Shown here: positions 1-59,801 of the stretch, piece by piece | Position numbering within the stretch: the stretch's first letter is position 1 | How the letters are laid out: each line of letters opens with the position of its first letter | NCBI GenBank assembly: GCA_016840685.1 | Contig: JAEORX010000003.1 | Coordinates: forward strand, 1 to 59,801 | Source: Candidatus Thorarchaeota archaeon | Lineage (GTDB): Archaea > Asgardarchaeota > Thorarchaeia > Thorarchaeales > Thorarchaeaceae | Reading direction: 5' to 3' | Length of the DNA: 59,801 bases | Notes under the pieces: model-generated | Database searches by the model: none | Seen by the model: only the letters and a program-made list of their open reading frames with translations | Told to the model about the DNA's origin: nothing | Translations under genes and position numbers: made by a program

Positions 1-54
1 GAAGGAGTTGCAGCATTTCTCGAGAAACGCAAAGCCACTTTCAAACATAAGTAG
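1..54 (+). CDS. enoyl-CoA hydratase/isomerase family protein, 3' end only
   Basis: Only the last 17 codons and a TAG stop are inside the window. The reading EGVAAFLEKRKATFKHK is nearly the same as the C-terminus of the complete enoyl-CoA hydratase ending at 2810 (EGIAAFLEKRRPEFKHR), so this is the tail of a crotonase-superfamily paralogue. It lies 53 bases upstream of the nitroreductase gene and probably belongs to the same beta-oxidation gene group. The rest of the protein cannot be judged. Confidence 0.8.
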   Translation, partial: EGVAAFLEKRKATFKHK

Positions 55-107
55 AACTACATTGTGTTTAGCACAACCGGACACTCCACTTTTCTCGAGG
101 TGATAGC

Positions 108-872
108 ATGACGACAGATGCCAAAGGACGTCTGGATGTGATTGGTGAGGAGATTGAGGATACAAAAATCGCCTCTGGTTTACAGGTTATGAATCATGTC
201 CGTTCAAGACGATCTATCCGTGAGTTTACAGGAGGAAAGATACCTGATGAGCATATCGAGTTGATTCTGGAGGCTGCACGCTATGCTCCAAGCCCGGAAA
301 ATATGCTAATGATTCGACTTATTGTGATACGAGATGACCAAGATACAAAGGAATTCCTAGCTGACATCGCACAAGAAAACGCACGCACAGTATTCGGATC
401 TGCCCCCTTCGAGCTCACTAGTGGTAGAAATTGGTACATAGAGGATGAGTTTCGGGCAGCGGTATTCTCTCGACTTAGAGAGGGAGAACTATTCAGGTAC
501 CCTGAGAGGAGTGACACAGTGATTATTGTGTGTGCATCTCCCGCATGGCACGATGCAACAAAGCTGTATCCCAATGAGCTCTTTGGATCGGTCGTGGCAG
601 GAATGGCTGTGCAGAACATGTGGATGGTTGCTAGTGCAATGGGTTATGGTTGTGGTTATGAGGCATTAATCTGCTCAGACTCTCGCCATACCCAGCTCTT
701 TCGTGATATACTAGGGATTCCTCCAATTTGGACCCCATTGACAGCATTTTGTGTTGGTATCCCTATTTCTAAACGGCATCTAGGACCAAGTCGACCTCCT
801 CTTGAAGGGATAATGTATGATGAGCGTTGGGGAAAGCCATACGAGAGAATAGCTTTCCGGAAAAAGGAGTGA
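108..872 (+). CDS. nitroreductase-family flavoprotein
   Basis: 254 residues. The segment around residues 28-45 (VRSRRSIREFTGGKIPDE) followed by ILEAARYAPSPEN is the FMN-binding signature at the N-terminus of the nitroreductase fold, and the glycine-rich GSVVAGMAVQNMWMVASAMG region near residue 163 is the conserved dimer/FMN helix. Such proteins are NAD(P)H-dependent FMN oxidoreductases; the substrate cannot be read from sequence. The ATG has a GAGGTGAT ribosome binding site about 8 bases upstream. It is followed directly by a 3-hydroxyacyl-CoA dehydrogenase, so a role in an acyl-CoA pathway (for example enoyl reduction or electron transfer) is possible but only inferred from context. Confidence 0.85.
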   Translation: MTTDAKGRLDVIGEEIEDTKIASGLQVMNHVRSRRSIREFTGGKIPDEHIELILEAARYAPSPENMLMIRLIVIRDDQDTKEFLADIAQENARTVFGSAPFELTSGRNWYIEDEFRAAVFSRLREGELFRYPERSDTVIIVCASPAWHDATKLYPNELFGSVVAGMAVQNMWMVASAMGYGCGYEALICSDSRHTQLFRDILGIPPIWTPLTAFCVGIPISKRHLGPSRPPLEGIMYDERWGKPYERIAFRKKE

Positions 873-877
873 TGGAA

Positions 878-2005
878 ATGGAGGTCAACAAGATTGCTGT
901 CATTGGTGCTGGTCTTATGGGCGCTGGAATCTCATATATTTCACGAGCATCAGGATATGACGTGATAATGACTGATCTAGATGATGATGCCATAAATCGT
1001 GGTCTAGCGCGACTCAAGGGTTATGTTGAGGCTGGAGTCAAACGGAGTAAACTATCCCCTGAGGAAGGAGAGAAGATTGTCGGTCAGTTGGTTACAACTA
1101 CAAATCTGACTGAGGCTGTCAGCGATGTGGATTTAGTCATAGAGGCTGTATTTGAGAACATGGATGTCAAGAAGAAATTGTTCAAAGAAATGGACGGTGC
1201 TGCAAAACCACACACAATCCTGGCTTCAAACACATCCTCACTAAGTATCACTGAGCTTGGAAAGGTTACCAATCGACCTGACAAGGTGATTGGGATGCAC
1301 TACTTCTCTCCTGTGCCTGCAATGAAGCTTCTAGAGATAATCGTCGGAAAAGAAACGAATGACGAAACCATACAGACAGCCATGGAAGTAGGCGAAAAAC
1401 AGAGAAAGATTACAGTGAAAGCAATCGATAGCCCAGGATTTATTGTCAACAGACTCCGAGCGCAGATTGGACGGGCAATATACCAAATCTATGAACAAGG
1501 TTTAGCAAGTGCTGAAGAGATCGACACAGCAATGAAAGAGAAGTTCGGTGTACCGATGGGATCATTGGAACTAGCTGACTTTGTTGGCTTGGATGTATCA
1601 CTTGGTACCGGAAGCACTCTTGAGAAAGAATTGGGAGAATGTTATAAAGTCCCTGAAATACTCAAGAAATTTGTAAAGGAAGGAAGACTCGGAAGAAAGA
1701 CAGGCAAGGGTTTCTATGCATATGAAGATGGACAGAAACGGTCAATTGACGAGCCAAAAGGTGCAGATCCTGATCGGCTGGTCACTAGAATCATAATGCC
1801 ATATCTTAGGGAGGCAATGATTGAATTCGAAACTGGGATTGCAACAAAAGAGGACATCGATAAAGCAATGAAATTGGGCTCCAACTATAAGGAAGGACCC
1901 TTTGAAACCATTAACCGACTTGGACTCGATATGGTTCGCGAGGAGTTAAAGAAACTTCAGCAAGAGTATGGACATTGTTACAGTCTTCCTAAAATGCTTC
2001 AATGA
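878..2005 (+). CDS. 3-hydroxyacyl-CoA dehydrogenase
   Basis: About 376 residues. It oxidises 3-hydroxyacyl-CoA to 3-ketoacyl-CoA with NAD+. The N-terminus carries the Rossmann motif IGAGLMGAG (residues 8-16), followed by VDLVIEAVFENMDVK and SNTSSLSITEL, and the catalytic-His segment HYFSPVPAMKLLEIIVG near residue 142. After the NAD domain come two C-terminal 3HCDH helical units (about residues 188-285 and 300-376), so it is longer than the ~285-residue single-unit enzymes. Two starts are possible: ATG at 872 overlaps the preceding stop, but the AAGGAG at 864-869 is ideally spaced only for ATG 878. It sits between the nitroreductase and an enoyl-CoA hydratase, consistent with a beta-oxidation operon. 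Confidence 0.93.
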   Translation: MEVNKIAVIGAGLMGAGISYISRASGYDVIMTDLDDDAINRGLARLKGYVEAGVKRSKLSPEEGEKIVGQLVTTTNLTEAVSDVDLVIEAVFENMDVKKKLFKEMDGAAKPHTILASNTSSLSITELGKVTNRPDKVIGMHYFSPVPAMKLLEIIVGKETNDETIQTAMEVGEKQRKITVKAIDSPGFIVNRLRAQIGRAIYQIYEQGLASAEEIDTAMKEKFGVPMGSLELADFVGLDVSLGTGSTLEKELGECYKVPEILKKFVKEGRLGRKTGKGFYAYEDGQKRSIDEPKGADPDRLVTRIIMPYLREAMIEFETGIATKEDIDKAMKLGSNYKEGPFETINRLGLDMVREELKKLQQEYGHCYSLPKMLQ

Positions 2006-2024
2006 TGGTGGATGTGAGAGGACA

Positions 2025-2810
2025 ATGGTTGAGGATTTGGTCCTATATGATGTAAAGGACAAAATAGCCACTATAACAATCAACCGTCCAGAGAAATATA
2101 ATGCCTTCAATCTTTCAGTAAAAGAAGCACTACTCACCATGTTTAGACAAGCTGAAACTGATCAAGCAGTCCGAGTGGTGATCGTAACTGGTGCAGGTGA
2201 GAAAGCATTCATTTCTGGAAGTGATATCACAGATTTTGTGGGTCGCGACTCGAGAAGTATCAGAGCTGTTGTAGATCCAAGTCGAAATATAACCACGTGC
2301 ATGACTTCGATGACCAAACCAATCATAGCGGCTGTTAACGGCTACGCGCTTGGCGGAGGTTGTGAGCTAGCACTTGCATGTGATTTCCGCTATGCATCAT
2401 CCAATGCCCAATTTGGTCTTCCAGAGATTAATCTTGGCACCATGCCTGGAAACGGGGGGACGGTAAGACTAACCAGGCTTGTGGGTCTTGGAATTGCGAA
2501 AGAACTCATTCTTACTGGTGACAGGATTGATGCTAATGAAGCCTTAAGAATTGGACTTGTGAATAAAGTGTTCAACTCTGTGGATGAACTTAGGGAGGGT
2601 GCATTAGAACTCGGAAAGAAATTAAGCCAAATGCCTGGAGTCGCCCTCGGGCTGGCAAAACAATCAATAAACAAGGCATGGCAGCTCTCGCTCGATGAAC
2701 ATCTCTCTTTTGAGCTTGAGGTATTTTGCAAGACCTTTGACACAGAGGACAAGGAAGAAGGCATAGCAGCATTTCTTGAGAAACGCAGACCTGAATTCAA
2801 ACACAGATAG
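2025..2810 (+). CDS. enoyl-CoA hydratase (crotonase family)
   Basis: 261 residues from ATG 2025, the normal crotonase length; the open frame extends upstream but that part lies in the end of the previous gene and has no family similarity. It hydrates trans-2-enoyl-CoA to 3-hydroxyacyl-CoA. The oxyanion-hole loop is visible in AAVNGYALGGGCELALACD, and both catalytic glutamates of classical crotonases are present, one in GGGCELA and one in FGLPEINLGTMPG. C-terminal helices end in AFLEKRRPEFKHR. It forms a pair with the adjacent hydroxyacyl-CoA dehydrogenase and has a close paralogue ending at base 54. Confidence 0.92.
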   Translation: MVEDLVLYDVKDKIATITINRPEKYNAFNLSVKEALLTMFRQAETDQAVRVVIVTGAGEKAFISGSDITDFVGRDSRSIRAVVDPSRNITTCMTSMTKPIIAAVNGYALGGGCELALACDFRYASSNAQFGLPEINLGTMPGNGGTVRLTRLVGLGIAKELILTGDRIDANEALRIGLVNKVFNSVDELREGALELGKKLSQMPGVALGLAKQSINKAWQLSLDEHLSFELEVFCKTFDTEDKEEGIAAFLEKRRPEFKHR

Positions 2811-2832
2811 AATCGATGTTATTCTGATTGAG

Positions 2833-3768
2833 CTATGCTCTTAGAACCTGGAGGTGTCCGTCCTCAACAATAACAAGATTACTCTTAGATAGAAGCTCAA
2901 TATGCTTGTCGAGCATCAATTCTTCGAAAACAAGATAGGCTGGGTGAGGAATTCGAGGATAGATTATTGGTATTTTGGCAAGTTCTTTCACAGTATCACT
3001 TCCCGCTGCAATATGTTGAAGGATTTCTTTGTCACGCTTCTGGAAGAATGCCAGATACCACCTTAGTTGCTCCTCAAGATCTTTTGTCACAGGATCTAGA
3101 AGGTGACTACTGATGCCCATCTTGGGCTGTAAATCTATTATTTGTTGTATCGCCTTCTTGAAATCTCCAAGATCACTTACGACATTTCCATACCATGGAC
3201 CAAACTCTGTGAGGTCGATATCAACCAAAAGGATCTTCTCGAGTCCATTAATACCAAAGCAGGTGTGGTCGTGAGTGTGACCCGGTGAATGAAGGGGGAT
3301 GAGCTGGATTTCACCACAATCTATAGGTTTGTCATCACGGAAGGTTCCATCCACTATGTAGTCATTTTGCACATGTGGCAGCCTAGCTTGTAGCAAGTTC
3401 AACCAGTGGCTTTTTGCCTCTGGGTTATCAATACCTATGAATTTCATCATGACTTTGAAGCTTTCAACTCCATTCTTGGCCAAAGGGTGGCATAATACTT
3501 CACAATTGGATATTCGTCGAAAGTATGCGGCATACCCCTTATGATCCGCGTGATAGTGTGTTAACACTATACGATCAAGGTCTTCTGGCTTATGACCAAG
3601 ATCTCTAAGTGTCGAAGAGACTTGGTCTGGACTCGACCCAGCATCTACCAGAGTGAGTATCTCATCATCAATCAAGAGTGTATTTGCTTCTGGGAATCGA
3701 GCATCGTTTGCTCCTCTGATTAGATGAACTCGTGGTTCAATCTCAATATGAGTCGGATAGTCTGCCAT
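2833..3768 (-). CDS. metallo-beta-lactamase-fold hydrolase
   Basis: About 311 residues, read from ATG 3768 (MADYPTHIEIEP). A longer frame exists but the upstream part overlaps the divergent promoter region and looks non-coding. The zinc-binding signature THYHADHKG is present near residue 95, and a later HSPGHTHDH segment and VDIDLTEFGPWYG supply further metal ligands. C-terminal 80 residues contain a helical region of the MBLAC2/lactamase_B_2-like type (winged-helix-like). Members include glyoxalase II-like thioesterases; acyl-CoA thioester hydrolysis would suit the neighbours but is inference. Convergent with the upstream hydratase gene, divergent from the FGGY kinase. Confidence 0.85.
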   Translation of the reverse strand: MADYPTHIEIEPRVHLIRGANDARFPEANTLLIDDEILTLVDAGSSPDQVSSTLRDLGHKPEDLDRIVLTHYHADHKGYAAYFRRISNCEVLCHPLAKNGVESFKVMMKFIGIDNPEAKSHWLNLLQARLPHVQNDYIVDGTFRDDKPIDCGEIQLIPLHSPGHTHDHTCFGINGLEKILLVDIDLTEFGPWYGNVVSDLGDFKKAIQQIIDLQPKMGISSHLLDPVTKDLEEQLRWYLAFFQKRDKEILQHIAAGSDTVKELAKIPIIYPRIPHPAYLVFEELMLDKHIELLSKSNLVIVEDGHLQVLRA

Positions 3769-3857
3769 TGCTTTCCGGATGGTTTTTTGACAAATAACTC
3801 TCATGGTAGGACAACCTATATGCTGCCTTGTACTAACATTGACTATTGGTGAGATTA

Positions 3858-5315
3858 ATGAGCGACCGACTCTTTGCAATCTTTGACGTTGGAACCACAG
3901 GAGCACGATCTGTCATTGTAGATGAAGAAGGACGCGAAGTGAGTAAAGCTTACGAGGAGTATCCCCAAAGACCAAAGGATATCAAGGTGCATGAGCAGGT
4001 AGCAGACACATTCTGGCGAACTTCTGCGAATACAATGCAAAGAGCGCTTGCAGGTTGCAAACATGGTAGCGACGCCATCGTTGGTGTAGTGGTTTCAACG
4101 ACACGAGATTCGATTACTCCCATCGACAAAGATGGCAATGCAATGGCTCCGACTGTGACCTGGGTAGACAGTAGATCAAGTGCAAAGAGCAAGGAGATGG
4201 CTGCTGAAATTGGACCGAGAAAAAGTGTCAATAAGATGATGTGGTTCATAGAGAATCGACCTGACTTCTTTATGAAGACATACAAATGGCCACAGCTTGA
4301 TGCATTCATAAATTACAGACTCTGTGGTGCCTTGGTCACTTCACCTGCTGATGCAAGGTATGGTCCAATTGACCATGAAACACTTCAATGGTCTGAAGAG
4401 TTATGTGAATCCACCGGCATACCAATGGATAAACTGGCAGATATTAAAAACTCAGGCACTGCAATAGGTGAAATAAGTTCAGATGCCGCGAAAACCACAT
4501 CTCTGAGAAAAGGTACGCCTGTGATTTTAGGAAGTGGGGATCAACAGTGTTCTGCTCTTGGAATGGGCATTGTTGAATCAGGTCTAGTTGAGGCTACTAC
4601 AGGTACTGGAACATTTGTGATTACACATCTTGATGAATTCCTGGAAGAATCATTTGTTATGTTCTGTAATCCCTCCGCGATACCTGGGAAGTGGATTCTG
4701 GAAGGAGTGACTCCTGGAACAGGCCTCACATACAAGTGGTATCGCGACCAGTATTGTGAGCCCGAGATGGCACTTGCTGCCCAAACTGAACAAGACGCAT
4801 ATCAGATCATTGAGTCTTCTGCAGCTTCTATTCCTGCTGGTAGCGAGGGACTCGTGATGTTCCCATTCATGGCATATAACTTAGGGATTTTCTATCGACT
4901 CGGGTTTGGCCACACAAAAGCACATGTGGCACGAGCAATTCTGGAGGCAAACGGTTACGTCCTCTCATTCTATCTTGAGATGATGGAAGGCATGCTTGAT
5001 ATTGAATTTAAAGAACTCCGAATTGGTGGCGGAGGTGCGAATTCCCCACTATGGCGTCAGATTCAAGCAGACTGCATTAACAGACCAGTCATTCTGCCAA
5101 AGGTTCGAGACTCCACTGTAATAGGTGCAGCAATCCTCGGTACTGTTGGAACTGGTATTTATGGAGGGTATAAAGAAGCAATTGACAATATGTTTCATGT
5201 TGAAGAGCGACGGGAACCAATTCCAGAAAATGTTGAGGTGTACAAAAAGCAGTATCCAATCTTCAATAAAATCTTGAACGCTGAAATGGGGAATATTCTC
5301 GAGGCAATCTCGTAG
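3858..5315 (+). CDS. FGGY-family carbohydrate kinase, probably glycerol/polyol kinase
   Basis: 485 residues. The N-terminal phosphate-binding segment FDVGTTGARSVIVD and the C-terminal FGGY_C motif RIGGGGANSPLWRQIQADC define the ATP-dependent sugar/polyol kinase family. The middle segment ILGSGDQQCSALGMG with ATTGTGTFV is the second phosphate loop. Classical glycerol kinases have DQGTT at the first loop; here it is DVGTT, so the substrate is not certain. The glycerol-3-phosphate dehydrogenase genes 400 bases downstream make glycerol (giving sn-glycerol 3-phosphate) the best guess. Start chosen at ATG 3858 with GGTGAG 5 bases upstream. Xylulokinase or autoinducer-2-kinase-like function is the alternative. 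Confidence 0.85.
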   Translation: MSDRLFAIFDVGTTGARSVIVDEEGREVSKAYEEYPQRPKDIKVHEQVADTFWRTSANTMQRALAGCKHGSDAIVGVVVSTTRDSITPIDKDGNAMAPTVTWVDSRSSAKSKEMAAEIGPRKSVNKMMWFIENRPDFFMKTYKWPQLDAFINYRLCGALVTSPADARYGPIDHETLQWSEELCESTGIPMDKLADIKNSGTAIGEISSDAAKTTSLRKGTPVILGSGDQQCSALGMGIVESGLVEATTGTGTFVITHLDEFLEESFVMFCNPSAIPGKWILEGVTPGTGLTYKWYRDQYCEPEMALAAQTEQDAYQIIESSAASIPAGSEGLVMFPFMAYNLGIFYRLGFGHTKAHVARAILEANGYVLSFYLEMMEGMLDIEFKELRIGGGGANSPLWRQIQADCINRPVILPKVRDSTVIGAAILGTVGTGIYGGYKEAIDNMFHVEERREPIPENVEVYKKQYPIFNKILNAEMGNILEAIS

Positions 5316-5317
5316 GA

Positions 5318-5566
5318 CTATTCATCCTCCTGTTGATTATCCTCCCATATTCGACCAAAGAACACAAGTGCGAGAACTAGTTCCGAGCCAGTTGCATTCT
5401 GTGCAAGATACTCTATTGACTCGCTGATGGTATCAACCAACTCCCATGCATTCTTTGCGAGTGTCACTATATCTTCAAAACGGTGATCTGGTATGTCAAG
5501 GGCTTGTGTGAGCCTTTTCACATCATGGTTGCCAATTACAAGGGTACCGAGTTCGTAAGAAGGCAT
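5318..5566 (-). CDS. small hypothetical protein
   Basis: 82 residues from ATG 5566, which has a strong GGTGAGG ribosome binding site; an in-frame TTG at 5581 lies upstream of that site and is less likely. No recognised domain. It is predicted mostly helical with an acidic C-terminus ending DNQQEDE. It is convergent with the kinase gene, separated by two bases, and its start faces the GlpA-like gene. A 9-bp inverted repeat lies directly upstream. Function unknown. Confidence 0.6.
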   Translation of the reverse strand: MPSYELGTLVIGNHDVKRLTQALDIPDHRFEDIVTLAKNAWELVDTISESIEYLAQNATGSELVLALVFFGRIWEDNQQEDE

Positions 5567-5587
5567 GAACTTCCTCACCAAACCAAC

Positions 5588-5618
5588 CCAAGATTAATTC
5601 CTTTTAACGTAATCTTGG
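5588..5618. repeat. 9-bp inverted repeat between divergent genes
   Basis: CCAAGATTA at 5588-5596 and TAATCTTGG at 5610-5618 are perfect inverted arms separated by 13 bases. The element lies between the start of the small minus-strand gene (5566) and the GlpA-like gene (5719). It could be an operator for a dimeric regulator of the glycerol-3-phosphate genes, or an RNA hairpin; neither is shown. Confidence 0.45.
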
Positions 5619-5718
5619 TTATCTTTCAGTTTCGAGTCCAATCCGAAACCTTAGTATTGTGTGTAAGTTCACTACCCATCGTTGAAATCAAGAGAAAGAC
5701 TCTCAGGATTAGATATGC

Positions 5719-7368
5719 ATGAGCGACTCTGAGTTTGATGTTGTAGTGATTGGTGGTGGAAGCACCGGAACAGCTGTAGCCCGAGACTGTGCAATGAGAG
5801 GTCTTAAGACTCTTCTACTAGACCGAGATGATATTGCATCAGCTTCAGTAGGCACCTGTGCAGGTATGATATCCTCTGGTTTGAAGTACCGAGGTGAACC
5901 TGAGATAGTGAAGATGTGCTCTTCAGAGGTTGTGCACTTCAATCACATTGCTCGTCATATCATGTCGAAGAACCCCATTCTTGTTCCAATCCTGGATTTC
6001 AGTACTGTTGCAGGTGATGGGGATTATGTCGACAGCTATGCGGAGTATGCGGAAGAACGTGATGTTCCTGCAATGTTGTTTCTCACACCAGAGGCAACGT
6101 TAGAAATAGAGCCTTTGGTTCATCCTAATGTTATTGCAGGTGTTTACTATGAAGAATTCTTCATCAATCCATTTCGCCTATGCCTTCTACAAGCACTTGA
6201 TGCAAGAAGACATGGAGCTTCAATCAAGACATATTGTGAGCTTGTTAAGTTTGAAACCTTTGAAAATGAGATAAAGGGTATCGTCTACTATAATCGGATC
6301 ACAGGTGCAACGGAGAGAGTCAATACCAAGATTGTCGTCAATGCAACTGGTCCATGGGCACACAAGATTGCCAGACTCGCTGGGGTGCCACTCGATCTTC
6401 GACTCAATAAGGGAGCTCATGTCATCCTTGACCGCAGAATCGTGAATGTAGGCATCACTACAAAGGAAACTGTCGATGGACGATGGGTCTATCTATTCCC
6501 TCATGAAAATACGACACTCCTTGGCACCACGGCTTTGGACACATGGGAGGATCCTGATGCCCTAGTGGCATCGTATGATGAGATTGAATATCTCTTGAGC
6601 AGCATTGAAACCGTTATCCCATCAATACGTGAAGCACGAATCATCAGAACGATGGCTGGGATTCGTCCCCTGGTGCCAGACTGGAAAGTCCCTGAGGACC
6701 AAGTGACTCGTGGTTATCGTATAGCAAATCATGATAATGGTCTAATCAGCTTCATTGGTGGTAAACTTGTAATGTGTAGACACATGGCTGAAGCGGTCAC
6801 TGATCTTGTCTGTCGAAAACTGGGAAATGATGCCGTTTGTACAACCCACGAGAAACCATTACCAGGAAATGAAGATGATGTGGACATTGAGTTGTTGTCC
6901 GAAGAATATGACATCAAAATGCATGTATTAGAACGGATGCGAGCTCGTCGTGGAACAGAGATAACCAAGATACTCGAACTGACCAAAGATCATCCTGAGT
7001 GGAAAACCACAATCTGCACTTGTGAACCTGTGATAGAGGCAGAGATCAGATACACGATAAGGGAGGAGTTCCCACAAACACTGAATGACCTTCGCCGAAG
7101 ACTACGAATTGGGACCGGTCCATGCCAAGGTACGTCGTGCACATTCAAAACTGCGGCGATTCTTTCAGAGGAACTCAACCTAGAGGGCGATGACTTTCTC
7201 GTAGATATCCTTGATTTCAGAGCTGAGAGATGGAAGGGTATCCGTCCTTCTATGAGAGGCGAACAGCTTGTTCAAGAAGAGCTAGCCCAAGGTATGTATT
7301 CATGTGTGGGGAATCTAGACCAGTCAGATGTCGACTATGACATTAAGCCATGGGAGGAGGGGAGCTAG
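5719..7368 (+). CDS. glpA: glycerol-3-phosphate dehydrogenase subunit A-like flavoprotein with BFD [2Fe-2S] domain
   Basis: 549 residues. The N-terminus has the FAD dinucleotide motif VVIGGGSTGTAVARD and the body follows the DAO fold of GlpA/GlpD, with NATGPWAHKIARLAG and GIRPLVPDW segments typical of the family. The C-terminus adds a BFD-like [2Fe-2S] domain with Cys433-x-Cys435 and Cys469-x4-Cys474 (TCEP, GPCQGTSC). This architecture matches GlpA of anaerobic sn-glycerol-3-phosphate dehydrogenase, which makes dihydroxyacetone phosphate. It is the first gene of a tight unit: GlpB-like starts at the next base after the stop. Electron acceptor unknown. Confidence 0.92.
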   Translation: MSDSEFDVVVIGGGSTGTAVARDCAMRGLKTLLLDRDDIASASVGTCAGMISSGLKYRGEPEIVKMCSSEVVHFNHIARHIMSKNPILVPILDFSTVAGDGDYVDSYAEYAEERDVPAMLFLTPEATLEIEPLVHPNVIAGVYYEEFFINPFRLCLLQALDARRHGASIKTYCELVKFETFENEIKGIVYYNRITGATERVNTKIVVNATGPWAHKIARLAGVPLDLRLNKGAHVILDRRIVNVGITTKETVDGRWVYLFPHENTTLLGTTALDTWEDPDALVASYDEIEYLLSSIETVIPSIREARIIRTMAGIRPLVPDWKVPEDQVTRGYRIANHDNGLISFIGGKLVMCRHMAEAVTDLVCRKLGNDAVCTTHEKPLPGNEDDVDIELLSEEYDIKMHVLERMRARRGTEITKILELTKDHPEWKTTICTCEPVIEAEIRYTIREEFPQTLNDLRRRLRIGTGPCQGTSCTFKTAAILSEELNLEGDDFLVDILDFRAERWKGIRPSMRGEQLVQEELAQGMYSCVGNLDQSDVDYDIKPWEEGS

Positions 7369-8742
7369 ATGAACTTAGAATGTGATGTACTAATTATTGG
7401 TGGAGGGATGGCTGGTCTTGTTGCAGGCACAGTTTCAGCAAAGAAGGGGCTTAACACATTACTGCTTCGAAGGGGCCAGAGTGCCACAGCCAACTCCTCT
7501 GGAGCCATTGATATAATCGGATACATGCCTGAGGTTTCTGAGCCTTTCTCATCACCAAAAGAGGGTCTCTCTACAATTGCCGGACTGTATCCTCTCCATC
7601 CATACAGCATTGTTGGTTACAGTGATATGGTGGATCCAGATAGGGTGGTTGATGAAATTGCTGGAAGGGTCCGAGAAACAGTCAACTGGTTGAAAAAGAA
7701 TCTCAGAAAAACAGTTTCTCCATTGAAGGGATCCTTCAATCACAATATACATCCTATCACAATCCTTGGAACCACAAAACCTACGTGCTTAATCCAGGAA
7801 ACGATGTATTCTGAGTCTCTTCAGAAGGATGACGATAGTGCGCTCCTCTTTGTAGGGTTTTCAGGTCATCCTGACTTCAATCCCTCTGTTGCAGCCAAGA
7901 CATATCTCGAAGATAGATTGTCGTTTGGAGAACCACCAAGAAAGGTTGGACGATGTATTCTCGAAACTGCCCCCTTTGGTAAATCCTATAATATATCCTC
8001 CATAGAGATTGCGAGGCATTTGGACCATGAAACATCCATCCAAGATCTAGCAAATCAGCTAAAACGACCGGTTGAACAGATAGGCGCCTCGCACGTGGCT
8101 GTCCCACCAGTTCTTGGTCTAAAGAAAGCTGTGGAGAACAAGCTTAGGTTGGAGGAGCTTCTTGGAGTAGAGGTGTTCGAACTACTAGGATTTCCACCAT
8201 CTGTTCCCGGCCTTAGACTTCAAATGGCTCTAGAAAGCATCTTTCGAAAGAGCGGTGGTAAGATGCTAGTTGGTCATGAAGCAGTGTCCTACACAAGAGC
8301 AGAGGACCGGGTATCTGGAGTTTTGGTCAGAGCACCACGTAGAGAGATTCAGATTGATGCCCGAGCATATGTCCTAGCCACTGGAAAGTTCATTGGAGGT
8401 GGACTGAATGGCGATGAGAATGGAATCCGGGAACCTGTCTTTGACCTCATGACAGTCACAAGGGAGTACCACTCAGCAGAGGGCATCTTGCCCACTCGTT
8501 TCACAAACCGGATTGCAATCAGTCCACTAGGGCAACCAGTGTATTCCTGTGGGCTCACAGTGGATCCATACTTCCGTCCTGTGGGAGAAGACGGACTAGA
8601 ATGGGCTTCGAATCTGTTTGCTGCTGGGTCCATCCTTGCGGGTTACGATTATTCATCTGAGAAGAGCGGTCTTGGCGTTGCTGCTGTAAGTGGGTACTCA
8701 GCAGCGAAGAATGTTCTTGACTACATCGGAGAGGTGACCTGA
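7369..8742 (+). CDS. glpB: anaerobic glycerol-3-phosphate dehydrogenase subunit B-like flavoprotein
   Basis: 457 residues. It begins with a FAD/NAD-binding motif (DVLIIGGGMAGLVAG) and ends with the GlpB-type segment SILAGYDYSSEKSGLGVAAVSGYSAAK. GlpB is the subunit that joins the catalytic GlpA to the Fe-S subunit GlpC. The start ATG follows the glpA stop with no gap and the downstream gene begins two bases after its stop, so the three are surely one transcript. Family membership is clear; role as electron-transfer subunit is inferred from the gene trio. Confidence 0.88.
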   Translation: MNLECDVLIIGGGMAGLVAGTVSAKKGLNTLLLRRGQSATANSSGAIDIIGYMPEVSEPFSSPKEGLSTIAGLYPLHPYSIVGYSDMVDPDRVVDEIAGRVRETVNWLKKNLRKTVSPLKGSFNHNIHPITILGTTKPTCLIQETMYSESLQKDDDSALLFVGFSGHPDFNPSVAAKTYLEDRLSFGEPPRKVGRCILETAPFGKSYNISSIEIARHLDHETSIQDLANQLKRPVEQIGASHVAVPPVLGLKKAVENKLRLEELLGVEVFELLGFPPSVPGLRLQMALESIFRKSGGKMLVGHEAVSYTRAEDRVSGVLVRAPRREIQIDARAYVLATGKFIGGGLNGDENGIREPVFDLMTVTREYHSAEGILPTRFTNRIAISPLGQPVYSCGLTVDPYFRPVGEDGLEWASNLFAAGSILAGYDYSSEKSGLGVAAVSGYSAAKNVLDYIGEVT

Positions 8743-8743
8743 A

Positions 8744-9982
8744 GTGAATGAGGATGAGGCATATGAATATGTTAAGGGAACACTGAAGAAAGAACGAATA
8801 GTACCCTATCAGCCTTACGAGCTTGAGGTTGTCAAGTCTGTTGAGAGTTGTATCAACTGCGGGTTATGCATTAACCACTGTCCTGTTGTTGCTGCTGTGG
8901 GTCTAAACAGGTTTAGTGGACCAAGAAGCATTGCTGTAGAATTGAGTCGATCTCCGCCTGAGTTCTGGTCAACTGCTGATACAATCTATCTCTGCACTGG
9001 TTGTGGGACCTGTCGTGAAGTTTGTCCAAAGAATGTCGATATCCCTGAGGTTGTCAATCTCATTCGTGCAAGGATTTTCGAACATCGTCCCGATCTTGTA
9101 CCCAAGGGATTCTCTATGATTCGGGAGGTTCTTACAGAACATAACTTAGCCTTTGAGCCTTGGGCGGACCTAGAGGAGAAGGCTGAGAGTAGAGACATGC
9201 GACTTGAGAAGCTTGGTCTTCCATATGTGGAGGACAGGCGCACTGACACTGCTAGAGTCTTGTTCTATCCTGGTTGCCAAGCTGAGGAACGAGCTCAAGA
9301 AGTACGTGAAGCTGGAAAGGTGATTTTAGATTATTTCGATATTGACTACACTCTGCTTGATGAGATGTCATGTTGCGGTCTCCCAGCTAAACTAATAGGC
9401 GACAACAAGACATCTCGATTATTGGCAGAAAAGATGACAGAGAAGGTGAAGAAACTGGGGGCAGAGATCGTGGTCACAACATGCGCTGGCTGCACCTCCA
9501 ATCTGTCTGATCTCTCACACCATTATGAATGGGGTATTCCCACAGTCCATCTCTTAGAATTCTTAGTTGAGATGATAGGTCTTGAGCGTCTGAGAGAGGT
9601 CATGGACCATTCCCCACGGCAGGAACAGGTACATGTCACAGTTCACGACCCCTGCCACCTCATAAGGCACACCTCTAGACAGATAATGGATCATGCTTTA
9701 GATATACTCCGTCAGCTACCTGGAGTGAGAGTTACTGAATCTAACGCCATCGACTCATGTTGTGGAGGCGGTGGTATGGTATCCTACCACTCTGGAGATG
9801 TCGCTAATGCAGTGGTGAGAGAGAACTTAGAGGCGATTCATAAAACGGGTGCTAAGAAACTTGTGACCCCTTGTCCGTTGTGCACCGCTCAAATTGAGAG
9901 CAACCTCTTCAAAGCTGGAAGCTCAGTTGAAGTTGATGACCTGACGGTGTTCATTGCACAAAGGCTTCCTAAAAAGAGGTGA
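8744..9982 (+). CDS. glpC: GlpC-like Fe-S subunit with two CCG domains
   Basis: 412 residues, starting at GTG 8744 with GAGGTGA upstream. Two [4Fe-4S] ferredoxin motifs lie near the N-terminus (CINCGLCINHCP and CTGCGTCREVCP). Two cysteine-rich CCG domains follow, with SCCGLPAKLIG plus TTCAGC near the middle and DSCCGGGGMVSYHSG plus TPCPLCTAQ near the end. This is the layout of GlpC, GlcF and HdrB/D-like proteins, which pass electrons from flavin subunits to a quinone, heterodisulfide or other acceptor. Sequence alone does not tell the acceptor. There is no transmembrane segment. Confidence 0.9.
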   Translation: MNEDEAYEYVKGTLKKERIVPYQPYELEVVKSVESCINCGLCINHCPVVAAVGLNRFSGPRSIAVELSRSPPEFWSTADTIYLCTGCGTCREVCPKNVDIPEVVNLIRARIFEHRPDLVPKGFSMIREVLTEHNLAFEPWADLEEKAESRDMRLEKLGLPYVEDRRTDTARVLFYPGCQAEERAQEVREAGKVILDYFDIDYTLLDEMSCCGLPAKLIGDNKTSRLLAEKMTEKVKKLGAEIVVTTCAGCTSNLSDLSHHYEWGIPTVHLLEFLVEMIGLERLREVMDHSPRQEQVHVTVHDPCHLIRHTSRQIMDHALDILRQLPGVRVTESNAIDSCCGGGGMVSYHSGDVANAVVRENLEAIHKTGAKKLVTPCPLCTAQIESNLFKAGSSVEVDDLTVFIAQRLPKKR

Positions 9983-9989
9983 AACAAAC

Positions 9990-11417
9990 TTGCTTGATAA
10001 TAAGACAAGAGCAAAGGCGTTCAAACGGATAGGAAAGATTGTCGGTGCTGAACATATCACTATGCATGAGACCGACAAAATCCTGAATGCTATTGATGCA
10101 TGGCCTTTGAGTCAGGCTAAGATACGAGCTGGAGAGATTCTACCACTAGCTGATATGATTGCGTTTCCAGGAAATGTTGCGGAGGTTTCGCAGATTCTCG
10201 CTTTGGCAAACGAAATGAAGATTCCAGTGACTCCAGTTGGTGGAGGCGCAGGAACCTGTGGTGGGACAGTACCAGTATATGGAGGGATACAACTCGACCT
10301 CAAGCGTCTGAACAAGATTGGTGAAATCGATCATGAATCCATGCTCGTGAAGGTTCAGGCTGGAGTTGTTGGGATAGACCTTGAGGAGGAAGTCAATCGT
10401 TTTGGGTATACGACTGGTCACACTCCCACATCACTTCGTGCGTCTAATGTTGGAGGTTTCATCGCAACACGGTCCGGAGGATCAATGTCATCCCTCTATG
10501 GAAAGATCGAGGATATGACCCTTGGTCTCGAATTTGTACTTCCTGATGGCTCCATCGTCACGACAAAGGCTGTACCTCGTCACTCTGTAGGTCCAGATTT
10601 ACTTCAGCTATTCATTGGTAGCGAAGGGACTCTCGGAGTAATAACAGAAGCCACACTACGACTGTTCATACTACCTGAAGAACGACACTTTCGAAGTGTC
10701 ACTTTTCCTGACGTTCACTGTGGTCTTGAGGCAATACGCAAGATCTTCAGAGAAGGTATTCTCCCCTCTGTAGCTAGGCTTTATGACCCCGAAGATGCAG
10801 CCTATAGCTTCTCAATGCATTTTGATTTTGAAGAAGGACACTGTATGCTTCTCCTGGCATTTGATGGTGATAAAAAGAAGGTCAAGATTGATGAAACAAG
10901 ATCCGTCGAGCTTTGCATTGCTGAAGGTGGCAGTGATCAAGGAGAAGGACCCGCAAAGCGATGGTGGGAGCATCGTTACGACATGTATTATCCAACACGT
11001 CTGAAGACTGAGGGTTACACAATTGTCGATACAATCGATATTGTCGCAACGTATGACCGACTTGAGAAGGTGTATTACGCCATGAAGGAGGCAATGGAGG
11101 CTCACGGCGCTTTTGTCCTGTCTCACTTTTCTCATATGTACCAGAATGGCGGAAGTGTCTACATGATTTTCTTCACATCACAACCCAGTGCTGAAAGCGC
11201 CTGGGAAACCTACAAACGAATTTGGGATGATGGAGTTGCTGCATGCCTTCGCGAAGGAGGGACAATGAGTCATCAACATGGCGTTGGCCTTACACGAAGT
11301 ACCTACACCGAGGATGAGCTGGGTTCAAGTTTCAAAGTCTTGAAGATGATAAAGGAAGTCTTGGACCCCAACAGTATAATGAATCCGGGAAAGCTGGGAT
11401 TGGGGGTGCGTGAGTGA
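9990..11417 (+). CDS. FAD-linked oxidase of the alkylglycerone-phosphate-synthase type
   Basis: 475 residues from TTG 9990, which has AAGAGGTGA 7-8 bases upstream; upstream in-frame codons overlap the end of glpC. An FAD_binding_4 (PCMH) domain is seen with PVGGGAGTCGGTVP and VGGFIATRSGGSMSSLYGKIED, and a C-terminal FAD-oxidase domain. The C-terminal part follows alkyl-DHAP synthase more than GlcD: GGSVYMIFF, then GGTMSHQHGVG at the place of the SHHHGVG triad, and ending MNPGKLGLG. The middle His of that triad is Gln429 here (His428 and His430 kept). Possible roles are ether-lipid synthesis, or oxidation of a 2-hydroxyacid feeding the CCG protein downstream. Substrate unproved. Confidence 0.85.
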   Translation: MLDNKTRAKAFKRIGKIVGAEHITMHETDKILNAIDAWPLSQAKIRAGEILPLADMIAFPGNVAEVSQILALANEMKIPVTPVGGGAGTCGGTVPVYGGIQLDLKRLNKIGEIDHESMLVKVQAGVVGIDLEEEVNRFGYTTGHTPTSLRASNVGGFIATRSGGSMSSLYGKIEDMTLGLEFVLPDGSIVTTKAVPRHSVGPDLLQLFIGSEGTLGVITEATLRLFILPEERHFRSVTFPDVHCGLEAIRKIFREGILPSVARLYDPEDAAYSFSMHFDFEEGHCMLLLAFDGDKKKVKIDETRSVELCIAEGGSDQGEGPAKRWWEHRYDMYYPTRLKTEGYTIVDTIDIVATYDRLEKVYYAMKEAMEAHGAFVLSHFSHMYQNGGSVYMIFFTSQPSAESAWETYKRIWDDGVAACLREGGTMSHQHGVGLTRSTYTEDELGSSFKVLKMIKEVLDPNSIMNPGKLGLGVRE

Positions 11418-12538
11418 TAGACCTTGATAAGATGGCAGCACAGGTTCGGATGTGTGCAGGATGTTCAAAGATGTGTAGGCATGTGTGCCCTACTTTCTTT
11501 GCATGGAGGTCTGATTCCCCCACTCCGCATAGTCGTGCACTATTGATACATCAGGAAATTATTGGTGCTCGCGAGATTGATAAACGGGGCGTTGAGGTTC
11601 TATACCAATGTCTTGAATGCAGCCATTGTCTTACCTGGTGTGTGCCTGAGATTGACATTGCCACCATTGTTGAGAGCAAACGCCAAGACCTAGTGAAGAC
11701 CAACCGACAACCTGAGGGAATTTCTAGACTAAGATCTGTCGTAGAAGAAACCCACAATCCTTTCGGAGAGCCGCACTCTAAAAGGAATCATTGGATCAAG
11801 ACTCGCAAAGTTAAGGGTAATAGAGTTCTATACTTTACAGGTTGTACAGCTGCCTATAGAGAGAAGAATAGTGCAAAAGACACAGTATCAATTCTCGAAG
11901 CACTAGGATATTCTGTTGAAATCACACCTGATGAATGGTGTTGTGGCAGTCCCTTATTTCGGACAGGGGAGTTTGAAGCTGGTCTGAAACAGGCATCTCA
12001 TAATGTTGAGATCCTAAACAATATCGATGCTGATGAGATACTTGTAACCTGTCCAGGTTGCTATCGAGTTCTCACAACGGATTGCCCTGAGAATGGATTT
12101 GAACTCAATAAACCTGTGCGACATATCAGTGAGTTCCTCAATCAGTCCTTGAGTAAGCTACAATCTGGAAATATCGACGTAGCAGTCACCTTTCATGATC
12201 CCTGTCATCTTGGACGTCACTCCAACATATATGATGCTCCCCGAGCAGTGATAGAACATGTTGCAGGTGCTCCTGTTGTTGAGATGGCTCGTAACCGGGA
12301 AAATGCAATGTGCTGTGGAAATGGTGCTGGACTTCGCACCCTCTTTCCAGAACATGCTAAGAAGATTGGAGCTGAGAGGATTAATCAAGCCAGAAAAATC
12401 GGAGCTCGCTATGTTGTGACTTCATGTCCATTTTGCAAAGAGATGTTGAGCGCACAATCAGGGACTGAAGTGCTGGTTTTTGACCTTCCAGAATTTGTGA
12501 TGCGAATAGCAATGAATCCTAATGTGAAGACAGATTAG
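11414..12538 (+). CDS. Fe-S oxidoreductase with two CCG domains
   Basis: 374 residues from GTG 11414, overlapping the previous stop by 4 bases (GTGA), which implies translational coupling with the FAD oxidase. N-terminal cluster motifs are CAGCSKMCRHVCP (CxxCxxxCxxxCP) and CLECSHCLTWC. CCG domains show EWCCGSPLFRTGEFEAG with TCPGCYRVL, and AMCCGNGAGLR with TSCPFCKEM. This is the GlcF/HdrD-like electron-transfer partner usual for FAD_binding_4 oxidases. It is the second CCG protein within four kilobases, so two flavin/Fe-S modules sit in tandem: GlpABC and this oxidase pair. Confidence 0.88.
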   Translation: MIDLDKMAAQVRMCAGCSKMCRHVCPTFFAWRSDSPTPHSRALLIHQEIIGAREIDKRGVEVLYQCLECSHCLTWCVPEIDIATIVESKRQDLVKTNRQPEGISRLRSVVEETHNPFGEPHSKRNHWIKTRKVKGNRVLYFTGCTAAYREKNSAKDTVSILEALGYSVEITPDEWCCGSPLFRTGEFEAGLKQASHNVEILNNIDADEILVTCPGCYRVLTTDCPENGFELNKPVRHISEFLNQSLSKLQSGNIDVAVTFHDPCHLGRHSNIYDAPRAVIEHVAGAPVVEMARNRENAMCCGNGAGLRTLFPEHAKKIGAERINQARKIGARYVVTSCPFCKEMLSAQSGTEVLVFDLPEFVMRIAMNPNVKTD

Positions 12539-12566
12539 GATTTGATAAGATGGATTGGTGACAATC

Positions 12567-13688
12567 ATGGACGCTGAGGAAGTACTTCAACTGAAGGTGC
12601 GCCTATTAACTGAAGGTGCTACACTTCCTGATGAACAATGGAAAGGTCGAAGGGGTGGGGCTGGACCAGTTGGTGGAAGATACTTCCTCCTTCCTAATGG
12701 AAAACCGTGTGGGATACCCATAAGACAAGGTGAAACCGCACGTAGGTATAATTCAGCATCTCTTGAACCGACAGCAGATCCAACCATCTGGATATATGAC
12801 AGTGATTTTGAACTGATTAGTGTTCCAAGACCAAAGTTCTATGACATGACAACTGAAGATGGTATACCCTATCATAAGATTGCTTTACTCCACGGCAATC
12901 ATACGCTAGCAACGACAGTCTATCAGGCATGTAGATACTGGACTCATGGGACACAATGCAAATTCTGCACAATCCCCTCATCCTACATTTCTGGTGACAC
13001 TATCTTGGAGAAGACTCCGGAACAGGTCGTTGAAGTCCTAAACGCTGCAATAGATGAGGGTGTAGTTGACAACGTTCTACTAACAACTGGAACGCCTGAT
13101 ACTGCTGATGTTGGTCTAGAACGGTTGATTAGAATAGTTACAGCCATACGAGAAACCAGCAACATTCCAATAGGCATTCAGTTTGAACCTCCTGTTGAGA
13201 ATGAGATTATACATGATATTGCAGTTGCTGGTGCGAACGCTGTTGGCATTCACATTGAAAGCGCAGATGAATCTGTAAGAGAAGAAATGTGCCCTGGTAA
13301 GTTTCAATATGGTCCGCTTGAGACATATCGTAAAAGCTGGCAATTCGCACTCAACCACTTTGACAGAGGGAATGTCAGTACATTCTTGCTTTATGGTCTT
13401 GGAGAAAATCTAGATCGAACCCTTTCACTACTGAGGGAGTTAGCCCAGATTGGTATATTGCCTGTTGTCACTCCTATCCGACCATCCCAGGGAAGTCAAC
13501 TTGCTAATTTCCTTCCTAGTTATGTCAATAACCTTGAGGGTTCAATCGTTTTCTACAAACAGGTTGGTAGAATCCTCTACAAAAACAACCTTAATCCAGA
13601 CAACACCGTTGCAGGTTGTCATAAATGTGGGGGCTGTACTCCCAATCAGGAAGCATTTGCCTGGGCGGCTCAAGCAAAGAATCAATGA
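12567..13688 (+). CDS. radical SAM protein, MSMEG_0568-like family
   Basis: 373 residues from ATG 12567 (GGTGA just upstream; an in-frame TTG at 12555 is the alternative). The radical-SAM cysteines are in an unusual C-x8-C-x2-C spacing, CRYWTHGTQCKFC (Cys122, 131, 134), followed by TIPSSYISGDTILEKTPEQ. Upstream are GRRGGAGPVGG and PRPKFYDMTTEDGIPYHKIA. The C-terminus has a CHKCGGC motif that may hold another cluster. From memory of the family these landmarks match the MSMEG_0568/TIGR04043 radical SAM proteins of bacterial Nit1C nitrilase clusters. No nitrilase or other Nit1C partner is nearby apart from a GNAT. Reaction unknown. Confidence 0.82.
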   Translation: MDAEEVLQLKVRLLTEGATLPDEQWKGRRGGAGPVGGRYFLLPNGKPCGIPIRQGETARRYNSASLEPTADPTIWIYDSDFELISVPRPKFYDMTTEDGIPYHKIALLHGNHTLATTVYQACRYWTHGTQCKFCTIPSSYISGDTILEKTPEQVVEVLNAAIDEGVVDNVLLTTGTPDTADVGLERLIRIVTAIRETSNIPIGIQFEPPVENEIIHDIAVAGANAVGIHIESADESVREEMCPGKFQYGPLETYRKSWQFALNHFDRGNVSTFLLYGLGENLDRTLSLLRELAQIGILPVVTPIRPSQGSQLANFLPSYVNNLEGSIVFYKQVGRILYKNNLNPDNTVAGCHKCGGCTPNQEAFAWAAQAKNQ

Positions 13689-13722
13689 AAGCTAGGAGTT
13701 ATAGCCCTGAATTATCATCATT

Positions 13723-14220
13723 ATGATGAGAGTAATGGAAGAGTATCCCGCTGAAGAGATTCGTATTATTGAATTTGATGAAAAAGATGCAACTGACATC
13801 TCAGAGCTCTTCAGACAAGTCTGGCCACTAGCCAATGAGTATCCTGAAAACTGGCGAAAAAAGAGAATGTATTCGCCAGAGCAGATCCTTGAAGAGATGA
13901 GAAATGGATACCACTACTTTGGAAGCAGACTTCAAGGTAGGATTGTGGGGGTCTACAAGGCAAAGATTACAGACAAGGGTCTCTATGGTGAACACCAAAC
14001 TGTACGACCTGAATGTCGAGCCACTGGTCTCGCATCTGCAATGTACCTTCAGTTCGCAGAATATGGTGGGGCCCATGGATGCGAGAGAAACTACTGCAAT
14101 ATCTTGGTTGGTCAAGAGGTGGGGGAGAAGCTCATGAAGAATTTTGGATTTCGTCCTTGGGGTGACCCCTACGAACAGGCTGATGGAATGCTAGTTCAGA
14201 TGTATGAACGTATTCTTTGA
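13723..14220 (+). CDS. GNAT-family N-acetyltransferase
   Basis: 165 residues from ATG 13723; ATG 13735 is equally possible because no clear ribosome binding site marks either. The acetyl-CoA binding motif A appears as VRPECRATGLASAMYLQFAE (residues about 101-120), followed by a beta-strand and the terminal MKNFGFRPWG segment, as in GNATs. It follows the radical SAM gene by 34 bases on the same strand and may be cotranscribed. The acceptor substrate cannot be told. Confidence 0.8.
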   Translation: MMRVMEEYPAEEIRIIEFDEKDATDISELFRQVWPLANEYPENWRKKRMYSPEQILEEMRNGYHYFGSRLQGRIVGVYKAKITDKGLYGEHQTVRPECRATGLASAMYLQFAEYGGAHGCERNYCNILVGQEVGEKLMKNFGFRPWGDPYEQADGMLVQMYERIL

Positions 14221-14245
14221 ATATTGATTGAAGCGTTCAAATTTC

Positions 14246-15904
14246 CTATGCTGGTAGATGCATGTACTTCAGGTATGTCAGGATTTCATAGAAGTACTTG
14301 CCACCAAACAGCCCACTTGTCTTCAAACCACCAAGATGTGGATAATAGTCATCAAAGTTAAGATGGTCTGTATTTACTGCAATGCCTGGAGCTTCAATCT
14401 CATCGAAGAAACGTTGCCAGATCTCAGGATCCTCACTATAGACTGATGTTCGAAGTCCATATGGTGTGTTGTTGGCCTGTTTGATAGCCTCCTCAAATGA
14501 TCTGATTTTCATGACAGGTAGAACCGGACCGAATGTTTCGTGATACCACATCTTGCAGTCTAGCGGAACATCACTCAAAATAGTCGGTTTGAGGAATAAG
14601 CCCGCACTATCCCGTTCCCCATAAACATTCATTCGATACCCTCCAGTTTCAAGCTTTGCCCCTTTACTCAAGGCTTCATGAACCATGTCCATATTTTGAT
14701 AGAGCGCGCGTGTTCCTATAATAGGCAGGTCAGTTTTCGGGTCCTCTGGAAGACCAACTGCGAGTTTCTGACTCTTCTCAACAAGGACTTCCATGAAATC
14801 ATCATAGATTGCTTCATGCAAGAACAATCTCTTGGCAGCCAAACAGATTTGTCCAGAGCCAAAGAAACGGGCATGATTTACATAATCAGTGACCTTCTCG
14901 ATGTCAACATCCTTCCATACTAGACTTGCACCGCTTCCAGCTAGTTCTGGGATAAAATGGAGCCCCCGTTTCACAGCTTGAGACATCAGTTCAAGACCAA
15001 CATCTGAGTCCCCATAATATACCATAACGTTCAATGGAGACTCGTTCACCATGTATTGGGCTATACTACGTGCAGGTCCAATCACAGACTGAAAGGCGCT
15101 TACTGGGAAATCCAAATCTCTCATTGCCTCAGTCAAGACATAGGCAAGCTCCATGTTGGTGAGTGGCATTTTCGAGGGGGTTCTCGTTACTGTAGCATTT
15201 CCTGCCCAATAACTTGAGATGATTGCCATTCCCCCTAATCCAATTGCGGCATTGTATGGCGGAAAGATCCCGACAGCCCCAAAGGGATAGCGACTCAGGA
15301 TAGTGCGTTCGCCCTCTTTGGCACTGGGTATCTCTTTCGACTCAATTCTAGAACTCGCGAATTCTATGTGTTCCTTGTAAAGGGTATTGAATACCCCCTT
15401 TGTTTGCCAATCGAATAATTTTACAGGAGTGCCCTCTGCAATCCCAATCTCCTTGAAGCCGTCAAAATGCTTCCAAAGTATTTCCCCGACTCTGATGAGA
15501 CTCTCAGCTCGTTCTTTGAGGGTGAGGCCCTTGCCCTTGTTATAGTACTCCTTGTGCATCAAATGACGAATTGAATGAGCCTCTTCACATGCAATTGCTG
15601 TTTCCTTAACTCCACCAATCGCATACTCTGCGAACATTATCTCTTGAATCTCATCATTCGAAGCCACTGGATATCCATGACTCCGAATGTAGTCTTTTAG
15701 TAATCTAATCTCAGGAATCTTCTCGGGTAGTTGGTTTGTGAGGTGCTTTGCCATGAATCTACTAAGAGATCCTTGCTCCTTGAGAGCCATCGCATATAAA
15801 ATACGAGGGTCCTCAATGGCTTTGTTCATGTTTGGAAAGAATCCTGTTTTTCCTTCGATAGGTTTTGATATTTCACCCTTGATGAGGTGCCCAAAGAAAC
15901 GCAT
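14246..15904 (-). CDS. aldehyde dehydrogenase superfamily protein
   Basis: 552 residues, longer than the usual ~480-500 because of an N-terminal helical extension of about 110 residues. The catalytic cysteine is Cys354 in FFGSGQICLAAKR and the general-base glutamate is Glu320 in PELAGSGASLVW. The cofactor-binding segment includes FPPYNAAIG (oxyanion Asn218) and GNATVTRTPSKMPLTN. It oxidises an aldehyde to acid with NAD(P)+; substrate unknown. The gene is divergent from the acyl-CoA dehydrogenase fusion, with about 135 bases between starts, suggesting a shared promoter region and a link to fatty-acyl or branched-chain metabolism. Confidence 0.88.
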   Translation of the reverse strand: MRFFGHLIKGEISKPIEGKTGFFPNMNKAIEDPRILYAMALKEQGSLSRFMAKHLTNQLPEKIPEIRLLKDYIRSHGYPVASNDEIQEIMFAEYAIGGVKETAIACEEAHSIRHLMHKEYYNKGKGLTLKERAESLIRVGEILWKHFDGFKEIGIAEGTPVKLFDWQTKGVFNTLYKEHIEFASSRIESKEIPSAKEGERTILSRYPFGAVGIFPPYNAAIGLGGMAIISSYWAGNATVTRTPSKMPLTNMELAYVLTEAMRDLDFPVSAFQSVIGPARSIAQYMVNESPLNVMVYYGDSDVGLELMSQAVKRGLHFIPELAGSGASLVWKDVDIEKVTDYVNHARFFGSGQICLAAKRLFLHEAIYDDFMEVLVEKSQKLAVGLPEDPKTDLPIIGTRALYQNMDMVHEALSKGAKLETGGYRMNVYGERDSAGLFLKPTILSDVPLDCKMWYHETFGPVLPVMKIRSFEEAIKQANNTPYGLRTSVYSEDPEIWQRFFDEIEAPGIAVNTDHLNFDDYYPHLGGLKTSGLFGGKYFYEILTYLKYMHLPA

Positions 15905-16039
15905 CAGACTTCAGATTCTCCTATTTCCTGATTTCGGGAACATTCCGCTTTATGATTGGTCGACAATGAGAGGAGATTTAAGAGCTTCTAATTTCGAATC
16001 AGACATCTGATCGCTCAATTGTGCCATAGGTGATAACCA

Positions 16040-18070
16040 ATGACCCAGATGAATGATGAAGCCTTACTCTATACAAAGGATGAGCTTGAATTTAGAGCAA
16101 AAGTAAGAAAATGGGTGGAACAAGAAATCAGACCAATAGTAGGAAAGATCAAGCAATCTGACTTTGATTATCGAGGTTACTTCAAGAAACTCGGTGACTT
16201 TGGTCTTTCTGGACTTTTAGTTCCCCAGAAATATGGTGGTTCTGACAAACCATTCATGTACCAATTGATTGCAGGAGAAGAGATCTCAGCAGTCTGCCCC
16301 TCTGCAACAATGATGTTCGGAGCAAGCTGTACACTCTCTGCAATTCCCATCCTGCGTTATGGTACAGAGGAGCAAAAGAAGAAGTACTTGATACCCTTAG
16401 CGAAGGGTGAGAAAATAGGCGCATTGGCAATAACTGAACCTAAGGTTGGTAGTGATACAGCTGGCATGGTCACAAACGCAAAATGGAATGAAAAAGAAGA
16501 ATGCTGGGTGCTAAATGGCGAAAAGAGATACATTACGAATGGCAGCATTGCTGATCAGATAGTTGTTTTTGCTATTACAGACCCAACAGTCGATAGTAAG
16601 AGTGGCATGTCCGCCTTCATCATCGAAACCTCTTGGGATGGATTCAAGGTGGAGAAAGACTTCAGTCTAATGGGCCGTGAGGGTGTTCGAGTGACCCATA
16701 TGAGCTTCAATAATATTAAGGTTCCAAAAGAGAATTTGCTAGGAAAACAAAATCAGGGATTTCTCATTCTGATGAATGAACTTGACTCTGAGAGAGTGGG
16801 AATTGCTGCAGAAGCACTTGGGTGCATGAGGACCCCATTTGAGATTGCTGTGGCATATTCACAGGAACGCGAGCAGTTTGGTCTTCCTATATCCCGCTTT
16901 GAGGGTGTTTCATTCAAGATTGCTGATATGGCTGTGAAAATGCGTTCTGCACGTTTACTTTTAATTTCAGCAGCAAGGATGCTTCAGAATGATATGCCTT
17001 GTACAAAGGAAGCCACCATTGCGAAATTATACGCAAGCGAGGTTTCAGTTGAGTGTTGCGACATGGCCATTCAAGCGTGTGGCGGCGCAGGATATGTGAA
17101 GGATTACTACCCTCTGGAGGAATTCTATCGGGATGCCCGTCTAGGGACAATTGGTGGTGGCACCTCAGAAATACTTCGATTTCTGATTCAGCGGGAGGTC
17201 TACATAGAGAGTCGACGAGACTCTGCTGCCGAAATACCTGAGGGGATTGATGACTTAGATTTTGACTCTATGATGGCATCCATTCCAAATGGATTTCGAC
17301 CTGATCGTGCAGAAGGCGTGTCTGCCATTATTCGCTTCTCTTTTAATGATACAGATTCATGGTTGCTTGAAATCAAGGATAAAAATTGTACAATTAAGAA
17401 GGGGGACACTCAAAATCCAAGGATGACCGTAAAGACTGATTCAGCAACATGGCGTGACATCTTACTTGGCAAACTCGATGCAATGCAGGCTATGATGACC
17501 GAGAAAGTTGTTATTGATACTGATGACATGGATCTCTTAATGAAGTTCTCCAGAATGTTCAGATTCACTCCCGAGATTCTCCGAGGTGTTACAAAGTCCG
17601 ATGTCGTACAAAAAGAGAAGACAGAGACTCCTACAGAATCTAAGTTTGAACTTGGGAAGAGCTTGGAAGAAATTGAGATTGGAGAGACTGCTGAGTCAAG
17701 CATGACTGTAACTGACGAGCATATCGATTTGTACGCAAAGATGTCGGGTGACTATAATGCTCTCCATATGGATGACGAGTATGCGGCGACTACAATGTTT
17801 GGTAGGCGGATTGCCCATGGTCCTATTGGTGGGGCGTTGGTCGCACGGGTCATTGGAACACAACTACCAGGTCTAGGAACACTTGCTTTCAACATGAAGG
17901 TGAACTTCAAAGCACCAGTATTTCCGGGTGATGAGATTAAGGCGGTGGTTGAAGTTACTGAGAAAGTCCCAGAGAGTAATCTTTGTCGACTCAAATTTGA
18001 TGTTTTCAATAAAGATGACATTATTGTGATGGACGGGTATGCTAACGTCATGCCACCAATCAAAAAGTAA
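16040..18070 (+). CDS. acyl-CoA dehydrogenase-SCP2-MaoC hydratase fusion
   Basis: 676 residues in three parts. Residues 1-390 are an acyl-CoA dehydrogenase (GALAITEPKVGSDTAG; YVKDYYPLEEFYRDARLG). Residues about 400-510 resemble an SCP2 sterol-carrier domain (FRPDRAEGVSAIIRFSFND, NPRMTVKTDSATWRDILLGK). Residues about 535-676 are a MaoC/hotdog enoyl-CoA hydratase with the Asp/His dyad in SGDYNALHMDDEYA and IAHGPIGGAL. The usual catalytic Glu of medium-chain enzymes (YEGT) is Gly373 here; Glu251 in LDSERVGIAAEALG occupies the position used by isovaleryl- and long-chain dehydrogenases. The protein could perform dehydrogenation then hydration on one chain. Start ATG has AGGTGAT upstream. Confidence 0.9.
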   Translation: MTQMNDEALLYTKDELEFRAKVRKWVEQEIRPIVGKIKQSDFDYRGYFKKLGDFGLSGLLVPQKYGGSDKPFMYQLIAGEEISAVCPSATMMFGASCTLSAIPILRYGTEEQKKKYLIPLAKGEKIGALAITEPKVGSDTAGMVTNAKWNEKEECWVLNGEKRYITNGSIADQIVVFAITDPTVDSKSGMSAFIIETSWDGFKVEKDFSLMGREGVRVTHMSFNNIKVPKENLLGKQNQGFLILMNELDSERVGIAAEALGCMRTPFEIAVAYSQEREQFGLPISRFEGVSFKIADMAVKMRSARLLLISAARMLQNDMPCTKEATIAKLYASEVSVECCDMAIQACGGAGYVKDYYPLEEFYRDARLGTIGGGTSEILRFLIQREVYIESRRDSAAEIPEGIDDLDFDSMMASIPNGFRPDRAEGVSAIIRFSFNDTDSWLLEIKDKNCTIKKGDTQNPRMTVKTDSATWRDILLGKLDAMQAMMTEKVVIDTDDMDLLMKFSRMFRFTPEILRGVTKSDVVQKEKTETPTESKFELGKSLEEIEIGETAESSMTVTDEHIDLYAKMSGDYNALHMDDEYAATTMFGRRIAHGPIGGALVARVIGTQLPGLGTLAFNMKVNFKAPVFPGDEIKAVVEVTEKVPESNLCRLKFDVFNKDDIIVMDGYANVMPPIKK

Positions 18071-18112
18071 ACAATAAGATTGAACAGGGTTGTTGTTTCA
18101 GATATAGTTGTC

Positions 18113-19426
18113 ATGAGTAAAGCATATGCACCTAGAGCAGATGCTGTTAAGGCACTAATCCGCTTTGAAGAGTCATCAACTTCAATGAAGGCTATTCTTC
18201 GTGAGATGCAAACCACATCTCCCGACTTATACGTGACTCAGGCACGTACTCAGACATTGGCACTCTCTGTTGTTAGATATAGAAATACTATTGATTTCAT
18301 ATTATCTAGATCATTCAGAACAAAGAAGTTTCATGACTTGAATAAACGAGATCGCAACATTCTACGAATGGCGTTATTTGATTTCAAATGGCTTCAAACA
18401 GACCTCCATGATATACTGATTTTCTATCCAGAGATTGAGTCATACTACATGAACGAGTTCAGTAATGCTGTTAAATTCAACCTGGATGAGTCTATCAAGG
18501 AGCTGCAGGAGATCAATCAACTGAGTCTGAAATACTCCCATCCTACTTTCCTTGTGAGAACACTTCTTGACAATCTCAATCATATTGATACTATTCAGTT
18601 GATGCACGCAAACAATCAAAACCGCATCTATTACATTCGACCTAACAGGCTATATGATGATTCTGAATCAGTCTTAGATTCTCTTGAAAATGTTAAGCTT
18701 CAGAGAGACCCTGAATTACCTGAAGTTTCAAGAGTATTACATGGAATCGATGCAATAGTCACCTCAAAGCTGTTCAAGGATGGTCGAGTACTTGTTCAGG
18801 ACAAGGCTAGCGTCATGGCAGTCAATGCCCTTAATCCTCAACCTGGTGAGAAGATATGGGATGCGTGTGCTGCACCGGGAATGAAGACCCAATTAATTGC
18901 AGAGAGGATGGAAGGCCATGGAGAAATTATCGCCACCGATGTGTATGAAGAAAGAGTGAAGATGGCAAGTGAGCGGTCTCAACATCTCAATGCTGCGCAG
19001 ATTGAGTGGATCAAAGCTGATGCAACTAAGCCGGTCATTCAAGATGCCGATAAGATTCTGATTGATGCTCCATGCAGTTCTACTGGAATCCTGCAAACAT
19101 ACCCATCATTCAAATGGCGTTTGAATAAGGATACTCTCTTTGCATTGATGACAGTGCAGAACAAGATTCTAGATGCGATTCTGACAGCATATGCAGAGAA
19201 ACCTGGAACAGAGATTGTATTTTCGACCTGTTCAATTCTCCCACATGAGGGTGAATCTCAGATTGATTCTACGATGCAGCGGCATAATATCGAACTCCTT
19301 CAACCTTTAGCCTATGGAAGCTCAGGTTACTCCAAGTTTAATTGTTCAAGGATGGTTCAACGTTTATTCCCTCACAAACATCATACGAGTGGATTCTTTG
19401 TTGCTCGATTTAGGGTCACGCGTTGA
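18113..19426 (+). CDS. RsmB/NOL1/NOP2-type RNA cytosine-5 methyltransferase
   Basis: 437 residues from ATG 18113; a TTG at 18080 would add 11 residues without a better ribosome site. Residues about 5-150 form a NusB-like helical RNA-binding domain, and the C-terminal half is the SAM-dependent methyltransferase: DACAAPGMKTQLIAE (SAM loop), KADATKP, DAPCSSTGIL and FSTCSILPHEGE. Both conserved cysteines (PC and TC) used for catalysis and product release are present. Members methylate C5 of cytosine in rRNA or tRNA; the exact target cannot be stated. It overlaps the 3' end of the convergent TPR gene by 11 bases. Confidence 0.92.
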   Translation: MSKAYAPRADAVKALIRFEESSTSMKAILREMQTTSPDLYVTQARTQTLALSVVRYRNTIDFILSRSFRTKKFHDLNKRDRNILRMALFDFKWLQTDLHDILIFYPEIESYYMNEFSNAVKFNLDESIKELQEINQLSLKYSHPTFLVRTLLDNLNHIDTIQLMHANNQNRIYYIRPNRLYDDSESVLDSLENVKLQRDPELPEVSRVLHGIDAIVTSKLFKDGRVLVQDKASVMAVNALNPQPGEKIWDACAAPGMKTQLIAERMEGHGEIIATDVYEERVKMASERSQHLNAAQIEWIKADATKPVIQDADKILIDAPCSSTGILQTYPSFKWRLNKDTLFALMTVQNKILDAILTAYAEKPGTEIVFSTCSILPHEGESQIDSTMQRHNIELLQPLAYGSSGYSKFNCSRMVQRLFPHKHHTSGFFVARFRVTR

Positions 19427-20354
19427 TTCTTCTTTCTACGGACTCCATCACTCTACGTGCAAACTCTCTATCATCTTTGAATGACCATGGGATTTCGAGG
19501 AATAGCTTATTCACTGATATCATAAGGTCAGAGTCACGATTGATCATTGCTTTGAAGACTAGTTTTGTCCATTCAAAACAGGGATGTTCTTGGAACGTCT
19601 GAGTTTCTCCTGATTCTGCAGCAATCTTTGTTAGATATGCCATGCCCTCTTTTGGTTTTCCTAGCATGAGATCTGCCAGGGCGCCCATGCACGCAAGAGT
19701 CACTGCATTCTTGATCATCCCTGATTTGATATAGGATGCAGCTCCATCCTTATACTCCTCAGCCTTTTTAGTATATAATGAACGACCATGACTGATTATC
19801 AAATCCCTTGTGTCATCTCTTGGACTCGCCTTTTTGAGACTGACCCCTCCAAGAACTGCTGCCTTAAGCTCAGCTTGTACTTCTGTTGTTGGTTTGCGCT
19901 CATTTATTTTCTCTATTTTATCAATGAGTGCTTCTCCTGTTTCAGCAAGAATCTCTTTTATCTCGATGTTAGTGAGAGATGGATCATTATCCGCCAGTCC
20001 CTCTTCGTACAATTCTCGAGCAGCTCGGAATAGGTCATAGGCTTTCTCTACAAGGTCGTTTTTGTTGGCAAAATTAATGGCTTTGATATAGGATTGAATT
20101 GCATTGTCTGTTTCGCCAAGATTCTCGAACTGAGCTGCAGACTCTATTAACCAGGGAAAGGCATCTGTGCTATTCGTGTCAATTGCATCTTGACCTCTGG
20201 CAAGGGAGCTATAGGCATCAATACAAATAGTAGCCATGTCTGGCTTCTTGCACTTAGCTTCAGCCTCTTTCTTTGAGAGTTTCAGGCCTCTGAGTCTACA
20301 ATATGGCTCATCATCTGTGATCCCTAGCCAAGTGCATCTACCTTCAGTTGCCAA
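19416..20354 (-). CDS. alpha-SNAP/TPR-like helical repeat protein with N-terminal cysteines
   Basis: 312 residues from TTG 20354 with only a weak GTGAGAG upstream. The first 45 residues contain four cysteines (CTWLG, YCRLRG, KCKKPD, TICIDAY), possibly a metal site. The rest is helical, and FPWLIESAAQFENLGETDNA with IQSYIKAINFANKNDLVEKA and YDLFRAARELYEEG reads like TPR/alpha-SNAP repeats. Alpha-SNAP itself is a SNARE-disassembly adaptor; the resemblance here is at the level of repeat pattern only. It is transcribed opposite to the flanking genes. Cytosolic adaptor role inferred. Confidence 0.65.
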   Translation of the reverse strand: MATEGRCTWLGITDDEPYCRLRGLKLSKKEAEAKCKKPDMATICIDAYSSLARGQDAIDTNSTDAFPWLIESAAQFENLGETDNAIQSYIKAINFANKNDLVEKAYDLFRAARELYEEGLADNDPSLTNIEIKEILAETGEALIDKIEKINERKPTTEVQAELKAAVLGGVSLKKASPRDDTRDLIISHGRSLYTKKAEEYKDGAASYIKSGMIKNAVTLACMGALADLMLGKPKEGMAYLTKIAAESGETQTFQEHPCFEWTKLVFKAMINRDSDLMISVNKLFLEIPWSFKDDREFARRVMESVERRINA

Positions 20355-20473
20355 ACAACTCTCACTTCCAAGATGTCTACGTCATGATGCTACTTGAGTG
20401 TTAAAAAACCAACCCTCGCTGTATCGTTATCTTTAACTGCAGTCAGAAAAGGCAAGAATTAGAGGTATCTACA

Positions 20474-20881
20474 CTGAATGATGATGAAACCGAGCTCGCC
20501 ATGATTAGAAGGAAAAAGATGGCCGAGCTGGTTGCCCGAGAAAAAAAGATGAAGGAACAAAAAGAGAAGCAGGAGAAGACCGATGTTGAACGCACTAAAC
20601 TCCTTCAGAGATTTCTTGCTGTAGATGCCATAGACTACCTCTCATCACTTAAGAACAACGAACCGCATATCGGAAAACGCGTGGAAGATATTATTCTTTA
20701 TCTCATCGTGTATCGTGGCTTACGCCAGACGATTACCCAGCTTGATATTCGCTATGTTGAACGGCAAGTGAAGGGTGAGGGGCCAAAGATTCGTGTTCAA
20801 CGTGATGGAGAAACTTCTGACTTCGGAGCTTATGTCAGGGAGGCAATTAAAGAGAGTTCGAATAACTCTAACAACGACTAG
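20474..20881 (+). CDS. PDCD5-like DNA-binding protein, apparent CTG start
   Basis: About 135 residues. The N-terminal helix (LNDDETELAMIRRKKMAELV) and compact helical core match the PDCD5/TFAR19 family of small basic DNA-binding proteins conserved in archaea and eukaryotes. The first in-frame ATG (20501) lies inside the conserved IRRKKMAEL segment and has no ribosome site, whereas AGAGGT at 20461-20466 is ideally placed for CTG 20474, giving the usual acidic leader. The C-terminus is longer than typical (QVKGEGPKIRVQRDGETSDF then an Asn-rich tail). It ends 4 bases into the convergent coiled-coil gene. Confidence 0.82.
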   Translation: MNDDETELAMIRRKKMAELVAREKKMKEQKEKQEKTDVERTKLLQRFLAVDAIDYLSSLKNNEPHIGKRVEDIILYLIVYRGLRQTITQLDIRYVERQVKGEGPKIRVQRDGETSDFGAYVREAIKESSNNSNND

Positions 20882-21780
20882 GTCATCGAATTTGCTCGCA
20901 ATCTCCAATCTCTAATCATGTACAGCAACTCTTCTCTATTGCCCGCTTGTTTCTTCCACATATCCGCTGTTCTTCTCATCTGAAACACTAGGGCACCTCC
21001 ACGTGTCAACTTTTGCTCAAGAATTTCAACAGCTGTCACAAGGGCGCTGACTATACTGCCTTGATCATCGGTATTGCTGAGGAACTCCTCTAGCCCCGCA
21101 AAGATTGCATCTGGACTCATTGATAACCAGTCATCCCGAGGAACTCCGAGTTCCCGGTATTTTTTGGCAGGGATAGCGGTAGTCCCATCCTTGATTTCGA
21201 TCTCTCCAGCAACCTGAAGTTCATCGACTATCTCTGTGGCTTTCGACACATCCACGATTAGTGTTGAAGCTATCTCATCGATTCTAATCGACTTTCGATG
21301 CAGGACCATATTCAGAACTCTATACTTGGGGTCTCCTACTTCTGAGAGTACATCATGCAGTTTCTCAAGCGATTGTTCCTCATTCCTCAATACTGATGTT
21401 GCCACCTGTGAGAAGATTTTCAAGTCATTCTCAAGTCTGGCTATTCTCTGCGCTGCCAAACTAAGTTCCTCCCTCATTATATTTCCATTTTGACTTGGAT
21501 TCTTCTTCAATAGTTGTTGTGACTGATCAGCTCTCATGTTTTGCATTTCCTTCCCAACTGCATCTAAGATACTCTTCGTCTTTGTGAGTTCAGAAGTAAG
21601 CATCTGAATCTCCGAATCCTTTTGCTCAACCAACGCTTGTAGTTGTTTCACTTGATCTCCTAGTTGGTGAGCTCTTTTTTGAGAGCCTCCAAGTTGGGCT
21701 TGCAGCGCCTCTAATTGCTGGTTCAGAGAAACAATTTGCATTGTCTTATCTCTTAAGCGTTCATTAATATCATCTGACAT
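20878..21780 (-). CDS. coiled-coil protein with winged-helix domain
   Basis: 300 residues from ATG 21780. Residues about 1-140 are a long coiled coil (LNQQLEALQAQLGGSQKR and LVEQKDSEIQMLTSELTKTK). A winged-helix-like segment follows near residues 165-225 (RVLNMVLHRKSIRIDEIAST, then SKATEIVDELQVAGEIEIKD), and the C-terminal 80 residues are helical. It is probably a DNA-binding or scaffold protein, but no family name can be given. Its 3' end touches the PDCD5-like gene and its start faces TatD. Confidence 0.65.
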   Translation of the reverse strand: MSDDINERLRDKTMQIVSLNQQLEALQAQLGGSQKRAHQLGDQVKQLQALVEQKDSEIQMLTSELTKTKSILDAVGKEMQNMRADQSQQLLKKNPSQNGNIMREELSLAAQRIARLENDLKIFSQVATSVLRNEEQSLEKLHDVLSEVGDPKYRVLNMVLHRKSIRIDEIASTLIVDVSKATEIVDELQVAGEIEIKDGTTAIPAKKYRELGVPRDDWLSMSPDAIFAGLEEFLSNTDDQGSIVSALVTAVEILEQKLTRGGALVFQMRRTADMWKKQAGNREELLYMIRDWRLRANSMT

Positions 21781-21858
21781 TGTGGTCCCTACTTTGAGGC
21801 CCATACCCATCGATAATTAAAGGCGTCTCGTCTGAAGTACTATGGGGCGCACCCAACA

Positions 21859-22611
21859 TTGGACTTATTCGACTCGCACACACACATCGATATGCCACAC
21901 TTTCAGAATGACCGCCCAAGGGTCATTCAAAGAGCAAAAGATGCAGGGCTTGTAGGGATGGTGACATGCTCCATAGGTTCTGCTTCTTTTCGTAGAACCT
22001 TGGGAATTGTTAAGAAATATAGTGGGTTCATTCACCATTCTGCAGGCTGTAGCGTGTCGCAACTGACTGAGAATGAGGCAAAGAAGATTGAAGCTCTCAT
22101 CCAGAAATATTCCAATGAGATTGTGGCCATTGGTGAGGTGGGTTTGGACTATCACTGGATAAAGGACCCCGTTGGTCGGAAAAATCAAGAGCCCCTATTT
22201 GGAATGTTCATCGACCTTGCTGTAGATCTAGAATTACCAATTGTGATTCATTCACGTAAGGCTGAAACAGAGGCTGTGAACATCCTTGAGCAGAGATTCT
22301 CTGGAGATGTACTCATGCATTGTTTTGACGGTCCTCAAGAAACAGCCAAGAGAGTCGCAGAAAATAGTTGGTTCATCACTCTACCTGCGAATTTCGGAAA
22401 GTACAGAAATCGCAGAGAAGCTGCAAAGATTCTACCACTGGAGCAGATCCTCCTTGAAACTGATGGTCCATATCTTTCACCAACAACTGAGAGAAACGAG
22501 CCAGCAAACATATCATATGGCGTTGAGAGTTTGAGTAAACTCCTTGATCTATCCCCTGAGGATGTTGCCCACGCAACAACCCAGAATGCTCTCCGATTCT
22601 ACAAATTATAG
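21859..22611 (+). CDS. TatD-family metal-dependent DNase
   Basis: 250 residues from TTG 21859; no in-frame ATG precedes the conserved N-terminus. All TatD motifs are seen in order: DSHTHIDMPHF (metal HxH), GEVGLDYHW, PIVIHSRKAE, VLMHCFDG and LLETDGPYLSP. The family has a TIM-barrel with two metals and 3'-5' exonuclease/DNase activity linked to DNA repair. Length is normal. Followed by the PAC2 gene on the same strand 48 bases later. Confidence 0.93.
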   Translation: MDLFDSHTHIDMPHFQNDRPRVIQRAKDAGLVGMVTCSIGSASFRRTLGIVKKYSGFIHHSAGCSVSQLTENEAKKIEALIQKYSNEIVAIGEVGLDYHWIKDPVGRKNQEPLFGMFIDLAVDLELPIVIHSRKAETEAVNILEQRFSGDVLMHCFDGPQETAKRVAENSWFITLPANFGKYRNRREAAKILPLEQILLETDGPYLSPTTERNEPANISYGVESLSKLLDLSPEDVAHATTQNALRFYKL

Positions 22612-22659
22612 AGGTACCTAACCCAAAGTACCAAATGGTTTCTTTCTTACTAATAAGAT

Positions 22660-23448
22660 ATGTATACACGCCGCTTTATGGATGTAGATGCATCATCTTT
22701 GAAAGCTCCAATTGGCATTGTGGGTCTACCTGGAATTGCTAATGTTGGAAAAATAGCAATTCAGACGCTAACAAGAGTCCTTGATGCAAAACATATGATG
22801 GACTTCTTTAGTAATGACTTTCCGCCGCGTATCATTGTCACTAAGGGGATATCCCACTGTCCAAAATCATCAATCTACCTGTATCGAGCTGCACCAGATG
22901 AACCACATGATTTACTCATTCTGACTGCTGATTTCCAACCTGCATCAGGCTCTGGTGTCTACGAGTATGCTGACTATGTAGCTAGTGAGTTCTCAAGCCT
23001 TGGTGTTAGGGAGATGTATTCACTAGCAGCATATGAACAAGGATACCAAGAGTACTTTGGTGCATTTCCATCGCCGCCCAGGGTATATGTTTCAGCAAGT
23101 TCTCAGAACCTTCTAGATAGGATCTCTCGAGCTGATGGTATGATTGCTACAGAAGAAGGTGTTGTTGTAGGGGCAAATGGTGTCATCCCGAGTTGGGCTG
23201 CCTCCGTTTATGATATGGAAGGTGCATGTCTTCTAGGCGAAACGATGGGTGTGATCAAAGCTGATTACAGAGCGGCACGGGTTCTATTGGAAAAATTGAC
23301 AGATTTAGTTGGTATTAAGGCTCATTTTGATATAATTGATACTGAGGTAGAGAAAGTTGTCGAATTCATTGAGTGGGCAATGGAAGAGATTGCTCAGAAA
23401 GGTCCACCATCTGATGATTCAAGTCCTTCAGACCGTTACATAGGATAA
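22660..23448 (+). CDS. PAC2-family proteasome-assembly chaperone homologue
   Basis: 262 residues. The N-terminal PIGIVGLPGIANVGKIAIQT motif and the later EGVVVGANGVIPSWAASVYD and EGACLLGETMG segments define the PAC2 fold. Archaeal PbaA/PbaB relatives bind proteasome alpha subunits through a C-terminal HbYX motif, but this protein ends in PSDRYIG, where the tyrosine is not followed by a free terminal residue, so proteasome docking is uncertain. The gene is preceded by an AT-rich stretch ending AATAAGAT directly before ATG, as in a leaderless transcript. Confidence 0.88.
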   Translation: MYTRRFMDVDASSLKAPIGIVGLPGIANVGKIAIQTLTRVLDAKHMMDFFSNDFPPRIIVTKGISHCPKSSIYLYRAAPDEPHDLLILTADFQPASGSGVYEYADYVASEFSSLGVREMYSLAAYEQGYQEYFGAFPSPPRVYVSASSQNLLDRISRADGMIATEEGVVVGANGVIPSWAASVYDMEGACLLGETMGVIKADYRAARVLLEKLTDLVGIKAHFDIIDTEVEKVVEFIEWAMEEIAQKGPPSDDSSPSDRYIG

Positions 23449-23449
23449 T

Positions 23450-23647
23450 TCATTCAACAAGGTCTGGGTGTAGTATATCAGTGATCCATGCTTGACTATC
23501 GAGGTTGATATAGAAATAATGCTTCTCGTGTTTGACCTTAACTGTGAAAGGAAATCTCTCAGCTTTTTTGAGCACATCAGGAGGTACCCTCAACACAGTT
23601 CTTTTCGAGCATATCGGACATTTTGCATATCTTTCAAACGACACCAT
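23450..23647 (-). CDS. small CxxC protein
   Basis: 65 residues from ATG 23647 with GAGGTGAT immediately upstream. It has one CPIC motif (KCPICSKRTVLRVPP) followed by a basic beta-rich part (KHEKHYFYINLDSQAWITDI). With only one Cys pair it may bind metal as a dimer or with histidines. It ends one base after the PAC2 stop on the opposite strand. Likely cotranscribed with the next gene upstream (24059-23655). Function unknown. Confidence 0.65.
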   Translation of the reverse strand: MVSFERYAKCPICSKRTVLRVPPDVLKKAERFPFTVKVKHEKHYFYINLDSQAWITDILHPDLVE

Positions 23648-23654
23648 TATCACC

Positions 23655-24059
23655 TCATCCTACAGTAGAATCATCACTAAGAATAATCATCGTTTCGTAT
23701 GATTCAGGATTCTCAAGAGCATCTGTAAAGAGTCCAAGCAAGTATTCGGAGCTCTGTTGAGCAACATTCATTGAATCAATAGCCACAATTCGTAGATTCT
23801 CATATACTCCTGATTCAGCTAGGAACTTTGTAGTCACGCCATCAACTGAGATTCTTAGAATTAGGAACTTCGCAAAATCCTTAAACTCATTCTTCGGTCC
23901 TTTGAGTTTTCCTTGAATCCTGATTACTCTGTTGTTATTCATAACATTATCAAGTAGGTATTCTCTAATTATTTGGTTACCCACTTTTCGACGGATGTCG
24001 ATGAACTCATCTATGTCTGAATCATCCTTTTGAAGTTTCCAAGTCAGTCCTGAGTTCAT
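23655..24059 (-). CDS. hypothetical protein
   Basis: 134 residues from ATG 24059 (MNSGLTWKLQ); the frame runs to 24116 but the upstream part overlaps the opposite gene's leader. No domain recognised. The sequence alternates strands and helices, with IRIQGKLKGPKNEFKDFAKF and a hydrophobic NLRIVAIDSMNVAQ, and ends in acidic LSDDSTVG. It lies 7 bases before the small CxxC protein and probably forms a two-gene unit with it. Confidence 0.55.
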   Translation of the reverse strand: MNSGLTWKLQKDDSDIDEFIDIRRKVGNQIIREYLLDNVMNNNRVIRIQGKLKGPKNEFKDFAKFLILRISVDGVTTKFLAESGVYENLRIVAIDSMNVAQQSSEYLLGLFTDALENPESYETMIILSDDSTVG

Positions 24060-24195
24060 CTCGCACCAATAGAATAGTAATTTCCATGGAATATAGAGGT
24101 TGTCTATGCGTATCAAACTCCTTTACAAGCGCGGAATATCTTTATTTATTAGCGCGCATTCCTGTCTTCAGAAGGTTCAGGACGGAGTCATAAGA

Positions 24196-24906
24196 ATGCA
24201 GACAGTAGACATGGTTATCCGAGAAGTGCACGCAGGACTGTGGTTCCTAGTTGTAGGATACTACTTCTTTCTATTCATTTTTTTGCTGTTCTTCCGTTGG
24301 AGAAAAACTGGCAATCCGTTCCAGTTTGCTATGGCAATGTTCTTCTTATTATTAGCCATTGGCCGCTGTTTCTACTTCGTCGGAGACTTCTATGCAGATC
24401 CTCAAAGTCTGACGGGCACACTATCTGGTTATTCTCCCTTCCTTGGTGAATCCCCGTTCTGGCTTATGGCTGGCGCCTTCTTCCAATGGATGGCACTAGC
24501 ACTGTTGTCTGCTACTGCGGGATTCATGATTTTTGGTAAGCGCTGGGCAGAGATCGGATTCGCTATTCCAGCTGTTGGTATTGGCTTTGTTCTCGGTTTC
24601 ATTCCACTTGATGCCACAACAAGAGTGCTTCTCTCAGGGACCGCAGGTGCCATCTATGCGCTTTTCATACCACTCCTCTTCTGGTACCTTGCATGGCAGT
24701 CAGGGGGTATGTTACGCAGATCCAATCTCTTCCTGGGACTTGGGTTCTTTGTGTTGTTCGCTGGAAGGGTCATTCACGCAGCTCGTTATTTTCTAGCCGA
24801 CTTGGTATTTGGTTCCATAACAATACCCGGGGTCGTGGCACCAGGTCTAATCGTGATTGGGCTGATTCTAATCGCAGCAGGAAATGAATGGGGCCAGTCA
24901 CCATAA
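24196..24906 (+). CDS. seven-transmembrane-segment hypothetical membrane protein
   Basis: 236 residues from ATG 24196 with GGAG 8 bases upstream; the 32 extra codons upstream in frame look non-coding. Hydrophobic stretches at about residues 13-33, 43-62, 92-112, 118-137, 145-163, 175-193 and 205-228 suggest seven membrane helices. Charged residues are few (FRWRKTGN, FGKRWAE). The pattern resembles archaeal seven-helix sensors or MASE-like input domains, but no output domain is attached. Function unknown. Confidence 0.65.
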   Translation: MQTVDMVIREVHAGLWFLVVGYYFFLFIFLLFFRWRKTGNPFQFAMAMFFLLLAIGRCFYFVGDFYADPQSLTGTLSGYSPFLGESPFWLMAGAFFQWMALALLSATAGFMIFGKRWAEIGFAIPAVGIGFVLGFIPLDATTRVLLSGTAGAIYALFIPLLFWYLAWQSGGMLRRSNLFLGLGFFVLFAGRVIHAARYFLADLVFGSITIPGVVAPGLIVIGLILIAAGNEWGQSP

Positions 24907-24970
24907 ACAATTGGAAAGCCAATGAAACACTGAAAAGATCAATTCCAGTGTGGGCTACAAACAGATGATC

Positions 24971-25582
24971 TCAGCCGATCTCTCTCCACTCTAGAATTCT
25001 CATGTCTTCTAGTGTGTTAAGAGACTTCTGAACTTCTTTCATGTGCATTCCGAGTTGGTCTGCGATGTCTCTTGTTGTGAGCTTTCCATCACACTTCTTA
25101 GCAACGTCAAAAGTCACCTGAGTCATCTGTCCTAGGCGTACGAGCATAGGATTGACTTTCCCCTTGAGAACAGGCACAACGATTTTGGTTTCTGATGCAT
25201 GACCATCCTTTGTGATCTCATCAAGTGGTTTGTAAAATGAATCAAATGGCTCAAGGTTGCCATCCCATTCTTGTAACATCGCACCATATTTCTTTGTAAA
25301 GGCATTATTGACTTCACTGAGGACTGCCATTGCAGCATTACCGTCGTCCACCTTGTCTACAGTTGCAGCCACAATTACATTGTCTTTTAGTGAGAGGCAA
25401 ATATCGAAAGCACCAAAATCAATCACATGAACTCGATTTCCATCGCTAAGTTCCCGACCAAATTGTATTAGAGCTGTAAGAAATCCACTAATGAGATTAG
25501 GATCCATGTCGGCTTCGCCATATTTCCTATCAAGGACACAAAGGCCACTGTCGGCAATTAGGATATACACGGCTTGTATCAA
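24971..25582 (-). CDS. longin-like domain with C-terminal winged helix
   Basis: 203 residues from TTG 25582, with GGGAG upstream. The N-terminal ~120 residues (VYILIADSGLCVLDRKYGE, then DPNLISGFLTALIQFGREL) read like a longin/roadblock-type profilin fold: a strand, Gly turn, strand, then a helix with LISGFLTAL. The last 65 residues (TFDVAKKCDGKLTTRDIADQ, then HMKEVQKSLNTLEDMRILEW) are a winged helix. Longin domains occur in eukaryotic trafficking proteins and in Asgard archaea near small GTPases. The fold call is by pattern; the combination suggests a GTPase-linked regulator. Confidence 0.65.
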   Translation of the reverse strand: MIQAVYILIADSGLCVLDRKYGEADMDPNLISGFLTALIQFGRELSDGNRVHVIDFGAFDICLSLKDNVIVAATVDKVDDGNAAMAVLSEVNNAFTKKYGAMLQEWDGNLEPFDSFYKPLDEITKDGHASETKIVVPVLKGKVNPMLVRLGQMTQVTFDVAKKCDGKLTTRDIADQLGMHMKEVQKSLNTLEDMRILEWREIG

Positions 25583-25710
25583 GGTGCGTAGCTCCCACTG
25601 CTGAAATCAGCATGGAGTAGTGCGCGTGGCTTTATATCAATTCGTGTGACCTCCATTTTATTGGGAGAGGTTTATCTGGACTCTTTGTTTCACACATTTT
25701 AGTGACTCTT

Positions 25711-26409
25711 ATGGACACAGCCAAAGACGCTCGAGTGATTCTCCTAGAAGATGCTATCAGACGTTTGAACGAGATTGTCGGTGGTCGAAAACTGAAACTA
25801 CATGTAGACTACACAAGACTGGTAGAAATCCTACAGGAGGTTGGCAGTTTGATATACGAGGTGAAATATTCCTACCTACCAGCAGTTCAGCTTGCGGAAC
25901 TGGAGGCGACAAAGAAGATCGTTGATGGCTTTGTCGCATTCAGAAATGTTTTGGAAACTGCAATCAAAATGTCTGGGTACAAACCGGCAACAGTCAAGGA
26001 GTCACTCAATCTTGCTGATTTATTCTATTCATTTCGCATAGCAGAGAACTTTGTTGACAGGTTGTTAAATTATGATGATGACCCTGGGAATGCCATCGAT
26101 ATTCTTGCAGTTGAGATAAGTCAGACGCACCCAGTTCATGAATCAAAGAACCTCACCGAGTGTCGGTGTACTGACGGTACACGTATCTGGAAGATTGTTA
26201 CCAATATTCAGGGTCTTAAAAAGGGGATGAAACTAGCATGCGCTGTTCTACCGCCAGTTGAGATGATGAACATCGTGAGTGAAGCCATGTTTTTGGGGAG
26301 TGAATCTTTCCCGGATGATACGCCATTGGGTGTCTTGAAGACCCCCTCCCCTTCAGCAGTGAATCAAGCTCGGGCACAGGTTTTACAAATAATGAAGAGG
26401 ATGATGTAG
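25711..26409 (+). CDS. protein with C-terminal tRNA-binding (EMAPII/CsaA-like) domain
   Basis: 232 residues from ATG 25711 (GTG 25702 also in frame). Residues about 1-145 are helical and unassigned. The C-terminal part, IWKIVTNIQGLKKGMKLACA followed by VLPPVEMMNIVSEAMFLGSE, is the OB-fold tRNA-binding domain pattern found in CsaA, MetRS C-termini and EMAPII. Archaeal stand-alone proteins of this size exist. Likely binds tRNA or structured RNA. The MazG-like gene starts at the base after its stop, so the two are cotranscribed. Confidence 0.75.
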   Translation: MDTAKDARVILLEDAIRRLNEIVGGRKLKLHVDYTRLVEILQEVGSLIYEVKYSYLPAVQLAELEATKKIVDGFVAFRNVLETAIKMSGYKPATVKESLNLADLFYSFRIAENFVDRLLNYDDDPGNAIDILAVEISQTHPVHESKNLTECRCTDGTRIWKIVTNIQGLKKGMKLACAVLPPVEMMNIVSEAMFLGSESFPDDTPLGVLKTPSPSAVNQARAQVLQIMKRMM

Positions 26410-26757
26410 ATGCACTTTCGAGAAATCCAAGAAAAATTGCACAAGTTCGATGAAGACCGAGGGTGGAATAAGTTTCCAGCCTCCTTAGTCTTTGCACACC
26501 TGATTGAGGAGTTGGGAGAAATCTCCAGACATATCACTGTAAAGGAGGGGTACAAGGTGATAGGACTTGGTCATAAAGCTCCTGAGAATGAAGAACTTGG
26601 TCGGGAGTTTGCACAAGCCTTCAATCTCTTTGTTCAAATTGCAAATACATTCAATATTGATCTTGAGTCTGTTGTTCTAACAGAGCTCGATATAATGGAG
26701 AAACGATTCTCTGCTGAGAAGTGGTCACATCACATGAACAAAAGGGATTCACAATAG
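26410..26757 (+). CDS. MazG-like NTP pyrophosphohydrolase family protein
   Basis: 115 residues starting directly after the previous stop. The segment FAHLIEELGEISRHITVKEG carries the EExxE part of the all-alpha NTP-PPase site, and ELGREFAQAFNLFVQIANTF is the second helix. In classical MazG proteins the second helix holds ExxD; here the Asp position is Gln (EFAQ), so catalysis may be altered or absent. The family cleans house of non-canonical NTPs. Confidence 0.75.
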   Translation: MHFREIQEKLHKFDEDRGWNKFPASLVFAHLIEELGEISRHITVKEGYKVIGLGHKAPENEELGREFAQAFNLFVQIANTFNIDLESVVLTELDIMEKRFSAEKWSHHMNKRDSQ

Positions 26758-26790
26758 GAGTTCCGCTATATCGCGACAGGATACCAAATC

Positions 26791-27222
26791 CTATCCTATT
26801 CTACGGCTAGCTTCTAGAGCTTTCTTTGCCATATCTTCGAGGTCCTTCGTAGCTGCAAGAAGACCCAGCGCCTTGTTGTGGACCACTTTGATATTCTTCT
26901 CTTTTGCCCACTGAGCGAGTCCTGTTACGAGAGGTCCTAAGGCGGTCCGAGCCGCTTCAACAGTTCCGACAGCTTTTCCAAGGAGCTCAATGCTATGTTT
27001 CTTCTCCTTTCCAGCCTCAGCAACTCTAAGCCATACAAGTCCATGTATCATATAGAGTGCGTCTAGCATCAGTGTCGGAGACTTTGGATTTTCCTGAACC
27101 TTTTTCAGGAGTCTTTCCTGTCTCTCTTCAAAGACCTCTTTGAAAAGGCTGAATGCCTTCTTATCGTTCCCTTTATCTAGTTCAATAATGCCTTTCTGCA
27201 GTTTTTCATCAGCTTCTGACAA
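26791..27222 (-). CDS. hypothetical helical protein
   Basis: 143 residues from TTG 27222 (reads LSEADEKLQKG), which has CAGGAGTG 6 bases upstream; the frame reaches 27261 but the extra part lies before the ribosome site. It is all helical, rich in Lys and Glu, with TPR-like spacing (GIIELDKGNDKKAFSLFKEV). It ends 34 bases after the convergent MazG-like gene. No function can be assigned. Confidence 0.6.
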   Translation of the reverse strand: MSEADEKLQKGIIELDKGNDKKAFSLFKEVFEERQERLLKKVQENPKSPTLMLDALYMIHGLVWLRVAEAGKEKKHSIELLGKAVGTVEAARTALGPLVTGLAQWAKEKNIKVVHNKALGLLAATKDLEDMAKKALEASRRIG

Positions 27223-27395
27223 TGGAATCACTCCTGACCAATGTCTTAGACGATTGTTCACTGTGTACTAGTCTATTATGAGTTTCTACTTCAGACCCTT
27301 AAAGGCGTGTATTTCCTTAATTATTATAGCTCGCAAGTTTCATATGTTGCTTTGCTTCGCTCATTCAGTCGTACATCTGCTATCGAGGTTGTCAA

Positions 27396-28991
27396 ATGAC
27401 GAAAGACACATTCACATTTCAGGAACTAAAGCGAACCAATCATCGGGAAATTAAGGAGATTCAGGATAAAAAGTTCAGGGCATTTATTCGGTATCAGGTC
27501 TGGCCAAATCATGCTTACTATCGAAAGCTGTTCAAGGATAACAACATTGATCCATTCAATATAACATGCATTGAGGACTGGGCGAAATACAAGATACCAT
27601 TAGTCAAGAAGATAGACTACAGGGACAATCTACAGCAGTTTGTACTAAATCCCACAGAGGTTGATGGCCAACAACGTGAATCTGCTGAAGCAATTGGAAC
27701 TCTAATGAAATATGCAAATGAGGCAGGTCACAAAGATCTTGCGAAATTCATTCGAAATAACGGAGCGAAAGTAAAGCTTAGCCTAGGGAAAGAAGGGGCA
27801 ATGGCTCGTTTAAAGGAAAGAGCGACATATCAATACTCCCCTCTCCAATTTTGGCTAAGCTCCGGGAGAGCCTCTGGATTGCCTTCGCCAGTTTTTCTAA
27901 CTCGTTATGATCATGATCTTCTGTACAAGAATTGTGTGAAAGTTGGTCAAATGGCCGTAGACCCATTTTTAAAAAGCGGATGGGAGTCCTCCAGTATGAA
28001 CCTCTTTCCCTATGCTCCTCATCTTGGTTGGCATGCAGTCAATTTGGGTCTCAGGCAGATGTCTAAGTTCTATGTTGCTACGAGTGCTGGTGGAGCAATT
28101 CCTAGCGAGAGGTTGGTGGAACTAGCTGGTGTATTCAAGGTAAACAGCTTCGCTGGAATGCCAAGCTATCTACGAAACAGGTTCTTTAGATCAATGAAAG
28201 AGGATCAGAATTACAAGGCGCAAGAGAGAAATGTCCTTCTACTCGCTGGTGAAAAAATCTACGAACCTGCTGTCGATGACATGGTCAACACATTGGTTGA
28301 GAAGGGTGCAAAGGAGGTTCGAGTTGTAGGAGGATATGCTTCATCTGAAAGTAAGATATCCTTTGCAGTCCAATGTGATAGACATGGTCCTTATCACAAT
28401 GTATCCCCATTGATGTTAGCTTTTGAACTCGTAAAGTTCAATGAAGATGGAACCTATGATTTCGTCGGTGATGATGAATCTGGTCATATGTGTCTGTTCC
28501 ATCTTGATGGTACAGGAACGGTCTTTGAGGGTTTCTTGCTTGGGGACGTCGCATCACATCAAGAGAAGGGCAAATGTCCCATCTGTGAATTTGATGGTCC
28601 TTTCTTCTGGGACATTGGTAGGACAAATGATGCTCAGGCTCAAATGGACATTATGGGCTTAGCCGAGAAGAAAATCAAAGGGGCTACAGTTAATCTCACA
28701 GCCTTGCGGGAGATGCTCCTTTCAATAAGTCAGGTCGAAGAGATTCAAATCGAGGTCGCAAAGGAAGACATGGCTGATCCGTACAGTATGGATATCTTGA
28801 ATCTCTATGTTGCTCCAAGAGGTCCGGTTTCGGGTGACTACAAATCTCTCATTCACGAGATACAAAAACTGACTAAGACAAACACAGAGGTCACACCTGG
28901 TGTGACAATCATTGGCTTTGAAGAGCTGGTTGAGAAAGCTGGAGGAATGAAGTTCATGGAGATTATTGATAACAGACCCAAGCCTTCATAG
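27396..28991 (+). CDS. AMP-binding/phenylacetate-CoA-ligase-like protein
   Basis: 531 residues. Overall layout follows the PaaK-type adenylate-forming family: an N-terminal VWPNHAYYRKLFKDNNIDPF segment, YSPLQFWLSSGRASGLPSPV at the place of the nucleotide loop, LLLAGEKIYEPAVDDM, VVGGYASSES and a C-terminal subdomain with MGLAEKKIKGATVNLTALRE. PaaK-like proteins convert an aryl or acyl acid plus CoA and ATP to acyl-CoA. The loop here is Gly/Ser-rich but lacks the canonical SSGTTGxP spelling (SSGRASGLP). Substrate unknown. GAGGTTG lies 7 bases before ATG. Confidence 0.8.
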   Translation: MTKDTFTFQELKRTNHREIKEIQDKKFRAFIRYQVWPNHAYYRKLFKDNNIDPFNITCIEDWAKYKIPLVKKIDYRDNLQQFVLNPTEVDGQQRESAEAIGTLMKYANEAGHKDLAKFIRNNGAKVKLSLGKEGAMARLKERATYQYSPLQFWLSSGRASGLPSPVFLTRYDHDLLYKNCVKVGQMAVDPFLKSGWESSSMNLFPYAPHLGWHAVNLGLRQMSKFYVATSAGGAIPSERLVELAGVFKVNSFAGMPSYLRNRFFRSMKEDQNYKAQERNVLLLAGEKIYEPAVDDMVNTLVEKGAKEVRVVGGYASSESKISFAVQCDRHGPYHNVSPLMLAFELVKFNEDGTYDFVGDDESGHMCLFHLDGTGTVFEGFLLGDVASHQEKGKCPICEFDGPFFWDIGRTNDAQAQMDIMGLAEKKIKGATVNLTALREMLLSISQVEEIQIEVAKEDMADPYSMDILNLYVAPRGPVSGDYKSLIHEIQKLTKTNTEVTPGVTIIGFEELVEKAGGMKFMEIIDNRPKPS

Positions 28992-29056
28992 AGCTAGTAT
29001 ATCACGGAGAAAATATAACCAGCTTAGATCTAAAATAAATAGTAGGCGGTTTTCAT

Positions 29057-30004
29057 ATGGCATTTGAGGATCAATTTGGAAGTGACCCCTCTCAACCCAT
29101 GGCTCAGAACTATGCAGTTAGTGCCTCTGGACTTGTATCGAGAACATTGTCACTATGGATTCACAAGCTCGGCCAATACATCATTATTGTTGGTCTTATC
29201 GGTGCTGTAGGCGCAGCAGTTTCTTTTGCGCTACTTTTTGCATTCTTTAACCTCATTGGTGTGTTGAGTGCAGATCCCATCAACTATTTGGTGGGTTTAC
29301 TGTTTGAACCATCTTCCAATTTGACTCTCATAGCTGTGTCATTTGGGTATGCAATCATCATCTTTGTCCTAAATGCCATCATTGGTGGAGCTGCACTCAA
29401 GTTCTCTCTTGATGAGTACAGTGGAACTGGAGGTGATATCAAAGCAAGTTTCTCACACTCAATTGGAAGGACCCCAAGTATCATTGTTGTTCAATTAATC
29501 CTTTCATCTTTGGTAGCTGTTGTTCTTACTCCTGCTACGATACTCACAGCTCGAGCTCTGGAAATGATTGACATTTCTGATCCATCTAATCCCATAATTC
29601 AACCTGGAGCAATGGAGCTATTAATGTCAGCTATGGCGTTGTTCATAGTGGGTGGGATTATCCTGTTCTATCTCCAAGTCAGGTTTGTTCCAACATTAGC
29701 AATTATTATCAGCACGGATCTATCGGCAATCGACTCCTTGAAGAGATCCTGGGAGATCACCAGTGGTAATTTTATGCATGTCTTTGGAGGTCTGATACTT
29801 GTCAATCTAGTAATAATAGCTTTAGGCATCGTTTTGAGTTTTGGTGTGTCTTTAACCCTCTTACCCGATTCCTATCGTTATGTGATTGAATCAATAGTTA
29901 CTCCTCTTCTATTTGGTGCGATAAGCTACATCTTTTCGGTAGTACTCTATAAAGACCTGCTAGCAAGATCAGGTTCCTCTAGTCTAGATGAGTTGATGCT
30001 ATGA
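29057..30004 (+). CDS. multi-pass membrane protein (DUF7847/GdpP-domain-like)
   Basis: 315 residues. Six hydrophobic segments are visible (about residues 38-66, 85-113, 139-163, 190-212, 240-265 and 275-297). The cytosolic-looking segment AIDSLKRSWEITSGNFMHVF is the hallmark of the glycerophosphoryl-diester-phosphodiesterase membrane-domain family and related archaeal DUF7847 proteins. Role unknown. A pyrimidine-rich stretch of about 90 bases follows and probably ends transcription from both converging genes. Confidence 0.75.
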   Translation: MAFEDQFGSDPSQPMAQNYAVSASGLVSRTLSLWIHKLGQYIIIVGLIGAVGAAVSFALLFAFFNLIGVLSADPINYLVGLLFEPSSNLTLIAVSFGYAIIIFVLNAIIGGAALKFSLDEYSGTGGDIKASFSHSIGRTPSIIVVQLILSSLVAVVLTPATILTARALEMIDISDPSNPIIQPGAMELLMSAMALFIVGGIILFYLQVRFVPTLAIIISTDLSAIDSLKRSWEITSGNFMHVFGGLILVNLVIIALGIVLSFGVSLTLLPDSYRYVIESIVTPLLFGAISYIFSVVLYKDLLARSGSSSLDELML

Positions 30005-30095
30005 AGGGAGATTAATTAGAAGAGTCTCTTTCTACTTCTCTCTTCACTCTGTCTAAAAGGGTAAGAACTTGAAGGGTTAAATTTCTCTGTTTGCA

Positions 30096-31427
30096 TCATT
30101 TTAGGTTATGTTTCTTCACGAACTCAGTCAAAACGTCTTCAAGATTTGGTCTTCCAATCTCCTGCAAATCATATCGTACTCTAACATTTGGCTTGTCGAT
30201 TTTGATGACTCGGTTCAGATCAATGGGTGTCCCTATGACAACTGCATCGACATCTGATTTATTTATTGTCTTCTGGAGTTCTTCCATCTGCGTCTTACCA
30301 TAGCCCATTGCAGGTAGTACATCCTCGAGGTGTGAGTATTTCTCGAAGGTTTCCTCAATACTTCCCACTGCAAATGGTCTTGGATCAACTATAATTGCCC
30401 CTGCTTTTCTTGCGGCAATATATCCTGCGCCATAAGGCATATCGCCATGAGTGACAGTTGGTCCATCTTCCACCACAATGACACGCCTTCCCCTAATTTT
30501 TGCCATATCGTCAATGGTCAGTGGTGAGGCTGCATCAACTATTGTAGCATTAGGGTTCACCATCATTGTATTCTCTCTTACCTCTTCAACATCGTCATAG
30601 TCTGCTGTGTCTATCTTGTTAATAACGACTACATCTGCCATTCGGAGATTTGTTTCTCCTGGGTAGTAGCTTATCTCATGACCTGGTCTATGAGGATCAG
30701 TAATAACAATCAGAAGATCTGGTTTGTAGAATGGGAAATCATTGTTCCCACCATCCCAAGTGATAACATCCGCCTCATTCTCAGCCTGCTCGAGAATCTT
30801 GCCATAATCAACTCCTGCATAGAGTGTTACTCCCATGTTTATCATAGGTTCGTACTCTTCTCGTTCCTCGATTGTGCACCGATACTTGTCCATGTCCTCA
30901 AGCTTCTCATACCTCTGAGCAATCTGTGTAGTGAGATCTGGGTCATATGGCATTGGATGCCTTATGTTGACAGGTTTGAGTCCCATATCAACGAGAATCT
31001 GATTGACTCGCCTTGAAGTCTGACTCTTCCCACACCCAGTCCGAACTGCGCACACTGCAATTACTGGTTTCTTACTTCTTATCATCGTGGTGTCGGGACC
31101 CATGAGTCTCATGTCCGGTCCCAGACTATTGACCCATGCAATCTTGTGACCTACAACCTCGTATGGTAAGTCTGAGTAGGCTAAGATGCATTGTTCTACT
31201 CCATGTTCCTTAATGAGCTCAGGTAACTTTTCCTCAGGATGTATTTTGATACCCTTTGGGTAGAGAGGACCTGAGAGTTCAGGTGGGTAGATTCTATCAC
31301 CTATACCCGGTATCTGTTCTGCAGTGAATGCAACTACCTCGTAGCTTTCATTGTTTCTGAATGCTACATTGAAGTTGTGAAAATCCCTTCCGGCTGCACC
31401 CATTATGATTATCTTTGTCTTACTCAT
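30096..31427 (-). CDS. cyclic 2,3-diphosphoglycerate synthetase family GTPase/ATPase
   Basis: 443 residues. A P-loop VCAVRTGCGKSQTSRRVNQI occurs near residue 126, followed by DVITWDGGNNDFPFYKPDLL, VVINKIDTADYDDVEE and IVVEDGPTVTHGDMPYGAGY. This is the COG2403/cDPG synthetase family. The founding enzyme closes 2,3-diphosphoglycerate to the cyclic form, a thermoprotectant in some methanogens, but homologues are widespread and many lack that role. Start chosen at the second of two ATGs behind GGAGTGGAG. Divergent from the E2F-like gene across a 336-base region. Confidence 0.85.
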   Translation of the reverse strand: MSKTKIIIMGAAGRDFHNFNVAFRNNESYEVVAFTAEQIPGIGDRIYPPELSGPLYPKGIKIHPEEKLPELIKEHGVEQCILAYSDLPYEVVGHKIAWVNSLGPDMRLMGPDTTMIRSKKPVIAVCAVRTGCGKSQTSRRVNQILVDMGLKPVNIRHPMPYDPDLTTQIAQRYEKLEDMDKYRCTIEEREEYEPMINMGVTLYAGVDYGKILEQAENEADVITWDGGNNDFPFYKPDLLIVITDPHRPGHEISYYPGETNLRMADVVVINKIDTADYDDVEEVRENTMMVNPNATIVDAASPLTIDDMAKIRGRRVIVVEDGPTVTHGDMPYGAGYIAARKAGAIIVDPRPFAVGSIEETFEKYSHLEDVLPAMGYGKTQMEELQKTINKSDVDAVVIGTPIDLNRVIKIDKPNVRVRYDLQEIGRPNLEDVLTEFVKKHNLK

Positions 31428-31527
31428 CATTTCTCCACTCCAGACTCGGGTGGTTAGTGAGTTCTCGAACTTTTATGCCGCGTTAAATAATATCTGGTCT
31501 AGTCATATAGAATAGGGGCAGATACAT

Positions 31528-31568
31528 GTCTCCAAAATTTTGGAGACTGCATCGAATAATGCAGTCTC
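31528..31568. promoter_or_regulatory. overlapping palindrome and hairpin followed by T-run
   Basis: GTCTCCAAAATTTTGGAGAC (31528-31547) is a perfect 20-bp palindrome. Its right end GAGAC is also the start of a second element: GAGACTGCA (31543-31551) and TGCAGTCTC (31560-31568), a perfect 9-bp stem with an 8-base loop, followed by TCATTTTTCG. The two cannot form as RNA hairpins at once, which is the geometry of an attenuator; as DNA the palindrome may be a dimer-binding operator. Confidence 0.5.
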
Positions 31569-31664
31569 TCATTTTTCGAAAGATACTCGGAGGAGTTTAC
31601 TAGATTCCTTAAATCTTGCATGAATGTAGTATGTACGTAATACCTTTGATATACCACAATGAAT

Positions 31665-31700
31665 CCGTATAATGGGCAAATTACAAACCCATATATACGG
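31665..31700. promoter_or_regulatory. inverted repeat upstream of E2F-like gene
   Basis: CCGTATAATGGG (31665-31676) and CCCATATATACGG (31688-31700) are inverted arms with one extra base and 11 bases between. The right arm includes ATATATA, which could serve as a TATA element about 25-35 bases before the 31713-31731 region. It is a candidate operator overlapping the promoter of the E2F-like gene. Confidence 0.4.
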
Positions 31701-31712
31701 GAACAGACAAAT

Positions 31713-31766
31713 ATGGTGGAACGTGCTCTGATGAGCAAGCTGCCGGATTTCAAGTGGGGTGCATAG
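31713..31766 (+). other. 17-codon frame in register with, and abutting, the E2F-like gene
   Basis: ATG 31713 opens a frame reading MVERALMSKLPDFKWGA and closes at TAG 31764-31766. The TTG start of the E2F-like gene is the very next codon in the same frame. It may be a leader peptide, an original N-terminus cut by a CAG-to-TAG change, a readthrough site, or chance. TAG is an ordinary stop elsewhere in this window. Confidence 0.3.
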
Positions 31767-32318
31767 TTGAAGCTAGTCGACCTGGCCAGGGAGTCAGTCA
31801 GGGTTCTGAAGGAGTGTGGTAGTGAGGGCATAAGGAGTGATATCCTGGCTGAACTATTAGACACTCCAAAGCGAAGAGTGTATGATATCATCGCTGTTCT
31901 AAAAGCGTTAGATCAAGTGAGTACAACACGGAAATTTGATGGTACCATCGTAAAATGGGTTGATAAAACCAAAGACTTTGTTTCCCGTGAATCCTATGAC
32001 ACTGTGAAAATGCAGCTTGATCAAGAGAGTACTGAGAGAAAGGATCTGCAAGTCCAAGTGGCTGAACTAAAGGAGCAGGTGCGAATATCAAAGATCAAAC
32101 TCCGTCGAGAAACAACAGCAGTTGAATCATCAGACAAAATGGAGTTTAATACTACTCAGCTCCGAGTTCGGGCGCTCTCAAGCAATGGCATCAAGAGTGT
32201 GAAGCACTCTGGAGTGGAAGTGCGAATTGAAACCCATGAGGCTGGCATGGTTGTTGATCCTACAGAAATCGAAGTTGATGAGAAGAAGGCACTAGTCACA
32301 AAGCTCCAACGAATCTAA
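31767..32318 (+). CDS. E2F/DP-like winged-helix protein with coiled coil
   Basis: 183 residues from TTG 31767 with GGGGTG 5 bases upstream. Residues 3-68 form a winged helix: the recognition helix reads DTPKRRVYDIIAVLKALDQV, matching the RRxYDI-x-NVL signature by which E2F and DP factors touch DNA, and the wing FDGTIVKWVDK matches the E2F NxIxW strand. A coiled coil follows (about residues 75-115, VKMQLDQESTERKDLQVQVA), as in E2F/DP dimers. The C-terminal 60 residues are beta-rich and unassigned. In eukaryotes these factors control cell-cycle genes; here only DNA binding and dimerisation are inferred. Confidence 0.8.
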   Translation: MKLVDLARESVRVLKECGSEGIRSDILAELLDTPKRRVYDIIAVLKALDQVSTTRKFDGTIVKWVDKTKDFVSRESYDTVKMQLDQESTERKDLQVQVAELKEQVRISKIKLRRETTAVESSDKMEFNTTQLRVRALSSNGIKSVKHSGVEVRIETHEAGMVVDPTEIEVDEKKALVTKLQRI

Positions 32319-32324
32319 GTAATT

Positions 32325-32714
32325 TTATTCTGCATATCGAATTATGACAAGACTTCCTCGTCTTACCTGTTTCAATCCATCGAGCTCTGATTCATCTGAT
32401 GTTACTTTTCCAATCACATTGACTTGGCTGAAGGTTCGTTTATCACTGAGATAGATGTCTAGTGAATCTCCTAGGGGCTGATAGGCTATGTCCGCTTTCT
32501 TAACCTCGTTCGTTGGCTTTGCATTGCCCTTGGAGATACCCAAAGTAATTTTCATCTCATCTTTCATTAAGGCTGTCCTTCCTTCAAAAGGAAGTCTGGA
32601 CTTGATCTCTTCTACAATGAGTGGGGCATAGATTCTATTTATGAAACCCTTGAGTACAAAGTCACCTTCGAAAACGAATTCAATCTGAAGATCGGTATCA
32701 CTCATGTCGTCCAT
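32325..32714 (-). CDS. cyclophilin-like fold protein (DUF369/PF04126 type)
   Basis: About 130 residues from ATG 32714; ATG 32705 is an alternative. The segment RLPFEGRTALMKDEMKITLG, then EVKKADIAYQPLGDSLDIYL and NVIGKVTSDESELDGLKQVR, follows the cyclophilin-like family typified by TM1367. These are small beta-barrels without proven prolyl isomerase activity. It is convergent with the E2F-like gene (6 bases apart) and divergent from the vWA gene, whose start is only about 40 bases away. Confidence 0.75.
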   Translation of the reverse strand: MDDMSDTDLQIEFVFEGDFVLKGFINRIYAPLIVEEIKSRLPFEGRTALMKDEMKITLGISKGNAKPTNEVKKADIAYQPLGDSLDIYLSDKRTFSQVNVIGKVTSDESELDGLKQVRRGSLVIIRYAE

Positions 32715-32753
32715 ATTTTTACATCCATAAAGGCTCCTAAAATTTCCTATGCT

Positions 32754-33935
32754 TTGCAGCAAAGCCTTAATTGGGCACGAACAAAGTTTGACAAGGAGAG
32801 GATTCGGCTGGCCTCCACCAAGTTAGACGTTGCATTTGTAGTTGATACAACTGGTTCAATGAAGGATGATATTCAGGCTGTTAAAGACAGTCTATTCGAG
32901 ATTGTGGACCATGTCACACGACGAACTGAGGGGTTGGAGATTCGTTTTGGCATAGTGTCTTATCGCGATCATCCACCTCAGGACAGAACATATGTCACCA
33001 AGGTTTTTGATTTCAGTGAGAAGATAAAACAAGTCCACAAACAGATTTCAGATTTAAGACCCTCTGAAGGAGGAGACACGCCAGAGGCTGTCGCAGATGG
33101 TCTCTTCGATGCTAGGACAAGACTCTCTTGGGAACGCGATGCATACAAAGTGCTTCTTCTTGTGGGGGATGCACCTCCTCATGGTAAACGATACAATAGC
33201 ATAGGTGATGATTACTTTCCAGAGGGGTGTCCAAAGGGACATGACCCAATACAGGAGGTTAGACAGCTTCGAAGTGATTTTGGAAGTACTGTTTTCATTT
33301 TTGTCTGTGGCTGCAACCCTCTTGTTGAGGAGTCCTTCAGGAAAATCGCATCATCTGTCGAAGATGGAAAATACTATTCTCTTCTTGAGGCGCATCAACT
33401 ACCAGAAGCAATATTGCAAATCCTCGAAGGTGTAAGTGATCTTATAGAAGCTGACAGAAAGGTCCTTGCTTTCTACGAACTAAACGATGGTACCTTTGAT
33501 ATGGGTGAAGCAGCCTCAGCCCTGTCCATGGAGCTACGAGCACTTAAGACATCACTTTCCCGGCTTCTTGAGCTTGGTAGGATAGCACGGTGGCCAAAAG
33601 GAAGACCTCTATCAGCTTCACAAATGGGGCTCACTGTTGAACTTGGAGAGGTCCCTAACAATATAGTGGCTGGAAAAGCATTCAACTACTCTATTAGGGT
33701 GAAAAATCCAAGCTCAACTATAGTCAGCATACGTGTCATAGCTTCTTTGATTACCTCTGAAGGTGTTTCTGAAGTGACCAATGAGCTTCATGATATTGGT
33801 TCAAGAGCTGACAAGAAACTAGAGTTAAAACTAGTCCCGATGACAGATACCAAGGGAAAGGCGAGCTTGAGAATAGAGGTGTTTTATGGCTCGCGTTCAA
33901 TTGCCACTGAGATATACACTACTCGTATCTATTGA
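32754..33935 (+). CDS. vWA domain protein with winged-helix and Ig-like C-terminal parts
   Basis: 393 residues from TTG 32754, the only start before the fold begins; no ribosome site is seen. Residues 20-220 are a von Willebrand A domain with the MIDAS motif DTTGSM (Asp31, Thr33, Ser35) and GGDTPEAVADGL, which supplies the further Thr. Residues about 235-285 look like a winged helix (ALSMELRALKTSLSRLLELG). The last ~110 residues are a beta-sandwich resembling Ig-like domains (NYSIRVKNPSSTIVSIRVIA). It is the first gene of a set that overlaps the next by 50 bases. Likely a metal-dependent protein-binding scaffold. Confidence 0.82.
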   Translation: MQQSLNWARTKFDKERIRLASTKLDVAFVVDTTGSMKDDIQAVKDSLFEIVDHVTRRTEGLEIRFGIVSYRDHPPQDRTYVTKVFDFSEKIKQVHKQISDLRPSEGGDTPEAVADGLFDARTRLSWERDAYKVLLLVGDAPPHGKRYNSIGDDYFPEGCPKGHDPIQEVRQLRSDFGSTVFIFVCGCNPLVEESFRKIASSVEDGKYYSLLEAHQLPEAILQILEGVSDLIEADRKVLAFYELNDGTFDMGEAASALSMELRALKTSLSRLLELGRIARWPKGRPLSASQMGLTVELGEVPNNIVAGKAFNYSIRVKNPSSTIVSIRVIASLITSEGVSEVTNELHDIGSRADKKLELKLVPMTDTKGKASLRIEVFYGSRSIATEIYTTRIY

Positions 33936-35109
33936 TGGAGGACTTCTATTGATTCTTCGGGCAAAACAAGGAAGAAATCAACAGGGTCTATGTTTTGTTC
34001 CATCAGAGGTATTTGACTCAATCATTAAAGTATGTGAACTACAAACTGAATCCAAATCTCTTCTTGTTGACATTAGGTGTTCTGACAAAGTTCCCGAGGG
34101 GGCTATCATTCTTGATTCTCGAATTTATCAGATTCTTGCTTGCGATGATGAAGAAGAAATTTCTGTGATTGGTAAAAACGAGGAGATTCCGACGTGTATC
34201 GAACTTCATCTCGGAGTTGTTTCAAAACGCAGTGTTAGGAATGACCAGCTTGCCCAAGCCATTTCAAAAAGGATTGATGATTTCAAAGATTACTTTGAAG
34301 GCTTGATATTTAGGCAGGGACAGAGAATCAACATAGATGATTTGGGGATTAGTTTTGAACTAAGGTCTTTGAGTCCGATAAGTTCTGTTTCGGGCTCAGC
34401 AAGAATTCATTGGAAAAAACTCCTCAAAATACATCTCGATGTAATTGAGTCCAAAGCAAGTAACTTCTATTTTATAGTCGAAGTGGCTGCAGCTACACAG
34501 ATTGCGGATGTTAAGGCGTTTGGGGATGATGGCGGGAGTTATCATATCACACGTCATCAGGCTATCCTAGAATCATTGGATTCAATTGAGAAACATTTTG
34601 ATGTCCAGAGTAGCAATGCATGGTTTTCTGGAATTCTGTTCTCAGATGAAGTGTGTCCCTACATCACCTATGATTCACAAACCGGTGAAGAAACTGAGAT
34701 CACCCCTCTGTACTCGCCATCGCTTATGAAAGCATTTAGAAATTGGCTCGGTCAGTCTGTTAATGAGCATAAGAACAAACCATCGAACATTGGAGCTGCA
34801 TTGAGATATGCATCTGATATGGTACAACTTCTGAATGAGAAGAATGGACTACCTAGCATTATCATCCTATTTTCGAGTGGTATATTTTCAACCGGAAAAA
34901 ATCCAGTAAAGGTGGCACAAATGGTTCTTAGCGGTCTACCAGTCAAAATTCTTTGTATTTCAGTGGGTGAGGATTCCACAACAGACATTATGGAAGCAAT
35001 TGCTAAACATACCGATGGAACGATGATCCATTTGAATAGAACTGATAGAACGAGTCTAATTGTAGATACACTCAATATCATGACAGGACAGGGTGATGTT
35101 GATGGGTAA
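33886..35109 (+). CDS. double-psi-barrel plus degenerate vWA protein
   Basis: 407 residues. ATG 33886 has AGAGGTG 6 bases upstream, so the 50-base overlap with the previous gene is believable. The N-terminal ~100 residues (FVPSEVFDSIIKVCELQ, then PEGAIILDSRIYQILACDDE) resemble the Cdc48 N-terminal double-psi barrel. The C-terminal half follows a vWA fold (AALRYASDMVQLLNEKNGLP, then SIIILFSSGIFSTGKNPVKV), but the MIDAS strand reads VEVAAATQIADVKAFG with no DxSxS. Probably a non-metal vWA partner of the neighbouring vWA proteins. Next gene overlaps by 8 bases. Confidence 0.68.
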   Translation: MARVQLPLRYTLLVSIDGGLLLILRAKQGRNQQGLCFVPSEVFDSIIKVCELQTESKSLLVDIRCSDKVPEGAIILDSRIYQILACDDEEEISVIGKNEEIPTCIELHLGVVSKRSVRNDQLAQAISKRIDDFKDYFEGLIFRQGQRINIDDLGISFELRSLSPISSVSGSARIHWKKLLKIHLDVIESKASNFYFIVEVAAATQIADVKAFGDDGGSYHITRHQAILESLDSIEKHFDVQSSNAWFSGILFSDEVCPYITYDSQTGEETEITPLYSPSLMKAFRNWLGQSVNEHKNKPSNIGAALRYASDMVQLLNEKNGLPSIIILFSSGIFSTGKNPVKVAQMVLSGLPVKILCISVGEDSTTDIMEAIAKHTDGTMIHLNRTDRTSLIVDTLNIMTGQGDVDG

Positions 35110-36238
35110 TGATATTGATACTCACCTTCAAGCACTCTATCAGAGTGGAAAAATTACCAGTTACATACACACGAGGTTGCCAACAGGCTCCCTAAAAACC
35201 GGGTGGGTTGAACAGGGACTTCTATCAAAAGGTACAAGGGGCAAATTACGTGACAAGGGGAATCAAGAATCCCTCGTTATTCCTGCCGATAGATTCACCA
35301 GACTTGCGAGAGACCGGGAGGAATGGGAAGGTGCGGCTATTGTTATTATTGGTTCAAAGGGACTTGCTACAAGTAAGTTCATTGCGATGGTTTTCGACCA
35401 AGCTGATTCTCAGTCTTTAGTTGCGTTCCAGACTCAGGGGGCTTCCCCAAATGAGATAATCACAATCTTACTTCAGAATGCTCTCGGAATTAAGAAACCG
35501 TTTCATTTCGAAGAACCCAATCTTGATTATATCGAACAACTAAGAATGGATTCAGCTGAAGGATTGGTGGGGGAAATGACAGCATTGTCTCTCCCCACAA
35601 ATTATGATAAAATCTCAAATTGGATTAAGGAGGTGTTGCTTAATCCATCATCTGAAAGTTATGAGATACAACATGGTAGTACCAATAGGATTCCAAAGTT
35701 CGCGGCTCTTGTCACGCGTTGGCTTGCAGGACTAGAACTCTTCAAAAGGACTTCCAATAGAATTGCAGCTCTCCTCTTTTTGGGTTCTACTTCATTGGAT
35801 GCTTGTTTCTGGGATGAACCACAGAGAAAAGCCGTTTATGTGACATTTTTGCAAAAAGATTTGATGTCACTGTCTGAAAAGTATCTCACAGCATTATGGC
35901 TAGTACCTGGTGAGAGTCTTACAAAGCCTCAACGCCATCGAGAGGTTACCGTAGGACCTCCGAAAGTAGCAGCTTCAAATGAGAAAATAGCCCCTCCAAA
36001 GAAACAGGATCTTGTTACCATTACAGATATTGAGTCAGTGCTAATAACTCTGACAAAACGAGTTGATTCACTTGAATCTATTTTGAATTCACTAAACACA
36101 GATTCTGATGTGGTCAGCGGAGACCGTGGAACAATGGACGTATTGCAGACTCGATTGGCAGAAAATATAGATAGAATTGAATCGATGGCAAAACGGTTGA
36201 TTGAGCTCGAGAGAAGGTTATCAAAAATACGATCATGA
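35102..36238 (+). CDS. hypothetical protein with C-terminal coiled coil
   Basis: 378 residues from ATG 35102, overlapping the previous stop and preceded by AGGGTGAT. No known domain is recognised in residues 1-280, which mix strands and helices (AAIVIIGSKGLATSKFIAMV). A Pro/Lys-rich linker (TVGPPKVAASNEKIAPPKKQ) leads to a coiled coil at about 300-378 (ESVLITLTKRVDSLESILNS). Translational coupling ties it to the vWA genes upstream. It may be a bridging subunit of their complex. Confidence 0.65.
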   Translation: MGNDIDTHLQALYQSGKITSYIHTRLPTGSLKTGWVEQGLLSKGTRGKLRDKGNQESLVIPADRFTRLARDREEWEGAAIVIIGSKGLATSKFIAMVFDQADSQSLVAFQTQGASPNEIITILLQNALGIKKPFHFEEPNLDYIEQLRMDSAEGLVGEMTALSLPTNYDKISNWIKEVLLNPSSESYEIQHGSTNRIPKFAALVTRWLAGLELFKRTSNRIAALLFLGSTSLDACFWDEPQRKAVYVTFLQKDLMSLSEKYLTALWLVPGESLTKPQRHREVTVGPPKVAASNEKIAPPKKQDLVTITDIESVLITLTKRVDSLESILNSLNTDSDVVSGDRGTMDVLQTRLAENIDRIESMAKRLIELERRLSKIRS

Positions 36239-36256
36239 GATGGATGTGTTTCATGA

Positions 36257-36490
36257 ATGAAAGGTGGGAACAAATTTACACGGGAAATTAAAGATCTGGA
36301 AAAGAAAATCGTAAGCCTCGAGCAGAGTATCATTACTAAAGATGATTCTTCGTTCGTATCATCTCTGCTAACAAAAATGAACGCTGTTCAAGCATTGATT
36401 GACCAAATCGAGATCGAACTCGACAAATTAGAAATGAGAGTATCAGCAATAGAGCACATGGACTTTAGATTTAGGACAGGTGGTCAGTAG
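36257..36490 (+). CDS. small coiled-coil protein
   Basis: 77 residues, almost entirely coiled coil (REIKDLEKKIVSLEQSIITK and IDQIEIELDKLEMRVSAIEH). It follows the larger coiled-coil gene by 18 bases on the same strand and could pair with it. No clear ribosome site. Its end overlaps the convergent 885-residue gene by 20 bases. Confidence 0.55.
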   Translation: MKGGNKFTREIKDLEKKIVSLEQSIITKDDSSFVSSLLTKMNAVQALIDQIEIELDKLEMRVSAIEHMDFRFRTGGQ

Positions 36491-39128
36491 AACCTTTCAT
36501 CACACTGTCTATTAGGTTCATTAAATACCCCTCAAAAACTGGTCCGGAAAAGACCTCTATTGGTAGAACCTTGGTATTCAATCCTTTTAACAATCTCAGG
36601 TTACCCTTCATGTTTCCATTATCTCCTAGAGTGAGAATATCCAATCGATACCTATCATGTTCAGCGATTGCTCTTAGAAATGAGAGATGTTCCTCATCAT
36701 ATACACCAACACTGCTACCCAGAACAATGGCTATTGTTGGTCTGTCTTCACCAAAATCTTCCAGATACTCCGCAATTGAACGATAAACAGATGCCATATT
36801 CTCGTGGCTGTCTAAATCTTCAACAGTGTCTAAAATCGAATAAATCAACGAGATCAAGACCTCTTCAGACCGTAGGTCTTCAAAGAATTCGATGTATGGT
36901 TGAACCTCTTTCCCTCGTTGAATCGAGAACTTGTCAGACCTCTCTCCAAAGGTTACTAAAGCAAGTCGTCCCTCAGTCTGATTATATAACAATTCATTGA
37001 TTAGCAAAAGTGAAGATAAAGCTGCAATTTGTGATCGAGATGTATTCTTTCGAAGTCCATTGAGAAACGTTTGGAGTTCTGGAACCCTATCACTTAGGCT
37101 TTTAAGACGGTTTCTAATAGCTGTCGGAGTTTTCAAGATCACATCTTTGGTTCTCATCTTCTGTCCCTTTGAGATACAGAGAATTATGTTGAGTTCATTG
37201 AAGGCTTGTTCAGGTCTGAAATACGATTTTTCCCTCGTAAGTCTACCTACCTGTCCTGAGAGAAGATGTGGTCGGGAGCTTTCCAAGCATAGAATCACTG
37301 CACTATCCTCTGTTCCAACACTCAAGTGAGTATCTAAGCCTACGAGAACACCATCCACTGACTGTTGTATCTCCTTTTCGTGTAAATGCATGAATGAGGC
37401 TAGTTCCGCATTGTCATGATCTTGCGGTGTATTGTATGATAGAACCGCTTCTGACAAGTCTATGATTTCATCTTCGTACTTTACGAGATTGACCACGGAT
37501 GAAGTACGAAAACCAAAGAGTGATGCATCCTTTTCGGAAACCACTAGAGACCGTTCACCACATCTTGCATGTTGCTTTAATTGACCCGTAGCCCATCTTC
37601 CGGTACTTGAGTCAAGAGCAAGGACAAAATCTCCTGATTCAACTTCAAGTGCGGTCATGTCCTGTTCGCACATGAAGAAAATCCCTGGATCGGATTTTGC
37701 TATCTCAACACCAAAATGCAGTGCGGAGAGTATATCTTTAGGGTTCTTTACTTGTAGGCAGGTAAGTAGAGCTTGGTTAAATCGAGTCAGATGTGCTGGG
37801 GAACCAAAGATTGGTCCATCTAGTTTTGCATTAGCTCGAACAAGAGTGTCCAATAGAACTCCATCGCGTTCTATAAGACTGTCTGTAAATGCTTGTCTCC
37901 ATCCTGAGATCATAACGGATCCGTTCTTCTCTAGTAAGACTGCCAGGCATGTTGCTTTTGGAGATGTGGGGCTCTTTAATGTCAGGACTGCGCTATCAAG
38001 ATGGACTTTTCCCCCATAGCTATCAATCATATAGTCAATTGATGAAATACCTAGTATTTTTCGGGCATCCAAGAGTTGGAGAATCCTTGCAAGCTCATTC
38101 ATGGCCGCCTTTCCAAGGCTCTCCTCAGCCATCACTGAAGTGCTGTTCTCCTCATAAGCGAAAAAGCCTGGTCGCGGCTGAAGTAGGGAGAGCATATTTC
38201 CACCGAGTATTCTTTGAACTTCCTCTGGTTCAGCAGCTAGATTTCTACTCAGGATATAGCTAAAGACTTCAGATATACTGTCACCAAACTGCGTTTCAGG
38301 GTATGCTGAACCAAACATTAATCGTCTTGACCAATTAGCATCACTTTGTTTTCTCCTCATATGGCGAATCAGGGTTGATAAAGAAGAAATAGTCGCTCCT
38401 GATGTCAAGACTTTACTTCCTGGGACGTCAAGGAGTTTTGTAATTTCCTTGCCCCACTGTTTGTGGTTCTTTGCACTAAGTACAAGATTAGGTGTTTTTA
38501 GTCCAGCCTGTTTGAGAAGAACAAGCCACTCAAGAAGAGGATCTAATTCTGATGAGGGCTCAAGTTCAATGAATACTGGTTTCCCACCTTTTATGTAATC
38601 CAATAGGTCCTTCCTGTTCGAGCCCTTTAAGATGTGGTGAAGATCCTCTGCTCTCAGTATGCACCCCCATCCTTGCTCAGTTCGACGGTCTAATCTCATG
38701 TCCTGAAGATGGTATAACCTCGGGCTATAAGGGGGAACGGTTGACCATCTGAAAATAGATTCAGCATTTGCCTTTTGTTGAAGCGCTGGGAGTTTTGTTC
38801 CCCCTAAGCTAATGAGAGGTTTGACTACAAGATAATCAGCAACCCAGCTTGTCTGGGAAGATGATGCAGTTCCGTGATAAAACTCGCTCAGCAGTCGAGG
38901 TTTCTTAAGGTAGTCATAAACTCTCCTAGGCAGATATCTAAAGGCTCCTGGATATCTCATGGCGAAATCATATAGTTGATGCTCAACCTGGCCATAATAC
39001 GAAAATACTCGTTCTGGGTCAAATGCTCTAATGCTTTTTCCAGCACGCACAATACCCAAGTAGTTGGAGCTGTCAACGACAATAAAGCGATGAATCTCAT
39101 TAGCCTCAATGTCCTCAACAACTATCAT
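36471..39128 (-). CDS. metal-site-dead amidohydrolase fused to double-psi-barrel and vWA-like domains
   Basis: 885 residues. Residues 1-450 follow the amidohydrolase protein encoded divergently at 39276: EVFSYILSRNLAAEPEEVQR plus ILGGNMLSLLQ here against DVILYLLSRDFPGTLADAQR plus VLAGNALSLVQ there. Every metal position is lost: VDSSNYLG in place of VDAHHHMG, VLSAKNHK for ILAHCGM, FGSAYPE for FGTDFSF. Residues about 490-570 resemble a Cdc48-N-like double-psi barrel (DMTALEVESGDFVLALDS). Residues about 600-880 follow a vWA order (GVLVGLDTHLSVGTED, LALVTFGERSDK, PTIAIVLGSSVGVYDEEH) without a full MIDAS. A pseudo-enzyme scaffold is likely. Confidence 0.72.
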   Translation of the reverse strand: MIVVEDIEANEIHRFIVVDSSNYLGIVRAGKSIRAFDPERVFSYYGQVEHQLYDFAMRYPGAFRYLPRRVYDYLKKPRLLSEFYHGTASSSQTSWVADYLVVKPLISLGGTKLPALQQKANAESIFRWSTVPPYSPRLYHLQDMRLDRRTEQGWGCILRAEDLHHILKGSNRKDLLDYIKGGKPVFIELEPSSELDPLLEWLVLLKQAGLKTPNLVLSAKNHKQWGKEITKLLDVPGSKVLTSGATISSLSTLIRHMRRKQSDANWSRRLMFGSAYPETQFGDSISEVFSYILSRNLAAEPEEVQRILGGNMLSLLQPRPGFFAYEENSTSVMAEESLGKAAMNELARILQLLDARKILGISSIDYMIDSYGGKVHLDSAVLTLKSPTSPKATCLAVLLEKNGSVMISGWRQAFTDSLIERDGVLLDTLVRANAKLDGPIFGSPAHLTRFNQALLTCLQVKNPKDILSALHFGVEIAKSDPGIFFMCEQDMTALEVESGDFVLALDSSTGRWATGQLKQHARCGERSLVVSEKDASLFGFRTSSVVNLVKYEDEIIDLSEAVLSYNTPQDHDNAELASFMHLHEKEIQQSVDGVLVGLDTHLSVGTEDSAVILCLESSRPHLLSGQVGRLTREKSYFRPEQAFNELNIILCISKGQKMRTKDVILKTPTAIRNRLKSLSDRVPELQTFLNGLRKNTSRSQIAALSSLLLINELLYNQTEGRLALVTFGERSDKFSIQRGKEVQPYIEFFEDLRSEEVLISLIYSILDTVEDLDSHENMASVYRSIAEYLEDFGEDRPTIAIVLGSSVGVYDEEHLSFLRAIAEHDRYRLDILTLGDNGNMKGNLRLLKGLNTKVLPIEVFSGPVFEGYLMNLIDSVMKGSTDHLS

Positions 39129-39275
39129 TTCTTAGGTCTCCAGATTTGTCTATCAGGAGGTCTGCAGAAGTCGATATATGCCTAATGCTGATTTCTATGG
39201 AGCTAAGCGATGGACAACGACCAATGATTTATCACATATTTAGAATTACCATCAATTTGGAGGATATGATCGACC

Positions 39276-40784
39276 ATGCTCGTTATTCGAGCCGTTGAAG
39301 ACCTACCAAATCGAGGTATTAAGAAGGGAGATGAGTTTCAACTCTATATTGTGGATGCTCATCATCACATGGGCCGAGAGAAAGGACACAAAAATACGCC
39401 TTCTGGAGCCTACGATTTTTATGCGCAGCTTTGGTTTGAGATGCAAAAGAAGTCTGAAACTTTACTTAATGAAGAACACCTTTTGTTTGAACCCATTGGT
39501 CTGGCTGCACCTAAGCTGGCAACGAAACTCTTTCAGAGTAGACCTAATTGGGCTCGAGTAGATCATGGTTGGCTTGTTGACAGAACAATCGTTTTTCCAT
39601 ATACTGATGACTATTCTATTCCATCTTCCAAGGGGGAACCATCTTTTAAGGTGTCTAATGACAAAATATGGTCTTGGACAACCAGAGCACCCCACTCGTC
39701 TAGGTTGATTGGTTTTGCACGTGTCAATCCTCTAGACGGTTCTCTAGATGGTAATCTTATCGCAGTAAAGGAGTTGGATCGAAGTGTGTTCTCACTCGGC
39801 TTGAGAGGATTAAAACTACATCCTTTAGCTCAGCTCTTCGTGGATTCAATCGACAAGAACGAACCACGAGAGGTAGTGAAACGAGCAGGTGAGCTTGGAA
39901 TCCCAGTAATTTTTGATACTCGAAATATCCGAACAGTGGTAAGAATTAAACGACTTGTTGACTCGATGCGGAACGATCCCGATTGTGGTGCTGCCATCAA
40001 GGGACTACGAGTCATCTTGGCTCATTGTGGAATGACTCCGGGCGACTCTCGACTTTATGAGGCTCTGAAAGATCCACTAATATTTGCAGAAACATCCACG
40101 CTTCATGACAAAGATGTTCCTGTTTTATTTGAATCAGCTTATGAACGACTTGGCGCATCTCCGATTAACTGGTCTGAGAAGATACTCTTTGGTACTGATT
40201 TTAGTTTTCTATCAGTTCAAGCTATGGATGTGATTTTGTATCTATTATCGCGAGATTTTCCTGGAACACTGGCTGATGCTCAAAGAGTACTTGCTGGTAA
40301 TGCTCTCTCACTTGTTCAAAGCCCATATAGGACCACAATGGGCTCCTCAGAACCACCAATCGAACTTATCTGCAAGGATGAGTCCTTCACTATTCAACAT
40401 GACCTAGAAGATCAAATTATAAAATTACTAACTGGTGGAATATGGGATCTGGGATCACTTGATTTCATGATTCCTCCTCTTGGAACTTGGCCAGAACCAA
40501 GCTGCATCTCCAAGGGTGGGTTCAATGGTGTGGATATGGAATCTTATGTCCTCTCACTGAAATCAAAGGAGAAGTCCAAGGAGATGCATTTCTGGATTCG
40601 ACGACGTCCTGATAGCCTTCTCAGCTGCACAGTGTTATCAACACAAGGAATGACTCGCCTCGAAACTCTAGAGAATGCTTCTCAAAAACTCGGACAGGTC
40701 TTGCTAAAATCAATATCAGATCATTCTCAGACTTATCAATCATCACGTGAGATGGAGTCAGAAGTACTGAAGCTACTATCATGA
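39276..40784 (+). CDS. amidohydrolase-fold protein with extra C-terminal domain
   Basis: 502 residues from ATG 39276 (GGAGG 12 bases upstream). The TIM-barrel amidohydrolase_2 landmarks are VDAHHHMGR (His29-x-His31), GLKLHPL (Lys180, His182), VILAHCG (His250) and LFGTDFS (Asp308). The usual middle His after the fifth strand reads PVIFDT, with Asp214, so the metal site may be modified. Residues about 345-502 form an extra domain shared with the 885-residue paralogue (DLGSLDFMIPPLG; YVLSLKSKEK). Probable hydrolase; substrate unknown. Divergent from the paralogue and directly upstream of the intact vWA gene. Confidence 0.8.
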   Translation: MLVIRAVEDLPNRGIKKGDEFQLYIVDAHHHMGREKGHKNTPSGAYDFYAQLWFEMQKKSETLLNEEHLLFEPIGLAAPKLATKLFQSRPNWARVDHGWLVDRTIVFPYTDDYSIPSSKGEPSFKVSNDKIWSWTTRAPHSSRLIGFARVNPLDGSLDGNLIAVKELDRSVFSLGLRGLKLHPLAQLFVDSIDKNEPREVVKRAGELGIPVIFDTRNIRTVVRIKRLVDSMRNDPDCGAAIKGLRVILAHCGMTPGDSRLYEALKDPLIFAETSTLHDKDVPVLFESAYERLGASPINWSEKILFGTDFSFLSVQAMDVILYLLSRDFPGTLADAQRVLAGNALSLVQSPYRTTMGSSEPPIELICKDESFTIQHDLEDQIIKLLTGGIWDLGSLDFMIPPLGTWPEPSCISKGGFNGVDMESYVLSLKSKEKSKEMHFWIRRRPDSLLSCTVLSTQGMTRLETLENASQKLGQVLLKSISDHSQTYQSSREMESEVLKLLS

Positions 40785-40800
40785 CGCTGACTTACAATTC

Positions 40801-40807
40801 TTTATAA
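40801..40807 (+). promoter_or_regulatory. candidate TATA box before DPBB-vWA gene
   Basis: TTTATAA lies between the amidohydrolase stop (40784) and the DPBB-vWA gene. An archaeal TATA box places the transcript start some 25 bases on, near 40829, which is just after the GTG 40821 and just before the AGGAGGT at 40840-40846. This makes the GTG start less certain. Confidence 0.35.
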
Positions 40808-40820
40808 CCTCAAAACCGGA

Positions 40821-42143
40821 GTGTCTCCTAAAAGGACTCAGGAGGTAAATGCCATCACCAAGAAATTAACCTTGGAGATAATTGACGGTGGAGACCTGAG
40901 GGGCTTCGCTAACATTAATCCCAAAACAGCAAAGAAACTGGATGCTGATATTGGTTCAATCCTGATATTTGAGGATCCTCAGAGTAGCTTCTGGGGTGCG
41001 GCTGAAATTAGAAAGAGCACTGAAGTTGCAGAGAATACGATCGTCATCGACACATTGGTTCTTGAAGCGTCATTACTTATGGAAGGCGATGAAGTAGATG
41101 TCACTCTCTATGATGAAGATATGCTCGCTCTAGAATACGTTGAGTTTGGTATCAAGCCATTGACTGAAGATGCCAATACAGAAGACCTTGTGACAAGAGC
41201 CGCTGAGCGTGTTAAGTCACTCGAGAATATCATCGGTGGTCGACTAGTATATCCTGGGATGTCTTTCAACTGGCCTGAACTTGATGTCAAAGTGGAGATT
41301 ATCAACACAAAACCTGATCTTGCTGGAAAAAAGTTCGCCAAGTTGGCATTTGAGGCACTTCGTGAGCGTACTGGTTATCAGTTCAAAACTGTTGGTGTCG
41401 CAGCCCCCTTCAACGCTGTACTTTGCATAGACACAAGTGGCTCCATGAAGACCACTGACGTACCTGTGCAAGATATCGCCCATGCTCGTGAGGGTCTCAA
41501 GGACCTAGCTGGAGATAGTCCTGAGGTCCAAGCATTTCTTAATCGGTTTGAAGAAGGTAAGAATGTAAGTAGGGCGGAAGCTGCTGCAATGGCTGTTCTC
41601 CTCTATCTAGCCGAAAAAGTAGGTCGTGGTTATGGCGAAAAGGTGGGAGTGATTACATTTGAAAAAGAAGTAAGTGAGATGACTTTCCTTAACTCCGACA
41701 CCGGCGAGGTTCAACCATTTGTAGAATGTACTGGTAGGGAAAAAGCACTTGGTCTTCAAATCATCAGCACGCATGTCGTAGACAAGGTGGAGGAGGGAGG
41801 TACTCTTACAGACATGGGTACTGCCTTGGCTAAAGCACATCAGATTATGGAGGAGTTTGGTGATCCTGATAAACCAACGATGCTCATCATGCTGACCGAT
41901 GGGATGACGACTTCCGGACCTCCCCCACTCAAAGTTCTAAAAGAACGATTCACTGATAGAAGCAAACTTGTGATATACTCCATTGGTCTGGGAGAACGTA
42001 GTGAGATAGACGAGGAGCTTATGCTCGCAATTGCTCAATATGGCAACGGGAGTTATCGACATGTTGACAACATGCGAGATTTACTAGAGTGGTATGGCAA
42101 ACTTGCTGGTGAATTTGCAGTTGTCATCCGTGGTTCTGAATGA
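40821..42143 (+). CDS. Cdc48-N-like double-psi-barrel plus vWA protein
   Basis: 440 residues from GTG 40821. Residues about 14-105 match the Cdc48/VCP N-terminal double-psi barrel: GFANINPKTAKKLDADIGSI against GIARIDPxxxxKLGLxxGDx, then TIVIDTLVLEASLLMEGDEV. Residues 195-430 are a vWA domain with complete MIDAS CIDTSGSM (Asp204, Ser206, Ser208), GGTLTDMGTAL and MLTDGMTTSG. The true start is unsure: AGGAGGT at 40840-40846 is followed by ATG 40849, which is out of frame; one missing base there would make it the start. Cdc48-N barrels normally recruit adaptors to AAA+ ATPases. Confidence 0.82.
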   Translation: MSPKRTQEVNAITKKLTLEIIDGGDLRGFANINPKTAKKLDADIGSILIFEDPQSSFWGAAEIRKSTEVAENTIVIDTLVLEASLLMEGDEVDVTLYDEDMLALEYVEFGIKPLTEDANTEDLVTRAAERVKSLENIIGGRLVYPGMSFNWPELDVKVEIINTKPDLAGKKFAKLAFEALRERTGYQFKTVGVAAPFNAVLCIDTSGSMKTTDVPVQDIAHAREGLKDLAGDSPEVQAFLNRFEEGKNVSRAEAAAMAVLLYLAEKVGRGYGEKVGVITFEKEVSEMTFLNSDTGEVQPFVECTGREKALGLQIISTHVVDKVEEGGTLTDMGTALAKAHQIMEEFGDPDKPTMLIMLTDGMTTSGPPPLKVLKERFTDRSKLVIYSIGLGERSEIDEELMLAIAQYGNGSYRHVDNMRDLLEWYGKLAGEFAVVIRGSE

Positions 42144-42148
42144 GATAA

Positions 42149-43294
42149 TTAATCACGAGGTTCAAGAGCTTGAGTTAGACCCTTCAGAGTTTCCAGATCC
42201 ATTTCCTGAATCTGATCCTCTGGAATCCCTTCAAGCATCACTTCGGGAATACTAATCAGGAGCTCGGCCTTTTCTTCCCCAAACTTATCGATGAACTCTT
42301 GTAGTCTTGCGTCGACTTCTTCTTCTTCTTCAACTGCTTCTACTTCAACTTCAGGTTCGCTTTCAGCAGTAGATGAAAGCAGAGCCTCTAATTCCTCAAC
42401 ACTGAGGGTAGAAAGAGTTTCATCGCCCACTTCTTTTCTGACCTCTGAAGGCAGTCTTTCAATCAACTCGTCCTGTGCAGTTGCTTTCACCTTCTTTCGC
42501 ACTTTCTTTACCTTTCTAACCTTGACAGCCTTCTTCTTTGGTTTCTCTGAAGCTAGAGACACTTTCAACTTTTGGACAAGTTCTCTTGCAGAGGATGGTG
42601 TTAACCTTCTGAGATCCTCTGGTGGAAGTGTTTTTCGTAATTCTTCGGGCAACTCGCTAAGGATTGCTTCCACCTCGTCAGAAACTCCACCTGCTTTAGC
42701 TGCATCAACCCGTGCGGCTGCATCTCTAGAAAGCAGAATGGGAGCGCTTTCAAGTTCTTCAGCAAGTGATGTTATGTCAATCTCAATGTCAAATTTCTGA
42801 CTCCGCCAGTTCAAAAATCGATCAATTGCAGAGGGTTTCATTTTAAGGCTAATAAGGAATCGATTGATTTCCTCGTCAGTCATATCGGGGAAATCCCCGA
42901 CAAGTTTCTCCACAGCATCATCAGATATCCGCGCCCAAACTGGGCCATTTAGTAGCTTTGAGAGTCCTGCTGCACAATGTGACCTGACCCAGGTGTTGCT
43001 GTCCTTTAGTCCCTTTAATAGCTCTGGAACAGTTCTTGGTTGATGGTAAAATGCTAATGCTTGAGCGGCAGCAATTCGTACATCTGGTACTTCATCAGAG
43101 AGGGCCTTGACGATGTCGTTTACAACTACGGGGTCTGCCAAATCTATTGAAGCTATCAGTGCCCGTTCTCTTACAATGTCCGAAGAATCAGAGAACGCTT
43201 TGATCAGGGCATGCCGTTCTGTTTTGTCCTCTCTGGCAAGTCGTCCAACCTCATCTGTTTCGAATTCCAACAAAAGACTCCTTGTCTTTGCCAA
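42149..43294 (-). CDS. HEAT-repeat protein with Lys-rich and acidic linkers
   Basis: 381 residues from TTG 43294 with GGAGGAG upstream. Residues about 20-130 are HEAT repeats (ALIASIDLADPVVVNDIVKA, DEVPDVRIAAAQALAFYHQP, DSNTWVRSHCAAGLSKLLNG). Then come helical pairs with ELPEELRKTLPPEDLRRLTP, a very basic stretch (KPKKKAVKVRKVKKVRKKVK), an acidic stretch (EVEVEAVEEEEEVDARL) and a helical tail. It is convergent with the DPBB-vWA gene with a 5-base gap. Probably a scaffold, possibly nucleic-acid-binding through the basic part. Confidence 0.72.
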   Translation of the reverse strand: MAKTRSLLLEFETDEVGRLAREDKTERHALIKAFSDSSDIVRERALIASIDLADPVVVNDIVKALSDEVPDVRIAAAQALAFYHQPRTVPELLKGLKDSNTWVRSHCAAGLSKLLNGPVWARISDDAVEKLVGDFPDMTDEEINRFLISLKMKPSAIDRFLNWRSQKFDIEIDITSLAEELESAPILLSRDAAARVDAAKAGGVSDEVEAILSELPEELRKTLPPEDLRRLTPSSARELVQKLKVSLASEKPKKKAVKVRKVKKVRKKVKATAQDELIERLPSEVRKEVGDETLSTLSVEELEALLSSTAESEPEVEVEAVEEEEEVDARLQEFIDKFGEEKAELLISIPEVMLEGIPEDQIQEMDLETLKGLTQALEPRD

Positions 43295-43479
43295 GAGTAC
43301 TCCTCCGTGAGCGCTCAGTCTTGTTTTTACTGTAGTAGCATGCAGCTTACTATCTTAAGAGCCTTAGGTGGGCGAATACTGATGCTCCCTTATATCAGTT
43401 GGCACTACATATGCTAACTTTAGTAATCACCGGAGTAGATTTAGGCACGAAGTCGCATCGAGGGAAATAGGCGCCAAAG

Positions 43480-44292
43480 ATGACTGCTGATAAACAAACA
43501 CTGTGGCTAAGACTCACTCTGTTCATGATAGCAATGTTTTTGATTGTGTTGATGTCACCGGTCGTTGTCAATCTTTTTCAAGACAATGAAGAAGTCTTAG
43601 CTTTGGCTGCTACTCTTGTCTTCTTTCTTACATTCGTCCTAATGTATACAGTCACTTGGTTCTTTGTAAGATGGGATGGAGGAGAATCGATTGAAGAATT
43701 AGGAGTTAAAATCGATGATAGATTTAGCCCTCACCTAATGATTGGTGCAACAGCAGGAACTATTGGTGCAATATTGGTCGTGGCAATCGCCTTCTTTTTT
43801 GGCGGTCAGCTTCGTCCGATTGACCAAATAACTGCTGACTTGATAGTAAATGAAATAATCATTACAGCACCAACAGCCTTCTTTGAAGAGTTGGTTCATC
43901 GTGGCTACATCTTAACCAGATTGGAGAATCTGGCTGGAAAACCATTCGCCATAGTTTTCAGTTCACTCTTCTTCTCACTTCTTCATTTCAGCTGGTGGCC
44001 TCGTACTGCATTTGATTTGCCTTTGATAGCCATTTTCACATTCAATATGTTTCTTGGTGGTGTTGTCTTATCGCTCAGCTACTATCTATCTGGCCGAAGA
44101 CTCTGGGTGCCTATTTCATTCCACTTTATGTGGAACATGATTGCCTACATAATGTTTCCACCATTCCCCAGAGAAGCAGTGACACAACCTGGAGTTTTTC
44201 AGATTGAATGGGGAATCACAACAATTGTGGGCTTTCTATTTGGCCTCTCAATACTTTGGAGTCTTCTTGCTTCAGAGAAAAAGAGGGATTAG
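43480..44292 (+). CDS. CPBP-family intramembrane metalloprotease
   Basis: 270 residues with about eight hydrophobic segments. The family's catalytic motifs are present: FFEELVHRGYIL (EExxxR), FSSLFFSLLHFSW (FxxxH) and SFHFMWNM (HxxxN-like). CPBP/Abi proteins include CAAX prenyl-end proteases and bacteriocin-immunity proteins; the substrate here is unknown. It acts in the membrane. Ends at a hairpin shared with the convergent NfeD gene. Confidence 0.88.
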   Translation: MTADKQTLWLRLTLFMIAMFLIVLMSPVVVNLFQDNEEVLALAATLVFFLTFVLMYTVTWFFVRWDGGESIEELGVKIDDRFSPHLMIGATAGTIGAILVVAIAFFFGGQLRPIDQITADLIVNEIIITAPTAFFEELVHRGYILTRLENLAGKPFAIVFSSLFFSLLHFSWWPRTAFDLPLIAIFTFNMFLGGVVLSLSYYLSGRRLWVPISFHFMWNMIAYIMFPPFPREAVTQPGVFQIEWGITTIVGFLFGLSILWSLLASEKKRD

Positions 44293-44320
44293 AAGGGAAC
44301 GGTTTCATCCGAACCCTTCT
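44291..44320. terminator. inverted repeat between convergent genes
   Basis: AGAAGGG-AA-CGG and CCG-AA-CCCTTCT pair across a TTTCAT loop with an internal AA/AA mismatch. It begins at the stop codon of the CPBP gene and ends before the stop of the NfeD gene, the normal place for a bidirectional terminator. T-runs are absent, so the call is moderate. Confidence 0.45.
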
Positions 44321-44333
44321 ACTGGCTGAAAAT

Positions 44334-45026
44334 CTATTGGTCCATGCCTGAAATATCATCAGGTCTTCTCACATACATCGTGATACCAGTGATGTGATCG
44401 ATAACAACCTGTTCTCCTGCCTTGATTGGTGGACCAGAGGTCCTCGCCCACCATATCTCAGCACCTGTCTTAACCTTCCCCTTTGGATTAAGATCAGTGA
44501 CTGCATGGATATCCGCGTACTTGAATTGAGAATAGGTAGGCCATTTGTCGTAATCCCTAAGGAAAGCGAAATACAGCATCATCAGACAGAATACTGTGCC
44601 TGCCATGATATACACAGTTAGTTGCCTTGTTGGATCGATTAGAACTGAGAGGAAAATAGCTACCCCGTAGAGCGGGAAAAGCTTCAGCGACACCTTCGCA
44701 TCAATAAAGCCTCCTTCTACGAAGCTGCTTCCACCTGTGAACATGGTGAACATAAGATACAATACGCCAAAGATTATCAGAAGCATCCAGTCGTCAAACG
44801 AGAAGTCTGAAATCCACACCTGAAACACGAAGAGTATGATTATTATCGGTACAACAACTTGCGCCATTGCTTTACCAGTTGCTGGTTCAAGAGTGATAAC
44901 CAACAATGTGATTAGAACACCAAAAATCATCAATCCATAAAATGGATTGATGAGGAGAAGCGGCATGACCATACTCAGCGCTGAGAACATTATCATGACA
45001 ACAACGATTTTTATCCATGCATCCAT
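44334..45026 (-). CDS. NfeD-like membrane protein
   Basis: 230 residues from ATG 45026 with GGAGGAAAC 7 bases upstream. Five or so hydrophobic segments fill residues 5-160. The C-terminal 70 residues (DIHAVTDLNPKGKVKTGAEI, then AGEQVVIDHITGITMYVRRP) form the OB-fold typical of NfeD. NfeD genes pair with stomatin/SPFH genes and this one follows an SPFH gene by 29 bases, confirming the pairing. It lacks the ClpP-like protease domain, so it is the short NfeD type. Confidence 0.87.
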   Translation of the reverse strand: MDAWIKIVVVMIMFSALSMVMPLLLINPFYGLMIFGVLITLLVITLEPATGKAMAQVVVPIIIILFVFQVWISDFSFDDWMLLIIFGVLYLMFTMFTGGSSFVEGGFIDAKVSLKLFPLYGVAIFLSVLIDPTRQLTVYIMAGTVFCLMMLYFAFLRDYDKWPTYSQFKYADIHAVTDLNPKGKVKTGAEIWWARTSGPPIKAGEQVVIDHITGITMYVRRPDDISGMDQ

Positions 45027-45055
45027 CTTGTTTCCTCCTACATCCAGAAAGAGAA

Positions 45056-45892
45056 CTAGTCTTCAGAAGCTCCCTTGTCCTTTGGTACTCTTAATCCCCC
45101 TGTGCCTGCCGAGAGAGCTACAGATGTTCCTGCAGCCATCCCAACTTCTGGAAGATTAGTCGGGATCATGATAATCAGGTTGGCATTCTTCGATATCTCC
45201 TGCATGATGTTCCATTGCCGGAGCATGAAACCCACACTTGACTCCTCATAGATTCGAGCCGCCTTCAACATGTTCTCCGAAGCCTCGAGTTCAGCTGTAG
45301 CTAGAGTGATTCTGGCTCTACGTTCTCTCTCAGCCTGCGCTTCTCGACTCATGGCATCCTGAAGTGCCGACGGAATGACGACATCTCGAATCTCGACACT
45401 TGTGACCTTAACACCCCAGTGCTCAGTCTTCTCGTCAATAAGTTCCTGAAGATGTCCAGCAATCTGATCACGTTCTGACAGCAGCTGGTCCAGAGTCACC
45501 TTACCTGTTGTTTCTCGTAGTGTTGTCTGGGCAGCAAGCTCCACAGCAACTGTGTATCTTTCAACACTGAGAATTGCTTTCTCAACATCAATGACCCGGA
45601 AATACATCACAGCATCGACGACAACTGGCACGTTGTCCTTTGTCAATGAACGTTCTGTTTTGAAGGCGTATGTAAGGAGTCTAAGTGAAACCTTCATTGC
45701 CACCTTGTCAAGAATGGGCGTGACCCAGATGACACCAGGACCTCTGATGTGTTTGAATTTACCCAGTCTAAGAACAGCAACGCGTTCCCACTCCTTGAGA
45801 ACCTTGATTCCGCTCGCTACAAACATAAGAACGAAGAATGCGAGCACGATGACTAGCATCATTACGAAATATGAATCTAACATGAATTGCAA
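45056..45892 (-). CDS. SPFH/stomatin-family protein (slipin)
   Basis: 278 residues, probably from TTG 45892 because GGAAGGAG is correctly spaced for it; ATG 45883 would be too far. One N-terminal membrane helix (residues about 8-30) precedes the SPFH domain: LKEWERVAVLRLGKFKHIRG, VPVVVDAVMYFRVIDVEKAI, TTLRETTGKVTLDQLLSERD, IRDVVIPSALQDAMSREAQA. C-terminal helices then end in a Gly-rich tail. Stomatins form membrane microdomain scaffolds. Partner of the NfeD protein. Confidence 0.92.
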   Translation of the reverse strand: MQFMLDSYFVMMLVIVLAFFVLMFVASGIKVLKEWERVAVLRLGKFKHIRGPGVIWVTPILDKVAMKVSLRLLTYAFKTERSLTKDNVPVVVDAVMYFRVIDVEKAILSVERYTVAVELAAQTTLRETTGKVTLDQLLSERDQIAGHLQELIDEKTEHWGVKVTSVEIRDVVIPSALQDAMSREAQAERERRARITLATAELEASENMLKAARIYEESSVGFMLRQWNIMQEISKNANLIIMIPTNLPEVGMAAGTSVALSAGTGGLRVPKDKGASED

Positions 45893-46036
45893 TTTTTTTT
45901 GCTCCTTCCTTCCACCTACACGCTGTGTAGACGAATGGTCGAAAAGAGTCCGAAGACCCCATTCCTGATAGACCCTATGTGTGAAGTCTTATGAAGCTTC
46001 GTCTAAATACACCTTCCACTCATAAAAAGAGAAGGT

Positions 46037-46066
46037 GTCGGAGGAATGCCCGTTGTTTCCTCCGAC
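46037..46066 (-). terminator. 10-bp stem-loop downstream of ECF S-like gene
   Basis: GTCGGAGGAA (46037-46046) and TTCCTCCGAC (46057-46066) form a perfect 10-bp stem with a 10-base loop. Read on the minus strand the stem is followed by ACCTTCTCTTTTTATG, so it probably ends the transcript of the 46106-46891 gene. A second 8-bp pair (46009-46016 with 46031-46038) overlaps one arm by two bases. Confidence 0.55.
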
Positions 46067-46105
46067 TATTTGAGAGCTCTTCACTCCTCCTCTGTTTCGT
46101 GCGAG

Positions 46106-46891
46106 CTAGATTTCTTCCTCTGTTAATTCAAGCAACTCAATATTCCCTATGCGGGACAATGGCAAACCATAATCCGTGTTTGAGAGTGCTAGGACTAATC
46201 CGTATATTACGAGAGCAACGATTATTGAACCAACAATTCGCTCAAATGCATAAATAACAATGAAAGCTTGAAAGTAGCCCACTATTGATGGCAGTCCCCA
46301 TAAAGGTGGAAGGTACCAACCTCCGATTGCAGAACCTACTGCTTGATCTAGTGTCACTGCAACTAGACTGAACATCCAGATACTAACGAACGTCTTCCAT
46401 CTTTCAATGTCCAGATTGAGATTCAGTGGGTTAAGCATCCTGGACGATATTCCTGGAATAATAAATAGTAAAGACAGTATTAATGCAATTATATGGAACC
46501 AGATGAAAGCTGGAACTGCATTGCCAACTGGACTAAGTAAGTACACGATCATAGCAAGAATGAAGACAACTGGTACACTAATTCGAATCTTGGTCCTCAT
46601 TACACCTGCCGCAAATGCTCCAGAAGCTGTGGCTAACACAGTCAAGGGACCAAGTACTGCAATAAGGGGGTTGATAAACATTGCAATGAATGAACCAATT
46701 ATCACTGCAATCACTCCGAAGAATGGGCCTAAAAGGAATCCAAAAATTGGTGCAGAAACAAGACCGAAAGATATCTCGCCACCTCCACCAATACTGAGAC
46801 TGAATGGAATTAGTGTAATTACTAAATGCACAGCTCCGAAGATTCCAGTAAGCGCCCATGGATATGCAATAGACCTTGTGAATCCCGACAT
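46106..46891 (-). CDS. ECF-transporter S-component-like membrane protein
   Basis: 261 residues with about seven hydrophobic segments. The segment ISFGLVSAPIFGFLLGPFFG followed by IGSFIAMFINP is reminiscent of the substrate-binding S components of energy-coupling-factor vitamin transporters. No ECF ATPase or T component is in the window. Its start faces the HTH-PfkB gene across 84 bases with an inverted repeat, suggesting that the kinase-like regulator controls it. GGAGAGAG precedes ATG. Confidence 0.62.
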   Translation of the reverse strand: MSGFTRSIAYPWALTGIFGAVHLVITLIPFSLSIGGGGEISFGLVSAPIFGFLLGPFFGVIAVIIGSFIAMFINPLIAVLGPLTVLATASGAFAAGVMRTKIRISVPVVFILAMIVYLLSPVGNAVPAFIWFHIIALILSLLFIIPGISSRMLNPLNLNLDIERWKTFVSIWMFSLVAVTLDQAVGSAIGGWYLPPLWGLPSIVGYFQAFIVIYAFERIVGSIIVALVIYGLVLALSNTDYGLPLSRIGNIELLELTEEEI

Positions 46892-46906
46892 TATTCTCTC
46901 TCCTTT

Positions 46907-46947
46907 TAGTGTACTTTAGTAAACTACATAGGTATGAATGTACACTA
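46907..46947. promoter_or_regulatory. inverted repeat between divergent transporter and HTH-PfkB genes
   Basis: TAGTGTAC (46907-46914) and GTACACTA (46940-46947) are perfect 8-bp inverted arms, 25 bases apart. They sit between the start codons of the S-component-like gene and the HTH-PfkB gene, as expected for an operator bound by a dimeric winged-helix regulator encoded alongside. Confidence 0.45.
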
Positions 46948-46975
46948 GATTGGCAAAGTAAACCAATATTTGAAG

Positions 46976-48319
46976 ATGTTGGAAATGAATGAAACAGACA
47001 AAATCGAGCCTCTTTGGCCATACGTTCTCTTTTTGCCAGTTGAAATCGAGCAACGAGATGAGTTCATCAAATCAGTTCTGGCAACTCGAATAGCTCGTGG
47101 AGTTCTATCCAGTTTTGATGATACTGGACGAGTCCTGCAAAGGGATCTCATTGAGAATCTTCCACACTCTAACAAGAGTATCCTTGCATATCTGAAAACT
47201 CTTAGTAACTATGGTCTCGTCACTACTGGGACAACAGTACACAAAGGAAAAAGAGTGGTCTACCATGAACTCACGAAAAATGGATGGGGCTTAGCAAGAT
47301 TCTATTTTGAGGGACTACCATCAGATGTTGAAGAGCTTACAGCATACCTGCTTGAAGACTATCTTGTTCGTCTGGCTACTCTGTATCGTGAAGAAGGATT
47401 GCCTGAGTCAAATTTATACGATATTTTTGCACGAACTCGAACAAAGGCAATTTTTACTGGAGGTAAAAACTACTCCCATCCTGATTTTGTCCTGTTCGGG
47501 GCTGCCGCATTTTATACCAAGGTGAGTTGTGAGAAATTACCACCTATTGGAGGGTTGTCAAGTTGCAGTTCTCCCATGAGACGCGCAGGCGGTCCAACAG
47601 TTGAACTAGCTCTCGCATTAGCAAATGAGGGTCTGGAGACCACACTTGTTTCATCTGTAGGTAATGACATGGATGGCTGGAATATCATCACTAGCTTAAT
47701 ACAAGGTGGTGTTGATGTAAATCATATCATTGTTGAGGACCAAAAACAGACAAACCAGACAATAATCGTAAGTGATGAAAAGGGATCTAGAGAACTTGTG
47801 AGTGTTAGTCCAATGACCTCATTATCAATCACCTCACCAGAACAGGTACCTTGGACTATCATCGAGAATGCTAAAGCAGTTTATATTGGCGAGGTTTTCA
47901 TTGAGGTCGCAGCATCAATAGCTGCAAATGCTCGAGCTCAAGGAATTCCTGTTTTTTACAGATGTTCTGTCCCCTTCTGGGAGTTGGGCTTGGAGCGATT
48001 GAAACCTATTCTTTCGCAGGTTGATACTCTACTCATTTCCAAGCAATCATGGAATTATCTCAAAAAAACAATCAAAAACAAACCAATCAGCAAGCTTCAG
48101 CGAATTACCGATTCCCAAATTATTGTGAGAGAGTCTGTTGATAAATATACTATCATTGAAGATGAACAAATACTCCAAATAGAGAGTGATAGGGGTGTCG
48201 GGGAAATGACAGAATGGTTTGTCGCTGGACTGATGCTTAAGCTAGTAAAAGGGACAGATATACACCATGCACTTGCTCAAGCGATGAAATATGAGAAGAA
48301 ACAACTAACTACTCGATGA
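46976..48319 (+). CDS. winged-helix and PfkB/ribokinase fusion, probable sugar-sensing regulator
   Basis: 447 residues from ATG 46976; TTG 46970 and ATG 46985 are also possible. Residues about 25-125 are a winged helix (LIENLPHSNKSILAYLKTLS, then VHKGKRVVYHELTKNGWGLA). Residues about 150-440 follow the PfkB fold (GGPTVELALALANEGLETTL, SVGNDMDGWNIITSLIQGGV). The anion-hole motif, normally TGAGD with catalytic Asp, reads GVGE, with Glu410 at the Asp position. Loss of the exact catalytic residue and fusion to HTH suggest a ligand-sensing repressor. Ends 15 bases inside the convergent DUF92 gene. Confidence 0.78.
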   Translation: MLEMNETDKIEPLWPYVLFLPVEIEQRDEFIKSVLATRIARGVLSSFDDTGRVLQRDLIENLPHSNKSILAYLKTLSNYGLVTTGTTVHKGKRVVYHELTKNGWGLARFYFEGLPSDVEELTAYLLEDYLVRLATLYREEGLPESNLYDIFARTRTKAIFTGGKNYSHPDFVLFGAAAFYTKVSCEKLPPIGGLSSCSSPMRRAGGPTVELALALANEGLETTLVSSVGNDMDGWNIITSLIQGGVDVNHIIVEDQKQTNQTIIVSDEKGSRELVSVSPMTSLSITSPEQVPWTIIENAKAVYIGEVFIEVAASIAANARAQGIPVFYRCSVPFWELGLERLKPILSQVDTLLISKQSWNYLKKTIKNKPISKLQRITDSQIIVRESVDKYTIIEDEQILQIESDRGVGEMTEWFVAGLMLKLVKGTDIHHALAQAMKYEKKQLTTR

Positions 48320-49231
48320 AGCAGCTATCCAGAAGAAGAGCCCACCTAAAATCCAAACAAAGAGACCTGCACCCAAAACAATCCCAAGCGTCGCGCCCAT
48401 TCCTGATGACCCGAGATTGACATGCATGTTTGTGAACCGCTTAAAACCACCAACATACTTTGTTTCATAGTTGCAGTGGAAGTCCTTGTCAGTGACTGCT
48501 CCGCATATCTCGCAAACAAATCTGTTCTGGAGAACTGCCCCAAATAGACTATCTAGATTGCATCCTATTAGGGCAGTCAACACGGATAATGGGACAAGAA
48601 TGATCAGCTGTTCTTGAGTTGAAACAGCTGGAACTAATCCGGGAGCGAGTAATGCAAATATAAACGCAAGAATTCCAATGAAGAGCCCTGCGAAAAGAGC
48701 GACACCTTCTCCAAGAAGTGAAACTGCCCCAATTGTACCACGAGGTACTTTCCGACGAAGATTTGTTATTAGACGAGGCTTACTCTTACTGAAAACGCCA
48801 ATTTCACTCGCCAATGTGTCGGCGCTAGTCGTGGCGACAGCTCCGATGTATCCTCCGAACATTAGAAATGGCCAACCAGCTGCGGCAATCTCCACTGAGA
48901 GGCTAGTAATATACATCCCAATCGAGAAGAACATCGGTATGATGCCGCTACCAAAAACATTCTTCCATGATCTTTTTCCTTTCCCTTCTTGAGCAAGATT
49001 CTGTTTAGCCTTCTCTTTATACTTCAACTTGGTAGCTAAACCTGCACTAAGAAAGAAGAACAGGATGATGATGAATGATGCAACGCCTCCAGTATACCAG
49101 ATAGTGAATCCAACAACGAATGCACTGATTAGACCAGATATGTCAACAAAATGGAGCTTGTATGCCAATGCTCCAACTATTGTCATAACCAATAATCCGG
49201 ACACGGCCGGATGGGTCAGAATATCAAGCAT
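48305..49231 (-). CDS. DUF92-family membrane protein
   Basis: 308 residues with about seven membrane segments. Family motifs are GAVATTSADTLASEIGVFSK, PRGTIGAVSLLGEGVALFAG and IGCNLDSLFGAVLQNRF. DUF92 includes TMEM19 and plant VTE6, which phosphorylates phytyl phosphate with CTP; archaeal members may act on polyprenyl phosphates. A CEIC pair with a later Cys sits between the last helices. The kinase role is inference. Confidence 0.85.
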   Translation of the reverse strand: MLDILTHPAVSGLLVMTIVGALAYKLHFVDISGLISAFVVGFTIWYTGGVASFIIILFFFLSAGLATKLKYKEKAKQNLAQEGKGKRSWKNVFGSGIIPMFFSIGMYITSLSVEIAAAGWPFLMFGGYIGAVATTSADTLASEIGVFSKSKPRLITNLRRKVPRGTIGAVSLLGEGVALFAGLFIGILAFIFALLAPGLVPAVSTQEQLIILVPLSVLTALIGCNLDSLFGAVLQNRFVCEICGAVTDKDFHCNYETKYVGGFKRFTNMHVNLGSSGMGATLGIVLGAGLFVWILGGLFFWIAASSSS

Positions 49232-49579
49232 TCACATCACATCCAAGTGTTAATGGTGTTCTTTAACTCGGGTCATATTAATTGCAGTCGTTTCGAATGT
49301 TCTATGAGTATATATCATATCCTAATTGGTGGGTCCGGTTACCATTCTGCGGCTCAAATTTTGCATTTATAGCTTTGCCTTAGGAATGGTTATTCAGATT
49401 TGAATATTCGCCAATATAACGATTTTCCTATGAATTTCGGCAATAGTCGAATCACATTTTCACGAAGAATCAATCGGCAATGGTCGTAATCCCTTCATCG
49501 TTCACAAAAAGCCCTCATAGGTCTTCATTGACGGAAAGGGAGTATATGAGTATTTTATGACTATATAACTCCGTGTCAA
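49232..49579. other. intergenic region, 348 bases, with a 12-base direct repeat
   Basis: No gene is supported. CGGCAATAGTCG (49438-49449) and CGGCAATGGTCG (49475-49486) are direct repeats with one mismatch, 37 bases start to start. The region holds the promoter of the DUF92 gene (leftward) and the tail of the Ig-repeat gene. AT-rich elements such as GTATATATCAT near 49310 may be TATA boxes. Confidence 0.4.
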
Positions 49580-52500
49580 TCAGTACACTGTGAACTGCCG
49601 CTTTACCAACTCAACTGCTCTAGCAGGCAATGGCCGTCCGGATTGTAGAACAGCAGCATCAATGTAGTAAGCTGTGACCATATCAATCGGTGGTGTGATC
49701 CACTTCACCTTGATGATTGATGTTTTTGAATTGATGCTTGGAAATGGTATTTCGTATTCCTTCACAACGTCCCTTCTAGACATCACACGGATTCTCAATG
49801 ACAAATCGTCGATGTTCTCTCGAAGGCTTTCAATTGTTGCTATGATTTCTACGGAGGACAACCTGGCAACGAGACCGGGTATCTCATCTCCTGACTCATT
49901 TCTTACTGAAAATCCAATCTTGAACACTGGCTCTTCAATTGCCTTGATTTTGAACCTCTCTTTCTTCTCATAGGATCTTTCACCGCATCTTAGGGTAGCT
50001 CGTAGATGTGCAGTACTCATCTCTGCGCTTAAGGGAATCCTGAAAGGAATTGGAAATAGTCGTTCCTTGCCTGGTTCTAGGTCTAGGTCTTGATTGAGCA
50101 GGTCCATGTTCCCTCCAATTGACTCAAGCTCTACCTGAAGTGTACAACTTTGCCTAGTTTCTACATTGATTGACACTTGAATTGTGGGTTGAACCAATTC
50201 ATCAGGAGTTGTGAAGTTTGGCAGACCTACAAATTTGATTTGAGCAAAGTCTTGGAGTGGTCCACCAACCAAATCGATTTCTATCGACCGACGATCAACC
50301 TCAAGTCCCGTATAGCTCATAGATGCAATCAATGTGACGCTTTTGTGGTTAGTGTTAACTCTTGGTGCAGGAATGACGATAGGCCCAAATGCCAGTGAAA
50401 GGTTCTTGCTCTGCTTTACTGGTTGACTTAGAACGTGATGTTCATCTCCATCAGGAAAAACAAATGACATATTGAGCACAGCAGGCTCACCAACCTCAGT
50501 ATTTCTACGAATTCTCAACCAACCAGATACTTTTCCTCCTATGTGAGACCGTTTTGGGACTCTTATTGAATCAATATTGACCTTCGTCGTGGTTTGTTCG
50601 ATTCTCAATCTGTCAGACTCGGTTGAGGATATGACCCGCCCTTTTTCCCTCAATGATGCTTTTAAGATGCCTACCCTATCTGCTGAGCTCTCCATAGGCA
50701 TTTCAGGTATCTTCCAATGGAAACTCACAGTACCAGTAGCAAACTCCTCTGACAGGAATTCCTCAATGAGATAAGTTCTGCCTGAATCACTATTGAATTC
50801 CAAAAACAATCTTGCATCTCGACCAACTCTTCTACTAAGATTTGTAATCTGGACCTCCCCAGATAGAATCTCTCCTAGCTTGTATTCGTTCTTCAATTCA
50901 GCTACAAGGAATACCTGAGGTCCCCTCTTTACGAATCCTATATAAAATGGCTTAGATAGAGCTTCTGCGATTTCAGTGCCGTCCATATTGAAGAGACGTA
51001 GTTGGAGAATGCATCTTTCTACTCCCTCTGAGGCATCAGAAGGAATTAAGATGGATGGGAATTTTGTGTCATTGATATTGGTGGCTTCTCCACTCTCAAT
51101 CCTTAGTAAGTTCTCCGAGCTTATCAATACTCTTTCAATACTTGGAGCTACAACGTTTATTTGACACTTAACCTCTGTCTGTGTTGGATAGTTGGTTTCA
51201 ATCTGTCCGTTAAAGAGAACTGGTGTCTTGCCATCAGCGAATTGCGTTGTAGTTCCAGGTCTGATTGATGTCATCATCCAATACATGTTAATGGTATTAG
51301 TCAGATTGATGACTCTGCCTGCAAAACCAACCTCAGCAATAATGTTGTATGCTGTGATATTCTTCCTCGTTTTAAATATGATTTCAGAAACATGGATTTC
51401 TCCATTTTGAATACTGGGAATGGTTAGAATATTACTCTCAACTACATTTCTTTCAGAGTCTTCAATCGTATATTCAATTGTTAGATTATCAAGTTCGCGG
51501 CCTGTAGTGTTTCTTGCAAGTAGACTGAATCGTACATCTTGTCCAGCAAAGACCCGCTCTGAATCAATAATTATCTCTGGTTCAAGACCTTTCCACCAAC
51601 ATAACCATGTAGGTAGGTGAGGAGTTCCTTCGATTGGATCATATAACCAGTTAGTACTACACTCTCTGGTTACTTCAGAAAGGCGTTTCAAAAGAACAAC
51701 CATATTATTGTCTGATTTGGCATATACTTCTAACTGGAAATCTGCACCTGTCATTCTAGGTTCAACATATTCGCTACCAAATACTGATACCAACAAGGCT
51801 TGAATAAATGGATTCTCAATGATGTTCAATTCTTCCAATTCATCTTTTATCAGATATAACATCGAAACAATTGCATCTCCAAGGAACCTGTTTCTCTTGC
51901 CATCATCTACAATTCCATCATCTGTGATTTGATGATTGTATATTCTCAAGTAATCTGATTCCTTATTGCCTTCACCGGGTCGAAATGGACCCCATAGACC
52001 AGCTGAGAGGGCTGCTTCTCTATTTGAGGCAAGAGATTTGGGTCCAACATCTGGGACTTCCTTCCCATTTTCAACCATTCTCTGTGCTTTGAGTGCCAAA
52101 GCTTGAAGCAACAAGGCTAGACCCATTCTTCTGGGAATCGATAGTTGGGTATCGAATACTCTTATCTCAATGGTTCCATAGTCAGTAAAGGGATACATAT
52201 CCACCATTCTTGCATAACTTCGGTTGACATGCCGGGCGAAGGATTCCTTGTCAGATCCACGAAGATACGGAATTAACTCAAACTCATTGGTCGGACCCAT
52301 TTGTGTTGTGTTTCTAAAAAGTCTGATAGATCTCTTGCAGCGAGGTGCTCGTACGCGCTCATCTTCTGTTATTATGACCTCATCACTTGGTTTCTTGTTC
52401 TCAAAAGGTGAATTTACCGAGAGGGCAATGAGGTGAGGTAAGAAATTTCTAATCATGTTATAGACTGCAATCTTCGTCCTTTCATCATTGTCTGAGCTGA

Positions 52501-53017
52501 GAATATGATGATGTTCTCCAAAGGATAGATTTCTCAAGTATTCTTGAGTCGGATTGAGTCCTGTAGAAATCAGGACCGCCTTTGAATCAGTTGGAAGTGA
52601 CTCTTGTGATATTGCTATCAATGTCTGAATCCACCAAGCAAGTTCTTCAAGAGTTGTGCAAGGTGGAGTTGCCACTTCAAGAATCCATGTTAGGCTGGTT
52701 ACATTTGGGTCATGACCCAAGAGTGTATACTCTCTAGGATTCCCTGTTGGATCCTCATAGGCTGCAACTATTCTTGAACCTCTTTCACCTTCCTCTGTCT
52801 GTGCAGATTGTTTGTATTTTCTTCTTACGGTTTCCACAGATGCATTACGTATCTTCTTGTCCAGCAACCCCTTCGCACTGGATACAATCTTGTCGAATAC
52901 TTGAAGGATGTCCTCACCTCGAATCCAGGTGCCATCCTTTCGAATGACTTGGAGCTCAACCTCTATTCCATGAGGAAAGGGTAGCTGCATCTCTGAGTTT
53001 TCCAAATCAGAATCCAT
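49580..53017 (-). CDS. glutamate-cysteine-ligase-2-like domain with Ig-like repeats
   Basis: 1145 residues from ATG 53017 with AGGTG upstream. Residues about 15-430 follow the COG2170/GCS2 carboxylate-amine ligase fold: HGIEVELQVIRKDG, WILEVATPPCTTLEEL, LSFGEHHHILSS and DYGTIEIRVFDTQLSIPRRM. Such enzymes join an amine to a glutamate-like carboxyl with ATP. From about residue 480 to the end it is all beta-sandwich repeats (VFAGQDVRFSLLARNTTGRE and YKLGEILSGEVQITNLSRRV). No signal peptide, so it appears cytosolic. Third gene of an operon with two unknowns. The fusion is unusual; substrate unknown. Confidence 0.75.
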   Translation of the reverse strand: MDSDLENSEMQLPFPHGIEVELQVIRKDGTWIRGEDILQVFDKIVSSAKGLLDKKIRNASVETVRRKYKQSAQTEEGERGSRIVAAYEDPTGNPREYTLLGHDPNVTSLTWILEVATPPCTTLEELAWWIQTLIAISQESLPTDSKAVLISTGLNPTQEYLRNLSFGEHHHILSSDNDERTKIAVYNMIRNFLPHLIALSVNSPFENKKPSDEVIITEDERVRAPRCKRSIRLFRNTTQMGPTNEFELIPYLRGSDKESFARHVNRSYARMVDMYPFTDYGTIEIRVFDTQLSIPRRMGLALLLQALALKAQRMVENGKEVPDVGPKSLASNREAALSAGLWGPFRPGEGNKESDYLRIYNHQITDDGIVDDGKRNRFLGDAIVSMLYLIKDELEELNIIENPFIQALLVSVFGSEYVEPRMTGADFQLEVYAKSDNNMVVLLKRLSEVTRECSTNWLYDPIEGTPHLPTWLCWWKGLEPEIIIDSERVFAGQDVRFSLLARNTTGRELDNLTIEYTIEDSERNVVESNILTIPSIQNGEIHVSEIIFKTRKNITAYNIIAEVGFAGRVINLTNTINMYWMMTSIRPGTTTQFADGKTPVLFNGQIETNYPTQTEVKCQINVVAPSIERVLISSENLLRIESGEATNINDTKFPSILIPSDASEGVERCILQLRLFNMDGTEIAEALSKPFYIGFVKRGPQVFLVAELKNEYKLGEILSGEVQITNLSRRVGRDARLFLEFNSDSGRTYLIEEFLSEEFATGTVSFHWKIPEMPMESSADRVGILKASLREKGRVISSTESDRLRIEQTTTKVNIDSIRVPKRSHIGGKVSGWLRIRRNTEVGEPAVLNMSFVFPDGDEHHVLSQPVKQSKNLSLAFGPIVIPAPRVNTNHKSVTLIASMSYTGLEVDRRSIEIDLVGGPLQDFAQIKFVGLPNFTTPDELVQPTIQVSINVETRQSCTLQVELESIGGNMDLLNQDLDLEPGKERLFPIPFRIPLSAEMSTAHLRATLRCGERSYEKKERFKIKAIEEPVFKIGFSVRNESGDEIPGLVARLSSVEIIATIESLRENIDDLSLRIRVMSRRDVVKEYEIPFPSINSKTSIIKVKWITPPIDMVTAYYIDAAVLQSGRPLPARAVELVKRQFTVY

Positions 53018-53027
53018 ATCTAAACAC

Positions 53028-53696
53028 CTAGAAAGAAGCAAGCATATTCAGAATCTTAATCACAAGCACATCATTCTCAACAACCTGACGAGAAAGTGTT
53101 AGCTCTGCAACAACCATATTCTTTCTTTTACCGAATGACCTGATCACCTCATAGACTAATAGTCCCCCACCAAACTCCCCCTTGTCTTTTATAACTCTAA
53201 AACGAAGTTCGTTAAGATTTGATTCTAGCTTCATCAACCTATCAAAGTTACCTGAAACATATCTATCTCCCAAAACCACAACATTGTCATGTTCCATTGG
53301 TGCGGGTAGTCCTGTCCATCGTAGATTTACTACATACTCCAACTCTCGCTTTTGATCCATGACTTGTAACATGCCTACTATGTTTTCAACAGTGACCTTA
53401 TTTTCAGTACGGTCTCCTGCTTTGATTAAGATTGGTATCTCTCGACCTCTTCCTCTCAACGTCAATATCTTCTCAAGTGGATCACCTTTAATTAGACCCG
53501 TTAGAACACACACAACTCCCTTTGACATACCCTCTACGACTTCTCCACCTGATGTAAAATCACTGACCCTCATTTCACGTTCAATTGGCTTTAACGCGGA
53601 GCCAAGATTAAACAAGGTTGTGAGTAATTCCTGTAAAACGACCTCCGTATGTTCAAGCTCATTGAGAATATTTCTTTGCGCGCTAGATCTACTCAT
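53028..53696 (-). CDS. hypothetical protein, operon partner of GCS2-like gene
   Basis: 222 residues from ATG 53696; GTG 53708 is also possible and neither has a good ribosome site. No domain recognised. The N-terminus is helical (QRNILNELEHTEVVLQELLT) and the rest beta-rich, with GVVCVLTGLIKGDPLEKILT and MLQVMDQKRELEYVVNLRWT. Its stop is 10 bases before the GCS2-like start, so they are cotranscribed. It may be an accessory or substrate-binding subunit. Confidence 0.62.
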   Translation of the reverse strand: MSRSSAQRNILNELEHTEVVLQELLTTLFNLGSALKPIEREMRVSDFTSGGEVVEGMSKGVVCVLTGLIKGDPLEKILTLRGRGREIPILIKAGDRTENKVTVENIVGMLQVMDQKRELEYVVNLRWTGLPAPMEHDNVVVLGDRYVSGNFDRLMKLESNLNELRFRVIKDKGEFGGGLLVYEVIRSFGKRKNMVVAELTLSRQVVENDVLVIKILNMLASF

Positions 53697-53764
53697 AGGT
53701 CGAACCACTCTTTGAGAGTCTTTTCCAATGAATTGTTATTACCTTTGTTAGCTCAACAAAAGTG

Positions 53765-54202
53765 TCACTCGTCTGCAATAAGCGTCAGGAGTTCAGCTAT
53801 CTTCTCTCGAAGCTCTTTCAAACGATACCAAGTAGATTCGCGACCTCTTTGTTCACGGAGCTTTTGTATAAGGAGATTGTAATCCATCCCTGTAAGATCA
53901 CCAAGGAGTATCAGTGCATGTTGGGATTTGAAATGGGACTCATTGACACGTCCATCCTTATACCGCCTTGTAAGGGGAAAGAGTGCTTTCTCGGCTGAGT
54001 CAACATTAATCAGCGCATGTCTGAAATGGTCTTTTGGATCTTTGATTGCGTAACCCCCCACTAGAGGGGTCATGCCTACACCTACTGAGCCTTTATACAC
54101 CTCGTCCAAGCTGTTCTGTGCCTCTTGGAAAAAAGCATCACCATCAACTAGGCATTTTCTTATTGCACGCAGGATTCTTGTTCTCTCAATATTCTCAGTC
54201 AC
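53765..54202 (-). CDS. hypothetical helical protein, first gene of GCS2-like operon
   Basis: 145 residues from GTG 54202 with TGAGGTGAC 6 bases upstream. It is all helical. A basic middle (FPLTRRYKDGRVNESHFKSQ) and HALILLGDLTGMDYNLLIQK are the clearest features. No family recognised. It precedes the second unknown by about 70 bases. Confidence 0.6.
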   Translation of the reverse strand: MTENIERTRILRAIRKCLVDGDAFFQEAQNSLDEVYKGSVGVGMTPLVGGYAIKDPKDHFRHALINVDSAEKALFPLTRRYKDGRVNESHFKSQHALILLGDLTGMDYNLLIQKLREQRGRESTWYRLKELREKIAELLTLIADE

Positions 54203-54279
54203 ATTGTCACCTCAGGATTAAGAAAATGAGAGTAGCACGGGTGGCCAATGGCAGCACCCGTGATTAGAATTCATTACAA

Positions 54280-55338
54280 TCACAACTGTACCTCAGGTAG
54301 TTCACCTGCAAAGTGACAAGCCACGAAATGCCCATTACCCATATCACGATCCTCTGGAATCTCTCTCACACAGATCTCTTGTGCATAGGGACATCGAGGA
54401 TGGAACCGACAGCCCGGTGGGACGTTAATGGGACTCGGTGGTTCTCCCTTTAGAGACTCGACACGTCTTTTCACAGTGGGGTCTCCCGATGGTACTGCAG
54501 AGATAAGTGCTCGAGTATAGGGATGTAAGGGGGTGAAAGCAACGTCGTGAGATGGACCAATCTCCATTATTTTTCCCAGGTACATGATTCCAATCCTATC
54601 TGCGATATATGTAGCCACAGCCAGGTCATGTGTAATGAACAAATATGTAAGGCCAAGCTCCTCTCTCAATGTGAGTAGTAGGTTCAAAATCTCCGCGCGG
54701 ATTGAAACATCCAACATTGATACTGGTTCATCTGCAACCATAAACTCAGGATGTAGAATAAGCGCTCTTGCTACTGATATTCTCTGTCTCTGTCCCCCAG
54801 ATAGCTCATGCGGAAATCTGTCGATGTAATCCTCAGCTGGAGTGAGCGCAACGCTCTCTAACGCTTCAAGGACTCTCTGTCGTCTCTGGCTTGGCGCAAG
54901 TGGAATCTTGTGTACCAACAATGGTTCCTCTATGATGCTGAAAATAGTCTGCTTCGGATTGAGTGATTCATAGGGGTCCTGGAATGTGATCTGCATGCGT
55001 TTTCGCAATTCCTTTAGCTCGTTTCGATCCAGAGTGGACAAGTTCTGACCTGCATAGATAATATCTCCATCAGTTGGTATTTCAAGATGGAGTACACATC
55101 TACCAGTAGTTGTTTTGCCACAACCACTTTCCCCTGCAAGTACGAGAACCTCTCCCTTTATGATATCAAATGTAATTCCATCCACAGCTTTTACGAATAG
55201 CTCCTGCTTGTAGAGTAGTGAGGAAAGAAACCCAGTATTCACTGGAAACCATTTTCGCATATTCTGCACAGAAATTAGAGTTTCTCCATCTTTAATGTCA
55301 TCAGAACCTTGCAAAACTTGTACTTTGTCAACTGTCAT
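54280..55338 (-). CDS. oligopeptide/dipeptide ABC transporter ATP-binding protein (OppF/DppF-type)
   Basis: 352 residues from ATG 55338 with GGGGTGA 7 bases upstream. Walker A is [15 protein letters not shown], the signature is LSGGQRQRISVARAL, Walker B is FMVADEPVSMLDVS and the H-loop is FITHDL. The C-terminal oligopeptide-specific extension carries [17 protein letters not shown], a cysteine motif that holds an Fe-S cluster in some relatives. It couples ATP hydrolysis to peptide import with the neighbouring OppD-type ATPase and permeases. Confidence 0.93.
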   Translation of the reverse strand: MTVDKVQVLQGSDDIKDGETLISVQNMRKWFPVNTGFLSSLLYKQELFVKAVDGITFDIIKGEVLVLAGESGCGKTTTGRCVLHLEIPTDGDIIYAGQNLSTLDRNELKELRKRMQITFQDPYESLNPKQTIFSIIEEPLLVHKIPLAPSQRRQRVLEALESVALTPAEDYIDRFPHELSGGQRQRISVARALILHPEFMVADEPVSMLDVSIRAEILNLLLTLREELGLTYLFITHDLAVATYIADRIGIMYLGKIMEIGPSHDVAFTPLHPYTRALISAVPSGDPTVKRRVESLKGEPPSPINVPPGCRFHPRCPYAQEICVREIPEDRDMGNGHFVACHFAGELPEVQL

Positions 55339-55344
55339 TATCAA

Positions 55345-56334
55345 TCACCCCAAATCTACTTTCATCTCTGCTTTGAGCTGCTCTGCAAAATGACAGGCTA
55401 CAAACCTATCAGGCTCAATTTCATCAAATGGTGGATCTTCCTTCGAACAGATATCCTGCGCATATGGACATCTTGGGTGGAACCTACAACCAGATGGAGG
55501 TTCAATCAAGTCTGGTGGAGACCCAGGAATCGAGGTTAGTGTTTTCTGCTCTGCCTTAACCATACTTGGGATTGCACCAACGAGACCTGTGGCATAGGGG
55601 TGAACAGGATCTTTGAAGACTGAAACTACATCTGCGAGTTCTGTTATTTTTCCTGCATACATGATAGCTGTTTTGTCACAGGTTTCAGCGATAACACTCA
55701 AGTCATGTGTGATCAAGATGAGTGAAAGACCAAGATCTTTCTGAAGCTTCTGCATAAGCTTGAGAATTTGGGCTTGTATTGTTACATCTAACGCTGTGGT
55801 TGGCTCGTCTGCAATTACCAGGTCCGGATTACAGGCAAGCGCCATGGCAATCATCGCTCTCTGACGCATTCCGCCTGAGAACTCATGCGGATAGTTATGA
55901 ATACGACTTGGGTCAAGTCCAACCATTTCAAATAGCTTTGCGCAACGATCTAGAGCCTCCTCCTCAGTCACATTTTCGTGCATGAGGATTGCTTCAGAAA
56001 TCTGTTCTCCTATCTCAAAAACAGGATTCAGTGCATTCATGGCTCCTTGGAAGACTATTGCCACATTCTTCCAACGAATATCCCGCATCTCCTTGGCTGT
56101 CTTACGAATTAAATCATCACCCTTGAAAAATACATTACCGCCAAGGATGTTTGCAGCAGGTGGGAGAAGCTGCATAATCGAATACGCAAGACTACTTTTA
56201 CCACAGCCAGACTCGCCTGCGAGGCCAATTGACTCTCCTGGTTCAAGTGTAAGAGACACATCATCAACTGCTTTTACCAAGCCTTTCTGTGTCTTATAGT
56301 ACATTCTCAGATTCCTAATGTCAAGCAGGGGCAT
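55345..56334 (-). CDS. oligopeptide/dipeptide ABC transporter ATP-binding protein (OppD/DppD-type)
   Basis: 329 residues from ATG 56334, which has GGAG 9 bases upstream; ATG 56349 adds five residues. Walker A is [15 protein letters not shown], signature [15 protein letters not shown], Walker [15 protein letters not shown]-loop LITHDL. The C-terminal part has [15 protein letters not shown]. First gene of the minus-strand ATPase pair; OppF-type follows after six bases. Confidence 0.93.
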
Positions 56335-56529
56335 ATTCGTACTCTCCATCGAGACTTCTGTGGCTCAGGGTGTAGAATCACCTCACCCTATTGGGGTATC
56401 GCTGCCTGATGGTTGGCTTAAATATGTTGCTTTCAAAGACATTCAACAACCATGGTAGTGAAGCCGCAAGGCACGATTATGAACTTCTATTGGAATATTT
56501 TTCACCTGTTTGGAAAGAGTAAAAGGCTC

Positions 56530-56535
56530 TTTTAT
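56530..56535 (+). promoter_or_regulatory. candidate TATA box of small membrane protein gene
   Basis: TTTATA, with purine/AG-rich bases before it, lies 24-29 bases before ATG 56559. That is the archaeal TATA-to-start distance, so the transcript is likely leaderless. Confidence 0.4.
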
Positions 56536-56558
56536 ACAGTGAAACTCTGAGTGTTGAA

Positions 56559-56885
56559 ATGTCAAAGATACGATCATTTCCAAGGACAAGAACTGGACCT
56601 CGAAAAAGGATACTCCTGATACCAATCATTCTAATTGTGCTTGGATACCTGATGCTGATACAATGGTGGATTTTTGGCCTCTTTCCCCTCCAGTTCCTCG
56701 GTTCGATTTTATCTTTGACAGGCGTTATGACGATTTTTCTTGTCGGGATGATATTTGCCGACCTATGGAGCGCCCATAGAAGAACTAGACAAATGATTAA
56801 GGCTCGGGAGGAAAAGGGACTGCCTTCAGAACAAGAGGAAGCGTTGATAGAGGATCCCTTTGAGGAAACATACGATGGTGAATAA
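56559..56885 (+). CDS. small two-helix membrane protein
   Basis: 108 residues with a basic N-terminus (RSFPRTRTGPRKR), two hydrophobic segments at about residues 22-42 and 47-68, and an acidic C-terminal tail. It resembles short superfamily-type membrane proteins without known function. It lies between the OppD-type and OppC-type genes and is read with the permeases; a link with the transporter is only positional. Confidence 0.6.
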   Translation: MSKIRSFPRTRTGPRKRILLIPIILIVLGYLMLIQWWIFGLFPLQFLGSILSLTGVMTIFLVGMIFADLWSAHRRTRQMIKAREEKGLPSEQEEALIEDPFEETYDGE

Positions 56886-57036
56886 TAGTTCCTTTGACAT
56901 ACCCGAACTATTTGTGCTACCCGAACCAATTGCTTTTTTAGGGCAACTTTGAGGTTTGTGGAATATCAGTGGATGCAAGTGAATCCACTTCATATTCCGA
57001 ATTTGAATGGAATGTCTGAGCATTGGAGGATTTAAT

Positions 57037-58611
57037 TTGTCCACGTCACAGAAAGGTTGGAAAGACAGTAATTGGTATCATAGCCTAAGCGGTTTCTGGA
57101 AGGAGTTCCGCAAACACAGAATCGGGACTGTTGGACTTGTTATCATGATCTTCTTCTTTGGAATGGCCATACTAGCCCCATATTTGGGAACAGCGGATCC
57201 CAATCCCTTACATAAGGTGGCTCCTGCATACCTAGCACCTTCATGGATGAGTGTTTTTGATCCTCAAGGGGTAGTGACTGACAATTATGTGAAACCTGCG
57301 GATTTAGATCAAGAACCCATTATTCACGTTAATGGGACTAGTGATGAGTTTAGTGCTGTACACGTGCAAGGAGGAGGTCCTAACGGTACTAGTTATGTGA
57401 ACTTGACTTGGTCGCATACAGCTGGGGTTCCCCTTGACTATAATGGTCCTGACCCTGAGAATGTCTTTCCTGATTACAGTGACTTTATCTACCTTGACCT
57501 TCCGTTTGAGTGGGAATGGAATGGTCAGCCTAGTGCTATCAACATGACACTCAACATTGCCACGAAGCTTACTGGTGACTTTGCCGCTGGCGTTTATCAA
57601 GGTAATAATCTAATGTTTCGCCTCTATGTCTGGTTAGTTGACTCTTCAAATGAGTGGATACGAGTCTATGAAACGCGAGACGCGACATACTATGAAGACA
57701 TTCGACTTCGTCGTATTCCTGTGACATTCCTAGACATTAACGATATATTTGGGGGTATGATAGAGGTCAATGGTACACAGACTGATGTGAACGATACAGT
57801 CAAAGTCCGTGTTGGTCTCGCTCCTTACAGGAACTTTGAAACTTGGATGGGTTATAACCCCTGGCAGAATTACACAGGTACCGTCACATTCATGGTTGCT
57901 GGAGTCACACTTACCGCTTATGGCAGCTACTATGGAAATCTTGGAACTACCTATGTGGGTGCTGATGCATACTCACAGCTAATCTATGGAAGTCGAGTTT
58001 CACTAATTATTGGCATTGCGGCAACAGCTCTATCAACTGTTGTTGGTGTAGTAGTCGGATTAGCGGCTGGTTACTTCGGTGGTCGAATGGATGAGGTCCT
58101 TATGAGAGTCGTTGACTTCCTTCTCGTCATTCCAGGTCTACCCCTAATGATGGTCCTGGCTATCTTCTTAGGAGAGTCGACAACTAACATCATCATAGTG
58201 ATATCTGTACTCGGGTGGACTGGGACGGCGCGACTCATACGATCGCAGGTTCTTGCCGAGAAGAATAAGGCTTATGTCGAGTCCGCCAGGGCAATTGGTG
58301 CTACTGACACCTATATCATGTTCCGCCACATCTTACCCAACGTGACACCCATACTGTTTGCAAATATCTCATTAGGTGTGGTTGGGGCAATTTTGTCTGA
58401 AGCAGGTTTGTCATTCCTTGGTCTTACAGATCTTGAAGAACCAAGTTGGGGAAGGATGCTTGCGGATGCTCAAAATGGTGCGGCTCTGTTCAGAGGGGCA
58501 TGGTGGGTAGTCATATTTCCAGGTATGATGATAACACTGCTCTCTCTATCATTCACTTTCGTTGGCCACACGCTGGATCAAGTATTGAACCCAAGATTAC
58601 GTGAGAGGTAG
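57037..58611 (+). CDS. oligopeptide ABC transporter permease (OppC-type) with large extracytoplasmic insertion
   Basis: 525 residues from TTG 57037, which has GGAGGA 6 bases upstream. OppC/DppC permeases are normally about 300 residues. The N-terminal TM1 (residues 31-49) is followed by about 260 extra residues (50-310) before the conserved TM2-6 region (QLIYGSRVSLIIGIAATALS; the EAA loop ESARAIGATDTYIMFRHILP). The insert is rich in Asn-x-Ser/Thr sequons (VNGTSD, VNLTW, INMTL, VNGTQ, QNYTG), which fits an exposed, glycosylated domain outside the cell. It may help capture substrate. Confidence 0.9.
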   Translation: MSTSQKGWKDSNWYHSLSGFWKEFRKHRIGTVGLVIMIFFFGMAILAPYLGTADPNPLHKVAPAYLAPSWMSVFDPQGVVTDNYVKPADLDQEPIIHVNGTSDEFSAVHVQGGGPNGTSYVNLTWSHTAGVPLDYNGPDPENVFPDYSDFIYLDLPFEWEWNGQPSAINMTLNIATKLTGDFAAGVYQGNNLMFRLYVWLVDSSNEWIRVYETRDATYYEDIRLRRIPVTFLDINDIFGGMIEVNGTQTDVNDTVKVRVGLAPYRNFETWMGYNPWQNYTGTVTFMVAGVTLTAYGSYYGNLGTTYVGADAYSQLIYGSRVSLIIGIAATALSTVVGVVVGLAAGYFGGRMDEVLMRVVDFLLVIPGLPLMMVLAIFLGESTTNIIIVISVLGWTGTARLIRSQVLAEKNKAYVESARAIGATDTYIMFRHILPNVTPILFANISLGVVGAILSEAGLSFLGLTDLEEPSWGRMLADAQNGAALFRGAWWVVIFPGMMITLLSLSFTFVGHTLDQVLNPRLRER

Positions 58612-58630
58612 TGGAATTCAAGCCAATATG

Positions 58631-58659
58631 AGAGATGGGGACACTGATTTCCCCTCTCT
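58631..58659 (+). terminator. hairpin after OppC-type gene
   Basis: AGAGATGGGGA (58631-58641) pairs with TCCCCTCTCT (58650-58659) with one bulged T, giving a 10-bp stem and 8-base loop. It is followed by a pyrimidine-rich run (TTCTCACTTTTCTCTCTG). This looks like a terminator or processing hairpin that would separate the OppC-type and OppB-type transcripts. Confidence 0.5.
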
Positions 58660-58735
58660 TTCTCACTTTTCTCTCTGTCCGCCTTGAACACTATCTTTAT
58701 TAGGTCAGACCGACCACGCATCAAACCCTAACACA

Positions 58736-58760
58736 TAGTACTTAGCATCGCTATGTACTA
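58736..58760. promoter_or_regulatory. inverted repeat before OppB-type gene
   Basis: TAGTACTTAGC (58736-58746) and GCTATGTACTA (58750-58760) are 11-bp inverted arms with one mismatch and a three-base centre. The element ends 23 bases before ATG 58784, a place suited to an operator or a leader hairpin controlling the permease. Confidence 0.4.
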
Positions 58761-58783
58761 CCAGGCAATTGGAGTGTTAAGAA

Positions 58784-59801
58784 ATGGGACTTCGTGAATA
58801 TGTAATTCGGCGTAGCATCTACATGGTCTTGCTGATAATAGCCGTGGTATGTTTCAACTTCTTCCTGTTTCGGCTACCGACTTTCCTGTTTGGAGCTGAT
58901 CCAGTCAGTCTGATGATTACTGACGAGCTCTCACGAGTCTTGACTCAAGACCTTCTGGAACAGATGTATGCCAATTTTGGCCTTGTCCTGAACCCTGACA
59001 TCTTCGACTGGATCTACATGTTTTGGCGTTACCTTGTCAGTATGCTCACGGGCAACTTCGGAGTCTCCTTCTTGGCTCAGCGACCGGTGATCGACCTGAT
59101 AGTCGAACGTCTCCCCAACACCCTTCTGTTGATGGGCACTTCTTCAATGGTTGCTATTCTTCTTGGTATTTGGACTGGTGTCAAGGCAGCTTCAGACCCG
59201 GGTTCAAAGAAAGACATTGGTGCTGTCACTTTAGCTCTATTCATCTATGCTTTGCCAGTCTTCTGGCTGGGCATGATGCTTCTCATGATCTTTAGCTATA
59301 TTCTCCCACAGTGGACTGAGTCAGTATTTGGCATAGCCATTGGATTTCCGCAGCAACACACCATCAGTTACGACATCTGGGAGATCGCACGAACTCACCC
59401 ACTTGGAGCACTAATGGTAGCTGGAGATATACTTCACCACCTATTTCTTCCAATGATGACACTTGGCGTTGGTGGATATGGAGGTTATTTCCTCTACATG
59501 CGAAACAACCTCATAGACGTCATGACTGAAGACTACATACTAACAGCTCGTGCAAAGGGTCTTGATGACAATCAGGTGCTCTATAAACATGGAATGAAAA
59601 ACGCGATGTTACCCATGGTGACTATTATCGCAATGACCTTTGGATTTCTCATAAATGGGGCTACACTAACAGAAACTGTCTTCACATGGCGGGGACTAGG
59701 TGCATTTATCTTCGAGAGTCTGATAGCACTGGATTATCCAGTAGTTCAAGCGATCTTCATGATCATTGCTATCACAGCAGTCCTTGCGAACTTTGTGGCA
59801 G
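58784..59801 (+). CDS. oligopeptide ABC transporter permease (OppB-type), 3' truncated by window edge
   Basis: 339 codons are present without a stop. ATG 58784 has GGAGTG 7 bases upstream. The N-terminus (MGLREYVIRRSIYMVLLIIA) and TM1, the segment ERLPNTLLLMGTSSMVAILL, and the EAA loop ILTARAKGLDDNQVLYKHGM followed by KNAMLPMVTII are typical of OppB/DppB. Only a few C-terminal residues can be missing. With the OppC-type gene it forms the membrane channel. No substrate-binding protein gene is seen in the window; it may lie beyond the edge. Confidence 0.92.
   Translation, partial: MGLREYVIRRSIYMVLLIIAVVCFNFFLFRLPTFLFGADPVSLMITDELSRVLTQDLLEQMYANFGLVLNPDIFDWIYMFWRYLVSMLTGNFGVSFLAQRPVIDLIVERLPNTLLLMGTSSMVAILLGIWTGVKAASDPGSKKDIGAVTLALFIYALPVFWLGMMLLMIFSYILPQWTESVFGIAIGFPQQHTISYDIWEIARTHPLGALMVAGDILHHLFLPMMTLGVGGYGGYFLYMRNNLIDVMTEDYILTARAKGLDDNQVLYKHGMKNAMLPMVTIIAMTFGFLINGATLTETVFTWRGLGAFIFESLIALDYPVVQAIFMIIAITAVLANFVA

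Follow-up and report, generated by a model that had tools for sequence, protein, structure and literature searches.

A three-protein Asgard gene module of a ligase, an amidohydrolase and a barrel-vWA protein: a possible reversible amide-forming system

A gene cluster carried by a Thorarchaeia contig, conserved across the Thorarchaeia family and contained in the window analysed here (the whole stretch of 59,801 nucleotides), would represent the Thorarchaeia form of an Asgard module whose core comprises three proteins: a barrel-vWA protein (G), a metal-dependent amidohydrolase (F) and a GCS2/YbdK-type carboxylate-amine ligase (L). The reading that we favour, at a probability of about 40%, is that of a module in which amides are reversibly formed and cleaved and which G, as an adaptor, organises; we infer both its chemistry and its substrate. 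The association of enzymes predicted to build and to break amides with a binding protein points to chemical tagging or switching that can be reversed and, if this is true, the module would amount to a novel means of marking or switching proteins. It is apparently undescribed: the open-access literature searched holds no account of the gene set, a description elsewhere being possible.

The gene cluster and its distribution

The first-pass annotation counted nine genes between positions 32754 and 43294, where the present count is eight; that interval also ends before the conserved enzyme partner L (49580-53041, minus strand), which was left out of the gene set though it belongs to the three-gene core. 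Gene A (32754-33935, plus strand; 393 aa) encodes a vWA domain with an intact DTTGSM motif followed by an Ig-like C-terminal domain, and gene B (33886-35109, plus strand; 407 aa) a barrel and a vWA domain devoid of MIDAS. Gene C (35102-36238, plus strand; 378 aa) combines an N-terminal domain of unknown family with a C-terminal coiled coil, and D (36257-36490, plus strand; 77 aa) is a small coiled-coil protein. The overlaps 33886/33935 and 35102/35109 are real and amount, with the starts as called here, to 50 nt between A and B and 8 nt between B and C; the former may in part be a start-codon artefact, as B homologues are often shorter. On the minus strand, E (36471-39128; 885 aa) is a fused pseudo-F and pseudo-G, with a dead amidohydrolase, a middle domain, a barrel and a vWA domain without MIDAS in that order. 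F (39276-40784, plus strand; 502 aa) lies 36 nt upstream of G (40821-42143, plus strand; 440 aa), in which a Cdc48-N-like double-psi barrel and clam subdomain precede a vWA domain with intact MIDAS. H (42149-43294, minus strand; 381 aa) is a HEAT-repeat protein with a charged and helical C-terminal half. In L (1153 aa), a ligase domain of ~440 aa is followed by Ig-like beta repeats.

The multiprotein set that had been proposed, in which a vWA protein bears a Cdc48-N-like barrel, is real and conserved. A comparison of neighbourhoods, advised at the first pass, found A, E, F, G and H each in at least 17 of 20 Thorarchaeia neighbourhoods, a conservation far above chance. Most of the individual assignments have also held: the intact DTTGSM vWA is A (Pfam VWA, 1e-11), the double-psi-barrel-vWA with CIDTSGSM is G, the two MIDAS-less proteins of the same architecture are B and the second half of E (hhalign), the two coiled-coil proteins are C and D, and the HEAT protein is H. 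The amidohydrolase and its metal-dead paralogue are both genuine domains, the latter being part of the MIDAS-less E and not a separate protein. Profile searches, together with the AlphaFold models of G and E, bear out the barrel and vWA folds.

Beyond Thorarchaeia, G is found in 129, F in 129 and L in 130 of 228 Asgard genomes; all three occur together in 113/228 and none of them in 86/228. This co-occurrence (Fisher p 1e-36 to 4e-47 over the 228 genomes, uncorrected for shared ancestry) is owed in part to shared ancestry. The module is kept across a dozen Asgard families, and four Thorarchaeia genomes that are at least 95% complete (G024, G025, G027 and G035) are devoid of G, F and L jointly. 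In Thorarchaeia, F directly neighbours G and L lies at a distance of 8-10 kb; the arrangement in most other carrier families checked is F-L-G or G-Ig-L-F within ~1-8 kb; in Lokiarchaeia, L and F are mostly adjacent and their distance to G ranges from ~9 kb up to hundreds of kb or beyond. L and F constitute the tightest pair, with a gap of ~100 nt in many families. An origin as a mobile element, phage or plasmid was rejected, G having no tblastn match in plasmid and phage collections and the locus being syntenic across Thorarchaeia genomes; a role in anti-phage defence was likewise rejected, PADLOC returning weak coiled-coil and HEAT matches only.

The core proteins and their inactive copies

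L matches PF04107 over the cut-off (1.8e-5), NCBIfam YbdK at 2e-17, which is under the cut-off of that model, and the YbdK structures 1r8g/1tt4 in the PDB at 2e-13. Its motifs GxExE, E-x-x-TPP, HxH and TIExR are invariant or almost so in 16 aligned rows, and L is predicted to be an ATP-dependent carboxylate-amine ligase. It shares the family profile and active-site motifs of YbdK/GCS2 ligases but differs from them in being fused to Ig-like repeats, or placed beside a separate Ig-like protein, and in being tied to an amidohydrolase and to a putative adaptor with a vWA domain. F matches PF04909 (Amidohydro_2) over the cut-off (9e-13); its ligands H29, H31, H182, H250 and D308 are invariant in 48/48 rows and constitute an ACMSD-like metal ligand set (HxH, H, H, D).

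G matches Pfam VWA_2 (3e-10), and its AlphaFold model (pLDDT 82.6) contains the secondary structure of both barrel and vWA domain. The MIDAS residues D204, S206, S208, T330 and D360 are kept in 87-88 of 88 aligned rows. Tandem barrels, separated by Pro-rich linkers, are also found on G. In B, related to G by both its barrel (hhalign 2e-13) and its vWA domain (6e-22), the MIDAS is missing in the 19 rows of the alignment; B evolves fast, and several genera have lost it.

The first half of E is a paralogue of F without the metal site (hhalign 3e-31), and its second half is related to G through the barrel (2e-20) and the vWA domain (9e-28); the AlphaFold model of E has a pLDDT of 88.5. The catalytic residues are gone in 39/39 rows and, the metal ligands being absent from all of these, E is, as judged from its sequence, a pseudo-enzyme in which both metal site and MIDAS are dead. 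It is present in 43 of the 47 family genomes (44 if a genome that matched through G only is counted). Jordarchaeia carry the same pseudo-F/pseudo-G fusion, likewise without metal ligands, and on this comparison the fusion is thus old and kept. Since E is a fused, inactive F-G pair, F is predicted to bind G.

Candidate functions

In the mechanism that we propose, L would couple an amine to a carboxylate at the expense of ATP, the carboxylate being probably glutamate or a glutamyl residue, and F would split an amide bond of this type or its product. G would be a non-catalytic adaptor holding F and probably also L and the client, its barrel serving for peptide binding and its vWA domain for Mg-dependent binding. 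E, a duplicated, fused and inactivated F-G pair, and B, a duplicated and inactivated G, would act as regulatory or scaffold subunits, beside which A, C, D and H would work in Thorarchaeia. A protein is more likely than a free metabolite to be the client, because relatives of G carry or adjoin ubiquitin parts, roadblock, gelsolin-like and actin-related proteins. Three species of family f29 possess a G paralogue whose C-terminal part is a ubiquitin domain (PF00240, to 8e-8); E2 and JAB genes are on the same contig in 3/3 of them and E1 in 2/3. This paralogue sits in one of the Asgard ubiquitin operons (ubiquitin, E1, E2, JAB), which, as proposed for the module, combine amide formation with metal-dependent hydrolysis; they differ in that L belongs to another family than E1 and E2. 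Among the Pfam matches of the Thorarchaeia cluster itself, ubiquitin, E1, E2 and JAB are absent. A more specific version of the favoured reading, speculative and on balance unlikely, would be a ubiquitin-independent reversible tagging of proteins in Asgards, where L attaches a tag through an amide link, F takes it off and G, with the inactive E and B, selects the clients; in one lineage, fusion with a ubiquitin domain would have connected the adaptor family to the ubiquitin system. Pupylation (Pup, PafA, Dop) would be similar in that the amide bond comes from an ATP-using ligase within the wide GS/GCS fold class; by comparison, L lies in the YbdK branch and the hydrolase of the module has another fold.

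To our knowledge, the members of the GCS2 family that have been characterised have small-molecule substrates, and L and F could thus be a metabolic pair, L making a gamma-glutamyl or similar amide, F hydrolysing or decarboxylating the product, as in other pairs of GCS-type ligase and amidase, and G being a maturation or metal-handling accessory. The proximity of L to YbdK/glutamate-cysteine ligase, the ACMSD-like ligands of F and the tight L-F pairing all speak for such a pathway, and the Amidohydro_2 family also includes decarboxylases, which counts against the amide-cleaving role that the favoured reading assigns to F. However, a metabolic pathway would be an unusual setting for an L with large Ig repeats, a G with tandem barrels, a fusion of pseudo-enzymes such as E and a ubiquitin-linked G paralogue, and no further pathway enzyme is consistently linked. 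We regard this pathway as somewhat unlikely.

The barrel of G raises the question of an AAA+ partner. The N domain of Cdc48/p97/VAT and NSF shares with G the double-psi barrel and clam subdomain (AlphaFold, Foldseek); in G, a vWA domain replaces the AAA+ domains, and there is no AAA+ Pfam match. That the set readies substrates for a Cdc48- or MoxR-type ATPase encoded elsewhere, or hands them over to it, would be in keeping with p97-N standing among the best structural matches of G, with the Cdc48-N-like barrel recognised in L180 (Pfam CDC48_N, PF02359, 3.8e-7, under the curated cut-off) and in B (CDC48_2, 9e-4), and with the fusion of one G paralogue to ubiquitin. This genome also has five PF07726 MoxR-type and two Cdc48-N matches, none of them on the contig of the cluster (C14), those to PF07726 being on contigs C51, C159, C171 and C197. 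We nevertheless consider this delivery very improbable: as the first-pass annotation had observed, no AAA+ gene accompanies the cluster, and listing or scanning of the neighbours in ~100 loci led to the recognition of none; Cdc48 and MoxR are present in most archaea whereas the module is not. As in vWA-MoxR systems, whose adaptor subunits are vWA proteins with a MIDAS, the motif is intact in A and G, but the ATP-using enzyme linked here is the GCS2 ligase, with no MoxR gene nearby. The set had been suggested at the first pass to mark substrates or deliver them to an ATPase encoded elsewhere; marking gains support from the ligase in the core and from the ubiquitin-fused G paralogue beside E1, E2 and JAB, while delivery finds no linked AAA+ gene in any neighbourhood examined.

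In Foldseek comparisons with the PDB, the best match of G is DEPDC5 (9o5e, 2.4e-11), which also takes ranks 1-5 for E (best 4e-11), above p97 and NSF in both cases. DEPDC5/Iml1 is a component of GATOR1/SEACIT, and its NTD has been described as NSF/Sec18-like and its SABA domain as Sec23-like (PMC8534245); the likeness, which is one of architecture only, is that a barrel of NSF/Cdc48-N type precedes a vWA-like domain, a pair that G matches in kind and order. G could then be an archaeal relative of NTD-SABA and the module a small-GTPase or nutrient-signalling assembly instead of a tagging system, an idea with which the roadblock protein adjoining G in Lokiarchaeia would agree. Direct sequence proof of this kinship failed by Pfam IML1 (no match over the cut-off in 119 Asgard genomes), by a profile search of PDB sequences, by hhalign (E-value 0.078, not significant) and by a shuffle test, in which 9 to 433 of 2000 shuffles, depending on the profile, score as high. 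Furthermore, TM-scores are low and the rmsd is large across the aligned length, and p97 matches are nearly as strong, so that the order of the Foldseek matches may stem from both folds being common ones. G, which stops after the vWA domain at 440 aa, also lacks the DEP, SHEN and CTD domains; it differs from DEPDC5/Iml1 in keeping its MIDAS and in its linkage to a ligase and an amidohydrolase. We regard this reading of G and of the module as quite unlikely.

A membrane- or cytoskeleton-linked scaffold, in which the module would organise actin or gelsolin-like partners in Lokiarchaeia or an SPFH/NfeD platform in Thorarchaeia and Jordarchaeia, draws on the Lokiarchaeia operon that unites G with roadblock, gelsolin-like and actin-related proteins, on an SPFH gene that adjoins E in Jordarchaeia and lies near H in Thorarchaeia, and on the Pro-rich linkers between barrels. 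These partners vary by lineage whereas L and F are constant, and such proteins are numerous in Asgards; we give this scaffold little credence. A search for roadblock and gelsolin folds in the C-terminal domain of F, the middle domain of E and C yielded no hhalign match. No known group is more closely related to the eukaryotic host lineage than the Asgard archaea; the ubiquitin, roadblock, gelsolin-like and actin-related links of some lineages, together with the likeness to DEPDC5, open to direct test the question of where eukaryotic adaptor and nutrient-signalling proteins came from.

Accessory proteins

A matches Pfam VWA_4 (8e-13) with its MIDAS conserved, and its C-terminal region matches the Ig repeats of L (1e-4); its membership in the vWA family of G, B and E was rejected (hhalign E-value 0.0065). 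C has no Pfam match over the cut-off and no hhalign match to other families, the best being a Jordarchaeia coiled coil (0.0025). Pfam matches of D are to coiled-coil models only. C and D were rejected as general parts of the module: both are lost in many relatives and are thus accessory, D occurring in 4/20 Thorarchaeia loci and being fused to C in L050. H, which matches HEAT_2 (4e-13), is present in 19/20 of these loci. Directly upstream of L, a 226-aa protein (53028-53708, minus strand), a possible member of the module, shows a weak hhalign match (0.0016 over 103 columns) to the protein found at the same position in Jordarchaeia.

Protein G and its MIDAS-less paralogues

The contig C14 forms the whole window and belongs to a genome of 3.2 Mb that is 94% complete and that relatives of named lineage place in the Asgard class Thorarchaeia; eight genes lie at 32754-43294, with A-B-C-D forward, E reverse, F-G forward and H reverse. 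The first-pass annotation miscounted the set as nine genes. In G, a Cdc48-N-like double-psi barrel and its clam subdomain precede a vWA domain with an intact metal site (MIDAS), the residues of which are kept in 87-88 of 88 aligned rows. Its AlphaFold model (pLDDT 82.6) displays the expected barrel pattern and the vWA fold; Pfam matches the vWA of G itself and, in relatives, the barrel (CDC48_N at 3.8e-7 at locus L180, below the curated cut-off; CDC48_2 at 9e-4 in B). In several lineages G has as many as three barrels in tandem, separated by a proline-rich linker. At L174:7806-8663 (family f27), a double-psi barrel protein devoid of vWA adjoins G; the barrel also exists as a separate gene product. 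Among the at least 80 loci listed in a collection scan for G, 79 are labelled as Asgard lineages and the remaining one comes from an unclassified archaeon grouping with Thorarchaeia.

Profile comparison with G (B: barrel 2e-13, vWA 6e-22; E: barrel 2e-20, vWA 9e-28) identifies B and E as true paralogues of G, both of which have lost the MIDAS. The amidohydrolase F is intact and keeps every metal ligand in 48/48 rows; by profile comparison (3e-31), E has as its N-terminal half a paralogue of F, which lacks these ligands in 39/39 rows, and the middle domain of E also matches the C-terminal region of F (2e-9). These are the two same-architecture proteins with a lost MIDAS and the metal-dead amidohydrolase paralogue of the first-pass annotation, the latter being half of E and not a protein apart. 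As one half is F-paralogous without ligands and the other G-paralogous without MIDAS, E (pLDDT 88.5, a good AlphaFold model) is a dead F fused to a dead G. Jordarchaeia carry the same fusion, again lacking the metal ligands and with its MIDAS partly eroded, which makes it older than Thorarchaeia. Since E fuses copies of F and G, which lie side by side in genomes that have both, F and G are predicted to bind each other.

A module of G, F and the ligase L

In neighbourhoods from other Asgard families, a further gene recurred beside F and G, namely L, found in the window at 49580-53041 on the minus strand. L is a carboxylate-amine ligase of the GCS2/YbdK type (PF04107, above cut-off; 2e-13 against YbdK structures) in which the catalytic motifs of the family are invariant or nearly so; Ig-like repeats follow its ligase region, or a separate Ig-like protein lies alongside. 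Profile searches of 228 Asgard genomes found G and F in 129 each and L in 130, with all three in 113 and none in 86 (Fisher p from 1e-36 to 4e-47, uncorrected for shared ancestry). The full trio occurs in about twelve families, and four Thorarchaeia of at least 95% completeness (G024, G025, G027 and G035) lack G, F and L together. The order F-L-G or G-Ig-L-F is found within about 1-8 kb in f4, f11, f18, f21, f23, f24, f26 and f27; in Thorarchaeia, F and G are adjacent and L lies 8-10 kb off; in Lokiarchaeia (f2), L and F are mostly about 100 nt apart, and G lies farther away, from about 9 kb up to at least hundreds of kb. Contigs matched to the lineage-labelled scan for G equate f1 with Thorarchaeia, f2 with Lokiarchaeia and f4/f11 with the Jordarchaeia/Freyarchaeota group. 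In Thorarchaeia the module also comprises A-E and H, of which E and H persist even in genomes that have lost F and G. One such Thorarchaeon, with E and H, encodes a divergent L (3.7e-61) at G019:C27:82763-84103.

The shared neighbourhood on which the first-pass proposal depended is seen in other Asgard genomes, with F, G and L linked across several families. Its suggestion that the set delivers substrates to an ATPase encoded elsewhere gains no direct support: none of the neighbourhoods examined has a recognised AAA+ gene linked to the set, and the MoxR and Cdc48 matches of the genome lie on contigs other than C14.

Other partners differ between lineages. Lokiarchaeia G, in its triple-barrel form, sits in a conserved operon (L112-L148) with gelsolin-like, roadblock (PF03259), coiled-coil and actin-related (PF00022, 4e-43) genes, and with genes labelled by eye as YjeF-like, AbrB-like and 860-aa TPR/CHAT-like; in many, methyltransferase-like and DEAD-box genes follow. 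The same gelsolin-like family adjoins F-G in Jordarchaeia, and locus L175 (f18) unites gelsolin-like, roadblock, G, L and F. In f29, a ubiquitin domain (PF00240, best value 8e-8, over cut-off in 2/3 species) forms the C-terminal end of a G paralogue, which at L180 (8924-15262) lies beside ubiquitin-like, E1, E2 and JAB genes; its linkage with E2 and JAB holds in 3/3 species (L180, L181, L186) and that with E1 in 2/3, the third contig stretch ending first.

Architecture and proposed mechanism

Foldseek ranks DEPDC5/Iml1 first for the models of G and E, before p97 and NSF. According to a review (PMC8534245), the NTD of DEPDC5 resembles NSF/Sec18 and its SABA domain Sec23, the same two folds in the same order as in G. 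Because no sequence test of G against DEPDC5/Iml1 was significant and p97 scores come close behind, the models point to an architecture in common and not to proven kinship; the human DEPDC5 N-terminal query has a full-length PDB match that differs from it by one substitution in the displayed alignments. Membership in the vWA-MoxR, AAA+ unfoldase, GATOR1, ubiquitin-operon or defence systems fails in each case on a defining feature. All parts with an assigned domain are of known fold or family; to our knowledge, no system of this composition has been described.

In the proposed mechanism, L would use ATP to form an amide bond that F would break, G would hold L, F and their client together, and B and E would be inactive regulatory relatives. 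A protein client is preferred over a metabolite in view of the Ig repeats, the pseudo-enzymes and the links to ubiquitin and to roadblock, gelsolin-like and actin-related proteins, but the alternative that L and F work as a metabolic pair is a strong one.

Genes bordering the cluster

Directly 3' of the cluster (43480-45892) lie genes for an Rce1-like membrane protease, NfeD and an SPFH (band 7) protein, retained at most loci of Thorarchaeia; in Jordarchaeia L055 and L057, the E homologue likewise has an SPFH gene as neighbour. On the other side, a winged-helix protein that matches the E2F/DP DNA-binding family (31767-32318; PF02319, 2.9e-7, above cut-off) and a cyclophilin-like protein (32325-32762; PF04126), divergent from gene A, are each conserved in 19/20 Thorarchaeia loci. 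A 531-aa protein (27396-28991), about 75% identical across Thorarchaeia, had no match in a Pfam search. Further upstream, a 676-aa acyl-CoA dehydrogenase/SCP2/MaoC fusion is encoded at 16040-18070, homologues of which occur as separate genes near G at Jordarchaeia loci L053, L058 and L061.

Follow-up and report, generated by a model that had tools for sequence, protein, structure and literature searches.

Here, we ask why a Candidatus Thorarchaeota archaeon keeps, divergently beside a gene for an amidohydrolase, a long gene for a related protein from which the metal sites have disappeared, and what this protein, here referred to as FUSED, could do. FUSED is encoded in a stretch of 59,801 nucleotides (contig JAEORX010000003.1; the window) next to AMH, an amidohydrolase family protein, and VWA3, a protein with a Cdc48N-like region and a vWA domain. 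An earlier note on this DNA had described FUSED as a pseudo-amidohydrolase fused to two interaction modules and had suggested that it is a duplicated enzyme turned scaffold or regulator of its active sister. Among the papers covered by a literature search, none described this locus. Our comparisons suggest that FUSED is no relic but probably still functions, as a partner or adaptor without catalytic activity.

Results

FUSED matches both members of the AMH-VWA3 unit

The open reading frame for the 885 residues of FUSED was confirmed and begins with an ATG; it lies on the minus strand, a point missing from the earlier note. The similarity to the 502-residue amidohydrolase at 39276 (AMH), which had been recognized by eye, was borne out by BLASTP for the N-terminal half (4e-9) and by profile-profile alignment with hhalign, in which residues 1-407 of FUSED aligned with residues 1-451 of AMH over 396 columns (probability 99.8%, E 3.9e-29). 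Likewise, the common block LSR..QR.L.GN.LSL and the extra middle domain were found in both proteins. The C-terminal half matches VWA3 (BLASTP 3e-19), and residues 468-859 of FUSED aligned with residues 14-417 of VWA3 in hhalign (E 2.8e-35). Because the N-terminal half resembles AMH and the C-terminal half resembles the product of the next gene, these alignments indicate that FUSED duplicates the complete AMH-VWA3 unit as one fused protein, with its halves in gene order and its gene divergently beside that unit. Thus, FUSED does contain two more domains, as proposed; however, these are not unrelated interaction modules, and the C-terminal half is paralogous to VWA3 over nearly its full length.

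We considered two other relationships between these genes and rejected both. A 957-residue frame that joins AMH and VWA3 came up in a search and would imply a fusion by stop-codon read-through; however, in the window AMH is followed by a TGA, with 36 bp between it and VWA3, and the joint frame occurs only in some genomes. In other families, open reading frames lie between the AMH and VWA3 genes and could be unfused FUSED orthologues, but they had no match to the FUSED, AMH, or vWA profiles, and several are GCS2-like.

A structure model of FUSED was built from 17 orthologues (mean pLDDT 87, pTM 0.61). Using VIA-align, the barrel in the N-terminal half of the model matched the amidohydrolase 4do7 (Z 16.9, rmsd 3.4, 225 aligned residues, model residues 15-319) and also the 5-carboxyvanillate decarboxylase 4qrn (Z 15.7), while the C-terminal part matched the vWA domain 4fx5 (Z 17.4, rmsd 2.5, 179 aligned residues). 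Between the two sits a Cdc48/NSF-N-like region, for which Foldseek returned NSF-N and p97-N and the sequence signal is weak; the "barrel" module of the earlier note is thus Cdc48/NSF-N-like. Based on the profile comparison and the amidohydrolase barrel in the model, the N-terminal domains of FUSED and AMH are homologous and not, as the earlier note had allowed for, unrelated.

Table 1. Features of the window discussed in the text
Feature	Position	Strand	Evidence or remark
VWA2, second Cdc48N/vWA-like protein, without MIDAS	33886..35109	+	PF02933 (CDC48_2) 0.00087, under cut-off; motif table
FUSED, 885-aa pseudo-amidohydrolase + Cdc48N-like + pseudo-vWA protein	36471..39128	-	ORF, ATG start; orthologues in 51 Asgard genomes; dN/dS 0.07-0.18
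vWA fold without MIDAS, FUSED aa 644-885	36474..37199	-	Fold match 4fx5 Z 17.4 (645-877); motif table
Lost MIDAS Asp: S805 at VWA3 D360	36714..36716	-	
Lost MIDAS Thr: E776 at VWA3 T330	36801..36803	-	
Lost MIDAS motif 1: SKGQKM (aa 653-658) for DTSGSM	37155..37172	-	Motif table
Cdc48/NSF-N-like region (double-psi barrel + second subdomain), FUSED aa 467-643	37200..37730	-	hhalign to VWA3 from aa 468; Foldseek NSF-N, p97-N
Middle domain common to FUSED aa 320-466 and AMH C-terminal part	37731..38171	-	hhalign reaches FUSED 407/AMH 451
Amidohydrolase-type barrel, FUSED aa 1-319	38172..39128	-	E 3.9e-29 in hhalign against AMH; 4do7 as fold match, Z 16.9 (15-319)
Lost ligand: A275 at AMH D308 (GTD)	38304..38306	-	
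Lost ligand: A219 at AMH H250 (AHCG)	38472..38474	-	
Lost ligand: R159 at AMH H182 (KLHP); alignment approximate here	38652..38654	-	
Lost HxH metal motif: SNY (aa 21-23) where AMH has H29-H-H31	39060..39068	-	
Divergent intergenic region common to FUSED and AMH	39129..39275	.	113-168 bp in 28 loci compared; 8 aligned
AMH, Amidohydro_2 family protein, ligand motifs intact	39276..40784	+	PF04909 E 9.4e-13, 49 bits vs. cut-off 26.4
VWA3, Cdc48N-like + vWA, MIDAS intact, start codon uncertain	40821..42143	+	VWA_2 3.3e-10
SPFH/Band_7 protein	45056..45892	-	PF01145 3e-37; adjoins FUSED orthologues in f4 and f11
GCS2-like ligase, 1153 aa	49580..53041	-	PF04107 1.8e-5, 24.7 bits vs. 21

Both metal sites are lost in FUSED and intact in AMH and VWA3

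The three site substitutions listed in the earlier note (DSSNYLG for DAHHHMG, SAKNHK for AHCGM, and GSAYP for GTDFS) are all correct, and homology to AMH combined with loss of the metal site is thereby supported. Two losses had not been listed: the fourth ligand motif, KLHP, is also gone from FUSED, and the C-terminal half has lost the MIDAS (DxSxS, T, D) as well. The motifs HxH, KLHP, AH, and GTD are present in 35 of 35 Asgard AMH sequences aligned, in which one-residue variants (KVHP, GH, and GSD) retain the ligands; based on these intact motifs, AMH is presumably catalytically active. Similarly, the MIDAS residues D204, S206, S208, T330, and D360 of VWA3 are invariant in an alignment of 18 rows; as a set, they are not retained in FUSED, and the MIDAS is incomplete in all FUSED sequences aligned.

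A search for orthologues, which the earlier note had proposed, found the full ligand set in none of the FUSED sequences aligned. The loss is graded: orthologues from family f11 retain HxH, and some of them an Asp-x-Ser, without the other ligands; those from f4 are intermediate; and the copies from the Thorarchaeota family of the window (f1) have none of the four motifs complete, with a single His of HxH remaining in one copy. Two FUSED-specific motifs, T[SA]GATI and YPETQ.GD, are near-invariant in Thorarchaeota, where they are among the best-conserved motifs of the barrel; the latter stands where a metal-ligand motif was. Both are absent from the f4 and f11 orthologues.

FUSED is restricted to three families and under purifying selection

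Of the 227 Asgard genomes searched, 51 have FUSED orthologues: 43 belong to the Thorarchaeota family of the window, which is represented by 47 genomes, and four each to f4 and f11 (4 of 4 in both), with none elsewhere; these counts are a hand tally of a table and include a few incomplete copies, split or truncated where contigs end. AMH and VWA3 were found in 130 and 129 genomes, respectively, including many families without FUSED. In unrooted trees with long branches, FUSED forms one side of a 100/100 branch for the N-terminal half and for the C-terminal half, a pattern compatible with a single duplication-fusion origin. Among the VWA3 sequences, one from a record titled Candidatus Lokiarchaeota (WJMJ01000071.1) is 82% identical to Thorarchaeota VWA3, and this record is perhaps a mislabeled bin. 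In other Asgard families (loci L108, L105, and L106), the VWA3 homologue has additional N-terminal regions that weakly match the Cdc48N-like part, so that barrel domains may stand in tandem there.

Between close species, dN/dS is 0.07-0.18 for FUSED and 0.09-0.13 for AMH; therefore, FUSED is under purifying selection, in line with the retention proposed earlier. In the copies found, the frame is long and uninterrupted by stops, and this holds even between families with 21% identity; FUSED evolves faster than VWA3. Being homologous to an enzyme, having lost the catalytic residues, and being retained by selection, FUSED is, by these sequence measures, a pseudoenzyme. The evolutionary distances of FUSED covary with those of AMH (r 0.58) and VWA3 (r 0.50, N-terminal half) after removal of the SPFH and HEAT distances, a correction that removes the species-tree signal only partly; when the SPFH distances alone are removed, the covariation of FUSED with HEAT is about as strong as that with AMH. 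We regard the FUSED-AMH covariation as weak support for a partnership.

The locus is near-invariant in Thorarchaeota, and three genomes retain FUSED without AMH and VWA3

In Thorarchaeota, the gene order E2F-like, VWA1, VWA2, COIL, FUSED, AMH, VWA3, and HEAT is near-invariant, with FUSED pointing away from AMH and VWA3. VWA2 is fast evolving (dN/dS 0.19-0.28). The protein at 31767-32318, which is syntenic with the locus, has an E2F/DP-type winged-helix match (PF02319, E 2.9e-7) and a possible coiled coil, and is a possible regulator. In the intergenic region common to FUSED and AMH, the alignment of eight loci revealed two conserved TATA-like elements: GATATATGC at about 39173-39181, on the minus strand and directed towards FUSED, and TTTATCAC at about 39228-39235, directed towards AMH. 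Both may function in the promoters of the two genes.

In three genomes that are 95-98% complete (G019, G024, and G211), the locus reads HEAT-FUSED-E2F; AMH and VWA3 are lacking between HEAT and FUSED and were found nowhere else in these genomes, while FUSED is full length. All three have likewise lost the VWA1 orthologue; two of them lack the GCS2-like gene, and in the remaining one this gene is truncated or divergent. In two further genomes (G219 and G220), none of FUSED, AMH, and VWA3 was found. Thus, AMH, VWA3, VWA1, and mostly the GCS2-like gene vanish together, and in G219 and G220 FUSED was not found either. After the loss of AMH and VWA3, the C-terminal half of FUSED evolves ∼2-fold faster in two of the three lineages, as relaxed constraint might produce; the HEAT and E2F neighbors speed up too. 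Because three genomes that lack AMH and VWA3 have an intact FUSED, its function is not wholly dependent on the intact sisters. For the same reason, and since the f4 and f11 copies lie beside an SPFH gene and not beside AMH, the role as regulator of the active sister put forward in the earlier note does not hold as the whole story.

A GCS2-like ligase and an SPFH protein are recurrent neighbors

In the window, a gene for a GCS2-like ligase is located ∼7 kb from VWA3. Such a gene adjoins AMH and/or VWA3 in the majority of the other Asgard families examined (f2, f4, f11, f18, f20-f23, f25, and f26), and the GCS2-type motifs GxExE, ILE..TPP, H.H, and TIEIR..D are conserved in the ligase family. 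Based on this synteny, the GCS2-like ligase is likely a functional partner of AMH. In f4 and f11, FUSED adjoins the SPFH gene and is roughly 11-16 kb from AMH-VWA3 where contigs allow, or on another contig. In the window, an NfeD-like gene and the SPFH/Band_7 gene form a pair at 43480-45892 beside a CAAX-protease-like gene. None of seven proteins of the locus had a PADLOC match, and we rejected an anti-phage defense system.

Discussion

Several known systems share parts of this arrangement. The Amidohydro_2 (PF04909) enzymes, e.g., 4qrn and the COG3618 amidohydrolase 4do7, have the same barrel fold as FUSED (Z 15.7-16.9), and AMH is a member of this family; in contrast, the FUSED copy in the window lacks every ligand motif and scores 11.4 bits against PF04909, under the cut-off of 26.4. 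Collapsin response mediator proteins (CRMPs) are 58% identical to DHPase, and none has DHPase activity (PMC4051505). Like FUSED, these pseudo-dihydropyrimidinases are close homologues of an enzyme of the amidohydrolase superfamily, CRMPs being without its activity and FUSED without its metal sites; unlike FUSED, they belong to another branch (the cyclic amidohydrolases), have no vWA half, and are not a copy of a neighboring two-gene unit. FluG of Aspergillus is a fusion of an amidohydrolase and a gamma-glutamyl ligase, and it requires the catalytic residues in each of its two regions (PMC6478659). In FluG, an amidohydrolase thus works together with such a ligase, a precedent that bears on the pairing of AMH with a GCS2-like neighbor; however, the FluG ligase is glutamine-synthetase-like and not GCS2, and the Asgard fusion instead joins an amidohydrolase to a Cdc48N-vWA part and is dead.

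For the Cdc48N-vWA half, the best Foldseek match of both VWA3 (E 6e-13) and FUSED (E 1.5e-11) is DEPDC5/Iml1, with a low whole-chain TM of about 0.3 or less; on the p97 N target, VWA3 has a TM of 0.74. In DEPDC5/Iml1 of GATOR1, the NTD is Sec18/NSF-like and SABA is Sec23-like (PMC8534245), so that an NSF/Cdc48-N-like domain precedes a Sec23-like domain, an order that VWA3 and FUSED may share. By contrast, there is no room in the Asgard proteins for the SHEN, DEP, and CTD domains, and the MIDAS of VWA3 is intact. The IML1 profile PF12257 matched neither VWA3 nor FUSED in 14 Asgard genomes, with nothing over the cut-off, and no Iml1/DEPDC5 chain was among the 60 sequence-based matches listed. 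Membership in DEPDC5 thus lacks support from sequence, and we take the likeness in the models as a lead only, in which a shared architecture could stem from descent or convergence.

What, then, does FUSED do? Most likely, this conserved pseudoenzyme acts as a scaffold or sensor for an uncharacterized ligase/hydrolase module and also has some independent role. More specifically, we give a probability of about 0.5 to the reading that FUSED is a non-catalytic subunit of a module of AMH and VWA3, possibly with the GCS2-like ligase, and serves at least one further client. As the sequences show, FUSED goes back to a duplicate of the AMH-VWA3 unit: its two parts became joined in gene order, the metal site of each disappeared, and purifying selection then retained the gene. 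The fusion, together with the synteny of AMH and VWA3, suggests that AMH-type and VWA-type chains touch. Via such inherited interfaces, FUSED would join or bridge the module and, without metal of its own, may tune how the module assembles, how substrates reach it, or how active it is, while the common divergent promoter region would match the dose of FUSED to that of AMH and VWA3. Where AMH and VWA3 have been lost, FUSED would use this adaptor surface for at least one other client, for which the SPFH membrane protein is a candidate.

Alternatively, FUSED could have left the AMH-VWA3 pathway altogether to act as a scaffold at an SPFH/NfeD membrane platform or for another client, in which case its closeness to AMH in Thorarchaeota would be inherited. 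Its retention in G019, G024, and G211, the directly adjoining SPFH gene in f4 and f11, and the near-invariant GATI and YPET..GD motifs, the latter in place of a metal-ligand motif, would all fit. However, the near-invariant divergent pairing with AMH and the conserved common intergenic region across Thorarchaeota, the failure to find any of FUSED, AMH, and VWA3 in G219 and G220, and the covariation with AMH make a complete departure less likely than the subunit reading. The same two motifs raise the question of whether residues of T[SA]GATI and YPETQ.GD have replaced the old active site by a new, possibly metal-independent one, in particular because neutral decay of the site would not predict that they are among the best-conserved barrel motifs in Thorarchaeota. 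Their absence from the f4 and f11 orthologues, the lack of a recognizable residue constellation like a known catalytic set, and the loss of the site in the C-terminal half too argue that such a re-tooled enzyme is improbable.

The remaining two readings concern origin and fate. The unrooted trees leave the direction of change ungiven, so that FUSED could in principle be ancestral and have given rise to AMH and VWA3 by fission. However, about 130 of the 227 Asgard genomes have separate AMH and VWA3 genes, with many families without FUSED among them and with sites intact in all sequences aligned; FUSED is limited to three families, and a dead ancestor would need to have its sites regained; we therefore see only a slim chance for this order of events. 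That FUSED evolves faster than VWA3 and has lost its sites could also point to a pseudogene in progress. We rejected this reading as very improbable, given a dN/dS like that of AMH and long frames that no internal stop interrupts in the copies found, even between families at 21% identity. Returning to FUSED as a subunit of the AMH-VWA3 module, we speculate, with considerable doubt, that the module could be an undescribed Asgard system for writing and erasing amide bonds, in which the GCS2-like ligase would be the writer, AMH the eraser, VWA3 a substrate adaptor, and FUSED a reader or decoy that also acts at an SPFH membrane platform.

Pseudoenzymes are already known; what is unusual here is that a single protein is a fused dead copy of two neighboring site-intact genes, on the other strand and across a family. 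The graded loss of the sites over three Asgard families, together with three genomes that dropped the sisters and retained the dead copy, provides a natural test of how a pseudoenzyme originates. Moreover, the fusion predicts that AMH and VWA3 interact, and the locus points to an uncharacterized ligase/hydrolase/Cdc48N-vWA module that is widespread in the archaea closest to eukaryotes.
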